In this document: piece by piece, positions 1 to 64,000 of the stretch
Position numbering within the stretch: position 1 is the stretch's first letter
How the letters are laid out: each line of letters begins with the position of its first letter
DNA from: Isoetes taiwanensis
Lineage: Eukaryota; Streptophyta; Lycopodiopsida; Isoetales; Isoetaceae
Assembly (NCBI GenBank): GCA_021234155.1
Contig: JAJEKV010000005.1
Coordinates: forward strand, 18,894,089 to 18,958,088
Length of the DNA: 64,000 nt
Direction of reading: 5' to 3'
Position numbers and translations under genes: made by a program
The notes under the pieces: generated by a model
Seen by the model: only the letters and a program-made list of their open reading frames with translations
What the model was told of the DNA's origin: nothing
Database searches by the model: none

Positions 1-55
1 ATGTGAGCTTTTTTATCTGCCTTTGGTAACAAAGCGGTTGATCATCTATCAAAGC

Positions 56-1663
56 CTAACAAATGGGGGCTGATGGGGAATACCTCCTCCCTTCTATCGA
101 TCCTTTCTCTAGTGTTCTCAAGCACTTGAAAATAGAGCTCACATGGAAGTTTGGATCATCCCTCCATAGATCAAGCACAAAATGACCATAGGTTCCAGTT
201 CCATGCCCATGTGTTAAGACACCCACCAGACTTTTTTGACAACGCTTGGGTAAAGGATCTAGCTTTGGCAAGAAAGTCTTTTGTTGGTCCATCTTATCAT
301 GAATTATACACAAAAATCTGTCAGGCTGCATCTGAGAAAATGTTCTCCACTGCCAATACAACTGTCTACATGATATTTGGTCCCTTTGGTGATCGGCAAA
401 TTGCTCCCTAATTGCCATTCTTTCTTTTTCTATTGAAGTTGATGCAAGTGTATCCTTGAGTTAAATGCAAGTGTTGCACTTTGAGAATGGCATGTGTTGC
501 AGGACACTCACGTCTGAGAAGTGAGTGCTCCATAACTTGCTGAAATGTGATTGAGAAAGAGGCCTACCTCCAGTAGTTTCTAGGATGGAGTTGACCTCTT
601 TAAGGCACTCTTTTTGGATATAATGTTGTGGCAACACCCTTTACACCACTCGCACACCGTGCTCGTTCACCTTCGACTTGTGGGGCATATATTGAGACAT
701 GTATCTCACAAAGCTCTCGAAGACTGCAATGGCCTTGAGAGTGTTTGCTCTAGGTTTCAAAGTGAGTGCATTGCCATGTTGGAACAACCTATGCCATTTT
801 CTAACCTGTTCCCAGTATCTGTAGAATGAAGACTTGCTCACGCCAAGAATCCATCTCAATGATCTCATACATACCTTCAGGCCCCTCAATTGATATAGTA
901 ACCTTCCTGTGTTTTCATCATAGCTGGAATTTCTACACAAGGAGTAGATGAAATTAATCCTATCTTTTTGAAGTTGTCCAATGTATTGAGACCTTATCTG
1001 CACTACGTCATCCACACTGTACTGGACTGTGCAATCTAGGTTGCAACACTCTTGTCCCCTAATTGCCCCCATGTTTTCTTTGGTTGGGGCCATACTTTCC
1101 ATCCTTTCTAAATATTTGTCACTTCTAGGCCTCTTGGGCACCCTTGGCTGCCTTTTATGAAAAACATAGCGCCTCTTCCTTGTGATCAAAGGATGCGCAT
1201 CCACCACCAAATCTTCCACATGGCCTGGGGTGGGCCTTGGGGTATCTAGTTCAGTAGGGACTTCCAAACTCTCACCATTCTTGTGTGTAATATATCTTAT
1301 TGGCCATCTTAACTGTGTTTGGGACTCCAACAAGCCATAGCACACAATGCAATCACTAGAGCTTCCCTGGGACATGATTGTATCAACTTGGATAAGAAGC
1401 TTCACAATACCAACTCCAAGATGATCATCTCCCAGCCTTTCATCATTCACACTATCAAAAGGATCAACTGCAGTTATGATGCCCTCTGCAAATACCGTCT
1501 CGTTGCAAGGGTGCAACAATAAGCAGGCCATCTTCCTCCATTGGAGCCTAGGGCAATGTCCTGTGCTGGGCTTCGTTGGCTCCATTTTGCTCATCTCACA
1601 TGCTCCCTGAATGAAAGAGCACACATTAAAACCATATACAACCATTAAAACCATTAAATCCAT
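56..1663 (-). pseudogene. Transposase-like pseudogene (DDE-type family suspected)
   Basis: One minus-strand frame reads from 1663 down to 56 and is broken by only two in-frame stops, one at 641-643 (TAA) and one near 460. The N-terminal part has a CCNLDC cysteine cluster and an aromatic-rich stretch (SFYRYWEQVRKWHRLF). The C-terminal part has IIHDKMDQQKTFLP followed by THGHGTGTYGHFVLDLW. That order (cysteine pair, acidic DKMD, then a HGHG-like motif) is what I recall from large multicopy transposase-like families in algae, mosses, oomycetes and fish. The assignment is from memory of the family and is not proven. The reading continues past the window start, so the element is cut off. No terminal inverted repeats were found. 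The continuous frame after the stops suggests recent decay. Confidence 0.5.
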
Positions 1664-1850
1664 TTAAACCACTAAAACAATTTAAACCACACAGAACCAT
1701 TACAACCATATAACCATTAAAAACATTAAAACCATATAACCATTAAAAACATTATAACATTATAACCATTGGAACATTATAAAACATTGGAACATTATAA
1801 AACATTGTAACCATTGGAACATTATAAAACATTAAAACATTTTAACGTCC
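1620..1850. repeat. AT-rich minisatellite (accattaaaac / cattataaaac motifs)
   Basis: About 230 bases are built from variants of an 11-17 base motif such as accattaaaac and aacattataaaacattgg, repeated imperfectly. It directly abuts the 5' end of the minus-strand transposase-like pseudogene. Nothing coding is visible in it. Confidence 0.85.
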
Positions 1851-2108
1851 ACGTGGCGCTTCGTCAGCGACCGCTGACATGGCCACGTCAGCATTCCGGA
1901 CACCCAGGTCACAGATGGCATGGCCCACACGTGACAAGGTGTCATAACGGCAACTTTATCGAGGTTCGAGGGTGCAGCCAGAAATAACTGCACCCTCTTC
2001 CTCTTCCCCCGCGACCCATTCATCCTCTTTCTCTGTTCAGTTTTTCTATTCCATCTCCGGAGCTCCCCCTTGGCGATCGATCTATTCCACCAATTCCGAC
2101 TTCTTCTT

Positions 2109-2590
2109 ATGACAGCAGACTGGTCGACGGATCGCGACGCTTCCAGCGCCGAGGTTTTCGCGCAGTTCGAGTGTTTGAGCGGGCGTTACTGTCTAAGAAG
2201 AAAGTGAGGTTCTTCTTTGTAAGTTTTTAGCTTCTTTTACTGCTTCTTTTTAGTTTTTTGTAAGTCCTTTACTGCACTCTTACTTATATTCTTTTATTTA
2301 GAGGCTCTTAATATCCCCTGATACAATTTCCAGCCCGACAAATCCTTATTCTCGCTTTGCAAACGCCTGTAGCCACATGGAATCGAACACGGGAGCTTCC
2401 TCCTCATCCAACAAATCTTCCAGGTATGTTTTTTTAATATCATACTGTTTTTTAATATCTCATTTATCTCCACTGTTTCACTCTGTTTCACATGTTGTCT
2501 CTGTTTTCTGTTTTCCTTTTGTTTTGTTTTTTGTTCTTGTTTTCTTTTTCTTAGTTTTTGTTGAATTGAATACCTTGTACAGGCATAAGT
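2109..2590 (+). CDS. Possible short spliced gene fragment
   Basis: Three short open segments can be joined by good plant splice signals. A first exon starts at ATG 2109 and ends before GTGAGG near 2202. A second lies between a TTTCCAG acceptor near 2334 and a CCAG|GTATGT donor near 2423. A third starts after TTGTACAG near 2582 and stops almost at once. The product would be only about 65 residues, serine-rich at the C-terminus, with no recognisable domain. It could be the decayed 5' part of a larger gene or chance. Confidence is low because no family support exists. Confidence 0.18.
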
Positions 2591-2864
2591 GAGACTAGTG
2601 GTAAGAGTAGTGGCAAGCAACCGAATTAGGAATCCTCAGAGACAGGTGATAGGAAGAAAAATATTGCAGAGCAGTAACAGAACATTACTATGAATGATTC
2701 ACAAAAGAAATTGCTAAACTGTCTATGAATGTTTCATAACAGAACTAACTATGAATGAATGTTTCTAACTATCAACTAAGAATAGGAATTGCTTTATAGA
2801 ATCTGCAATTCTAACTCACAACATATCCTCCCCTGCAGGAGAGGTGCAGAAGGGAACCCGGCTT

Positions 2865-3757
2865 TCTCGACTGGCGAGTCGAGAATGCCTCGGCTTGCCA
2901 ACAATCCAGGAAGTACAGGCCTTCTTCTCGACTCGCGAGGCGAGAATAGGGAGTGTACACTCTGGACTATTGGCTGGTTGAGGAATTTTTGAATTGCGAG
3001 TCGAGAACGCACACAGCCAATGCGCCTGTGTCCGGTCGCAGGTGCCTCCACCCAGTCCGAGCCACTCTCCTTCGGACCATCTTCATCGAATATTGCGAAG
3101 AGGACTGGCTCCGACTGGGTGGGGCCTCAGCGACTAACCACAGACGTGCTGGCTGATTTCTCGACTCATGAGTCGAGAAAACTTGCTGGTCTCACACACA
3201 GCGATGCCGGCTCGAGTGCATTCTCACAGCAGCCTGCAGACAGTCTGAGCCACTCTCCTTCGAACTATCTTGCTCGACTATTGCGAAGGGAAGTGGCCCT
3301 GACTGTCTGCAGGCCTCTGGGTCTGGCTCGCTGTCTGCATTCTCGACTCGCGAGTCGAGAGTGCCTTAACCAGCCAGCACTCCAGGAGTACTACCTAGAG
3401 TTTTCACTGGCTAAGGCATCTTTGACTTGCGAGTCGAGAATGCAGACAGGAAGCCAACACTTGCATTCTCGACTCGCCAGTCGAGAATCCCTTAGCCAGC
3501 CCATTCTCCTGTGTCTGGTCGCAGGTACCTCTACCCAGTCAGATCCACTCTCCTTCGATCCATCTTCCTCGAATATTGCAAAGGGGAGGGGCTTGGACTG
3601 GGTGGAGGCCTCTGCAACTAACCACAGGGAAACCACAGAGCTTGCTGTCTACATTCTCGACTCGCGAGTCGAGAATGCCTTAAGCACAGAGAAATGCAAT
3701 CCTTAAGGCCAGCATCCTCAAGGCGCTCTGGCTGTTTTCTCGACTCGTGGGGCGAGA
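2865..3757. repeat. Cluster 1 of 20-bp palindrome tctcgactcgcgagtcgaga
   Basis: The 20-mer tctcgactcgcgagtcgaga is its own reverse complement. Perfect copies are at 3341-3360 and 3655-3674. Near-perfect copies are at 2865-2884, 2926-2945, 3159-3178, 3467-3486 and 3738-3757, and half copies are near 2994-3005 and 3421-3439. Copies are separated by 60-180 bases, partly filled by longer foldback hairpins. A second cluster of the same palindrome occurs at 6252-7024. Confidence 0.9.
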
Positions 3758-3909
3758 AGACCCGCTAGTCTCACAAACAGCCCAAGGTTGAGTGCATTCT
3801 CCTGTTTTTAGTCCTAGGTGCCTCTAGCTTGTCTGAGCCACTCTCCTTTGAACCATCTTCCTCGAATATTGCGAAGGGGAGTGGCCCGGGCTGGGTGGAG
3901 ACCTCTGCA
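3041..3909. repeat. Foldback hairpin family B (four copies)
   Basis: Four units of 80-96 bases, at about 3041-3127, 3231-3312, 3521-3613 and 3814-3909, each fold on themselves. The left arm resembles gcctccacccagtcc...ctctccttcg and the right arm is its complement (cgaagg..actgggtggaggc). A conserved loop contains catcttcctcgaatattg. The units alternate with the 20-bp palindromes. No coding role is apparent. They resemble short foldback elements or small-RNA precursors. Confidence 0.7.
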
Positions 3910-3993
3910 ACTAACCACATGGGGGATGCATTTGAACCGCATCTCTAAGGCCCTAGCCCTAGCATTCCAAGCAAAAATAGAACAGGCACTTGA

Positions 3994-4266
3994 AACTGTT
4001 CGCGAGTTGCTCCGATTTATAGTTCCCTTGCTGAGCATCTCTCAACCTAGAGAGTATCTCGACGCTGAAATATGCTCAACAAGGAAACCATAAATCGGGT
4101 GAGCTGTCGAACAGTTCAATGATCAAAAGAGGGAGCTGTTCGAGTGTTACTCCGATCCATTGTTTCCGTGTCGAGCATATCTCAACCCAGAGACTATATT
4201 TCATCTCTTGACGCTGAAATATGCTGGACAAGGAAACAATAAATCCGTCGAGCTTTCGAGCAGTTC
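3994..4266. repeat. Two foldback hairpins (family D)
   Basis: Two adjacent related inverted repeats occupy 3994-4117 and 4133-4266. Arms include aactgttcgcgagttgctcc pairing with a complement ending gctgtcgaacagtt, and a central gttnccntgnngagcat pairing with atgctnnacaaggaaac. The second copy is the diverged duplicate of the first. Confidence 0.7.
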
Positions 4267-4329
4267 CATGTTCTAAACACATCTGGCATGTTCTACACAC
4301 ATAATGAAACAGGCATCTCTGAAACTCAC

Positions 4330-4553
4330 CTCTTCACGCAGGAATTCCTTGGGCCATTGTATCAGAGATCCCGCAGCCTCACCGAGAGTCTTCGCTTCTT
4401 CTGTTGGCCTCATCAACAATGCTTCCGCATCAAATACTTGTATCAAAGCGATTCTCGTGTATCCCTCTTCCATGGCACGGCAGTGAAGAGTTCCCGTGTG
4501 TTGCAGCTCCTCTCCGCTTGCTACCTTAGCCACGTGCTCATCGATCAAATCAA
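4330..4553 (-). CDS. Exon-like fragment with a transposon-associated domain pattern
   Basis: A 224-base minus-strand open segment has an acceptor (GCAAATAG) before 4553 and a donor (AG|GTGAGT) after 4330. It encodes a stretch starting VDLIDEHVAKVASGEELQHT and ending TLGEAAGSLIQWPKEFLREE. The 'TLG-A-G--I-WP' ending resembles a domain I recall from proteins next to plant DNA transposases (DUF8039-like). That recognition is by pattern only. Flanking exons were not found, and it lies 380 bases from the divergent start of the DGQHS pseudogene, so it may be one exon of a degraded transposon-related gene. Confidence 0.35.
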
Positions 4554-6251
4554 CTATTTGCAAAAAGACACACAGTTAGAAATAGACAGAGAGTAAGGCG
4601 TTGTTTGGAGCTTACAGCATCGTGGCGCCATCCGTGAACTCGCGAGCAATCGATCTCCGCCTCCGGTCACTGTGCGCCCCGCTGCCGAACTAAGCGCCCG
4701 GAAATCTCCACTGCGCTCACTAAGTCCCTGGAAATGGATGAATTTAGAATTGGTGTTTGGGCAGGCTAAAGCTGGCCGTGCTGTACCCTTAGCCCGCTTT
4801 TTTTCCTTGAATGATTGTGTGTCCTTAATTTCAAATTTAAGAACACGCCCGACCTTTTTTACGTGCAGTCCTAAAACCTCCAAGGCGCGAAAGAGGCTCA
4901 ATTTACAAGGGAATTCGAGCAGCAAGAAGATGCGGGGGCATACAAATATGGCGACTCCATCGAAGAAGCGAGGTGCCAGAGCAGAAGCTGGTTCAAGCGG
5001 CACCAAGAAAAGAAAGACATTGACTCCAGGTGAGCTCTCAGTTTTGTGTTCGGTCAGGATAGCTTTACTGATCCATCCTTCTGTCTTGCAGCATTCACTG
5101 GGAGATGCTAGTGATCACTGGTTGAACTCCGTTCTTCGTTATCGAGGGATTGGAGACAGGTACACCAGCAGATTCTTGGTGGTATGTCGAAGTATCAATA
5201 AGTGGAAAGGAGAAAGATTTGTTTCTGTGACAAAGGGATAAGAAGAGCTCCGGCGACAAGTACAAGAAGGTCGGTGTTGTGCTCTCCGTCTCTGCGCCAG
5301 ATTCGAAGCATCTTACATTGTATGTGGAAGACTGCCTAAAGGGTAAGTTCTACCACACGAAGAAGTTATCAGTATCTAATTACTCTCACTCTTCAATGAG
5401 CAAGTCGAAGGGGACCGACAAAAGGCCGGCGCCTTTAAATTGTCAGAACCTTGGGTGGAAGGATCTGGAAGGGATGAAGGAGGCCGGAACCCTGACATCC
5501 AGGGAGCTTGGAATGGAGATTTTCAGGGTGAGGGAGAAGCTGTTCAACACCGGGAGCTTTACGTCCAGTGTGCTAAAGACTCTAAAGCTCGGCAGTTACC
5601 AAGGATGTTGTAGTTCAGAAAGAAAAAACTCCAGACAGGACTGCAGATGAAGCAGATGAGAGTACACGGGAGGATTCAGATGCTGAAGATGAGGAAGATA
5701 TGGTCGACTCCCAATTCTTAGATTCAGATGAGCAGATTAGGAAATCACAGAGAGGGGCCCAGAAGATGGAGCGGCTGGCTCAGTATTATCCATTGGGGAT
5801 ATCACACAAGCTGCTGCTGGACATCAGACGCCTGAAGGTTTGCACAGGAGATGCCGTCTTGTTCAACCACAGGGAATTTAATCCAGCACACATGCTGGAG
5901 ATTCTGAACTTGATGGTGCGGCATCCTGTTGCAGATCCAATGCCTGCGGATGTCATACCATTCAGCAGATCGACCGCTGAGTTGTTCAGCTGGAAGTCTG
6001 AGGAAGACCTGAAGGGAAAAGACGTCAGGTTTTGGGTTGTGGACGGCCAGCATTCAGTGAGGGCAGCGCAAGTATTGCAGACGGAAAAGGAAGTGCCGCA
6101 AAGGATCAAGGACAGATATTCCAAACGAGAGTGCAGAGTTCTTTCAGCGGACATGCCACCAACGGAGCTCGCTAGCATTAGCCACTGCCAGAACACAATA
6201 GCAGCAAGTGCCAGCTACATAAGGTAAACAACTGTCTCTGATTCGGGGGTT

Positions 6252-7024
6252 TCTCGACTCGCGAGTCGAGAAAGCCCCCGCAACCTCTGATTTCCCGTGT
6301 TTCGAAAAACCCCAGAGAAGTAAAGAAAAGTAAAGATTGAAGGGACTTTCTCGACTCGCGAGTCGAGAAAGCCAGAGAATAAACGGGAAGAACAGTATGA
6401 AGGGGCTTTCTCGACTCCCGGGTCGAGAAAGTCCCTTCATACTTCGACTTTCCTGCGCTCCTCTGACTTTCTCGACTCGCGAGTCGAGATACCCCAGGGC
6501 AATAGAGAGAACATTAGAGATTAATGGTTGACGAGTGAAAGCATCGAGCCTTCCCATCCTTTCTTCTCTCGCCTCTTCGGGCAATGTCGTTTAGTTTATA
6601 TCCTAAGTTGCATCGTTCGAAGAGGCGGGGCAAGCAAAGATTTGGGAATGAGCGGCGCTTTCACTCTGGCCTTCACTCTCCTATCTTCTCTCCTCTTCTG
6701 TGGTATTCTCGACTCACGAGTCGAGAAAGTCCCTTCGATCTTCTCTTCTCCTCTGCTCCTCTGACTTTCCCAACTCGCGAGTCGAGAAACTCCAGGGTAA
6801 TAGGGAGAACATTAGAGATTAATGGTTGAAGAGTGAAAGCATCGAGCCTTCCCAATCTTTCTTTCCCCGCCTCTTCGGGCAATGTCGCTTAGTTTATATC
6901 CTAAGTTGCATCGTTCGAAGAGGCGTGAAAGCAAAGATTTGGGAATGCGCGATGCTTTTGCTCTGGCCTTGACTCTCCTATGTTTTCTCCTCTCCTGTGG
7001 TTATTCTCGACTCGCGAGTCGAGA
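6252..7024. repeat. Cluster 2 of the 20-bp palindrome, inside an intron
   Basis: Perfect copies of tctcgactcgcgagtcgaga are at 6252-6271, 6349-6368, 6470-6489 and 7005-7024. Variants are at 6409-6428 (ccgg centre), 6707-6726 and 6768-6787. All sit between the probable donor near 6222 and acceptor near 7111 of the DGQHS gene. Flanking bases often read gggactt before and aagtccc/aagcccc after, extending the pairing beyond 20 bases at some copies. Confidence 0.9.
6533..6963. repeat. Two foldback hairpins (family C)
   Basis: Units at about 6533-6666 and 6831-6963 are direct repeats of each other. Each folds into a long imperfect hairpin: gagtgaaagcatcgagcc on the left pairs with ggc.c.atgctttcactc-type sequence on the right, and cgcctcttcgggcaatg pairs with catcgttcgaagaggcg. 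They alternate with the 20-bp palindromes in the intron. Confidence 0.75.
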
Positions 7025-7443
7025 AACCCCCTGCATCCTTCTATTTATTTTTTCCTTCGGGTGTTAGGAGATACTTTCATGCTCTGGCATTGTGACATTT
7101 ACTGAATGCAGCCCGTATCCTGACCAGATCATACACGCTCGGCAACAGTGGAAAGCATTGGGTTGTCCTTAGCGTCCTAAAGGAAACAGGGCCCCCTCCG
7201 ATAAGTGGAAGACCTTCGAGAAACTCTGCAGATATGTTCTTCTGGAAGGCCAGAAAGATGATGAGGGAGAGGATGAAGACGAGAAGAAGAAGAGAACACC
7301 AAGAAAGGGCAGGGAATCTCTATCAGGCCAATATGACCTCATTCTTAGCACTGAGGCAGTCTGGGAGAAATGGACTGAGATATGGGCTCAATGGACAAGA
7401 GGCAAGCTGAAGGACAGCAATGGAGAATTGCCAACCAGATAGA

Positions 7444-9570
7444 GAGGGAGAGTACTTATCAAATGAGTTTAAGTATTTTTGTGCCGAAAAAGGAATTAAA
7501 AGACAGCTGACGTGTAGCTGTTCTCCTCAATAGAATAATGTCTCCGAAAGGAAAAATCGAGTCGTAATAGAAGTAGCTCGAGCAATGTTAAGGCAAAGCA
7601 AAATCTCGAGCAAAACCTTAGAAGATAAAACTCCAGGAGAGCTTTGGACAGGTAAACATCAATCTGTAAAAGCATTTAAAGTTTTTGGATGTTTAGCTTA
7701 CATAAAAATAGTGGAAGATAATAGATTGAAGTTAGATGATAAAAGCAAAGAAACTTATTTTCTTGGCTATGATAGGATGTAGGCTTTATGATCCAAGTAA
7801 AAGAGCAGTAATTGTTAGTCGAGATGTCATTTTCTTTATAAATGTATTATATGAGGATCGGGTATTTATTAATAAGCAAGATCAAGATGAAGGTAAGGAT
7901 ATTAATTTGGAACCAATAGAATATTTTGATGATGGGGAAGAAGATACAAGAACTGTTGTTGATACTCATCAAGCAGAGGAGCAAGAAGAACACGCTAAAC
8001 ATATAGATGAGACTGAGCATGATAGAACTAGTTCCCGAAGTAACGCGACGTAGGAGAAGGAGTATCTTTTGAATACAGCACAACATGGAAGGGATGCGAC
8101 TGGAAGAAGTACAAGGAGAGATGTAGCTGAAACAAGCACAAGACATGAAGAAATCCAAGAAAGTGATCAGGTAATATCAGCTCTTATGACTGTGTTAGAA
8201 TCAGAAATACCAACTAACTATAATGAAGCTATATAAAGCCCAGAGTCAGACAAATGGAAGAATGCAATGGAGACGGAATTAAGTTCTTCTGAACGAACTA
8301 AGGACATAGAAACCAGTTGATTTATTGGAAACAATTGGATTTTCAGAATTAAACAGGGGCTAGATGGACGAACACGGGAATTCAAAGCTAGACTAGTGGC
8401 AAAAGGATTTACGCAAAAGGAAGGTATTGATTATGGTGAAACTTTCTCTCCTCTTGTTAAGTTAGCAAGTATTAGAGCGATTTTGGCTATTGCTAACATG
8501 CACAATTTAGACTTACATCATATGGATGTCAGCACTTTCTAAATGCGGACTTAAAAGAAGAAATTTATATGGAACAACCTCCTGAATATGAAGGCGATGG
8601 AGATAAAGTATGGAACTGCAGAAGATAGTATACGGTCTAAAGCAAGCACCACGACAATGGTATGTATGCCTTGATGATCATTTAAAAGCACATGGCTTTG
8701 AAAAATTAAACATAGATGGAAATGTATGTGTCAAAGTATATGCAGATGATTGTGTGATGACTGCAAATTATATTAATTGCTTAAAACTTTGCATAGATAT
8801 TTTGAAGAAAAGGTTTCAAATGATGGACTTGGGGGAACTTAAACAATTATTAGGTATGGAAGTTTATAGGCATAGGGATAGGTATTTATAGCTATTGCCT
8901 AGAAAAAGAATATTTTAGATATGCTTAAAAAGTCTAAAATGGAAGAATTAAACCTGCAAACACTCTAGTAGCATCGGGGCAAAGAATTAGCTCTGAAATG
9001 TGTCCGAAAATAGAAGAAGAAAAGAATATTATGATGAATAGACCTTATAGGAAACTTATTGGACGTCTTCCATATGTATCAAACTGTACACATCCCAAAA
9101 ATTCATATGGAGTAAATATATTGAGTCAATTTTTAAACAATTCTAATGAAGAACATTGAGAATGCGTAAAACGTATTCTAAGATTTTTGAAGGGCACACA
9201 AAATTATGGACTTATTTTTAGACATGAACATAGTGTAAAATTGGAAAGTCTATTTCTTGAAGGTTTTGCAGATGTAGATTGGGGGAGGTGACGTGGATAC
9301 ATGTAAGTCAAGATTTAGATATGCATGTTTACTAGACAAGACAGCTATTGCTTGGAAAAGTAAGAAACAACCCTCTATTGCTTTTTCTACTGCAGAAGCT
9401 GAATATACAGCAATATCTTTTGCTTCTAGAGAAATAATTTGGCTTAGACGATTACTAGCAGAATTAGGTATAATGCAGAAAAAACCAATAGCATAATATT
9501 GTGATAGTACAAGCTGTATTGCCATGACTAAAAATCTAGTTTTACATGAAAGGACTAAACATACCTAAAG
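7444..9570 (+). pseudogene. Degenerate Ty1/copia pol (integrase C-part, RT, RNase H)
   Basis: Translated pieces follow the copia order. Integrase: GEYLSNEFKYF, then SERKNRVVIEVARAML and [44 protein letters not shown], and VKVYADDCVM, corresponding to the YVDD region. RNase H: AIAWKSKKQPSIAFSTAEAEY and YCDSTSCIAM. The frame is broken by many stops and shifts, and the N-terminal gag, protease and integrase zinc domain are absent, so this is a 5'-truncated relic. It begins immediately after the stop of the DGQHS pseudogene. No LTRs were recognised. Confidence 0.85.
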
Positions 9571-9588
9571 TATTCTCATAGTTTGGTA

Positions 9589-10391
9589 CTAAATCATCAA
9601 AGGAGGCAAATTTCTCCCTTTGAGGTATGTAGAGATCATATTCGCCTGTCTAATCTCATAAAGAGGGTTGCTAACATGATTGTCACTAGATTCAAGAGCA
9701 TGCAACATATTCCTAGAGTTCTCAAATGCCAAATTAACAATGTCTTCCACTTCTAATTCACACAACAATGGTGCATCATCATCCAAAATGTTCAATTCAG
9801 GGCTGCCCATATTGGCTGCTCAAACACAACAATATCATGCAAGAGAACATGCTCAAACTCCTCAAGATGTGATAAGATTTACGTCATTGGACTTCAAAGT
9901 TGCTGATAAATGTGTATTCTCCAAGGTTTCATGGTTGCCTCGTGTTCCATAGCCAAAACATTCAACTCTTGTACTGTCATAGCTGCCAACATGCTCTAAT
10001 TGCTCTAAATCAAATTTAGCAATTGTATCCATGCAAGAAGACACTTTCAAAACATCATGTGAGATCTTCTTATCCTTTTCAAACATGCTGGTTGACTTAC
10101 TATTATAGCTGATTTTGCTGCACCTCTCCATAGCTGCAACTTTGATAAGAAAAAGAAGGCACATACATATACATCCAAACATTCTTCTTCTTCTTCACCT
10201 AGACATTTTTTCTGATCAAAACTCGTGTTTCCCTCATGTTTTAGTGTGCAACATGATGAGATTCCTCAAGAGCAACATTCTTTGAAAGAAACATCAATAA
10301 TTCATGTATTTCAAGAGCTTTTGTAAAAGCGTGGTGCATAGAATGAAACATATCTCTATGAAAGTACTTGAGCATCTTTTTGTGAACTTTA
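9589..10391 (-). pseudogene. Retroelement gag-like relic, part 1
   Basis: Minus-strand open pieces at 9589-9810 and 9862-10182 continue a reading that includes HRDMFHSMHHAFTKALEIHE at about 10300-10380. That stretch joins, across the TRIM insertion at 10391, to a VPEWPTLHLLWYFVRGLKS-type stretch at 26222-26290. The joined stretch and the upstream part at 26310-28101 have the feel of an LTR-retrotransposon capsid (aromatic FVRGL, then a repeated A--A--E pattern). This is pattern-based only. It carries stops and its family is unresolved. Confidence 0.3.
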
Positions 10392-10578
10392 TGTTGCAGA
10401 TATGATCTAATAGATCAAGAAGTGCGTGTGGTAGGCTGACTAGACTGCCAAGTTGGCGATCCAAGCCAAGAGGCACGACTCATCTGAAGAGCCACAACTG
10501 CACCTATTTGTAAGCCACGGTTGGGGCTGTTCCAACCAGTCCATTCAATCTATTTTGTTCTTCCTCCATATTTTATCA
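10392..10578 (+). repeat. 5' LTR of the TRIM-like element
   Basis: It matches 26030-26217 almost base for base (differences include gtggtaggct versus gtggcaggct and agccacgg versus agccatgg). TG...CA ends are present. The preceding CTTTA is the target duplication. Confidence 0.9.
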
Positions 10579-10596
10579 TGGTATCAGAGCAGGAGC
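10579..10596 (+). other. Primer-binding site of the TRIM-like element
   Basis: tggtatcagagcaggagc directly follows the LTR. TGGTATCAGAGC is the classic match to the 3' end of plant initiator methionine tRNA. Confidence 0.9.
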
Positions 10597-10708
10597 CCTG
10601 ATCCAGGGACCTGCAAAGAGAAGAATTCGAATTTTTTATAAGCCTTATGCTGAGAAGATGAAGAAAAGGACGAAAGATACGGCTGATGGGGTCCAGATAG
10701 AAGACTCA

Positions 10709-12243
10709 TGTGACGTCCCCTACTCGTATACGGTGCACTCACCATATACAAACAGGAGTTCATCCCCCATACCAGCTCCACACTGATACACGGCCCTCCA
10801 CATATCACTGTACCCGTAACGAGTCCCAGTGGGAAGAGTGGAAGGGTCATTTTACCCCGTCTCCCTCAGGGCCTACCTAGCTGCGGAAGCGTAAACGTAC
10901 ATGTCAGTAAACAATATCATCACATATCCACCTCGAAGGGTGGTACATTAACATCTGCATAGACAAAGATCAGCACAATACATAAGGGGAAATCTACCCA
11001 AGGCTCAGACTCAAGGGATGACTGACGGCTTGGGCCTCCAGAGTTCATTGCAGACAGAATTCATGGCAATGGATTTGGCTGGCATAAGAACATGGCATCG
11101 GGTTGTCCACTCCATCCGCCCCTCCTGTGCACACTTTGCAGAGTAGGCTGAAAAGTGTTGGGACCTGACTGTAGCCCGCCGAATGCATAGCCAAAAGGGC
11201 TATTTCTGAGTTGCATCTCCCCAGTTCCGATGGGGCAGGTAGGGATCACTCCCTCCAGATGTCTACATGCTGACTCAAGGTGACTAGAGGGCCACTGCCC
11301 TTATTCGACTGAACCCACTGGAAAGTGAACACCACTTCACGGGTGTCGAGCCCATGCCTTGCCCGCACTCAGTGGTAAGTCATTAGACCTAGTCACGATG
11401 ATCCCCGGTAGGCCTTACAGACCAGAGGGATCGTTCAAGAGTCAGAACACGAACCTCCTTCTTAGCCAGTCTGGCCCCTTCACCCACAACCAGGTGTGGT
11501 TCTTGTACACAGGCCGAATCTACAGTGTGCTAGAGAGGCTAATCTAGGAGCATCTACTACCAAGCTTGAGGTCTCTACCACCCTTTCCAAGACAAGGAGT
11601 TCACAGATATACATCATCCCCATACATCACAGAGAACTAAAGAACTAGATCTAAGCTATATCATAGAATTAGGTTCTTTAGTTAGAGTCTGGTAACTAGA
11701 GATCTAGATAGCTGCTAAGGGCGATTTAATAGACTAAACCTACTGATACAATGACTGGAAGACAGTTTAGACAATTAAATCGACTACCTACCTGATCCTT
11801 GAGTTGCTCCTCCTGACTTGAGTTCCACCATCCTGCTGAACTGCTCGAATCAAGGAGAACTAATGGTGCAATTCGCTTAGACAAAGTCTGGGAGGCAGTT
11901 TTGACCCTTTGAGTGAGCAAAACAGAGCTCTAAAACCCTATGGACGAAAATAGCAAGTTAGGGTTTCCCTAACCTAAATAGACAAGGGGTTACCCTTTAA
12001 GCATGTGGGATAATTGGGAATGGCTAGGTGGCATAAAGGTGTCCACATGGGAAAATGTGCACCTAGATTAATGTGCACATTGGTAAATGTGCACATTAAT
12101 AAATGCACATATCTTGCAAGTTGCCCCCTAGGGGCTACCCGCCTAGCTACACGTCGGCGTACACGTCAGTCGGGGTGGCGTGTACGCGTGACGAGGCAGT
12201 ACAGTATACGTCCTGGGACCGTATGCTGTGCTGGAACGTCACA
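10709..12243 (-). repeat. 3' LTR of chromovirus 1
   Basis: 1535 bp. Its ends on the plus strand are TGTGACGTCCCC and GGAACGTCACA, so the termini are inverted TGTGACG/CGTCACA. It is homologous along its length to the solo LTR at 26316-27907 and more distantly to the LTRs of chromovirus 2. Confidence 0.9.
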
Positions 12244-12257
12244 TTCTCCCCACCTTG
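12244..12257 (-). other. Polypurine tract of chromovirus 1
   Basis: On the minus strand the bases ccaaggtggggagaa immediately precede the LTR start, which fixes the element's orientation. The region 12258-13082 is its untranslated 3' part, in which I see no gene. Confidence 0.8.
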
Positions 12258-13082
12258 GAATGATGCTGTCCGCAGCATCGTGGGTCTCCCCACCTTGGAA
12301 TCTTCCTAACCTGCAATCAACCTGATGCATACAGTATAGTACTATGGTACTTACACATTTATTATGATTACCCTAAAGCAATATTTTTATAACATTATTA
12401 CGCCCTTAACTTATGAAATAACTTATCAATTCGTGACATCATTAAAACAGTTACTCGATAATTTCACTTGTCACGACAATTTAGTTTATCAAAATTTTAA
12501 CATTTAATGTATATAATTATCGTTCGAGGTACTCTTCGTAGTTCGACCTCCCTGCCCTCCGGAGCGCTCTATTGGCCTGCAGGTTGACACTACCATTTTA
12601 ATTATTAATAAAAATTTTGGTTATATGGTGACCACCCCACCTATCTACATGGATGCATGGCTAATCTCCCGGCGTAGGAAGAGGGTGAATCTTCCATTAT
12701 GGCCGTGGAGACATCTCCCTATAATGCCTATATACCGCTCATGCCTACACCTTTAGTTGCCCAACGTGGAGGATAAGTCCTTCCCGTATATGGGGCGTGA
12801 AGGCCAGATTCCTCCTATCACGCATATATGGGGCTAGAGGTGCTTTTCCTATCAGTGCATTCCTCAATGACCTCCTTTCTCTCGAGGTCGTCTACTTCCG
12901 TGGGACAGAAGTAGACTTTCTAATCTACCTTCCACTCATCCAAGCGGAAATGCGGTCATGCCTACATTGACATTACACCACGCCCTAGAGATCACCGTAG
13001 TGGTCTCATCATCGGTAACAACGCATGCACCCCATACCTAGCATAGGTTGCATGCGTAGATTAATCTTAACTACACATAGAA

Positions 13083-16000
13083 TTAATCTGCACAAATCGA
13101 CATGCCTGAGCCGATTTCTTCGGAGATGACCTTGCCGTCCCATTGCTCCATAAACTGTGGGTACTGCTTTACTAGATCTTTCTTAAGTACCCATGTCGCG
13201 TCTTCCACTGGTAAGTGCTTCCACTTGATCAAATATTGGAGGAACTCCGATCTTCTTGTTTTCTTGAAGGCTTTATCAAGAATCAACTCTGGAACTATTT
13301 CCAGCTGCTCCTCCATCATTTCCAACAGCGTTGGAGTGTCCAAAACTTCATCTGGATTTGGAGTATGCTTCTTCAACAAACTCACGTGGAAGACCTTATG
13401 AATCTTTAGGTGTGCTGGTAGATCCAATCTGTAGGATTGATTACCTATTCTCTTGACTATTCTGAAGGGTCTAGCCCACCTTGGAGCAAGCTTCTTACAA
13501 TTACCAATGCGGAGCTTCGCCTGCTTTACCTTGATCTTGAGCCATATATCATCTCCAACTTGGAACTCTCTGACTGTCCGATGCTTGTCGGCGATGCTCT
13601 TTTGTCGACTCCTTGCTGCTAGAAGATACCCTCGAACTTCTTCCATGAGCTGCTGCATGTCGGACAACATCTGCTGCGAAACCTCTACTTTTGACACGGG
13701 ATTGTGCCAAGTGTCTGGAGTTAGGCATTGATAGCCGTAATTGATCATAAACGACGACATTTGGGATGATTCTTGCTTGGTGCTATTGTAGGCAAACTCC
13801 ACCAAGTGAATAAATTCTTCCCACATACCTTGCTTGTTCCAGACATAGTTCCGTAGCATGTCCTCTGTTGGTCCGCTCCGTTTGGCCATCCGACTGGGGA
13901 TGATAAGCCGTGCTCATGGATAGCTTCGTTTGAATTGTCGCAAAGAGGTCTTGCCAAAAGGCGCTCATAAACTTTGGATCCCTGTCGGAGATAATCTCCC
14001 TTGGCATGCCATGAAGCCTGAAGATTTCTTTGGTGAAGAGCTTCGCTGTATCCATAGCGGTGTCTGTGGTCCTGCAAGGCACAAAATGTGCCATCTTTGA
14101 CAACTTGTCGACCACTACCATCAAGGCATCCTTCCCTCTTACTGTCCTTGGAAGCCCTGTTATGAAATCCATGCTGATCACCTCCCACTTAGCGTTTGAC
14201 ATCGCTAATGGCTCCAAAGCCCCTGGAATTCGAAGCTGCTCTGCCTTTGTCCGCTGACATAGCTGACATTCCTTGATGTAGCGAGGTACCTGCTTCTTCA
14301 TTCCTGGCCAATAGTAGCTGCTGCGCACTTTGAAATATGTTTTCATGAATCCCACATGGCCAGCTATAGGGCTGTTGTGCATGTCGTGGAGGATCAATTT
14401 CCTTACACCTGATGATTCGGGCACGCACAACTTGTCTTTATGGTATAACAGGTTGCCTTCCTTCTTATAATGTTTGAAGGCTTCCCGCTCTTTATCTGTT
14501 CTAGCCTCCCTAGAGAGGCTTGCCCATACTTCCTTGAAATCCACATCCGTTGGCAAGGACTCTTCAATCTTCCTACCAAAGTCGCTGGAGAGCGTCGAAA
14601 TTGCATTGCAATGCACCCTAGTTGTCAGGGGATGCCTTGAAAGTGCATCCGCTACCACATTGAGCTTCCCCGGCTTGTAGACTATATCAAAGTCATACTC
14701 TTCAAGGAACTCCATCCACCTTCTCTGCCTCAGATTAAGGTGTGGTTGCATGAATATATACTGAAGGCTCTGATGGTCTGTATCCAATTGGAACTTCCTT
14801 CCCAAGAGGTAGTGCCTCCAAATTCTTAATGCCCTGACAACCGCAAGCAATTCCTGATCATGGGCGGGGTAGCGCGTTTCGGCGTCGTTCATCTTCCTGG
14901 AATCATACGCTACCACACGCCTGCATGAGCACTGCACCTGTGGCTATCTTACTCGCATCTGTCGCCACAAGCTTATCTTTTTCTGGGTCTGGCAGGGTCA
15001 AGACAGGGGCGGTCGTCAGAGCTTCCTTCAACAATTCAAACCCCGCTTGGGCTTTCTTGTGCCAATGCTCTGCCCAATCTTTCACCTTCTCCGCCCTCGT
15101 CAAGTCTGTTAGCGGGGCCGCTATCTTAGCAAAGTTCCTCACGAACTTCCTGTAGTACCCTGCTAGGCCGAGGAAACTTCTGACCTCATGCACATTCTTC
15201 GGTGCCGGCCACTGAATCACTGCTTCAATCTTAGCGGGATCCGTCGAGATTCCTTCTGTTGAGCTCACATGACCCAGGTATTCCACCTTCTCCGTTGCGA
15301 AGTGGCACTTCGACAACTTGGCATACAACTGGTGCCTCTTCAACTTCTCCAGCACTCTCCTTAAGTGTTGCACGTGCTCTTCAAGGGATCTGCTATACAC
15401 CAAAATGTCGTCAAAGAATACAATCACAAAGGTGTCTAAGAATTCCCTGAAGATGTCGTTCATGAGCCTCATGAACGTTGCTGGGGCGTTTCGATAAGCC
15501 GAAAGGCATTACCGTGAACTCATAGTGTCCATATCGCGTTCTGAAAATGGATGTCTTCTTCCTTTATCCGGATCTAGTGATAGCCTGACCTTAAGTCAAT
15601 TTTGGAGAAGACCTTTGCCCCTTGCAGCTGATCCATCAAGTCATCTGATCTGGGGAGCGCGTACTTGTTCTTGATGGTGTGCTTGTTCAACTGCCTATAG
15701 TCTATGCACATCCTCAAACTGCCATACTTTTTCTTGACAAAAAGAATGGGCGCTCCAAATGGCGAGACGCTAGGTCTAATGAAGCCTAGGTCGAGCAACT
15801 CCTGCAATTGCTTCTTTAGCTCCGTCAACTCCTGCGTCGTCATTCTATATGGGGCCTTGCTTCGTTCCTGGTTCGAGTGCTATCTCACACTCGACTCCCC
15901 TGTAAGGAGGAAGGTGCTCGATCTCGTCTGGAAAGAGATCGTGGAATTTCGTGATCAACTTAGCTATTTGCTTCGGCAACTTGCTGAGCACCTTGTCTTC

Positions 16001-17050
16001 TTTGCTTTCTTCTGACTCCGGCTCTTCAATCTCAAGCTTGAAGATGTATGCTACCTGCTCGCTCTTGATGCACTTGAACAGCCGTTTAGAAGACATACAC
16101 TGCATGATGGGAACAACTTCTTTACCTGTGATCTCAATGATCTTGTCGTCGGGTGTTGGGAAGGTCACTTTCCGCTTTCCACAATCAATGATGGCCCCTG
16201 CTGGTCCAAGATACTCCATTCCTATGATCAAGTCGTACTTGCCAATGCCCATTACTTCTGCCCCCATCTGGATATTAATCCCTGGCAAGTCGATGTCGAA
16301 GTTAATTCTCTTGCCTGCTGTCTGCCTTACTGCTCCACTTGCTAAGACAACGGGCCTCGGCTTCGACTTCAGTGGTTTCAACTTCAACATCTCAACCATT
16401 CTGGGGGATGCAAAGTTGTGGCTACTTCCTGAGTCTATTAGGACTATGAAGGACTTGGCCTTGGCCTTCCTTACTGTGGAAATTACCTTATACTGGTTCT
16501 CTGCTTGCTCTGTATCTATTGCGTCAAAGATATGACACTCACCCTCAATGTAGTCGCGGGCTGTCTCGCCGTCGTCGTCAGACAGAGTGTCCCAATCTCC
16601 CAACTCCGCTAGTGCTGCACTCATGACGTAGGGGCAGTTTGCTGTCCTATGGCCTGGCTGGAAACACCTGAAGCAAAGCTGCTTTTCTATGCACTCCTGC
16701 CTCTTTTTCTTGGGCATCGCCTGCAAAAAGGATCGCACTGCTTTGGAGTAGTTTGACCCTTCCTGCTTGTCCTTGAAGGACACCTGCTTCTTCTCCTGCT
16801 GCTTCCCCTGATTGCCACCATATGGGGCTCTAGCTGGACCTGGGCTGGTTGCCCTAGGGCTATAACTGCCTGTTGCCTTGCCTTTATCCTGGTAATACTG
16901 CTGCCTCTGCCCGCTATTCTGAGGTCCCGTCCCTTGCAAGCTTATTTCCTTGGACTCTGCTTCTGATACTGTCTTAGGGTTTATTGCCCTTACAAGCTTG
17001 CCCCTCAACGTAGCTCTACACTGCATGCTTCTCACCCAACTTTGGCACAT
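13083..17050 (-). pseudogene. Chromovirus 1 pol: protease, RT, RNase H, integrase, chromodomain
   Basis: Minus-strand segments give the Ty3/gypsy order. Nucleocapsid knuckle CFRCFQPGHRTANC; protease [23 protein letters not shown] and [18 protein letters not shown]; RNase H DTDHQSLQYIF; integrase zinc finger (HDMHNSPIAGH...CQLC); integrase catalytic residues in MDFITGLP, SDRDPKF and GQTERTN. The C-terminus carries a chromodomain, QYLIKWKHLPVEDATWVL (about 13150-13260). Frame breaks near 17030, 15840, 15470-15574, 14920 and 13880 split it into five open segments, so it is probably inactive or affected by sequence errors. Chromodomains of this class can bind modified histone tails and steer integration. 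Confidence 0.93.
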
Positions 17051-17744
17051 AAAGCCTTAGCCTCATGAATTCCTCTGTATATTTCTGGACTGATTTGTTT
17101 CCCTGTTGCAACCTGTAAAATTGCTGCATCATGCTGGACTTGTGCTCTCTCGGGACATAATGGCGCTTGAAAGCTTTAGCGAACTTTCTGAACCTGCAAG
17201 CATCCCTGCTTAAGCCATGGGCCTTGGCATAACCTTTCCACCAAATGCGTGCTGCTCCCTTCAGGTTGGCTGTTGCCACCCTGCCTTTATCCTTGTCCTT
17301 CATACCATAAGCGTTGCCATATTCACTCATCTCATCGAGCCAAGCCTCTGCTTCCATTCCTGACCTGTTCTCGCCTGAGAATTGCTCGAGCATCCTGGCC
17401 TTCCAAACATTTCCCAATGCAGAGTCTACCTTGTTCTGGTAGTCAGAGGCTCTTGTGTCCCTTTGTCGTCCATCTGTGGTGTCCCTCTGCCTTCCATCTC
17501 TACGGTCCTGGGCCTGCTCTTCCTCTTCCTCGGAGTCGGAGTCCGAATCTGAGCTTGAGTCAGAGGATTCCGAGCTGGAGGACCTCCTTCTCTTGCTTCT
17601 CCTCTTGTCTCTTCCTGTTTTCCGAGCTGATGCCTGTGGCAACTGAGCATTGCCCTCCGAACCTACTCCTGCTTGTGCGGCCAGGAGAGCCTTTATCTGC
17701 TCAAGGTCCGTCCTCATCTGTGATATTTCCTCTTCTGGGGTCAT
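17016..17744 (-). CDS. Chromovirus 1 gag
   Basis: It starts MTPEEEISQMRTDLEQIKAL at 17744, has a basic then Ser/Asp/Glu-rich linker (about residues 45-75), and then a retrotransposon capsid core (EAWLDEMSEYGNAYGMKDKD, ARIWWKGYAKAHG, FAKAFKRHYVPREHKSSMMQ). It ends after VPKLGEKHAV by a frame break. The following overlapping frame resumes the C-terminal capsid and the zinc knuckle. The capsid core aligns with the frame at 56257-56544 of chromovirus 2. It packages the RNA in the cytoplasmic particle. The spacer 17745-18040 shows no gene. Confidence 0.9.
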   Translation of the reverse strand: MTPEEEISQMRTDLEQIKALLAAQAGVGSEGNAQLPQASARKTGRDKRRSKRRRSSSSESSDSSSDSDSDSEEEEEQAQDRRDGRQRDTTDGRQRDTRASDYQNKVDSALGNVWKARMLEQFSGENRSGMEAEAWLDEMSEYGNAYGMKDKDKGRVATANLKGAARIWWKGYAKAHGLSRDACRFRKFAKAFKRHYVPREHKSSMMQQFYRLQQGNKSVQKYTEEFMRLRLYVPKLGEKHAV

Positions 17745-19041
17745 GGGTCCAAATTCTTCATAAAGGCTCCTTGCCGAGGGTGGCCTGGGTTGCCGGGGGT
17801 GGCCTGGGCGGAGTCTGTTCTTCCATATGGTCTCGGCGTTGTCGTTCCCCTGAGCCTAGGCCTCTAGCTGCATACACAAGTAGGTCATGGCTATGAGGTT
17901 AGTTTTATTTATTCTCTTGCATTATATATGTTTGTTGGTATGGTTGTGGAACAAAATACATCAACAAAACATTTAAAGTGCAAAAGAAATTATATTTATA
18001 TTATATTATAATTACAACGCCCCCGGGATCAAGAGTCTAACTATTCTTGATATCGCCGGTAGGATGGGTTATCTTCGAGGAACTTCTTAACTTGGGCCGT
18101 TCCTACCGAGTGTCCCAAGTTCCTGAGGACGTTGGTTGATGACCCGCCCTGCAAAGCTCTCACTAATTCCTCTACCCTGCGGTCGGAGGTGTAAGCTGCG
18201 GTCACTGCCAGTCTTCCCTGCCGTCTGTAAGGTATGGCGAAGTAAAAAATGTCGAGGGCTATCGCTCTCTTGACCAGGACGGCATATTCGGTGTTGGGAG
18301 CTAGCCGAGCATGCCGGCCAAAGCCTCGATTAGCATCGATATTCCTTCCTCGCCCCTGGGGGTGAATTTGCGGTGGATTACCGCTATTCTTCCGTCCATC
18401 AGCAGGGGGAGGTAATACCGCAACGACCTGTCGTTGTGTGACGAATCTTCGCCTCCTCGGCCTCCAACTCTGTGTCTGCTCGCATAGTCATCGACCTCCA
18501 CCGTGGTGAGCTCCCTGTAATCTCTAACTGTTGCTGAAGCTCTCCTGAGGTCGAACTCGCCTCTTCTCTCCGGGGGAGGTGCTGTCGAAGAACATGCCGT
18601 TAAGATGTTCGAGGTCTTGTTGCGGATCCCCATCCGTTCTTGTAGAGCAAGGAACTCTTCCTCCGTCGGTAGTTGTCGCGCCTCCATAATCTGTCTGATA
18701 TTGCTGTAGGCTTGAATATCGGAGGTCGACTCTCCCGTGTAAGTGTCGGCTTCCCTTACTTGGAGTGGGAAGTCGGAAGTTCCTCGGACGATGAAGTCGT
18801 CCAGGTCTGTTTTCCGGAGCTGGTGCAGCAGCTCGTCAGGTCGATACTCTCTTTCCCTGCACTCCGGGAGGTTCTGGATGTCGCTTAAAAGCAGGTACTC
18901 TTCGCCCTCTACGATGATGGGGGCTAGGCTTGTGATGCCCAACCCAATGGGTGGCGCGATCCTGAGAGTTTGCCGGCTTCTTTCGAATTCCTGCAATTCC
19001 TGTTCTGCTAGCCGCTGCTCTTCTGCTGGGTCGAGCTCGAC

Positions 19042-19493
19042 TGTTGAGTTTGGGGTTCTTGGCAACACCTTGCAGCAGCAGTCCATGACTGCCGGATGCC
19101 ACAGGGCTGCCACAAATGCTCATGGATCAATAAAAGAAGATGGGAAGAAACTCCAAGAACAAGAACAAAGCAAAGAATGAACAAAACAGAATCATGTTGA
19201 TGCTCCAAAAGGAGGTGCTCCAAAACGTGAGCAAAAACCTAAACAATGAGAGGAAATGCTCTCTCTAAATAGTAGAGAAAAACCCTAACCCTAACTGACA
19301 TCTCACCTTTCACATATCTAGGCTAAATCTGGGCCATAGATTGTGGGGTCCAATATGACAAATACATGTGGCCTATGCCACCTACCACATATGTGGGCTA
19401 AATCTGGGCCGTAGATCAAGTGGTCCAATGTGATAAATACATGTGGCCTATGCCACTCATACTCATACATATGTTTAGCCCAAAGGGCTAACA
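19042..19493 (-). repeat. 3' LTR of the LARD-like element
   Basis: 452 bp, the counterpart of 23210-23656. The main differences are scattered substitutions and a 6-bp repeat (actcat) near 19460. It is followed at 19494 by ctccccccc, the complement of a polypurine tract. Confidence 0.88.
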
Positions 19494-19510
19494 CTCCCCC
19501 CCACCACACC
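19494..19510 (-). other. Polypurine tract of the LARD-like element
   Basis: On the minus strand ggtgtggtgggggggag abuts the LTR, marking this side as the 3' end. Confidence 0.8.
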
Positions 19511-19827
19511 AAACTATGTAGAACCTTTATAACAGCAGGTTAAACATTTACAACAGTGTCCAAAGTGAGGGGAAATAATGATAATGTCGCCGAAGTCTTG
19601 ATCCAAAAATGCCAATATCGATGAAGTACAAAAATCGTAAGAGGTTGAGAAGGCTGTCACCACTTCTCTTGAGCTTGCCACAAGCTCCTTTAATTTCGTA
19701 GAAGTCAAATCTAATGTGGAGAAGGCTGTCACCACTTCTCATAGAGCTTGCCACTAGCTCCAAATACATGCGCCAATCAAAGTGTCTTGTTGAACAAAAA
19801 AATGTGGAAACAAAAGTTGTTGAAGGG

Positions 19828-20070
19828 GCGGAAGGTTTTAAGTCATCTTCATGCCATTTTTGAACTGGAAAAGTTGAAACAAGGAGTTGAACTTGAAAGA
19901 TTTGAAACATAAGTGATTGAAGGGGCGGAAGGCCCTAAGTTATCTTCACGCCATTTGTTGAACTTGAAAGAGTTTGAGCAGATAGTTGAACTTGAAGGAG
20001 TTGAAAATTGAAGGGGCGGAAGGCTGTAAGTCATCTTCACGCCATTTGTTGAACTTGAAAGAGGCTCAAC
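19828..20070. repeat. Tandem repeat of about 85-95 bp in the LARD-like element
   Basis: Three imperfect copies contain ggggcggaagg, then aagtcatcttcacgccattt and gttgaacttgaaagag. A further partial copy is at about 20590. Confidence 0.7.
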
Positions 20071-20869
20071 CGCCATGTATTATGGACGGTCAAGATGGAT
20101 TAAAAAGGTTGTCTCTCAAACGCCCTGCATTTGGGTTGATGAGGTAAGCTTGAATGTTGAGGAAAGATTGCTGAAAAAAGGCCTACACATGCCATAGGGC
20201 TGTGTGAGGTTTGTTGGTACAAGGTACAAAGAAGATCTCCAAGAATGCGGCAAAAGATGAGGCGTCCCCCAAAATGTGCCAAAAATATGTTCCAAAGACT
20301 TCCTGCATGAAAAGAGGATTGAAAGTTGTGCTCGAAGTCACGCCGTGAGGGGCCATGACAATTTTGATGAACTCACGCCATTGGGCCGTGATTTTGTTGC
20401 CGAAAGAGAAGGATGCTGCTGGACTTATGGATTGATGAAAATTTGTGCCTCCAAAGGCATAATGCCTCAAAAATTTGACAAGAGGTCAAGAAGTCACCAT
20501 TAAACAAAGCACGCCAAGTGGCCGTGATCGAGTTTGCATCCAAGAATGGCCTTAACATGCCGTTGGGCCATGTAAGGCGAAGGTATGAAAGGGGCGGAAG
20601 GTTGAATCATCTTCGCGCCATTTGCTTATAAGCATGCCATGTATAGAACGTGATAGATGGTATAAAAAACCCTCTTCAATAGTAGAAGAAGTGAAAAATA
20701 CCAAGAATGGTGCCCATCTTGAATGGCCTAAGTGCCAAAGGTTGCCATAAAAGAATCGAGTCATTGAAGATATGTGTGTTGAACGACAAGTGCCCGCCTT
20801 GAAGGTGCAGACAATTAAAAATTTCATGCTCACTTTTTTTTTTTTTAATGGTTGGGTGGGCCGCACGCC

Positions 20870-21180
20870 GGAATTGGTGCCACGCCCGTGAGGGGCCGTG
20901 GGCGCTGAAAGTGCCGTGGCCGTGGGGTTCTGAGGGCGGAAGGCCACGCCGTGACGTGCCGTGGGAGCGTCCACGCCGTGATGGGCCGTGGGGGCTCTGA
21001 TGCTGAGGCCACGCCGTGAGGGGCCGTGGGAGAGGCCACGCCGTGAAGGGCCGTGGGAGCTCTGATAACGAAACAGAGTGCCGTGAGGTGCTGAGAGCAG
21101 AGAGGCCACGCCGTGACAAGCCATGGCGCCTAGAAGGTCGTTTGTTGGTCCACGCCGTGAGGGGCCGTGGAGGTATGCAT
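20870..21180. repeat. GC-rich tandem repeat (ccacgccgtgaggggccgtgg)
   Basis: A 25-40 bp unit containing ccacgccgtgaggggccgtg repeats about eight times and is partly self-complementary. Single copies also occur at 20338 and 21776. The antisense Pro/His-rich open frames here come from this repeat and are not genes. Confidence 0.8.
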
Positions 21181-23184
21181 AGTCGGTACTCTTGATTTCA
21201 ACGGATCTCTGGAGCTGAGAGTAAGATTGTCAAGAAAAAAGGATAGGGCATTTCATGGCCACGGAAAATACTTTGCGAGAGTGAGGGTGCATCGCTGCTG
21301 CTGCTAGACCTATGCCGCTCAAAGATGGCTTCAATATTTTGCTTGGCGATGTACAAATCCGAGCCTGTCTGTCTGAGACAGTGCGAATGTTGCAACAGAT
21401 GCTTCTTAGCAGGTAAATTGCTTGACGAAAATATTGAGACAGAGCTTCAGGTTGGAATAAGCGACCAAATGCAGCTGCTGATTGTGGTGACTGAAGTTCG
21501 AGACTGGAGATGGTTTATCATGATTTACCTGAGAAGAATTCCTCAAGAAGCAGAGAAATATGGCAGCCACATATCAAATTTTACAGAGACCCCTTTGCGT
21601 GGGCGATGTCGTCTGGCCATTAAGGCTCTTGCATATAGAGAGATATATTTTGCTGTGATTGGAAGGAATCCTGCCTTATGCTGGACTATTCCGTCAGGAT
21701 TTGGCTCAGGGTTGGAGTCACGAGCCGTGGATAATGGAGCTTAACCAAAAGAATTTTCTTTTTTGTGCAAGGTTCCACGCCGTGGAGTTGTCATGCTGGA
21801 TTTGGGGCTGAGTCCGTGACCTGTAGGCACCCGAGTTTGCTTTGAAGTTGAATGAAGCCATGCCCTGATGGTGAGCGTCAAAAATTTGTTATGGCTGAGC
21901 CTTAGCCTAAGCCGCCCAGACCATGAAGATGAAGGTCAGAGAAGCCAGGCCTTGATGGGCCTTGGCCGTCTTTTGATCAGAATGAATCTGCCGAAAGTAA
22001 AGAAGAGGGCAGTGCATGAAAATCCCAACTGAGGTACTCTCTTGCCAAATAATTGATGCTCTGTCCAAAAGTAATTGAGAATCCCCTGTTTTTCAAATGA
22101 TATGGCCCCAGAAGATTGAGATCTAGATGCAGAAGATTGAGATCTGGAGACTAAGAAATTTGTTTTGGTGCCGTTTTGCCAAGGGAAAACCATGCCAACT
22201 GCTGCAATTTAGACGTCTGAAAAGATTTTGGTTCTTTGACTGTGCATGTTCAAAATAGGGGCGGATCTCTTCACGCTAAAACAGATCAAAAATTCCTAAA
22301 GAGCCCCTTGGTTGAATGGGGTTTTGTTTGCTCTTCGAATGGTGCTGCTGGTTTGGTTTGCTGAAAAATCTCGTTGCGGGCTTCCCTAAGATGCAGTGTT
22401 GGAAAAAATCGCTTATGGAAGAGCCGTGGAGCCATTTTCTTTGTGGGTTGCTTGCCAAAGCAAGGCCAACCGCAGATCAATGCAAGACCAAGCTCCCTGC
22501 TCGGTGGTCGATTTTCAAAAGAAGCTTGTCTATCCCCGGCATCCCGAATCCTCGTTCAGATCGAAAGGGCATCTGCAGCACCCAAAATAGAAGATGCCGG
22601 AAGAATGTGAGCAAATATGGCTGCTTACAGAACAGAGTATGGATATGTTGCTGATGTAGCACAGGAGGAAAAAATTGCTATGAAGAACCCAAGTGTTTGC
22701 TGAAAAGAACTGCGCCAAAATTTGCCCCTGTTTGAAGTATTGGGCAAATGTCACAGAGTATGGTCATGAAAAACAGGCTGAAGACCCGAAGAACATCTCC
22801 AACACTGCAAACGAGAAGAACTTTTAACATTTGTGGCAAAAATACTAGGAAGAGAACCACAGTTTTTTTTTTTTTTTACTGTGAACATGAAACGAACTAT
22901 GGATATGAACCAAATAAGAACTGTATCATGCAAGAACCAACGTTGCCCCTTTTCGAGATAGTGACAGATATGATAGATAATAAGCAAGAAGAATGTGTCG
23001 ATGAAGAACCAGTTATTTTTGACGAATAAGAACTTTATGCTGCCAAAAACCAAATTTGACCCTTTCTGAAACAATGGGCAAATATCAGATATGTGAATCC
23101 GAGAAAGTGTCAATGTAGAACCAAATAAGATTTTCTGAACTTTTGGAGAAACTTAAACAAAAACAAGAGGATGATCATGAGCCC

Positions 23185-23209
23185 AAGAGACCCCGGCATG
23201 AGGCGCCAG
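23185..23209 (-). other. Primer-binding site of the LARD-like element
   Basis: On the minus strand tggcgcctcatgccgggg follows the 5' LTR. It resembles the TGGCGCC...TGCCGGGG end of plant aspartate tRNA, used by several plant Ty3/gypsy groups, with a small internal mismatch. Confidence 0.6.
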
Positions 23210-23656
23210 TGTTGATATTTGGGGTTCTTGACATCACCTTGCAGCAACAGTCCATGACTGCCGGATGCCACAGGGCTGCCACAAATGCTCATGGATCAAC
23301 AAAAGAAGATGGGAAGAAACTCCAAGAACAAGAACAAAGCAAAGAATGAACAAAACAGAATCATGTTGATGCTCCAAAAGAAGGCGCTCCAAAACGTGAG
23401 CAAAAACCTAAACAATGAGAGGAAATGCTCTCTCTAAATAGTAGAGCAAAACTCTAACCCTAACTGACATCTCACCTTTCACATATCTAGGCTAAATCTG
23501 GGCCATAGATTGTGGGGTCCAATATGACAAATACATGTGGCCTATGCCACCTACCACATATGTGGGCTAAATCTGGGCCGTAGATCAAGTGGTCCAATGT
23601 GATAAATACATGTGGCCTATGCCACTCATACATATGTTTAGCCCAAAGGGCTAACA
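23210..23656 (-). repeat. 5' LTR of the LARD-like element
   Basis: 447 bp, TG...CA ends, followed by the TCGAC target duplication at 23657-23661. Confidence 0.88.
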
Positions 23657-24478
23657 TCGACGTAGTCCTCATCTTCTTCCTCTGATTCTTCGTGTTGCTC
23701 CTTCTCGTACTGTGAAAGGAGCTGTTCTGCCGCTGCTGTGGCTAATGGGTCCACGTCCATGGGGGGGATGGAGGTTTCTCCCATGGGGTTCTCGGCACGG
23801 CGGGTAAGAAAAATGGCTAAGGCAGCGTTGAAAGAAAAGCACTTGGTCCTGTTGACAGTCAGGACCATTGGCTCGGGCATGCGCTGGGCCTTGTTTGTGA
23901 GGTACTTGGCAATGTTTGGAACATCGCCTAAGGCTGCTTGAAGGGATTGCCTAGGAACAAAGTAGCCTATGCAAGGTGGGAGCTGCACTAAGGATGGCCC
24001 TACCCTAGCTTGGAATTCAGACAGGACTCTGCTATATGCTGGGGTTGCCTGCAAGGTTGCATGGACATCTATCTCTTTCCGGAAGATTCGGAAAACCTCA
24101 TTGACGTCAGCTTCGGCAGCATGAGCGCTGGCGCTGTACCATCGCCTGAAATCAGAGGTTGCCATGAATCTAGCGAGGAAGAGACTAGCAAACAGATGCA
24201 AGAGCGCCACAGGGAGCTGGGAAATCGGCTAAGGGGGCAGGAGCAAACTCGTAGGGTGCTACGTAAGAAATGAGGGACCTATTTATAGAAAAGGGGGAAA
24301 CCCTAATTTTTGGGTGACTTGGAAAATTCTTGGGGTTGGGCAATTCTAGCCTATATCGAGGTCTAAATGGGAATTGGAAGACTAATTTAAGGGTTTGAGC
24401 ATGACTGGATTACCTAAAGATCCTAATACAACAAGTTGGAGATCATTTGGACAAGTTATGGAGAAGAAATGGTAGGAG

Positions 24479-24545
24479 GTCTCACACGTAGCGCCTCGTT
24501 CAAAAGCTGGACTTTAGTTTCTTGACCAGGCGCGACGTGTGAGAC
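24479..24545. other. Hairpin 1 between ORF1 and ORF2 of chromovirus 1
   Basis: gtctcacacgtagcgcct pairs with aggcgcgacgtgtgagac, giving 18-bp arms with one mismatch around a 31-base loop. A second copy sits exactly 200 bases away. The spacer 24280-24880 otherwise shows no gene. Confidence 0.85.
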
Positions 24546-24678
24546 ATCAGTCCCATTTTGATCAAAACATGTCCAATTTGGGTAAACTAAGGGTGTAAGG
24601 ATGACAGACTCGTCAAATTAAGAAGAATCGACCCCTTACTTGGTCAATTTGGAGCTGTTTTGGGAAATTTTGGGCAAG

Positions 24679-24745
24679 GTCTCACACGTAGCGCCTCGTG
24701 CAAAAACTGGACTTTGGTTTCTTGACCAGGCGCGATGTTTGAGAC
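24679..24745. other. Hairpin 2 between ORF1 and ORF2 of chromovirus 1
   Basis: Near-identical to hairpin 1 (67 bases, same loop core tggactttggtttcttgacc). Arms: gtctcacacgtagcgcct and aggcgcgatgtttgagac. The surrounding sequence is only weakly similar, which suggests the hairpin itself is conserved. Confidence 0.85.
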
Positions 24746-24888
24746 ATCACACTTTTTGGTCTGGGAATGTGCTATTTTAGTAAAACAAAAGCTACTACTT
24801 GCTAACTTGTCCTAATTAAGCAAGATTGGACACATAAACTACTCAAAATTGTTTTATATTACAAAATTTTTGATTATTTACAAAATGT

Positions 24889-25388
24889 TTATTTGGGATC
24901 TCCCTTAATTAAACTAGCTAATTGCATGTCCTTCCTCATGAGGGTTACTCGCTTTGCATGAACAGTGCAAGCTGTCGAGTCCTCAAAATGTTGCACTATC
25001 CTCTGCTCAGCTGCTTCCTGCAGTGCCAGCAGCATCTCATCTGTGACCCTCATGCCAGTGTTGAAGTCCTGCATGACTTCTCTAACTAGACGAGCAAATG
25101 GGGCACGGGGAATTAGGAGGCCGTAACTGCGCTGGAAGTGCCTAATCTCTCTTAGTGCTCTTCTCTCGGTCTCCTTCCTGCTGGGCTTCTTCTTGGCTGG
25201 CTTCTTCGGGACCTTGGGCTTTGGTGGTGGCGGCCTTAGTGTCTGGCTCTTCGTTGGATGTCTGCCCTCGATAGTCCGTACCCTGTTCTCCTGATAGTAC
25301 TTGTTGTACTCCTCCCACTTCACCATGAAGGCGTTGTGTTCCCTCATCTTTCTCTCGTAGATCTTGACAGGGTCCGTGATATAGGACT
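24889..25388 (-). CDS. Chromovirus 1 ORF1 (N-terminally cut) ending in a CENH3-like histone fold
   Basis: The frame is open from the rearrangement junction at 25388 to the stop at 24889. The first part is acidic/aromatic (KWEEYNKYYQENR), then a Pro/Lys-rich basic tail (PPPPKPKVPKKPAKKK) leads into a histone H3 fold at about 25161-24892. Diagnostic pieces are [48 protein letters not shown]. Canonical H3 has [15 protein letters not shown] and RVTIMPKD, whereas plant centromeric H3 typically has LREIRHFQ, LLIP..PF and RVTLM.KD, so this copy leans to CENH3. The fold is complete at its C-terminus (SLIKGDPK). The true N-terminus was lost with the 5' LTR. It probably acts as a chromatin protein encoded by the element. 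Confidence 0.85.
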
Positions 25389-25724
25389 GTACAGTATACG
25401 TCCTGGGACCGTATGCTGTGCTGGAACGTCACATTCTCCCCACCTTGGAATGATGCTGTCCGCAGCATCGTGGGTCTCCCCACCTTGGAATCTTCCTAAC
25501 CGGCAATCAACCTGATGCATACAGTATAGTACTATGGTACTTACACATTTATTATGATTACCCTAAAGCAATATTTTTATAACATTATTACGCCCTTAAC
25601 TTATGAAATAACTTATCAATTCGTGACATCATTAAAACAGTTACTCGATAATTTCACTTATCACGACAATTTAGTTTATCAAAATTTTAACATTTAATGT
25701 ATATAATTATCATTCGAGGTACTC
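25389..25724 (-). repeat. 336-bp duplicate of chromovirus 1 3' UTR, PPT and LTR start
   Basis: It matches 12199-12534 over 336 bases with only a few differences. It contains 45 bases of LTR, the PPT and about 290 bases of 3' untranslated sequence, and replaces the expected 5' LTR. One side fuses to the middle of ORF1 at 25388/25389, the other to the TRIM internal region at 25724/25725. Confidence 0.9.
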
Positions 25725-26020
25725 CCTAGATGAAGTTAGAGGACTCCCTAGACCATCGAAAGGTGAGCAGTTTACATGGCCACTTAGATGAGCTCAGGTT
25801 GAGCAGTAATGGGGAGTAGATTGACTGCTAAGGGAAGTCTAAAAATAGTCTATAAGTTTAAATTCCTTATGTTAAGAAAAACAGCAGTTGCCTCTAGTTC
25901 ATCTAGTGATGAGCAGTTGAGCTCATTTGGATGGCTCCAGTTGAGAGCAGTTTAAGGAGGAATATGTTGTTAGGGGATAAAAAGGGAATTTAGACTCACA
26001 CTTCCATTGATCTATTGATC

Positions 26021-26029
26021 AAGGGGGAG
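26021..26029 (+). other. Polypurine tract of the TRIM-like element
   Basis: aagggggag directly precedes the right LTR. The internal remnant 25725-26029 before it has no open frame of note. Confidence 0.8.
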
Positions 26030-26217
26030 TGTTGCAGATATGATCTAATAGATCAAGAAGTGCGTGTGGCAGGCTGACTAGACTGCCAAGTTGGCGATCC
26101 AAGCCAAGAGGCACGACTCATCTGAAGAGCCACAACTGCACCTATTTGTAAGCCATGGTTGGGGCTGTTCCAACCAGTCCATTCAATCTATTTTGTTCTT
26201 CCTCCATATTTTATCAC
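26030..26217 (+). repeat. 3' LTR of the TRIM-like element
   Basis: 188 bp partner of 10392-10578, followed by the CTTTA duplication (26218-26222). Confidence 0.9.
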
Positions 26218-28110
26218 TTTATAGCATGACTTGAGTCCTCTCACAAAGTACCAAAGCAAGTGAAGGGTAGGCCATTCTGGCACTTGAGTAACATGTATGC
26301 ATGGAGTCTTTCTACTGTGACGTCCCCTACTCATATACGGTGCACTCACCGTATACAACCAGGAGTTCATCCCCCATACCAGCTCCATACTGATACAGGG
26401 CCCTCCACGTATCACTGCAACCTTGATGAGTTCCAGTGGGAAGAATGAAGGGGTCATTTTACCCTGTCTCCCTCAGGGTCTACCTAGCTGCGGAAGCGTA
26501 AACATACATGTCAGTATACATCATCACATCACATAACCATTTCGAAGGATGGCTCGTCACATATCTGCATAGACAAAGATCAACACATCACATATGGGGA
26601 TCCTACCCAAGGCTCAGACTCAAGGGGAATGACTGACGGCTTGGGTCTCCAGAGTTCATTGCAGATAGAATTCATGACATTGGATTTGGCTGGCATAAGA
26701 GCATGGCTTAGGGTAGTCCACTCCATCCGCCCCTCCTGTGCACACTTTGCAGAGTAGGTTGACAAGTGTTGGGACCTGACTGTAGCCCGCCGGATGCATA
26801 GCCAAAGGGGCTATTCCTGGGTTGCATCTCCCCAGTTCCGATGTGGCAGGTAGGGATCACTCCCTCTAGAGATCTACATGCTGACTCAGGGTGACTAGAG
26901 GGCCACTGCCCTTATTCGACTTGAACCCAATGGAGAGTGATGCATCACTCCACGGGTGTCGAGCCCATGCCTTGCCCGCACGCAGTGGCAAGCCATTAGA
27001 CCCAGTCCACAGGGATCCCCGGTAGACTTTACACACCAGAGGGATCGTTCTCCTGAGTCAGGACATGAACCTCCTTATGAGCCAGTCTGGTCCCTTCATC
27101 CACAACCGGGTGGGGTTCTTGTACACAGGCCGAATTTACAGTGTGCTAAAGAGGCTAGCTAGGAGCATCAACTACCAGGCTTTAAGGTCTCTACCCCCCT
27201 TCCCAATACAATGAATTCACAGAGATACATCATCATACATATCACAGAAGAACTAAAGAACAAGATCTAATCTAAATCACAGAGTTAGGTTCTTTAGTTA
27301 GGGCTCACTATCTAGGGATCTAGATGGCTGCTATGGGCAATTTAATAGGCTAAACCTACTTATTCAATGACTGGGAGGCGGTTTAGGCTATTAAATTGAC
27401 AAAATACCTGATCCTTGGCTCGCTCCTCCTGCCCTGAACTTGACCATCCTGCTGAACTGCTAGAAGATGAAGCTAGAAGGGGAAACTAATGAGATAGATC
27501 GCTCAGACAGAGTCTGGGAAGTGGGTTTGGCTTCTGGAGCAAGTAAAACAGAGCCCTAAAATGCTATGGACGAAAATAGCAAGTTAGGGTTTCCTTTACC
27601 TAAATAGACAAGGGGTTATGGCTAGGGTTTCCAATTATCCCTTTAAGCATGTGGGATAATTGGGTATGGCCCACTTGCCTTTATTAACTAGGTGGCATAA
27701 AATGTCCACATGGGAAAATGTGTACCTAGATAAATGTGCACATGGGTAAATGTGCACATAAATAAATGCACACACCTTACAAGTTGCCCCCTAGGGCGCT
27801 ACCTGCTTGGCTACACGTCGGCGTACACGTCAGTCGGGGTGGCGTGTACACGTGACGAGGCAGTACAGTATACGTCCTGGGACCGTATACTGTGCTGGAG
27901 CGTCACATCTACAAATCATGAAACACTTTCACCATCCTTCAAGACCAAGGCTTGCAACTCTTGAGTAATATCTTGTTGTGTGATTGGCACTCCAAGTCTT
28001 TGGATGAAGCTCTCCGTTAAAACCATCCATTCATTAATACTATAACGTTTTTGAAGCAGAAAGCATCCTTCAGCTTCGCCTTCCATGCATCTTTCTTCCA
28101 AATACTACAC
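26218..28110 (-). pseudogene. Retroelement gag-like relic, part 2 (split by a solo LTR)
   Basis: Minus-strand open pieces flank the solo LTR: 27916-28101 (ITQELQALVLKDGESVS, then FVERLHAYMLLKC across the LTR site after one shift) and 26222-26300 (VPEWPTLHLLWYFVRGLKS). The pattern 'L--LKDGESVS-FVERL' resembles retrotransposon gag proteins. It continues into 9589-10391 on the other side of the TRIM insertion. Family and function are unproven. Confidence 0.3.
26316..27907 (-). mobile_element. Solo LTR of the chromovirus 1 family
   Basis: 1592 bp with the same termini as the chromovirus 1 LTR (TGTGACGTCCCC...GAGCGTCACA). It is flanked by an exact 5-bp duplication TCTAC at 26311-26315 and 27908-27912. 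No internal sequence is left, so it arose by LTR-LTR recombination. It interrupts the gag-like relic. Confidence 0.92.
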
Positions 28111-29958
28111 ATATCCCCTTTCTTGTGGTAGAGGTTCAAGAGATGGGATTAGACGGCGACCATTGTTGCAACAAAATGACATGTTTTCAGAGTCAAGTAA
28201 GTCAATGTGGCATATGCTGCATTTTTTTGTCCACTTCAATGGTTCATGTCCTTAGGGCTTCATGTCTTGTTGCATCATACCTATTTGGTTTTGCTAATGC
28301 CGAGCTGCAGTATTCCAATTTGATGTATCGACGGTAATCCTCATAGTATTCTTTAAATTGTCTCATGATATTCATTGGATATTTTGAGCCATCAAAGGTT
28401 GGTATCTTAGGATCAACCTCCAATAGTAGGGTCGCTAGGTGAATCTAGGAGAGGTTTATTACTATGCATTATAGGGAGTCGAGATCAAAGCGTGTGTGGG
28501 GGGTAGATGCATTGGACCTCATTTGGGTGTGATATTGTGCATGACACAATGAATGCTTGAAAGGTTTCAAGTAGCTCACAATTTAGTCGGGAATCAAGCA
28601 ATTTAGGATTGTGTATCACATCGTGCAGTTGACATATTTGTATGCGACAGGTCCCTCGGCACTATGTCTCCAGGTGAGGGGGCCATTGCACTTTGCATCT
28701 GAGTCTTTTTGTAAAATATGCACATGAGGGATTGATGGAGTGGTCAACCCTAACCATCAATCTATGCTAGCCAATATCGTTGCCATATTTGTCTGACTAT
28801 TTGGAGGCCTGTCAAATTCTTCTCAAATTCAAAGTGATATGGTGGTGCTCGGGGAAGTGGCTATGAGAGCAAGAGAAAAAGAAAGAAAGACAAATTGCCT
28901 CGGTCGAGAAAGAAAGACAAATTGCCCGGCCTATCTATAGATTAATCTATCAAAGTGCTTATTACAAAACAAAAGACCTTTAAGAAAAGGACAATCACAA
29001 AAGATAAAGACTTTATATATACAACCAAAGGCAAAAAAGATTGGGCGACATGGTAAAAGCAGCCAAAAACATCAACGACATAGGCGCGACCAGGCTGTGT
29101 GACCCTTCTCAGATGTCCGCGATAGCAGATTTTGGCCAAGACATCCAATCGATAGCTTCCTGACCCTGTTCTCAACCAATCAGATATTTGATGATCTTTT
29201 GATTTGCAGGTTTCCAAGATTCTACTAAGCTTCTGAATATCTTTAATTCCTCTTTCTTAAGTCTTTCTCAAATTTTGTTCTTGCAAAAGTGGAGTCCCTG
29301 ACACTTCTTTTGAGTTACACTTTACCTTGGCTATCTTTCAAAATTCAGTTTTATCTCAGAGTCTCTCTTGCTCAGATCCCTGATTGGGTTATAGTCCATC
29401 GGACGTGGAAAAGGGCTTGAAGCTTAAAGCTTTGTACTTTGGCCGGCAACCATGTTCCCTTGGCCACGAACTATGATAAGAGTTGTAGCAGTAGACAGAG
29501 ATATAAATATGTATATCTTAGAGGATTCAGCATGTACTCCATGCTTGCAAATAAAAATATCGCTAGGGTTGAGTGGAGCAGACAAGGAAGCACTTTGCTT
29601 GTCCTCTCAATCGCTGCCACTTTCATAAATTTTTCTAGAGGCTACAAATGTACTTTTTAAGCTCATGCAATATATGAACAACATTTTTAATTGAATATGG
29701 ACATATTCTATTATAAAGCCCAAGTTACACAAGGGAAGTTGAGACTAAGAATTTATTTCAATGTGCCATTTAATCATAATGAATAATCCACCAAAATAAT
29801 GAAGAACATGAATGGTTCTAATTTATACACTAGCAGCATCTTGCATCAAAATCGGAATACGTGTCCCAAAATGTGATGAAGTAATCCATAATGTTCTTAA
29901 TCATCATCAGCCCAGATAGTAAAATGAGCAAAGAATTATGCATGACTCGTGTTACATG
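28111..29958. other. Stretch without recognised genes
   Basis: Short open frames only, none resembling a known protein. A purine-rich duplicated motif (gaaagaaagacaaattgcc) occurs at about 28880-28935. Confidence 0.6.
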
Positions 29959-30213
29959 CCTGCCTCTGCTAGACTCGTGTTACATGTCTTGTTGTTGCCC
30001 CATTTGGGCAACATGGAAGAATTACACTTGTAGAAAATTTGGCCATTTACATGTCTGCCTCCGCTAGACTCGTGTTACATGTGTTGTTGTTGCCCCATTT
30101 GGGCAACATGGAAGAATTACACTTGTAGAAAATTTGGCCATTTACATGCCTGCCTCCGCTAGACTCGTGTTACATGTCTTGTTGTTGCCCCATTTGGGCA
30201 ACATGGAAGAATT
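29959..30213. repeat. 95-bp tandem repeat, two and a half copies
   Basis: Units 29959-30053 and 30054-30148 are nearly identical. A third partial unit ends at 30213, and its continuation (acacttgtaga) is found at 31299 beyond an insertion. Each unit contains the small palindrome-like ccccatttgggcaac. Confidence 0.9.
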
Positions 30214-31283
30214 TTTTTTTTTTTTTTGAGAGAACGGGGTGTTTTTTATATTTATCAGAATAAAAAGTACAATGTTTCAAACATATAAAGGATTACTACA
30301 GGAGAAGCCTCAACATCTTCATCCTTTACGCGCAGAAACTTATTCTCCGCTCTATAAGCTAATATACATGAGGCGCATGGTGATCTCCCATATGGTGACC
30401 AGAAAAGACAAGAAGATACTGGAAAAAATAGCTCCCGAAGCTTTCTTTTACACATTGAAGAACCAAAGCGGATACTCTAGAAACACTGAAGATAGAAGGA
30501 AGTACCATAATATGAGACCAAATTAGTTGCTGCATTGTTGAGATGCAAAACAGTCAGCCTAAGTAGGCTAGACACACTTGCCCAGCCGCCAAGACTCCTC
30601 CCAAAAGTCTGGTTCATGATATATAAGCTTCTTCCTGCTCACATGATATCCCTAGCTTGGCCCCTAAATTGATCTCATTTCTTGCACTTCGAATCCATTC
30701 AAATAATTCCCAAATTCCACCAAAACCTCATGATAAAAGACAGATTCTGATCAATTCTTGAAAATTCTGTACCTTTCTGCTAGGAAGAAAGAACGGGAGA
30801 AGGAAACTGCTGCCTGACAGAGTAAACCCAGGTGTAATGAAGGTCTGATGATCAAGTTAGAAGCTGCTTCTCTTACCAAGCCTGTACCTAATCTACTCCA
30901 CCTTATAGGCGCCATTTTGCCTTTTCGGTGTGTCTCTGCAAGAAAGATTGGAAATGATCCTTCTCTTAAAAGCAAAGAACATTATGCTTTCATAAAACAA
31001 GAATGCTTTCAGAAGCAAAGAGCAGAGTAAGCCATGTTAGTGGCATGAAGGCATGAAGGAGACATGGAAAGAACCACCATAAAGCTGCTTCCAAGGAGAA
31101 AATTTACAAGAAACCTGGAAAAATTCTTCAAGACTGCCGGATCCCATGCTAGCATCTGCAAACAGGAAAAGAAGCCCTCGATTTTGGAGCAGCAGTGCCG
31201 GAATCGATGAGAGAGGGGCGGTTTCTCTCTCTCCCGGCCCTAGCCCTAGTAGCTGCCAAGGGCCAAGGCTAAGAACCATTCTT
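30214..31283 (-). mobile_element. Poly-A retrocopy (processed pseudogene or SINE/LINE-mobilised transcript)
   Basis: A T-run (30212-30227) marks a 3' poly-A tail on the minus strand. Flanks share a 15-bp duplication caacatggaagaatt at 30199-30213 and 31284-31298, typical of LINE-machinery integration. The minus-strand text looks like a spliced mRNA with short open frames (one starting MAPIRWSRLGTGLVREAA near 30920, one starting MLAWDPAVLKNF near 31160), neither recognised. The source gene was not identified. Confidence 0.7.
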
Positions 31284-31298
31284 CAACATGGAAGAATT

Positions 31299-33285
31299 AC
31301 ACTTGTAGAGTTGCATTTTGTAGATGCCATTTGAAGGCCTCACCAAGGAGCATTGATGTGAAGGCCAAGTTACGAAGAATTGAAGATCTACACGCAAATC
31401 AGCCTACCAAAGTCAAAATGCAACAATGAAGATACATCTCACTATTTTATTTGCTCTTAGCATTTGAATTCCATTTTACAGCCATCTTGACTTCCTCCTG
31501 ACCTCATTTGACCGTGTTTGACCCCATATTCCTTTTTTTTGCTTCAACAAAAAAAGGGGGGCAAAAGATCACGTTTGAAAATTCTACCTAGCATTTCTAT
31601 CAAAATGTTGAGAATATATGCCAAATCACCATGTGATATGCCACCTCAGCACTCATTTTGCCATCTCACCATACATTTGCCATCTCATCTTGACCACTTT
31701 TTCCAAACCACCATTTATTTTCCAAGTTGCTTGCTTACCAATTCCTGTTACCACATCATCATTTCCTTGCCACATCATCACCTTCACATTGCCATGTTAT
31801 CCCATTTTTGCCAAATCATCACCTATTTTTGCCACATTACCCATCTTTGACCATTTTTGCCTCCAAAAATAAAGGTGTTCATTTTCCAAAGTTTATTTTT
31901 CCATCGGATACTCGAAAAAATAAGTGGATTGGGCTTTGAAACTTTCAAAATTGACCTTGTTTTGATCTCCAAATTTGATTTCTTGAAAATTGTGCCCAAA
32001 CAAAAAAAAAAAAATATACAAAAATTGGTCTATCTATCCCAACCCACCTAGTCATCACCTCACCCACCACGTATACATTTGAAATTTCAAATGCGGTGTC
32101 ATATTTATAACCTAATCGAATTTCTTAGATTGGGCACGTAGGATATTATGCAAGTTTCTTGAAGAACCCTAAAAATTTTGATCAGGCAAGATTTGACCTT
32201 TTTTGGTAGAAGGGGATTTTGTATCAAACGAGTTTTTGAAGGTTGTTGCATGAAGGATGATCTGAATACCAGTGGTACTGGCCAATTTGTCTTCTGGAGC
32301 TCTGATCTACCTTTCTTGCTCCAAATGCATTCTTGATGCAAAATTATCACACTATATCTAATTTATGATCTTTTACTCTGTGCCCGAGATCCCAGAGCTT
32401 GAGTTTACTTGGAAAATGTCCCATGTGATGTCAAGATCAATGAAAATCTTTTTTCTCGAAGTTCTATTGTGAATGATTTACAAATTTGTGCACCTTCAAG
32501 TTTAAATATCTCAGGACAATTTTGCCCCTACCTCAAATCCATTTCTTGAGCATATGCACATGATATTAGACCCTAATCAGATCTGTGCCAATTAAAATCA
32601 TGCAAAAAGGCTTTATAAAACTCAAGATACAAAATTTGTTTGTTGCTTTTTCTCAAGGACGCAGGCCATCGCTGTAAATTTTGATCCACTTTGAACTCAT
32701 GTTTCTCCATCATCCCAACTCCAAATCAGGCAAAAGTTCTCACATATTCCTACAACTTTTATCTGATGTTCACTTCAAACGACAGTAGAAAAAAATGTTC
32801 AGCCAAACTGGAGATATCATCATTTGAGTGTGCATACCTAGGAAGTGCACTGGCCAAATTTTCTACCCACTTTGAAACTGATTTTCTTAGTCATCCCAGA
32901 TCCAATTTGAGCCAAAAATTTTCCCACACATCTAATTACAACTACCTCATTTTGCTCTAGAGATCCTAAAGTAATTGATACTTTTTGAAAATTTTGCACA
33001 AAGATTGGTTGCCTTAAGCAGCATGGGGGTTCTAACCATGTAGAATCCACTGAGGTTGATCCAAAGTGCCAGGTTTCGGATCAACATTTTGGAGATTCTA
33101 CCGAGATCTCTCACCTGGTAGGGATTACTCAAATGGCTTCTTTCTTTCGAGATCCAGCAGGTTCAACTCTTCATATCAAAGTGTGTATATCTATGGATGA
33201 ATTTTCCATTCAAACCCAAAGCCTACTAGCGCCTATAGCCCAAGGAATGCTAAAGCCTCTTGACAACTTATGATCCCAACTATTG
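31299..33285. other. Low-complexity, AT-rich stretch without recognised genes
   Basis: 31600-31860 is dominated by degenerate repeats of 'ccatctcatc / ccacatcatcacc' text. The remainder is AT-rich with no supported coding sequence. Open frames here are compositional. Confidence 0.6.
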
Positions 33286-34276
33286 GATTGTGCTTATGTT
33301 AATATCTAAACCAGAGGTATATGTCATATGGATGGGCTTTCCCCTTTTTTTGAAGGACTTGAGCCTTTATTATCCAGAGAAAGTTACAGAGTACAATGGG
33401 GACTAATAACTCAGTGGAGAGAATGTCCACCAGAGCACAAAACCCCACTCAAATACAACATCTAAACAATATGAAGAGTAAGCAAAAACTCATAAGTAGG
33501 TATGAATCTGAAGATAGTGCTCCCAAATACGGCTCTTCACCTCATTAGCAATTGATGAGCACCTGAATGCTTTGATAATTCGTTGTTGGGCATCAATGAT
33601 CCATGCAGAAGCTAAATGAAATGCCCTTTTTGCCAAATTATCCCAACTACTTGGATAGACTGCTAATAACACCTGCTGGCTATTCAAATCGCAACGAAAG
33701 AGGCCTTGAAGCCACAACCAAGCATGTCTGACATGTCTACATAGGAAGAAGCAATGCTCAATTGTCTCGTCCCTCTGTGCACATAAGGGACAAAGTGCAG
33801 ATACCTCTGGACGAAATCTATGCACCAGAATATTAACGCGCAGACAACGATGAATGACTTGCCACCATAAAACAGATACTTATGGGATGGAGTAGTTTAT
33901 CCCATACCCATTTCCATAATGTTTTCTGCCGATCCCTAGGAATGACCAAAGGCCACTTGGACGAAAGAGGCAAGACGTCCGCAGCAAGCAAGACCTTGTA
34001 CATGGAATTCACCAACTTATCAGCTTTGACACGCGCATGAACTACTCAAGGCTGGGGGTCATCCACTTGTGCTATTGGAGGAAGAATTGAAGACATCTTC
34101 TGCCAAATAGCTCGATCCCACCTTAAAAGGAGGATGGGCTTCAATCTTGAATGTTGTAACCCCTTGATTGCATGTTCTTGGATCCTAGATTGATCCATAT
34201 AGCCACCTCCCCATCCATATGACATATACCTCTGCTTTAGATACTAGCATTATCATAAGCATAAGCATGCAATCTA
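33286..34276. repeat. Inverted repeat arms flanking a LINE fragment
   Basis: 33286-33335 is the approximate reverse complement of 34211-34276. The shared core is catccatatgacatatacc, followed by tct(g)tttagat and an AT-rich part. About 875 bases lie between the arms, mostly a minus-strand LINE end. Confidence 0.75.
33340..34200 (-). pseudogene. LINE 3' fragment with zinc-binding RT tail (zf-RVT type)
   Basis: The minus-strand frame at 33490-33825 includes CPLCAQRDETIEHCFFLCRH followed by AWLWL. This matches the Cys/His motif downstream of plant L1-type reverse transcriptases. A preceding segment (33833-34015) contains DRQKTLWKWVWDKLLHPI. An A-rich end appears at 33340-33352 on the minus strand. 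Only the C-terminal end of ORF2 is preserved. Confidence 0.75.
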
Positions 34277-34299
34277 GGGATTGTGAAAGAAAAATTATT

Positions 34300-34516
34300 T
34301 AGTTGTTGTTAGTAGCACAGCAGCAGGTGTTGCAAGGAAGTGCATCTTGTTTCTAGTAGAGCTAGAGTGAAGTGATAATGCCACTAGAGTTAGGATCTAT
34401 ATAAGAGATTAAGGACTCTAGTTGCACTATCACTTCACTCTAGCTCTACTAGCAGTGAACTAAGTGCACTTCCTTGCAACACCCACTTAACTGGTTGTGC
34501 TACTAACACTTAACTA
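34300..34516. mobile_element. MITE-like foldback element
   Basis: The left half (from gttagtagcaca through agtagagctagagtgaagtg) is the reverse complement of the right half (cacttcactctagctctact through tgtgctactaac), with a short central loop near 34396-34412. It is about 215 bp with no coding capacity. Target duplications were not confirmed. Confidence 0.8.
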
Positions 34517-35003
34517 AATGTGCTTTCTCTTCACAACTTTCTTTAAACACTTGGCACTTCTTGTATGCATTGATGCCACGTGTCTCTAAATATAAGACAT
34601 AGGTTGAATAGTCCTATATGACCTATGGCCCAACATTTGTATGTAATAATCTCCTCCCCCTTTTACAACCTTGCCCTCAAGATCATACTCGGATCAATAT
34701 AGTTGTTTTACACTTTTTCCCTTTAGAACAGTAACCATCTATCGTCAGTTGCTTCCTAACTGAACATATTCTTATTCCCTTGCCGACTAAAAAATTGATG
34801 TCTACCTCCAACTTATTGTGGCCTTAATCCCGTAACATATCGTTTAAGATCTTTAATTCAAAGATCTTCTTTAAACTTGATTAATTCAAAGTCAGAGCAC
34901 CATCTGTGCATGACTTGGCATTATACATACTTGAGGTTCTAGATAAACGTCTGCAATTACTCAGCCCTCAGTAGTCATTATCTCCGCTTGTCTAGTACCA
35001 TCA

Positions 35004-35160
35004 TTACTGCAAAGGTTTTTCCCTTGAAAACCTTTCGAGGCAGGGGTTTTTTAATCCTAGTAGTAATGATTGTACTAGCCCATTGTATGGGTCCCATGAC
35101 CTATTGGTCTCCGTGGACGTTAAAAAAACTATTCTATTCTATTCTATTCTTCTCAGTTAG
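35004..35160 (+). pseudogene. LINE 3'-terminal fragment with (attct)n tail
   Basis: The sequence cctttcgaggcaggggttt...ggtctccgtggacg is homologous to 36040-36150 downstream of a LINE coding end. It ends in a pentanucleotide microsatellite (attct) at 35132-35155. Confidence 0.7.
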
Positions 35161-35559
35161 AAGACATTAGCTGGTCGTACTCCTTCAATCTACAGGTGGC
35201 ATCTAAGATCGGCTGGTTCCTTTTCCACTGAATCAGGTATTTCCACAATCCTCGACAATAGCTTCTGATAGTGAGTGTTACAATCACTTCGGGTGCTATA
35301 GGAGGCAAGGCGCTATAGGTATTGCAATGAGCCTAACCCTTGTTTAACTATTGCCCATACATATTTTGGCTTACACGGAATGCCTGTGCACTTTGTTCCT
35401 AGCTTATAAGCTATAGTGGTCCCTTAAGTACTCTTTAGGATATAGCATGGAGAATGTCAATTTCTTAACAAAAAAGGCTTCAAGATCCAACCTTGATCAC
35501 TGGACTAGATCATTGTATGCAATAATAATTCACCTTCCCCTAAGGTCAAAACGGCCCAT

Positions 35560-36186
35560 TACAAGGAGCACATCAACCCCGTGTTAGCCCGGGGCCCACA
35601 GCTCTACCTGCATTCCCAGCTACCCCTGAAAAAGCGCAGACTCATTGCCTCCATTCGCACAGGTGCCCACCATCTTTGCATCGAGACGGGCAGGTGGATT
35701 GGGGAGCCCCGCCAGGACAGGCTCTGTCAGTGCTGTCAAACGGGTGCCATTGAGGATGAGTCTCACACTTTCCAGAGTTGCCCAGCGTTCAGTCAGATCC
35801 GGGCTAGATACGCTCCCTTAGTACGGCCGGACTTGCCCCTACATTTGCGGATGAACACACCGTCAGTACGTGCCCTGGGGTTGTACATTCAGGAGGTAAT
35901 GGACCTGCGAGCTCACCTTTGCCCCCGCCTGGTTGCCCGCTGATTAGGCACTACGGGTGCGGTGCATGAGTGTATATATTTATGTGTTTTTGCATTTTAT
36001 ATATTAGGACAGTTTGTCAGCAGGCTGATTGCTGCCACGGTTTTTCCCTCGAAAACCCTTCGGGGCGGGGGTTTTTTAATCCGGGTAGTAATCCGCTTGC
36101 TGTGTTTTTGTATTGGGTCCCATAGACCGATTGGTCTCCGTGGACGATAAAAATATCTTCCTTCCTTCCTTCCTTCCTTCCTTCCT
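35560..36186 (+). pseudogene. LINE 3' end: ORF2 C-terminus, 3' UTR and (cctt)n tail
   Basis: The open frame 35581-35943 contains RRLIASIRTGAHHLCIETGR and CQCCQTGAIEDESHTFQSCP, a Cys/His tail typical of non-LTR retrotransposon polyproteins of lower plants and many animals. It is followed by about 200 bases of 3' UTR similar to 35004-35130 and then by a tetranucleotide microsatellite at 36155-36186. The element is 5'-truncated. Confidence 0.75.
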
Positions 36187-38134
36187 AAGGCATTAACTAG
36201 TTAAGACTTTATCTTCGGCCGATCTTGGGTATTTTTTTTCCTTAATATATGTTACTCATATCTACAGTGTATATCATTGGTCCAATATCATTTAAGATCT
36301 AATTCAGGTCACTTGTCAGCTATCCTGACCTTCGTACCTCAAAGTGCCTCATAACCTCAATGTGACTCTGTAATAAGAATTAATTTAGACCTCTTGTTCC
36401 AATAAGTACCTTGAGAGTTTCTCACTTTCTTTAGTGAGAGATTGGAACTCTCATTCTCTATTATTTAATTTCTTCATACCATCAATAATTATGGATTAGT
36501 ATATGCAACCTCACCGGCACAAGTCTTTTGCAAACGTTTGTCTTGCGTAATAGATCCTCTATAGGCGTCCAATCAGGAGCCATATTTGCAACCCTTTACC
36601 CATCGAAATTAATATCATGAGGACGCCAATAATATATAGCCTAGTTGTATAGCACCAATTAATATGATGGTCATAGCATATAGTGCCTTTTTACCACAAG
36701 TTGCTAAATGTTTTCATAGCCCAACTTGCAATCATGCATGGGTGTCTTACTTGAAACTCTAACCTGCATAAAATCTGCACAAAATATCATTTAATTCAAG
36801 GTTAGTTACCTGCCTATCAAGAAAAATTCTTGATACAATTGACAACCTCACTTGATGCAATCGTCATTTATAAGTATTCGCCAATAACTTTCAAGTTTAA
36901 AAATATTTGTTACCCTTAGATCACTCATTTTATTCCATCATAGAATACCCTTATTCTACTCAAATTTGTACTTCCGATACCTCCACTAGATTGCAAGTAA
37001 CATCCTAAAATATTGAAAAATGTGATTATAAAAAACTCGTGCAAAAACCTCAATTCTCGGATCCTTCACATAGAACAATTCTGTTTTCCTTACCTTTCCT
37101 CCCCTTTTAAATGAACAAGCCCTCTTGTTAAGGAATATGGACTGAGGTCCTTTCAAAAGAAGGATTTTATTATGGCAATCTTAACATGTATATTTTGCAT
37201 GTGTTGAACCATCCTAGATTTATAAAAACCCTAGATATTTCAAAAGTAATCGAGAACTTCTTCTTGGCTTCGCTTGAGCACAAAATAGCCCTAACTAAAT
37301 CGAGTATAGCTCATGTTTTACAGTCATTTCTAAGAATTCCACAAAGACTAGTTTCACATTTACAGGACCTCAGGCAGTAAATAAGCAAGTTAGGAAATAA
37401 GCAAATACTCTTACTATTGTTATATGAACACCTTTGCAAGGTTGAAAAGCCTATATTTCAGCAAGAATATTAAATGGCGATACTCCTGTATTCCCCAGAG
37501 TCTCTATGCGAACTGTAACTCTTCGAGATGGAGCCAATCGATTGTAATTTCTGACATCCACCGAGAAGATGCCATTTGAACAATCTGGTTCTTGGATGCT
37601 CCTGGAGCTTAGATGACAGAGAGCATTCAAAAATGATCAACCCTCCTTATTCATGCTCAGTAGACAAAACTAGATTTAGTCAGGTTGATTCTTAAAATAG
37701 AAAACCACTGCTTTGCATATCATCCGCTTGATGCAACTCTCAGATTCAAGCCAGATCATTCTTAATCTGATGTATATTTGAGTTAACTAGGCATCCTAAA
37801 AATAACATTTGCAAAAACCTTCATTGTAACTGTTGTCCATGCCAGACCTTTTAGACTTGGCTATTTTATAAAACATGGCTACCTGTCACACATGATTCGG
37901 AACATGTTGTGTATGTTGATAATTTAATGGTCAAGGCAAAATAACCAAATCGTTTAAAGACGAACAGATGTTACCAAATACTCATGTTAGGACCAGAATT
38001 AACAATTGCTAAAGACAGTAGCTCCTATATGCCAAGAACATCTATATTTGTTCTATTCCGTGATTGTTTCAAGAACATTTTCAACATGTTTTCCTTCATT
38101 TCGTAGTTGATTCTATGTTCTTTGAATTCAAATA
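36187..38134. other. Stretch without recognised genes
   Basis: AT-rich with no coding sequence I can support. The last part should contain the LTR of the copia relic that starts at the PBS at 38135, but its boundaries could not be fixed. Confidence 0.5.
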
Positions 38135-38148
38135 TGGTATCAGAGCAG
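38135..38148 (+). other. Primer-binding site of a copia relic
   Basis: tggtatcagagcag matches the initiator-Met tRNA end and is followed by a decayed gag start (HAYYWIIRVHANLYEKDLWG at about 38195-38260). Confidence 0.65.
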
Positions 38149-40383
38149 ACTTGACTTTGAGGGCGTGCTAAAGGGAAATCAAGACAAAAATTGAAGATTT
38201 ATATCATGCCTATTACTGGATTATTAGAGTACATGCAAACTTATATGAGAAAGACCTGTGGGGAATTGTCAACGGTGATGAACCAAAGTCTGAGATGGAT
38301 GCGAGAGATTTGATAGTTTTTACAAAGGCTTAGGCAAAGAGTCCTAAGTTTGAGGAAATTAAGACCAATGAATTGAGAAAATAGGCCTTGGCTAAATGGA
38401 TACAGAGAGACTAGACAGCAAAGAGCAGGATCCTATGTCATGGTAAATTTTAAAGGCCCTAAATGTTCTTTTATTGAAATTAAGGTTGGCTAAACCTATG
38501 AAAAACAAAAGTTCATAGATGTTTATGTTGGCAAAATTTGATAAAAGAAAGTCCTGTAGTTATCTCCCCACTTGGCTAAAATATAAAATTTATATAATAT
38601 GAAATTCTTGGCCCTACCTATGGCTTATCACTAATAGAGTTGGAGGCTTTGCAGTCTTTACATCGAGGAGAATCTCGCAAATGGGTTTATCCACATTCTC
38701 AGTCACCTACAAGGGCTGCCATCTTCTTTGTCTCTAAGAAGGATGGTTCTTCGTGGTTGGTTGTCGATTACCATGGCCTCAACAAGATCATAGTGCATAA
38801 TCAATGTCTTCTTTCTTTGATTCCAGAGTTGCTTGAGCAGCTCCAAGGCGCAGGTACTTCACCAAGTTTGATCTCCATGGGGCCTACACTTTTATTCAGA
38901 TCAGAAGCTGATGAGTTGAAGACAACTTTTCGAACTTCATATGGTCATTTTGAGTATACTATCATGTCCTTTGGCCTTAACAATACTCCAAAGTCTTTCA
39001 ACACATTGCTAACAATGTTCTTTCTAAGTTTTTGGGCCTCTGTAATATCATTTATTTGGATGATATTGGATTTACTCAAGACTCTAGAGGAGCATGAGGA
39101 GCATGTAAGGTTCGCAAGGAGTTGCGTAGAACATGGATTTTATGCCAAGTCGAGAAGTGTCAATTCAACAAGGACAATGTTGAGTTCTTTGGCTATCATA
39201 TCACACCTCGTGGTGCCTCCATAGATCTAGAGAAGATCTCAGACAGCTTTTGATTGAAAACACCTTCCTTAGTTAACAATATACAATGCTTTTTGGGGTT
39301 TTGCTAATTTTTATAGCCACTTCATCAAGGATTATTTAGAGATTACCTTGCCTTTGACACGTCTTACCAGGAAGAGCATTTTGTTTGAGTGGTTAGTTGA
39401 AGCGGAATCATCATTCTCAATTTGAAGCATGCTCTCATAGCGACATTGTCCTTGCACATCCAAATCCTTTGCATCCTTGTGTTCTCAAACTTGACGCCTC
39501 AGATTTTGCTTTTGGTAGCATCTTGTCACATGAAGGGGATGGTTCTTATAAGAGGAAACACTTTCCACCCAAACAAACTTGTATGTAAACATTTATTTTT
39601 GATACAAAATTGAGAGAAGAAATGAGTATGGAAGAGCACATTGGAACTATTAGGCAAGCAATAAAGCAAATCAGAGGGTATGAACAAAGGATTAGATGAT
39701 GATTTGGTTGTAGGAGCCTTTCTGTTAGACTGCCTAATTCGTACAATAATGTGAAGAACATTATTGGATTGGTTGAGAAGGTAGACCTGGAATGGGCATG
39801 TCAACAGCTACTTTTGGAAGAAAAGAATCAAAAGGGCAGAAAGAAAAGCCCTTCTAAAGATTTTCATGCTTTGGTGACTGGAAGAGAAGAAACTAGAAAA
39901 TGCTACAATTGTGGTCAAATTGGACATCCTAAAGATTGTGCAGAACTTGATAAGAGGACCTGATAAAACAAAAGATAATGGAAGAAAGGAGGAAGAAAAA
40001 GCATATAAAGCCGCCAAAGTGAAGTCCTACATTTCCTCATCTGACTCAGAACGGGATTTGCATAGTTGAAGAACCAATGTGATCAAACTAGCATGGTATG
40101 AGGTTTTTTTTCATTGTTACTCTATTTTCCAAACGTGGTATTTTTAGAATGATAACGGTACTTGTAGAATGCTTGCAATTTTGCTATGACAGATTATACA
40201 TATGAGTAGTTGAATATTTTATGGCACAGACTCATATGGAATTTGGTTAGATTATGGAGCCACGGATCATATGATACCTAACCGAGAACTTTTTGTGGAA
40301 TACCGAGGTGAAACAAGGGTAAAAATAGATAAGGGAAATCTTGATATTGCTGGAGTTGAAAGTATCAAGTTACAAATGCCTAT
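38149..40383 (+). pseudogene. Degenerate copia gag/protease, split by a gypsy fragment
   Basis: The 5' part (38195-38450) shows a copia gag start (LYEKDLWGIVNGDE). The 3' part (39600-40383) has a capsid segment, a zinc knuckle CYNCGQIGHPKDC that is one residue short, and the protease-like DSYGIWLDYGATDHMIPNRE, where the usual DSGA is YGA. Between them lies gypsy sequence (38600-39600). The relic is cut at 40383 by the DIRS-like element. Confidence 0.7.
38600..39600 (+). pseudogene. Gypsy RT/RNase H fragment
   Basis: Pieces include PTRAAIFFVSKKDGSSWLVV, DYHGLNKIIVHNQC, TFRTSYGHFEYTIMSFGLNN and, near 39440, LKLDASDFAFGSILS, an RNase H start. Many frame breaks occur. It is a different lineage from the two chromoviruses. 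Confidence 0.75.
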
Positions 40384-40965
40384 TGAACAAGCGCTGCAAG
40401 AGATGAACAGAGCAAAAAGCCGAATCAGTACCGGCAATTAAGACCTCCTGGTCGGCTGCAATCTGGTCACATTTAGACTTTCGGATTGCCACGCAGACAT
40501 GATCCTAGAAAAAGGTCAGATCCCGCCAACTCAAGTGGAGGGCCTCGAAAATATGGAGAAAGCCAGCAAAACATAAGGTGACTAATGAGGCTTTCATCAA
40601 ATCCCCGCCACCGCAAGGCTCGGAGCAAACGATAAGATAACTAGACGGACGTGAGCAGCAGTGAGGGGCAACTGCGACTGAGGTGTTGGCCGAAGCCGAG
40701 GGGCAGACTGACGGACCAATAGGGGCAAAAGACCCGAACAAGAAGAAGAGGCATTAATCAAACTGTGGAAAAATGAGATGGCAGCAGAAGCACCATTCAT
40801 CGAGGATAGGCGCTAGCAGGAAGACATGGAAGAGGCCAAGAAGGCCGCGACATGGATGGACGAAGCAAGAAGGAAAGGGACACCTTAGGACATGCACCAA
40901 GACCCAAACCACCGTCAGGCAGAGGCATACGCAAGTAGGGTAGAAGCAGCACGGGATTGAAGGAT
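40384..40965 (-). pseudogene. Tyrosine recombinase fragment (DIRS-like)
   Basis: The text VTLCFAGFLHIFEALHLSWR, then DHVCVAIRKSKCDQIAADQE and AGTDSAFCSVHLLQRL, matches the first half of the phage-integrase fold. The position where the first catalytic arginine is expected (GFLR-EL) reads His. The second half with the His-x-x-Arg box and the tyrosine is missing, so it cannot be active. Confidence 0.72.
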
Positions 40966-41149
40966 GGAGGTGAGGATAGGAGCCACAAAAACAGGGGAGA
41001 CTACAGAAAAATGCGGTAAAACATCTGAAACACACAACACGATAACATAATCAAAACCGAATCACATCGCCAACCTTCATTCAAATACACAACATAGAGC
41101 AAATATAGCCACATTTCATTTTTCACCCGCAAGACGTGAGATCGACGGG

Positions 41150-42070
41150 AGCAAAGCCCGAGAAGCCTCATGAAAAAATAATGCATCTACAACAAATGGC
41201 TACCAGGAATTCGTGTCAGAAGCGACCAACAGCCACCAAGGGGCGAAAGACGATAAAAAGACAACCAATGTCACATGGTGCAAAATAGCAGAGACCAAGG
41301 AGGCAGGAGGAAAGCAAAAATTGCTGAACAAGCATTAATTGTAGGAAAAAGCATCAGGGGTAATCTGAAAAGAGTAAGCATCCTTGGTATTGAACACGGG
41401 AAGTAAAGCATTAGACGGGCTAACAAAGCGGCCGACATGGTGAGGGCCTTACTAAGACTCAATCAAGCTAAAAACCTCAGAGGAAAGGGAGAACTCGTCG
41501 AACTTACAAATCTTAGATAAATAGTTAGCCCACTCATTGTCCAAACGGGGAACCCACAATGGCTCGAGTCGAATCTTATGGTGATAACAAAAAATGAAGA
41601 GCTTGACTAAAAGCAAATGGAGAAATAGAGATGGGGAACCACCCTTTTGTAACAAGAATGCGACATTCTGATTATCGCCACGAGCAACCACAACTTAATT
41701 AAAGAGAAGGCTAGCAAAATGGTGCAACAATTGGAGCAGGGCAAACAACTCACCCATGTAGAGGATTGAAGATGCTCGGGTGTGGTAAAAAAGCCATGAA
41801 AGGAGAGAACAATGTACCAGGAATAGACAGCCAACCACCCCAACCCTTGTGAAATCGAGGGTGAGTTTTGTGAGGAGAAGCGGCCAAAGAGGACAACGGT
41901 CAAATCTGAACACAATAGTCTGCCAAAGATATAGCTCGTGACGTGAAAGGGAGGAAAGCTGAAAACGAGTATCCCAAAGCTCGGGGCAGTAGAGATCAGA
42001 GTGAAGACCTGAAGTCAAGACAACACAAAGGTGGCCAAAACTAGACGCAGAAACCAAGAAAGCGGGCAAC
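41150..42070 (-). pseudogene. DIRS-like RNase H and following domain
   Basis: DNQNVAFLLQKGGSPSLFLH and LWVPRLDNEWANYLSKI are typical of DIRS RNase H ends. The downstream segment has GRFVSPSNALLPVF and FPPASLVSAILHHV. Frame breaks occur. Confidence 0.7.
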
Positions 42071-42199
42071 CAAGCGGGCGGAGATTACAGGAGCAACAAG
42101 CAAGCCAGAACATAAAGATAAAGCGCGGAACTTTTTAGAGGCTGAGATGCAGGACAAACCATCATGGGAATCGACTATGAAAACTAAGAAGACAGTGCG

Positions 42200-42900
42200 A
42201 TGAGAAATGTGAAAACGATACTTTTTCTAAGCGAGAAGAAAATTGGCTTGCTGTAAGTAAAAAATAATCTGGACTTGAAGAGACTCGGGCGAGGAGTGAC
42301 ACAGAAACAGGATATCATCAATATATGGGGAGCAACGGATACCCTGAGCACGCCAACGCCAAACCAATTGTCGAATGAGTTTGGTGAACACAAATGGAGC
42401 AGAGTCGAGTCTAAAGGGAAGAACATTGAAGATAAAAAACTGGCCCTCTAGCAAAAAACCAAAAAAAGAATGGTGCGGAGGCTAGATGGAGACATGATGA
42501 TAACCAGATTTCAAGTCTATAGCGAAAAGGAAATCTGCGGGTTTGCAAAGATGAGAGAGCAGGTCCAATGATTCATAGCAAAAAGAAGGGACAAATAAAA
42601 AGGAGTTCAAGACACGCAAATCTAATATAAGACGCCACTTTCCTTGACCTTTAGGGACCACCCCCAACGGGAAACGGAAGAACGGGCAAGAAGGCACAAG
42701 GGAGGCGGCACCGGTATGAAGGAGTTTAAGATGGCAGAACGAGCAACATCAAGCTGAGTGAACAAGGACGAATGATTCTTTGCAAGAAAGGGATTGACAG
42801 GGGGATGAGTAAGCCAAGGCAAATAGTAAGCAAATTGGATCCAGCTGAGCACCTGCTGAGAGGAACAAAATGACCGCCAAAAAGACAAAGCAGACAAGAG
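42200..42900 (-). pseudogene. DIRS-like reverse transcriptase
   Basis: GKWRLILDLRVLNSFLFVPS, FLFAIDLKSGYHHVSI, VLPFRLDSAPFVFTKL and YIDDIL (the catalytic YxDD box) are in the order expected. The upstream FPWL..HPPVNPFLAKNHSS segment fits the DIRS N-terminal RT extension. Confidence 0.8.
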
Positions 42901-43309
42901 GCGATTGAGGACACAGGTACATGACGCAATCGAGTCAGCTACGATGGGATCAATGCCCAGATGAGGAATGCAAGAGGAAAACAGAGTGCAATATGAAACA
43001 ACAACAAATCATTTAAGAAAATAAGATACGAACTAGACCCATAAAAGGAACAACTCTGAAAACAACCCTGGGATGCCCTTAGATACGTACTTAAAACGGG
43101 AAGAATGCTTTGCCTAAAAACAATGTCCAGTGTTTTGAACTACAAGGGGAGATGCACACAGGGGGAGTACGTAACGAGGAATGCACAACAAAACATGACA
43201 AATTCGACCGCGCCCAATAAATGCAAAGAATTGTGTCAGAAAGAGGAATGCAGGGGAATGCCTATGCATAATTAACTTATAATCAACACTTTTGCTAGCA
43301 TGCAAATAG

Positions 43310-44244
43310 TTACAACGAGAAACCAGAGCCTAGAGTTACAACAGTCTGGAAAGAAAGATATACAAGAGAGCTTTGTCTGGCAGAACTAGGGCAACGATCA
43401 AGGCGGCCATGGCGGGCCAATTTCAAGTGGCGGGAATCATCAGCGGATAAAGATAAGCCTGAATGATCAGCAAAGTCAGATGCAGTATTGTACCCTTCAC
43501 GATCTACAATCAAAAGAAATTTCATACGCTGCTGAGTTGCCATCTTACCCTCTTCAATGACTTTTAAGACCGAGTCGGGCACCGCAGGAGCGAGAGAAAA
43601 CAAAGAAGCATACAACTTAAGGGAATCGGTCCTCACTAGCGTATAAAAAATCGCATCGGTGCCTTGAGGAGTCCCGCTTTGAAAGTGGGTAAGGTCCTTG
43701 CCGCCCCCATCCCATACCTCCCCCCAGAGATTCGGCAACCTCGCGGAATGGAGGATCGGGCCGAAGACATGTCTCAGAATCATTAATTTGAGCCATCTAC
43801 AATTCTAAGGATTGAATGCAGTAAAAGATCATAATGAGAGGGAAGCGCCATCGATGGGGTAGGTGGTGGGATGGAAAACAATGGAGGAGGTGCCGCATTT
43901 GAAGTTGCAGGGGCGGGGGAAAAAACAACGGGTGGGGGAGGAGGAGCGGGAGTAGCAGTGGGCATAGCCGAAGAGGGAACCGAAGGCGGAATGGGAGGTG
44001 TGGGAGTACTCGAAAGGGGTGTGGAGAAAAACGCTGATGGCGTAGAGGAAACTCCAAAAGGATTCGAGGAGGAAGAGGGGCCAAATGTCCCAATGGAGAG
44101 GCTACATTTGGAAGAATAGATGAAGGAGCCGTGGGAGAAGAACGAGCATGCCCGATGCCAGCGGGTGCCTGAGTGGCAATACGTTTTCCCCGGCATGCTG
44201 CCGCAACCCCCATGGTCCAACCTATATTGATTGGCATCAGCCAT
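43310..44244 (-). pseudogene. DIRS-like gag region, two overlapping frames
   Basis: The first frame (43783-44244) starts MADANQYRLDHGGCG and is rich in Pro/Ser. The second (43310-43783) starts MILRHVFGPILHS, and its start overlaps the first frame's stop. No zinc knuckle is seen. Assigned by position upstream of the RT. Antisense frames on the plus strand (43871-44119) are composition effects. Confidence 0.45.
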
Positions 44245-44956
44245 CCTGAATGAAAGAATAAGCAGTATTGGAACAAGGAGAATTCAGCTCAGAGGAAACG
44301 CCGACGAGAATTGCTTGCAAGCTACAGGGATATATAGCAGATAGAGCTAAAGAAAACATGTGTCAAAGAAAGCTCAAGCTAAAGATTAATCCTATGTCCA
44401 AAATAGCGTGATGCCAAAACAGATGTCCCTTTTCCCAGAATGATAGTTCTCTTCTATACAAGAAGAGAACCATAGCAATTGTGGCAACATAGTGCAAGCT
44501 GGAAAAATCTTCAATTGTCTACAAGTTCAGATGTGGTATCCTGCAACATAAAATGCGTATGTTATATTCAGGATGGTGAAGGCCACCTTACCCCGAGTAT
44601 TTTAGTACCATGCTTAGAAGTCCAAACAAAATTACATTTTTAACTGTCCTAAAAGCTCGCAACAGTTTGGAAGATGTGTCCAAACAACAATTGGCCTAAA
44701 GAGCACGCTTATATATACGCATAAGCTGCAGCAATCCACAAGAGGCATAACAATTCTCTAACAGCTTTGTTGTCAATCTTTGTCCAAACATCCTTTGGTC
44801 CATGGAAGCACACTTATCTATATGTAAAACATATAAACATGTCATCTTGAAGAATATAGAAATAAGATTGTACGTGAATAGTTTGAGGCGGTGTATGAAC
44901 TAGTTAAAATGTGTTACATATCTATGCAGGTAAGGTACTCAATGTCTCCAGCTACA

Positions 44957-45072
44957 AAAGTACAAAAATCAAACTTCTATGCACATTGGAATTAAGCACA
45001 ACAATTTATCCTAAAAAGTACAAAAATCAAACTTCTATGCACATTGGAATTAAGCACAACAATTTATCCTAA
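44957..45072. repeat. 58-bp tandem duplication
   Basis: aaagtacaaaaatcaaactt...ttatcct is present twice with no or almost no difference, indicating a recent duplication in an AT-rich stretch. 44277-45370 shows no gene. Confidence 0.9.
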
Positions 45073-45369
45073 ACCACGCTAAAACATATCTTTCCTGGAT
45101 ACCTACAATTCATATTTGTTGTACAAACTCAACAATTCTTATTTGTTATATTTAATCATGCAACATAACCATGTAACACCTATTTCAATACAACAAGCAC
45201 CTTTAAACAAATTAATTTGAAGCAATAAGCAATCCTTCTAACACTCTATATCCTCTCAACATTTAAACAAACCCTCAATATTGGATATCTATAAAACCCT
45301 TAAAACATGAAACCCTAAACCGAATACACAATCCAACCCACCCCATCCCCAAACCTGCGTTACTGCTAA

Positions 45370-46890
45370 TTATCTAAGTAAACTCCGATGGTTAAAATGT
45401 TATTATTTTTAAAATATTTTAAGAAGAAAATTTTAGACTGAAATTATTTAAATGATTACGTTTATGTTTTAATTAAAAAAAAAAGTTTATTGCTGATTAA
45501 TTACAATATATTTTATTGTGCTATTAATAAATTGTTCAAAAGCTATTATTAAAACATTAACTTTATCATTTATTAATTTCAATCTGAAACGTTCCTTAAG
45601 AAATTTTTTAAAAGCGTAAAATTTATAAATCGTGAAATTCTTATAATAGTTTCTAAGTCAATCGCTTATGAACCCATCAGATTTCATTTAGAAATTCTAC
45701 AGTGATCAAGTTCTGTAGTGATTTATAATTAAAGTCATGGGACTTAATAAGATCTGCAAACAACATATCATTTGGTTGGTTAGAACCATAAGACTAGAAC
45801 TCTTCAAAGTTAATTTTCTCCACCTATATTTCCTCTTTCTTGCAAAAAGTCAGATCACACCTACAATCACGCATACAAAAAAGTTGAAAGAACTTTAAAG
45901 AAATCAATGCTACTTATTAGCAATAAAAAGTAATAATAAAAGCTCACTTGTGAATGCCTATGCATATCCTCAATCGAGATACATCTAAGTCTTTTTGGAT
46001 CCAAGGCTCACCTTTGAATACCTATGCATATCCGCAATCGAGATCCATCTAAGTTTTTTTGGACCCAAGATTTGTAATAAGGAGATACAATTCTCTTTGA
46101 TACTTTTTATTTCCAACGACACTGAAGCCAAAACCTTTAAGTTTTTCATTGGTTAAGTACCAGCCACGAGTTTGCTATGAAGGTCAAAGTTTGATTTGCC
46201 GAATGCTTCCTCTGCAATGAGGAGCTGCATATGTGGATGTATCTTAAGCTTTGCAAAAATAGAGATGAACTTACAAAAGCTCTCGGTGAGCTTATCGCGA
46301 ATGATGCGAGAAAAACTGCACCGCATCTGCGATGCAACCTTCCAATGGAACGCTCCAAGCAATCTGATTACAAAAAAAACCACAAAAAAGGACTCAAAAG
46401 ACATAAACATAGATAAGTTAAGCAACTAAGGCACTTACTTAGTCGTACTAACTTGAACACACAATAATGAATTCGCAGATTTATCTTCTTCAAATAACTG
46501 GCAGCCAATCTAAAAATGGGTACGAATTAGTTCAAATATACTAAATTTTTATCTAAGTAAACTCCATATGATTTGATTAAAAAAATAATAATAAAAAAAT
46601 TTAAATATTTTAAGAAGAAAATTTTAGATTGAAATTAATTAAACGATTATGTTTATCTTTTAATAAAAGAAGGGTAGTTTATTGCTTAATTTTAATATAT
46701 TTTACTGTACTAATAATAAATTGTTTAATAGCTATTATTAAAACATTAACTTTATTATTTATTAATTTCAACCTAAAACTTTTCTCAAAATACTTGTAAA
46801 AGTGTAAAATTCATAAATTGTGAAATTCTCATAATAGTTTCTAAGTCAAAGCTTATCAACCCATCAGATTTCATTTAGAAATTATCATGA
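45370..46890. repeat. Direct repeats of about 340 bp
   Basis: 45375-45710 and 46553-46890 align along their length (shared pieces: aagaagaaaattttaga, attaaaacattaacttta, gtttctaagtcaa, cccatcagatttcattta). They could be LTRs of a small element or duplicated intron-like DNA. Between them, 46150-46430 has short open frames on both strands without a known domain. TG...CA ends and target duplications were not found. Confidence 0.6.
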
Positions 46891-47084
46891 TGGCCACGTT
46901 AAATCACTGAAAGTTGAAATTTTATATTATTGAAATATCTAATTGTAAATATATTCAAGTGAAAATTAGTTCGGAAAGCAATTTTATTTTTTGATAAACA
47001 TTACAGTTTAAATTTGAAGATAAACTTATATAATTAAAACTTATAAAAAATTTAACAATCGAGAAGAATTAAACAATACAATGT

Positions 47085-47420
47085 TTGTTTGAAAAAACAC
47101 TTCATGTTTCTGATTTGAAAGCAAATCTCTTGTCTATTTCTAAGCTTGATGATGGAAGTTTGTTGGTGCAATTTGGTTATGGCAAATGCCTCATCAAAGA
47201 TAAAAAGAGATATGTGTTAGCCATGGGCACTAGAGATGGAGACTTGTATCAGTTGAGTTGATGTCAAAGGACAACCTTCAATGCCTCTCTGGTGGACAGT
47301 ACCCAATTATGACAAGAGATTGGGGCATTCTAACTTTCCACTCTTTAAAGAAATGGCAAAAACATAAGTTAGTGGATGGACAACCACGAATTGGGAAACC
47401 AACAAAGTTGTGCGAAGGTT
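47085..47420 (+). pseudogene. Copia pre-integrase fragment
   Basis: The translated text FEKTLHVSDLKANLLSISKL, then GYGKCLIKDKKRY and, in another frame, RLGHSNFPLFKEMAK and IGKPTKLCEGC, follows the gag-pre-integrase/integrase zinc domain of Ty1/copia. A frameshift separates the parts, and the sequence ends abruptly at about 47420. 47430-48249 has no recognised gene. Confidence 0.75.
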
Positions 47421-48249
47421 GTATGCCTACGTATCCTCGGCTGTACGTCCTCAGCTAGATATTTGGCATGTAAAACTTCGGCCCTAGCGGGCCTCGACCT
47501 TACGTGCCAATTATCTGACCTCGGATGTACAACCTCAATTATGCATTTTTGGTTATCGGCCTCGGCCAGACCGATAACCTTATCTTATCGAAGCACCCAT
47601 CCGAGTTTTATTTACTGCCTTCTAAGCAGGTTTCAACAATTTGTTTCCTTCATATTTGTACTGCCCGATTCCATCTGGTTAAGACAAATTTATTCTGCAC
47701 ATATAACAGGGCTCGATTTTTCCCTTTTAAAAAGGATATGCTTTCCTAGACCCAGAGACCGATTATTGGCCTATTTCAAGGATTTGTTTGGCCAAGAATT
47801 ATCATCATCATGCCACGATTATTTAATGTGGTTCTTCTTCTGCAACAACCCTTGTATGACCTACTTGATTTTGTCTGGTCCGGCCAAGTTTGCAAGAGAA
47901 AGTAGTCGACAAGTCGATCCATCCCAAATCGAGGTACAATAGACTAACTTTTTGCAAGCAATTTCTTTTTATTGGCCCACATAGACCCCCTTCCATTAAT
48001 AGTTTTAAACCATTATTTAGGCCTTATTCATTATGAAAGGAATTATCTTCAAGTCCTACATTTGCTGGCTTCTATGGTTGCCATCTGATTCATCTGTCAT
48101 ATAAGAGACACGCCCATTCAATTGTCACGAATGCCCAGCATTTACTAATGCCTAGCATTTGGTCATTCTCTTTTTATTCAGATGGGTCCATGTGAACACC
48201 TTCAAACCAAGTAATTTTTCAGTACTTCCTTGCTAAAGGACGGATTGCA

Positions 48250-49718
48250 AACATATTCTAATGTTCCTAACCAACATGCCCTTAACCAACTGGGCAAAAT
48301 CGTCTAAACCAACTGGGCAAAATCGTCTAGACGTTTATAAGTAGTCGCTTCTACCCATTTATGCCGGTGTCTCGGGAACGTGACACCCAGATCTACTCGA
48401 GCAGTCTCCATGGGTCTGTTACAATCTTTCCCACTAGAACTATGCTTGTCCTTGAGCATCACAAACCATAGACCACTACCAAGTCATGACTTACCGTCCA
48501 ATGGTATTTCAGGTCATACTTGCCCCGATTGAGACTCGAACTCGAGCCCTGTTCTGATACCAAATGTAACATTCCTGACCGACATGCCTTTAACCAACTG
48601 AGCAAAATCTTCTAGACATTTATGAGTAGTCACTTCTACTCATTTATGCCGGTGACTCGGGAAAGGCCACATGCATATTCAAGGATCGAATACTCGAGCG
48701 GTCACACTAGAGCTATGCTCGTCTTCGAGGATCACAAGACTTAATCAGTATACCACTGACTGGGTGGTTACCAAGGCATTTATATCGGTGTCTCGGAAAT
48801 GCGACACCCAGACCTACTCGAGCGATCTCCCACTAGAACTATGCTCGTCCTTGAGCATCACAAACCATAGACCACACCATTACTCGAGCGGTCTCCCATG
48901 GGTTCGTTACAATCTCTCCCACTACAACTATGCTCGTCCTCGAGCATCACAGACCAAGTCATGACCTACCGTCCAACGGTATTCCGGGTCATACTTGCCC
49001 CATGGAGACTCGAACTCGAGCCCTGCTCTGATACCAAACATAACGTTCCTAACCGACATGTCCTCAACCAACTGGACAAAACCGTCTAAACGTTTATGAG
49101 TAGTTGCTTCTACTCATTTATGCTGGTGTCTCGGGAACGCCCCACAGGCACATTCAAAGGATCGAATACTTGAGCGTAGGATATGTCCTCAACCAACTGG
49201 GCAAAACCGTCTAGACGTTTATGAGTAGTTGCTTCTACTCATTTGTGCCAGTGTCTTGGGAATGCCCCACATGCACATTCAAGGATCGAATACTCAAGCG
49301 GTCTCTCCCACTAGAACCATGCCCATTCTCGAGACTCGAACTCGAGCCCTGCTCTGATATCAAATGTAACATTCCTGACCGACATGCCTTTAACCAACTG
49401 AGCAAAATCTTCTAGACATTTATGAGTAGTCACTTCTACTCATTTATGCCGGTGACTCGGGAAAGGCCCCACATGCACATTCAAGGATCGAATACTCGAG
49501 CGGTCACACTAGAGCTATGCTCGTCCTCGAGCATCACAAGACTTAATCAGTATACCACTGACTGGGTGGTTACCAAGGCATTTATGCCGGTGTCTCGGAA
49601 ACGCGACACCCAGATCTACTCGAGCGATCTCCCACTAGAACTATGCTCATCCTCGAGCATCACAAACCATAGACCACAGCATTACTCGAGCGGTCTCCCA
49701 TGGGTTCGTTATAATCTC
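48250..49718 (-). repeat. Tandem array of tRNA-like (SINE-like) units, left part
   Basis: On the minus strand each unit contains gcccagttggttaaggc-type sequence (A-box-like) followed about 45 bases later by gagttcgagtctcc (B-box-like, GTTCGAGTC), preceded by tttggtatcagagc. Copies of the A-box-like part lie near 48283, 48309, 48591, 49067, 49189 and 49391. Units of variable length also share a ctcgtcctcgagc hairpin. The arrangement looks like RNA-polymerase-III-derived short elements that became tandem. The array continues at 62883. Confidence 0.55.
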
Positions 49719-51340
49719 TGTGACGTTCCACGTATTTATACGGTCTACTATACGGGACACGTACAAATACAAGCACGTCACTCCCTAAAGGTACGCTACC
49801 ATGGGGGTATGGGAACTTAATTGCAACCTAGGGGGTTACCTTACAAAGGATTAAATTAGCTATGCTAATTTAACACATTAATAATAATAACCTATAACCT
49901 AGGAAATTAGGATAATTACCAATTGGGAAGGCGCCACCTGCCCCAATCGATTGGGCAGCATGGGGGTTGCCAAGTTTGGATGCCAACTTGACCCCTATCC
50001 CTGGGATTGACTCCTGAAGATCGACCAAGGAAGGCCGAGTCTGGCGCCATCAACCACCGCAAAGAACCACCATACCAGTCGCCCCTCGCGGAAGCCACAA
50101 CTGAATCTTCAACCGCCAGGAGATGGAGGCGCCCCATGGGAATGAGTCCAGCCAGAACTCAGGTAGGTGGCTATGTGAATTCTAGATAACGCGTGATTAT
50201 GTCCGTTTCTCTGTTCTCTTTGTAATTCAATCATAGAAACTAACCCTTGTTTGTACAAGCAAGTACTCTTTATATTCAATTATGGTTTCTACTCTGAAAG
50301 GATGGATTGTTAGCTCTTTGTTTAGTCTGACTCAAACGGGGGATTAAGGGGGTAGAGACCCTGAACCGTGTATTGTAGTATGCTCCTAGATAGCCTGCAC
50401 CAGAGTCCCATTATTGCGGCAAGGCCGGCACAAGAACCCACCGGGTCCTAGATGCTATGGTCCGGCTTAGCACCGCATAAGGAACACAAGTGGTGACATG
50501 AGGGGTGGGGTCTTGCATGAGCATACAAGGCCCCCGAGACTCCTACAAATGGGCTAGGCCCGATAGCCGGTCACGTAGAGGGCCGGGTATGGGTCTGACA
50601 CTCCCTGGGTGGGAAGGTGTGATCCGTATGGAGCACCTTGCACTTTGAGTAGATTTAGGGTGAGTAAGTTGGGTACGGATGCGGGGGTCGCTGATGCGCA
50701 CGTATTCTCTAGCTCACCCATGGAACCACCGCGGTTTCGGAAGGGGACGCTTCCCCGACCTGCCTCATCGGACCAGGCGCCATGAACCCGGAGTAGGCTC
50801 GTGAGGGTGATGCCCCGAGTTTGCGCTCTGGAAGGGAAGGCTATAGCAAAGCCATAGCATGAATTGACCCATCCGCAAAGTGTGCATGTGGGAGGGGCGG
50901 ATGGAGTGGACAACCCTAGCCAATGTTCTATGCCAGCCAACGCCATGCCAAGACTCGGTCTCGCCGATCTCTTGAGGCCCAAATCCCACCGATCCCCACC
51001 GAGAGTCCGGAGAGCGGGGTAGAACCCGGGTTTGGGTGTTTTCTTAGGATTAGATGCATATTCTATGCCGTTGGTATTTTGGATGGATGTGCCACCCTTC
51101 GTGGTGGTTATTTATGTATATTCGTGCTGTGTGCTAACCCTTGTATTCATGCTTCCGCGACGTAGGAGTCCCATTGAAGGCGTGGGCGAATGACCCCTTT
51201 CAGGTCCTTCTTAGGGCCTCATTTCATAGATGGCCCGAAATAGACGGAGGGCCCCCGCTCATGGTGAGATGATCGCCATGGAGGGGAAAGTCCTCGATGT
51301 ATACGCCCGGAGGGTCGATATATATTCGGGAGCTGCCACA
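49719..51340 (+). repeat. 5' LTR of chromovirus 2
   Basis: 1622 bp, starts TGTGACGTTCCACG and ends GCTGCCACA. It matches 61263-62877, with clustered small indels and substitutions mostly in GC-rich places. Confidence 0.92.
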
Positions 51341-51343
51341 AAG

Positions 51344-51360
51344 TGGTATCAGAGCCGTGA
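51344..51360 (+). other. Primer-binding site of chromovirus 2
   Basis: tggtatcagagccgtga lies three bases after the LTR and matches the initiator-Met tRNA end. The leader 51361-52079 shows no gene. Confidence 0.9.
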
Positions 51361-52079
51361 TTTGGTTGTTCAAATCATAGCACTCGCCAAACACTAACTC
51401 GTAGCACGGTAGTTAGGAGGAGGCTAAGTCAATGCGTCGTTAGTTCTCTTTGTTGTTTGGCTTGGTGTTAGGTTAAGTTAAGAAATTGTAGCCTTGAAGT
51501 GGAGGGGCCAAGATTGGAGGCCTAGCAGGTGCGGTGGGTAGCTCAAATGACAAAGATGATGGCTCCATTGGATTGCGCTTTCGAATTACCCTAAAACAGT
51601 CAACTCTAGGCGAAAAATGGTCAAGGGCAGGCCCAAAATGAACTTCGAGCCGCTTTGCTTTTTGTCACTTTGTCAATCAAGATCGGCGCCGAAATGTCGC
51701 CGCTACCGAACGACCGTCGGACTTCGAAGTCAACGCTGACCCTTGGTCAACTTCGCGCCGCTTGCATTTCGGCGACACCGGTCGGCAGAAACCCGTATAA
51801 TGCCATCGGCGCCGAGCCAGATGTGGCGCGTATTTCCGCCGTGATATAATTTTTTAATAATAAAATTTTGAAGTTAATAAGAAATTTTTGAAATTTTAAA
51901 GTTAATTGGTAGTTTAGCAAACCATTTCTGTCATTTGCTTTTGCTTAGCGCCTCCAACCGCTGAGCCGCCCCTCGCCATCGCGGCCGGACCGGACCTTGC
52001 TCCTGGCGCCTTGTGTGCCTTGTGCATCTTAAGCCCCCCTTTGCCATCCTCTTATTTGCCGGTAGCCTCACTATTCCCT

Positions 52080-53305
52080 ATGGCCATCACCAAGAGCGCT
52101 CCAGATCCAACCACCATGAGCATCGTGGAGATCTACGCCATGATTGCTAAGCACATGGCTACTGACCCAGCCCTCATCGACATCTTGTTGGATGAGCTGG
52201 TCAATAGGTTTGAGAACAACAATAGGATTCCATATCCTGTCTATCACTTCTCAGAGCCATTCCTCATCCGGCTGAACCTACGCCAGCTCCCATATACCCT
52301 TGTTGAGCAACCTGATATGGTAATGATGCTCATCAAATTTTATCCTCCCGAACAGGAAGGCCATACGGAGGAGGAAGATGTCAGGACGGAGGCCGACCGT
52401 ATTAGGGGTTTTGCCAGGGAGGACGACCACCGGGAGATTGAGCGGGCTGACACCGCAGCCCGGGGTAGGGAGTACCGGTACCTCGGGGACGGCTTTGCCG
52501 TCATCGATGGCAGAGCCATTGAGGTTCCCCCATACCACTGGCATGAGGGTTCCAACAGCTTTGTATGGGGAGAAATCCCGACATCGGCATAGACTATCGA
52601 CAACTATTCCGGATAGATATGGGTCTTCGGCCACAAAGGTACCCGCCTGAACTTAATCGCCGTGCGCAGCCCAACTTTTGCTCAGATCCAAGAAGACCTA
52701 AGGAGAGCTCCGGAAGAGCGCGAAGTTGGAGCAAGAGGAGCGGGACCGACAAGATCAGCGGGACCAATGTGGGAGGAGGTGCATCTGGGAGTGGCTCGAA
52801 CCCAAAACCGACGCATCCGACCGTTAAGCTCCGGAGGAAGGGAGTTGCCCATAAGGCCGGCAGTCAATACAAGGATAAGTTAAAGACTGTCGGGGCTTTT
52901 GGGAAGAAGACCAGCTCCGACCGGAGGCAGCAGAGAGTGGATAACTCCCGGCCGGTTGCTGGGGCCAAGACGGTGCCAACATCGTCGGGGCCTGGGCCAC
53001 AGCGGAAGCCTCATCGGTTCCGACCTGGTACCGTGGCATTGCGGGAGATCCGCAAATTTCAGAAGTCCACGGACCTTCTGATCAGGAAGCTACCTTTTCA
53101 GAGGCTGGTACGGGAGATCGCACAGCAATTTAAGACCGATCTCCGTTTCCAGACCTTTGCAATTTTGGCGCTCCAAGAGGCTGCTGAAGCCTACTTGGTA
53201 GCACTTTTTGGTGATGCCAACCTTTGCGCTATCCACGCAAAGAGGGTCACCATAATGCCTAAGGATTTAGCCCTCGCCCGTAGGATACGGGGGGAGCAAC
53301 CTTAG
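52080..53305 (+). pseudogene. Chromovirus 2 ORF1: novel N-terminal domain fused to a histone H3 fold
   Basis: The start ATG 52080 has a good context (cctATGGCC) and gives MAITKSAPDPTTMSIVEIYA. The N-terminal part (about 170 residues, no known domain) ends in a frame break near 52590, and a second break lies near 52690-52800. The frame that follows is basic ([20 protein letters not shown]) and ends with the H3 fold at 53003-53302. Ungapped length is about 405 codons. Chromovirus 1 has the same ORF cut at its 5' end. ORF1 is separate from gag, so it would need its own initiation. The breaks may be decay or sequence errors. Confidence 0.8.
53003..53305 (+). CDS. Histone H3 fold domain within ORF1
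   Basis: From [20 protein letters not shown] through [20 protein letters not shown] and [12 protein letters not shown] to [11 protein letters not shown] and RRIRGEQP, the text follows canonical H3 from about residue 36 to the C-terminus without gaps. Visible differences from standard H3 include Phe for Tyr in RKFQ, Asp for Glu in STDLL, Gln for Asp after AQ, Thr-Phe for Ser-Ser before AI-ALQEAAE, and GDAN for EDTN. The normal modified tail (ARTKQTARKS) is absent. No intron interrupts it. The fold would pair with H4 if expressed. It is a captured or co-opted host H3. Confidence 0.95.
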
Positions 53306-53417
53306 CCTAATTGCGGGGATCCGCATTTGTACATATCTTTTTGTGATAATTAATAAAGAGGTTTTTATTTTGAATTAAAAGTTTAATGTTTTTTTTATGT
53401 TAAATTTAAAATAAAAT

Positions 53418-53447
53418 GCTGACGTCAGCTTTAATAAAAGGGTTTAA
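53418..53447 (+). promoter_or_regulatory. bZIP/CRE-type palindrome with TATA-like sequence before ORF2
   Basis: gctgacgtcagc (53418-53429) contains TGACGTCA, the palindromic site bound by bZIP factors. About 15-25 bases later tttaaaagggg resembles a TATA region, and ORF2 starts at 53507 in gccATGG context. An AATAAA-like signal (53350) follows ORF1. This suggests separate transcription of ORF2. It is inference from motifs. Confidence 0.4.
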
Positions 53448-53506
53448 AAGGGGACTGTAAGGTTATTTTAAAACGCTTCTTTTCCTCTCTCCTTCCTTCT
53501 AGCGCC

Positions 53507-54912
53507 ATGGCTGCCGCCGCCGACCTTGCTGCCTGGTACCTTGATGGAGAGAAATGGGATCCACAGGTTCCCTTCGACCTGCTGCAGCCTTTGCTATGCC
53601 AACGCGTAGATCTCCTTGCCAATATGCAGCGGCATCCGGACTACGCCGGATTCCTTGACTTTTACATGGAGGAAATGCTTCCTCTGTGTATTCCTCTGGG
53701 GGATCCTCCCCACTTGTATTTGGAGCGGGAGATAGTTCGGCAGATGCTAGGCGGGGACACACATGCTTATGACGTCTTGAAGGGGAAACTCCGATGGGGT
53801 AAACACCTACCAGTGGTCCAAAGATCGGGGCAGAGATGTCGGAAGCTACTTTCGCTCTAGCCATCCTCATGGACCAATACGTTGAGGATGAAACCTTGCC
53901 GGCAGAGAAGGGCAAGCTGTCAGAATCCTCCGAGGAGGGGGGTGACGAGCATATAGGGATGGGCGACTTTGCCCGTTAGAAAGAGCTAGCAGAGGAGCTA
54001 CCACCGCGCCGTGACCAATCGATAGGCTTGTCAGGGTTAGACGGCCTTCCAGTTATTTATCACCGGGGCGGGGAATACCTTCTCTTGGATGATATTATCC
54101 GGGCGTATCACGTGGTGGCGGATTTAGGCGCCAAGCGCAAAGACCATGTACTTTTACGAGCTTGCGGAGTATTGTATGGATGATTTCATCGACTTCACTT
54201 CTACCGAAGCTTCCGAGGAGGTGCCCAGCTCCTTCGGTTCCGTCGAGGAGACTCTAGAGCCGGCGGAGACTCTATTACGTCTTAGTGACCGTGATGCGAG
54301 GGGAACCAGCCGCGAACCGCACCAGATGCCTTCCGCGGCTATGGGACCTCACGCCCCAAACATTAATATGGTGGAAGTTCCCTCAGGACTCGGATGATGA
54401 GGGTGAAGATTTATACCATAACCCCTGCGCACAAGAAGGAGGAGCAAGGGGAGCTCAAGGAGGAAGAAGTCCCCATGGACTGGATAAAGAAGTGGCAAAG
54501 ATTCGAGACTTCGCAAGGGAAAGTGCTGGGTAACCATCTTACCCGTTTCTTTTTGTCGGCCTTCAAATACGGGCAAGTCCTCTTCATAGCCCGGGATTTA
54601 GGGCCAGAGGCTGAAGCTTCATGGTGGGCCCTCCGTGCACTTTCTACACTGGCCGGCCACAAGAAGCTTCCCTATCGTACGTTTACGTATGTACTCGTAC
54701 GACGGGATCTTGCCCTTACGGCCTTGGGCCAGGATATTGCGCCTTGGATGGGCATGAAGCTCCTCACGGCAGCCCCATTGGCCGTTGCCTATCCACCGGA
54801 GGTTGCATCTGTTGCGGCGGCCACAGTGGACCCTGGGGTAGCTCTGCTGCGACACCGACCGCCTCCACCACCTCCTAGGGCTAAGGATAAAGAGGCAGGG
54901 CCTAGTTCCTGA
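53507..54912 (+). pseudogene. Chromovirus 2 accessory ORF2
   Basis: It starts MAAAADLAAWYLDGEKWDPQ. Frame breaks lie near 53830, 54150 and 54390, and one stop lies near 53978. The reading aligns with chromovirus 1 ORF2 in three blocks: N-terminus (DLLANMQRHPDYAGFLDFY), middle (YHRGGEYLLLDDII) and C-terminus (FLSAFKYGQVLFIARDLGPE, ALRALSTLAGH). The end is Pro-rich (PPPPPPRAKDKEAGPSS). Length is about 470 codons. No known family. Conservation in two diverged elements argues for function. Confidence 0.7.
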
Positions 54913-55129
54913 ACTAAGGGTGCTATATAAATTTTGTTATATATATATATATATATACACATGTATTTATGAGATTTTGGATTGGCAATTGTTTAAACCA
55001 TATTGAAAAATGGTGTACCTTATCTACTTATTAAATACAAAGTTTTCTTGATGAGTATAACTAAATTGTTCTTTTTATGACATCCTCTTCAAAAGTATTA
55101 AAACTTTAGAATATAATGGAATTACAAAA

Positions 55130-55579
55130 TGTTCCAACTATGTTGCAGAGGAAAACATTTGGGAGTATGAGGAAAGAATCACCGATATGGTTAGGAGGGA
55201 CGATCCCGGACCACCGGATCAAGACTATGGCCAGAGATATGGTGAATATCCAGAGTGGGAGGAAGGCGTTGACATCGAACCACCGCCACCAGGAGAACCC
55301 TACGACCCCGATAAAGGGCTGGAGATAGTTAACATCCTCGGGGATCGAGCTTTTGAGGATCGAAGATGACCGTGGTCGTACACGGGACCTTGGAATATGA
55401 CCCGCCCGCGAAGCCTTCGAGGGGCCAACGACCATCTTTGGCAACTCTTTTATGCGATGCGAAGGCTCTTTAACCTTCTGATTATCAGCCCAACATGGGA
55501 GTACCAAGCAATCATTGTCCAAGCCTGGGCACGCTATAAACTTCGTCCGAAGCCATGCGCGGAGAGTACCTTACTGTGA
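55130..55579 (+). pseudogene. Chromovirus 2 ORF3 (acidic, one in-frame stop)
   Basis: One frame reads NYVAEENIWEYEERITDMVR, then a Pro/Asp/Glu-rich stretch (DDPGPPDQDYGQRYGEYPEW), stops at TGA 55367-55369, and continues in the same frame with WQLFYAMRRLFNLLIISPTW to TGA 55577. Chromovirus 1 has only 297 bases between ORF2 and gag and lacks it. Function unknown. The following 55580-55837 looks like a 3' untranslated end (AATAAA-like near 55745). Confidence 0.45.
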
Positions 55580-55837
55580 TCCTGTACTTCTCGCCAACCC
55601 CTAGGCTTGGTCTCTTACGTTATGTTTTCTTTTTGTTGTTAATTCTTGTGCGGATAGAATTTTAAGAGTTTCCATCATGTATCATACCTACTTTCGTCTT
55701 AACCCATGTACCAATATACTTGTTTTGTACTCGACTTCAATGAAATAAAAACATTGTTTTCTGTTTGTATATTCTTTTGATCTCAATTATTTTAAAAGGG
55801 ATTATACATTAGTATAAATCTGCTTATATATTCATGA

Positions 55838-57250
55838 ATGCTCCCTATAGACGGTGTACGTAACGCCGCTTGGCAAACACCCTCCAACGCCAGTAGGCTC
55901 ACCCCTGAACAGGAATTGATGTTAATGAAAAGGCAACTCGGTGAGTTACAGGCTTATGTGTTGCATACCAATCCATCGCCACATACTCGGGAGGGACGGA
56001 CCCGGAATTACCTCCCGACCATTGAGTCCACCGCACAACAGACCATCTCCTCCCGAGCTAGCCACGCACTGCACAAAGGAGGACTCATGCTAAGCGTCAT
56101 CGAAGTTCCTCTAAGGATAGCGCCGCTTCCTCACATTCAACCACTTCGGCTTCTTCCGGATCCTCGCTATCAGACAATGACCATTCAAGGCGTAAGGATA
56201 AGGAGTACCGGAAAACCGTTGATACAGCCATCACTAGTATATGGAAAAACCGGAAGTTGGCTCAGTTTGATGGGAAATCCAGAGGAGGCTTGAATGCGGA
56301 ATCTTGGTTGGACGAAATGAAGGAATTGGGGGAAGTCCTATGGAATGACAGAGAAAGATACAGGGAAGGTCGCCACCACGAACCTTACCGGAGTCGCCGT
56401 ATTTGGTGGAAGGGTTACGCTGAGCTAAGCACACGGACGGGGAGCGGATGCAAGTTCAAGAAGTTCGCTAAGGCTTTTAAATCGCATTACGTGCCTCAAT
56501 GCGCACAAATGCCAACAGATTCAGACCTTCTAGGTTGGAGTTGAAGGGCATGTCGGTGCAGGCCTACACCGGCGAATTCATGCGTTTGAGGTTGTATGTA
56601 CCAGGAATGAATGAGAAAAAGGCGTAGAGGGCTACATTGAAGGGTTGGCCCCATCCATTAAACGTATGGTCAAGGCCATAGACCCAAAATCGATGCTTGG
56701 CGGAAGCTAAGGCATTAAGCCTTGAGGAAGACACGCCAAAGAACCAAGATCTGCGACCTGCTCCTTACTTTCAGACCACGGGCCGCCCACACCTTACAAA
56801 CCCCCGATTTCGCCAAGTCGGGGCCCTCTCAAAGACAATTCTTATGGCCGCCCGAGGGGAGAAGAAAGTAAGCCTTTAGCACGCCCGGATAAGCGAGAAC
56901 AATGCGGGTAAGGAAGTTCGGGGCCTCTTACGGTCCATTCCTAAAGAGGCGGAGAACAGCTCCGGCCGGGATAAGGCATGCTACGGTGCATGAGGGCTGG
57001 ACACTTCATGCGTAATTGTCCGTGCGTCCACGCTAGACGCTTCGGTGGCCATGGCCGACGCTGGATTGGGAAGATTTGGAGTCCAATCTTCTTTGCGGAG
57101 GACGAGGCTCCGAAAGTACATTCATGGTGCGTCTCATATTCTTGCCGCTATAGAAACGAGCTTGCGCTGAAAGTCACCTTCGTTATATCTACAATAGGCC
57201 AAGTAGGCGGTAAGCCCTTCATAATTTTGATGGACCACGGGTAGTACGCA
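55838..57250 (+). pseudogene. Chromovirus 2 gag and protease region
   Basis: The start MLPIDGVRNAAWQ is followed by LTPEQELMLMKRQLGELQAY, parallel to MTPEEEISQMRTDLEQIKAL of chromovirus 1. The capsid core is at 56257-56544 (ESWLDEMKELGEV, RIWWKGYAEL, FAKAFKSHYVPQ). A zinc knuckle CMRAGHFMRNC is at 56980-57015, and a decayed protease site FIILMDHG (DSG expected) is at 57216-57240. Multiple shifts and stops. Confidence 0.8.
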
Positions 57251-60200
57251 TAATTTTGCTTCTCCTAGAATGGCCAGTCTGCTGCGGTGGAAGCGTTGAG
57301 ATCGACCTAAGCCCGGTCACATTAGCTAGCGGTAAGATCGGACACACTAATGGCGCCGTATTAACCTTAAGATGCGGTTGCGGGTGCACCGGTTGCCTTG
57401 GGTGCCGAGTTAATGGACATTGGCAAATATGATCTTATTGTGGGAATGGAGTTTTTAAGCGTCTGCGCGGGGGCCCACATAGGCTGCGAAAAGAGGAGGT
57501 CACCTTCAACGCCGCTAATGGAGCACGTGTGGCGATAAAAGGTGATTCATTACACTCCGCCATGCAATCAATGTCGATAAAGCAGCTAGGAAAAGCTATG
57601 CGAGGAATGAACTCCTTTGCCTCATTAAACTTGCTTCCATTGAGTCGGACTCCAAGCGGCGACAAGTAATCGGCTTTACCATCGGACATTGCTACCCTTC
57701 TTGAGAATTTAGCGATCTCTTTCCGGATGAGATCCACAAGCTTCCTCCTTTCGAGGAGGGGTGGAATGTGAGATAACTCTTGAACCGGTACTAAGCCTAC
57801 CGGCAAAGCCCCGTCATAGAATGAGTCCTCCGGAGTTAGCGAGCTTAAAAAGCGACTACAAGAGTTCTTGAATTTGGGGTTTATTAGGCCCGGTGTTTCA
57901 CCATTTGGCTCCTATTCTTTTTGTCAAGAAGAAAGATGGCTCCTTAAGGATGTGTATTGGTTATAGGCAACTCAATAAGCATACCATCAAGAATCGCTAT
58001 GCTTTGCCTAGGGCGGATGATCTTATGGACCCGGTTGCAAGGAGCAAAATATTTCTCAAAGATTGATTTGCTCCGGGTACCATCGAGATAAGGATTAAGG
58101 AAGAGGACATCCATAAGTCGCTTTTCGTACCAGATATGGGCATTATGAATTCTTGTCATGCCTTTTGGATTGACCAATGCCCTACCAGCGTTTATGCGGT
58201 TGATGAATGACATCTTCCGCCAATACTTGGATGACTTTGTTGTCATTTTCTTTGATGACATTCTCATCTATAGTAAAACCTTGCAGACAACATGAACAAC
58301 ATCTTGATTAGCTTTGCAAAAGCTAAGGCGCCATCGACTTTTGCCAAGTTCTCTAAATGCAAGTTCGCCACTCCAAGGGTAGACTATTTGGGGCATATTA
58401 TTTCACTTGAAGGAATTGCTACTGAGACCAGCTAAGATAGAAGCAGTAAAGGATTGGCCCATTCCAGCTAATGTTTCAGAGGTCCGGAGTTTCTTGGGAC
58501 TCGCAGGATATTATCGGAAATTTGTTAAGGATTTTGCAACAATTGCCGCACCTCTTACTAATCTCACAAGGCATGAGAAAGTAAAGGATTGGATGGAACA
58601 TTGGAAAACAAAAGTCCAAGTCGGCTTCCAGAAGCTCAAGGATGCCTTAACATCTGCACCAGTCCTTACCTTGCCTGATCACGAAAAGGATAAAAGTAGC
58701 CACCCCAAGCGCTAGTAAAATAGCTACTGGTGGAGTTCTAATGCAGGAGGGGAGAGTTGTTGCTTACGATTCAAAGAAGATGAATGATGCAGAGCAGCGA
58801 TATCCTACCCATGATCAGGAGTTACTGGCAGTTGTACGTGCTCTCCGTATTTGGAGACACTACCTTCTTGGTAGAAGATTTCAGCTGGATACGGATCATC
58901 AAAGTCTTCGCTACCTATCCACCCAGCCAAATCTGAATCTCCGTCAGCGAAGATGGATGGAATTCCTCGAGGAATATGACTTCGAGATTGTATATAAACC
59001 AGGGAAGCACAATGTGGTTGCGGATGCTTTGTCACGTCATCCCTTCATAACCCGGACCCATTGTAATGCCATTTCCACACTCACCAGCGAGTTTGGGAAG
59101 CAAATAGAACAAACCTTGGCCACAGATCCCGAATTCTGTAATATTTGGGAAAGTTTGGGTAAGGAAGCCCGTACCGATAGAGAACGTGAAGCATTCCGTT
59201 CATATAAGAAGGAGGGCAATTTATTATATTACAAAGATAAGTTGTGTGTTCCAGCGACTTCAGGGGTGCGAAAGCTGATTCTCCATGATACACACAACAG
59301 CCCTATAGCAGGACATGCGGGTTTTATGAAAACTTATTTTAAGATCCGCTCCAGCTATTTTTGGCCTTCCATGAAGAAGGATATTGCTAGGTACATCAAA
59401 CAGTGTCAGGTTTGTCAACAAACCAAGGCTGAGCAATTAAGAGTTCCCGGGGAGTTGCAACCTTTGGATGTGCCCAACGCCAAGTGGGAAGTCATAACCA
59501 TGGATTTCATTGTGGGGCTTCCACGTACTCTCCGTGGGTATGATGCCTTAATGGTCGTGGTCGACAAACTATCAAAGATGGCTCACTTCCTGCCATGTCG
59601 CACCACGGACACCGCCTTCGACACCGCCTTGCTCTTTGCAAAGGAAATTTTCAGGTTGCACGGGATGCCGAGAGTAATTGTATCGGATAGGGATCCTAAG
59701 TTTGTCGGTGCGCATTGCGGAAGGATTTCTTCGCCACCATCCGGACCAAGCTTGCCATGAGTACGACCTACCATCCTCGACCGGATGGTCAAAGCGTAGG
59801 CGTGTCAATCGTATTATCGAAGATATGCTAAGAAGCTATGTATGGAGTAAAAGTCACAATGGGCGGATTATATTTACTTGGTGGAATTAGCCTACAGCGA
59901 TTACAAAGCGAGGAGTCTTCTAGAATGTCTCCTTTCATGATAAATTATGGCTATCAATGTCTTACTCCGGACACATGGCATAATCCTGTTTCTAAAGTGG
60001 AGTCTCTCAACAACTCCTTTTAGAAATGCGAGGCCTTGGTGGAAGAAGTTGGGGGTTACTTATTGGGCGCACCCGGTCGTCGGAAAAGAGTCTAGCGGAT
60101 AAGCACCGAACCCCACAGAATCTTCAGTGGGTGAGTCGGTTTGGCTTAAGATCAAAGTAAAACAAGCCAAGCTTAAAATTGGTAAGCTGTAAGAAGTTGG

Positions 60201-60737
60201 CACCCGGATGGGCTGGGCCGTTCATGATTCTTGAGCGCGTGGGAGAACGGGGCATATCGCTTGAACTTGCCACCCCGCTTGAAGATCCACAAGGTCTTTC
60301 ACGTGAGTCTTCTGAAGCAACACACCCCTGATCCAGAGGAGGTTTTGGATACCCCTACCCTCCTAGAAATGAGTGAAGAGCAGCTGGAAATAGTGCCCGA
60401 AGCTCTTCTTGATCGAGCTTACAAACAGACCAGAAGGACTCAAATGTTGCAATACTTGGTCAAGTGGAAGCACTTACCAGTTGAAGATGCTACCTGGGTG
60501 ATGAAGATAGACCTTGAGAAGCACTATCCGGACTTCATGCGGGAATCTCAAGGCCGCACCATCAACGATGCTATCAACCCCGCTCCCGGCGGTAAGCTTG
60601 AAGGCTTGATTGACCGAGAATCATGTTTTAGAGGGGTAGACGCATCGTATATGATAGTAATAACCGATGATGAGATCACCTTCGTGTTCTCTAGGACGTG
60701 GTGTATTGTTGATGTTGACATGACCGCGAATTGCTAG
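57251..60737 (+). pseudogene. Chromovirus 2 pol with chromodomain
   Basis: RT pieces ([48 protein letters not shown]), RNase H (YDSKKMNDAEQRYPTHDQEL, DTDHQSLRYL), integrase (HDTHNSPIAGHAGFMKTYF, CQVCQQTKAEQ, MDFIVGLP, SDRDPKF) and the chromodomain (LQYLVKWKHLPVEDATWVMK at 60440-60500) are all present. The frame is broken about ten times, mostly in RT and after the integrase core. Very close to chromovirus 1 pol in RNase H and integrase. Confidence 0.9.
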
Positions 60738-61251
60738 GAAGGCATCTAGTAAATAGACTGCGTTCATTCCGGCTATACGAGGAACTGAACCATTCCTCAT
60801 GCCACAATGAATTGCAAGCCGTACACATGATAGATTCCCTTCTAGATACTTTTTCTTTTATTTGTAGGGGGTGGTCCCTTCAACCACAACTTAATCATAT
60901 TATTAACCTACGGGTATATGGTTGTGTGCAGGCCAATGAACAAGTCGTCACCTGCCTTGTATAGAGGGTTGCTGATGACCCAACTTGTCCCGTATTGGTT
61001 TTGTCTACATGTATGAATTTTGTTGTCAGAATGTTTTAAATCGGACTCCGGTCCTAAACTCCTTTGATCATAAGTTTGTATCGAGCACCCTGGTGCTTGT
61101 ACTTTGATATTTTAACTTCAATGTATTACTGTCCAAATTACTATAATCTCAACGTATTAATGTTATATTCTTAACTTCATTCTCTAATTCAGTGCTTTAC
61201 GTATATGTATTCAATTAGCTAACCCTAATCTTTGAGGACGGCATTATTTTT

Positions 61252-61262
61252 AGGAGGGAGAA
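61252..61262 (+). other. Polypurine tract of chromovirus 2
   Basis: aggagggagaa directly precedes the 3' LTR. 60738-61251 is its 3' untranslated sequence, with no gene seen. Confidence 0.88.
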
Positions 61263-62877
61263 TGTGACGTTCCACGTATTTATACGGTCTACTATACGGG
61301 ACACGTACAAATACAAGCACGTCACTCCCTAAAGGTACGCTACCATGGGGGTATGGGAACTTAATTGCAACCTAGGGGGTTACCTTACAAAGGATTAAAT
61401 TAGCTATGCTAATTTAACACATTAATAATAATAACCTATAACCTAGGAAATTAGGATAATTACCAATTGGGAAGGCGCCACCTGCCCCAATCGATTGGGC
61501 AGCATGGGGGTTGCCAAGTTTGGATGCCAACTTGACCCCTATCCCTGGGATTGACTCCTGAAGATCGACCAAGGAAGGCCAGGAGCTGAGTGCCATCAAC
61601 CGCCTGCAGAGAACCACCATACCCGGTCGCCCTGTGGAAGCCACATTTGAATCTTCAACCGCCGAGGAGATGGAGGCGCCCATGGGAATGAGTCCAGCCG
61701 AACTCGGGTAGGTGGCTATGTGAATTCTAGATAACGCGTGATTATGTCCGTTTTCTGTTGTTCTCTTTGTAATTCAATCATAGAAACTAACCCTTGTTTG
61801 TACAAGCAAGTACTCTTTATATTCAATTATGGTTTCTACTACGAAAGGATGGATTGTTAGCTCTTTGTTTAGTCGACTCTGCGAAGCGGGGGATTAAGGG
61901 GGTAGAGACCTCTCTGAAGGTGTATTGTAGTATGCTCCTAGATAGCGCCCTGTAGAGTCCCATTAATTGCGGCCTGTGCACAAGAACCCACCGGGTCCTA
62001 GATGCTATGGTCTGGCTTAGCACCAGACAAGGAACACAGTGGTGACATGAGGGGTGGGGTCTTGCATGAGCATACAAGGCTCCTGAGACTCCTACAGTGG
62101 GCTAGGCGATGGATAGGTCACGAGGGCGGGTATGGGTCTGACACTCCCTGGGTGGGAAGGTGTGATCCGTATGGAGCACCTTGCACTTTGAGTAGATTTA
62201 GGGTGAGTAAGTTGGGTACGGATGCGGGGGTCGCTGATGCGGCACGTATTCTCTAGCTCACCCATGGAACCACTGTGATTACGGAAGGGACGGCTTCCAG
62301 GCACGCCTCCTCATCGGACCGAAGCGCCATGAAACACGGGGTAGGCTGGAGGGTGATGCCCTGAGTTTGCGTCTCCGGAAGGCTATAGCAAAGCCATAGC
62401 ATGAATTGACCCATCTGCAAAGTGTGCACAGGAGGGGCGGATGGAGTGGACAACCCTAGCCAATGTTCTATGCCAGCCAACGCCATGCCAAGACTCGGTC
62501 TGCTGATCTCTTGAGGCCCAGCCGTCAGTCGATCCCCACGGGAGTCTGAGCCGGGGTAGAACCTGGGGTTTGGGTGTTTTCTTAGGATTAGATGCATATT
62601 CTATGCCGTTGGTATTTTGGATGGATGCGCCACCCTTCGTGGTGGTTATTTATGTATATTCGTGCAGTGTGCTAACCCTTGTATTCATGCTTCCGCGACG
62701 TAGGAGTCCCATTGAAGGCGTGGGCCGAATGACCCCTTCGTGTCCTTCTTCGGGCCTCATTTCATAGATGGCCCGAAATAGACGGAGGGCCCTGCTCATG
62801 GTGAGATGATCGCCATGGGAGGGGAAAGTCCCCGTATGTATACGTCCGAGGGTCATTATATATTACGGGGCGTCACA
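61263..62877 (+). repeat. 3' LTR of chromovirus 2
   Basis: 1615 bp, starts TGTGACGTTCCACG and ends GGGGCGTCACA, followed by ATCTC. Confidence 0.93.
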
Positions 62878-62882
62878 ATCTC

Positions 62883-64000
62883 TCCCACTACAACTATGCT
62901 CATCCTCGAGCATCACAGACCAAGTCATGACCTACCGTCCAACGGTATTCCGGGTCATACTTGCCCCATGGAGACTCGAACTCGAGCCCTGCTCTGATAC
63001 CAAACATAACGTTCCTAACCGACATGTCCTCAACCAACTGGACAAAACCGTCTAAACGTTTATGAGTAGTTGCTTCTACTCATTTATGCTGGTGTCTCGG
63101 GAACGCCCCACAGGCACATTCAAGGATCGAATACTTGAGCGTAGGATATGTCCTCAACCAACTGGGCAAAACCATCTAGACGTTTATGAGTAGTTGCTTC
63201 TACTCATTTGTGCCAGTGTCTCGGACTCGAGCCCTGCTCTGATACCAAACATAACGTTCCTAACCGACATGTCCTCAACCAACTGGACAAAACCGTCTAA
63301 ACGTTTATGAGTAGTTGCTTCTACTCATTTATGCTGGTGTCTCGGGAACGCCCCACAGGCACATTCAAGGATCGAATACTTTGAGCGTAGGATATGTCCT
63401 CAAGCAACTGGGCAAAACCGTCTAGATGTTTATGAGTAGTTGCTTCTACTCATTTGTGCCAGTGTCTCGGGAACGCCCCACAGGCACATTCAAGGATCGA
63501 ATACTCGAGCGGTCTCTCCCACTAGAACTATGCCCGCCCTCGAAAGCACCACAAGGCTTAACGGTATACCATCGGACCGGTAGTTACCAAGGTTACCAAG
63601 GCACCAATGGAGACTCGAACTTCGAGACACCGCTTTGATACCAAATGTAACGTTCCTAACCGACATGCCTTAACCAACTGGGCAAAACCGTCTAGACGTA
63701 TGAGTATTCGCTTCTACCCATTTATGCCAGTGTCTCAGGAACGCGACACCTAGATCTACTCGAGCGGTCTCCATGGGTTTGTTACAATCTCTCCCATTAG
63801 AACTATGCTTGTCCTCAAGCATCACAAACCATAGACCACGACCAAGTCATGACCTACCGTCTAACGGTATTCTAGGTCATACTTGCCCCATGGAGACTCA
63901 AACTCGAGCCTTACTCTGATACCAAATGTAACGTTCCTAACCGACATGCCCTTAACCAATTGGACAAAATCGTCTAGACGTTTATGAGTATCGGGAATGC
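62883..64000 (-). repeat. Tandem array of tRNA-like (SINE-like) units, right part
   Basis: Same units as 48250-49718 (A-box-like part near 63031, 63153, 63276, 63402, 63674 and 63952; gctctgatacca near 62991, 63236, 63631 and 63914). The array runs off the window end. Confidence 0.55.

Follow-up and report, generated by a model that had tools for sequence, protein, structure and literature searches.

A histone H3 core under purifying selection in the first open reading frame of repeated LTR retrotransposons of Isoetes taiwanensis

We found that the first open reading frame (ORF1) of repeated LTR elements in the genome of Isoetes taiwanensis carries a histone H3 core that is under selection and retains most of the nucleosome-relevant residues. 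Both chromoviruses recognized in the window, i.e., the whole stretch of 64,000 nucleotides analyzed here, encode H3, and the copy in element B, on the minus strand, is the more divergent one.

The H3 core of element A occupies positions 53003 to 53302 of the window on the plus strand (100 codons, followed by a TAG stop at 53303-53305) and constitutes the C-terminal end of a 246-aa open frame of ORF1 comprising a basic tail and the H3 fold (52565..53305, +). It matched the Pfam Histone family with an E value of 4.3e-42, and its top match among solved chains was histone H3.3 (7.6e-53), aligned without gaps across the fold; its translation equals the canonical plant H3 core at 84 of 100 residues. 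Compared with 120 natural H3 and CENH3 sequences, namely, the matches of the element B H3 query, the window copy of element A has all 31 residues that are at least 97% conserved among them, and that of element B has 27 of the 31. Chance is excluded as the source of the element A H3 by the E values together with the many genome matches (at least 150 scored) and the selection tests described below.

Element A spans positions 49719-62877 and is a chromodomain-bearing Ty3/gypsy element bounded by paired LTRs and flanked by a target duplication of 5 bp. Its 5' LTR (TGTGACG...CACA; 49719..51340, +; ends read from the sequence) is 91.7% identical to 61263-62869 within the 3' LTR (61263..62877, +), which was recognized by this pairing, and the duplication ATCTC was read on the left (49714..49718) and on the right (62878..62882). 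The LTR is followed, in this order, by a primer binding site read from the sequence (TGGTATCAGAGCC; 51344..51356, +), which we take to be of the tRNA-Met type, ORF1, ORF2, gag, reverse transcriptase (RT), RNase H-integrase, and the chromodomain. The N-terminal domain of ORF1 (MAITKSAPDP...; 52080..52589, +) is an open frame conserved in the family and ended in this copy by an in-frame stop, and the ORF2 region (53507..54912, +), assigned from open frames and from its position downstream of H3 in loci L001-L008, is broken in the window copy. A gag remnant (56203..56624, +) was detected by tblastn with element B gag, RT (58194..58694, +) by similarity to element B, RNase H-integrase (58741..59760, +) as an open frame with a Pfam match, and the chromodomain (60393..60539, +) by the Pfam Chromo profile (1.4e-08). 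Since gag-pol is spread over several frames and ORF1 is split over frames by in-frame stops after 52589, the window copy of element A is dead. The initial annotation had described a Ty3/gypsy chromovirus with matched target duplications, encoding upstream of gag a protein whose last 100 residues follow H3 without gaps, and all of this was borne out; of the coding content that it called standard for the family, gag, RT, RNase H, integrase, and chromodomain were recovered, with gag-pol in several frames in the window copy. Tandem repeats with a unit of ~125 bp flank the element on both sides (48246-49713 and 62883-63990), implying that element A was inserted into a satellite-like array.

In element B, the divergent H3 ORF (24889..25347, −), whose upstream ORF1 part is lost, was recognized as an open frame with a Pfam Histone match (4.7e-29), a best PDB H3 match of 7.9e-28, and a structural model. 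The same strand carries ORF2 in two pieces (23657..24165, by sequence comparison, and 18301..19041, by an open frame and sequence comparison), gag (17016..17744; Pfam Retrotrans_gag, 3.6e-15), pol in several frames from the gag C terminus to the integrase C-terminal region (13083..17050; similarity to element A), and the 3' LTR (10709..12244; repeat comparison and sequence reading). The second piece of ORF2 lies beyond a nested 4.6-kb LTR element (19042-23656; TGTTG...TAACA) with LTRs 96.5% identical and the duplication TCGAC. A 336-bp repeat (25389-25724, 99% identical to 12199-12534) comprises the 3' internal end and the LTR start, so that the H3 ORF begins right after such a fragment, and this duplicate looks like the product of a deletion within a tandem of two elements. 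A solo LTR (26316-27908) akin to the element B LTR has its own duplication (GTAGA), a second RT fragment (38997-39525) is 25-38% identical to element B RT, and a further B-type H3 copy (L067; C1056:18965051-18965512) is located ~7 kb past the right end of the window. The RNase H-integrase proteins of elements A and B are 78% identical, with a pS of 0.85, i.e., with synonymous differences near saturation, and their H3 proteins are 51% identical, with 26% identity at third codon positions; by these comparisons, the two elements are old relatives. Among the 10 window ORFs scanned against Pfam, a histone family was matched by the two H3 ORFs and by no other (no H4).

Throughout the genome searched (1,658,258,908 bases, the window belonging to contig C1056), ORF1 of element A gave at least 150 matches, all scored with E values of ≤0.001 and 68-100% identity, and the element B H3 gave at least 150 scored matches with 78-100% identity; the 9890 and 10797 candidates, respectively, of a loose first look are not copy counts. 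Forty A-type and 20 B-type copies were picked by hand from the 150 listed for each query, mostly as long or open frames and leaving out shortened ones, and since all copies were found via H3 similarity, an H3-bearing frame in these copies follows from the choice itself. Of the 40 A-type copies, 33 have an uninterrupted ORF1 of 385-420 aa, the C-terminal part of which is H3. Downstream of H3, ORF2 is present at all eight A-type loci (L001-L008) and at 11 of 12 B-type loci (L061-L072), window copies included. The complete order, namely, LTR end, primer site, ORF1, H3, ORF2, gag, PR-RT, RH-INT, and chromodomain, was found at L011, where the chromodomain is 97% identical to that of element A. We examined five further A-type copies, four of which proved to have paired LTRs with 92.4-95.6% identity and exact 5-bp duplications, read from the flanks as CCGGC, TAGGA, ATGTC, and AGAAC; no LTR pair of the fifth was found within the stretch fetched. 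For the B type, at least five same-strand pairs (C1018, C907, C1110, C1044, and C1108) have pol at a distance of 5.3-5.8 kb downstream from H3, as matched by eye among the 150 H3 and 107 pol matches listed; most of these matches were unpartnered, which the restricted length of the two lists could explain by itself. Besides, the same genome contains three more types of H3-fusion ORF, designated C (L093), D (L095), and E (L096).

We calculated dN/dS pairwise by the Nei-Gojobori method, using A-type pairs with dS of >0.05. The estimates, which are biased downward by the picking of similar or open copies and come from pairs dependent through relatedness, had a median of 0.043 for the A-type H3 core (757 pairs of 40 copies; median dS, 0.515), compared with 0.069 for the N-domain, 0.206 for the coil, and 0.221 for the basic tail. 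The corresponding B-type median was 0.064 for the core (144 pairs of 20 copies), with 0.139 for the pre-core part, 0.256 for the insert, and 0.144 for the tip (79 pairs with few sites; ratio of means, 0.549). The H3 core is thus the most constrained part of ORF1 in both types, and it is under strong purifying selection, as values near 0.05 at dS of 0.5-0.8 are far from 1. In neutral simulations starting from plant H3, 43 of 4000 sequences matched element B and 15 of 4000 matched element A in BLOSUM score and freedom from stops, and none of 2000 reached the observed score of either A or B with an H3 profile, which was built from B-query matches and is biased to B. With the Pfam profile, element B scored 93.3 bits versus 35.0-60.4 bits in nine neutral sequences, and element A scored 141.2 bits versus 114.9-136.2 bits, likewise in nine. 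The initial annotation had allowed for an H3 segment confined to one copy, as a stray host insertion, and for other copies devoid of purifying selection; a stray insertion is rejected by the many copies in the genome (at least 150 scored matches for each H3 type), and the low dN/dS of both types speaks against the latter. Selection on the H3 indicates that it has a function, without saying which.

From start to core, A-type ORF1 consists of MAITKSAPDP..., a conserved N-domain (~150 aa in 20 aligned copies), a charged coil, a basic tail, and RKPHR[FY].... The basic tail follows the pattern ...GSQYK[DE]KL...GAKTVP..., and a lysine precedes [AST]GSQY in all 38 copies in which GSQY was found (of the 40; L013-L052); A[RH]K occurs in 36 copies and ARK[ST]G in 13, a context resembling that of H3K9. 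M-x-x-TK opens 26 of the 40 A-type sequences, the other 14 being shortened or read from a later M. Among the 20 B-type copies, 12 start with MARTK and 8 have the exact H3 tip MARTKQTARK, continuing as MARTKQTARK[AP]RPGE, so that the tip holds both K4 and K9. The N-domain is common to types A, C, D, and E (E values of 6e-37 to 1e-57 between types); the best match of the B-type insert to C and E had an E value of 1.4e-05, obtained without filtering and located in charged stretches, and its match to A had 0.054. Type D starts with MARTKGT and has ARHSATGGK ahead of the core, the H3 counterparts being ARTKQT and RKSAPATGGVKK, respectively, and type E starts with MEEVKQV. On the basis of the type D ends, the B-type tips, and the weaker MA-x-TK of type A, the extra domain looks as if it had been inserted within the H3 tail, which would then be extended rather than lost; the tip of type E diverges, and the start of type C is ambiguous. 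The initial annotation had proposed that an element-specific domain replaces the usual tail, but such a simple replacement does not agree with the tips, which are kept exactly in 8 of 20 B-type copies and as M-x-x-TK in 26 of 40 A-type copies. The N-domain, analyzed in five copies, was without a Pfam domain; it had three PDB matches with E values of 0.65-0.83, and its single-sequence model was poor (pLDDT of 44).

Individual H3 residues have distinct roles in contacts with H4, between H3 and H3', and with DNA, and these residues appear to be largely kept in the element H3, as judged from the alignments. In the A type, R69 and R72 are present in 40 of 40 copies, and R83, C110, H113, K115, and D123 are present in 39 of 40. 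In the B type, R69, R72, R83, C110, K115, D123, and L126 are found in all 20 copies and H113 in 19; its departures are R63, replaced with P in 20 of 20, T118, kept in 17 of 20, and position 129, which is variable, and the window copy of element B is without G44, T45, L109, and A111. An AlphaFold2 model of B has the H3 helices at 57-75, 81-93, 103-133, and 138-147, with a mean pLDDT of 69.6 and fold blocks up to 93. All 50 matches listed by Foldseek for this model were nucleosome or histone-complex entries, with TM-scores by query of 0.41-0.47, which are low because the tail makes up one third of the model.

A phylogeny of 41 H3 cores, built without L099 and L103 (frame not found), united types A, C, D, and E in one clade (96/98) next to canonical H3 and L094, the presumed host H3 (136 aa in one open frame), and placed type B, on a long branch, with plant CENH3 across a fully supported branch. 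AU tests rejected neither a single clade of all elements (p of 0.121; 0.396 in an earlier set) nor a grouping in which B joins the other elements and canonical H3 (p of 0.146). An earlier tree, built with a different set of H3s, separated B from CENH3, and the five groupings compared for that set all escaped rejection. Thus, a single putative capture is supported for A, C, D, and E, and type B may represent a second capture or a fast-evolving old relative. The A and B H3s are not established as proven sisters, given the p value of 0.121 for one clade. Type B shares LLIP and RVTLMRKD with some CENH3 matches, besides its grouping in the best tree, but fern and angiosperm CENH3 matches are one residue longer in loop 1, which has the canonical length in both A and B, and the AU tests allow other placements of B. 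A plain CENH3 identity is rejected by the lack of the loop 1 insertion in A or B.

As to function, we see an even chance that ORF1 is an element-encoded H3 variant which enters nucleosomes and serves the element through anti-silencing or targeting. The ORF1 protein would pair with host H4 and be deposited into nucleosomes on element copies, where the changed tail and the added domain would keep element chromatin from silencing, to the benefit of the element; the change would consist in the absence of a TARKS context near the A-type tip, with a K9-like A[RH]K lying further in and a K4-like lysine kept at the tips. A nuclear accessory protein would be consistent with the location of ORF1 early in the element and with a constraint that is stronger on the core and N-domain than on the linker, and since the histone part has been preserved by selection, the H3-carrying elements may alter host chromatin. 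We prefer a benefit through anti-silencing to one through the marking of integration sites, in which ORF1-H3 nucleosomes would draw the integrase chromodomain or the pre-integration complex via the added domain or the tail. This alternative seems unlikely to us: the element has a chromodomain, the invariant A-type tail lysine (38/38) stands in an H3K9-like context, and element A is located in a satellite-like array, but a single insertion site says little and, to our knowledge, chromoviruses achieve targeting without any self-encoded histone.

The high constraint on the core itself argues against a decoy that titrates H3-H4 chaperones or histone-modifying enzymes without entering nucleosomes, for which the kept DNA-contact arginines would be unnecessary; even though the enzyme-facing H3 tip is kept in some B-type copies (8/20 exactly MARTKQTARK), we regard this role as rather improbable. 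Coating of element cDNA by the H3 part, or its assistance in nuclear entry of the pre-integration complex, would suit the basic tail, which is apt for nucleic acid binding, and the location of ORF1 ahead of ORF2 and gag. However, stable DNA wrapping by an H3 fold requires H4, which was not among the 10 window ORFs scanned, and the conserved H4 and H3' residues of the core go beyond charge alone; such packaging is improbable. We strongly disfavor, as very improbable, a host H3 retrocopy carried along unused, as in fungal hAT elements: H3 capture by transposons has a precedent in the accessible text of PMC6710886, but dN/dS values of 0.043 and 0.064 between copies at a median dS of about 0.5-0.8, neutral simulations falling short of the observed H3 scores, and an H3 shared by the diverged types A, C, D, and E with a common inserted domain all stand against it. 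Returning to the H3 variant that enters nucleosomes, a wider version can be offered only tentatively and is somewhat doubtful, in which a plant LTR lineage would build its own chromatin, having captured H3 twice (canonical in A, C, D, and E and CENH3-like in B) with a tail domain each time, pairing it with host H4, and using the nucleosomes to mark or protect the element or its targets.

As a rule, histones belong to the host, and selfish elements are known to act on chromatin via enzymes, readers, or silencing suppressors. If the preferred reading is true, a retrotransposon family that has retained H3 under selection in numerous copies would represent a genome parasite that writes directly into the nucleosome; it would make testable whether a transposon sets its own chromatin state, and the element H3 would serve as an experiment of nature on the possible contents of an H3 tail. 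Fungal hAT DNA transposons with captured H3 are described in Pyrenophora and in Cercospora, Pseudocercospora, and Sphaerulina, where 90% of the copies in Pseudocercospora fijiensis are truncated and all are RIP-inactivated, those of Pyrenophora being potentially active (PMC6710886). They likewise represent transposon-borne H3-like sequences in tens to hundreds of copies, but they are DNA transposons for which the accessible text mentions no added domain, whereas here a fused ORF of an LTR retrotransposon is under purifying selection. The bracovirus histone CpBV-H4 is reported in the accessible text of PMC5423620 to join host nucleosomes and to act through its N-terminal tail; it is also an element-encoded core histone, but an H4 of a wasp polydnavirus, whereas the histone described here is a retrotransposon H3, the tail part of which comprises ~300 aa. 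Giant-virus histones are likewise histone folds encoded by a mobile agent, but according to the accessible text they have their own partner histones and organize viral DNA (PMC11222145 and PMC12297534), whereas the H3 found here is alone, with no H4 recognized. Tcn1-like and other plant chromoviruses share LTRs, gag-pol, and a chromodomain with our elements, and other plant elements share the possession of additional ORFs, but the accessible texts describe no element-encoded histone in either (PMC2864245 and PMC7264820). Orchid Ty3/gypsy elements with an m6A demethylase similarly keep a captured host domain as an additional ORF, which according to the accessible text is an enzyme and not a chromatin component (PMC9289625). 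The accessible portion of the open-access literature, the scope of the search being exclusive of subscription journals, preprints, and Repbase, yielded no retrotransposon with a selected histone, and a term search found the word histone absent from PMC7264820 (additional ORFs), PMC13317346 (plant gene capture), and PMC6431247 (giant transposons).

We also looked for relatives in other sequence collections. Scans of viral contigs with pol and an ORF1 N-domain profile gave no match, and none of 53 pattern-matching stretches was confirmed. A protein search with the B-type H3 had a best score of 110 bits and no B-like relative among the best 120 of 1342 matches. The search with A-type ORF1 gave 8000 candidates, and the four examined (P0122, P0125, P0134, and P0135) are gene models that contain H3 twice; element H3s of other species could not be seen among the 120 matches listed. 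Element H3 copies could be mistaken for histone genes of the host when such genes are counted. The best match of the pol protein was in the fern Adiantum nelumboides (52%), the name of which appears on 5 of the 120 matches listed.
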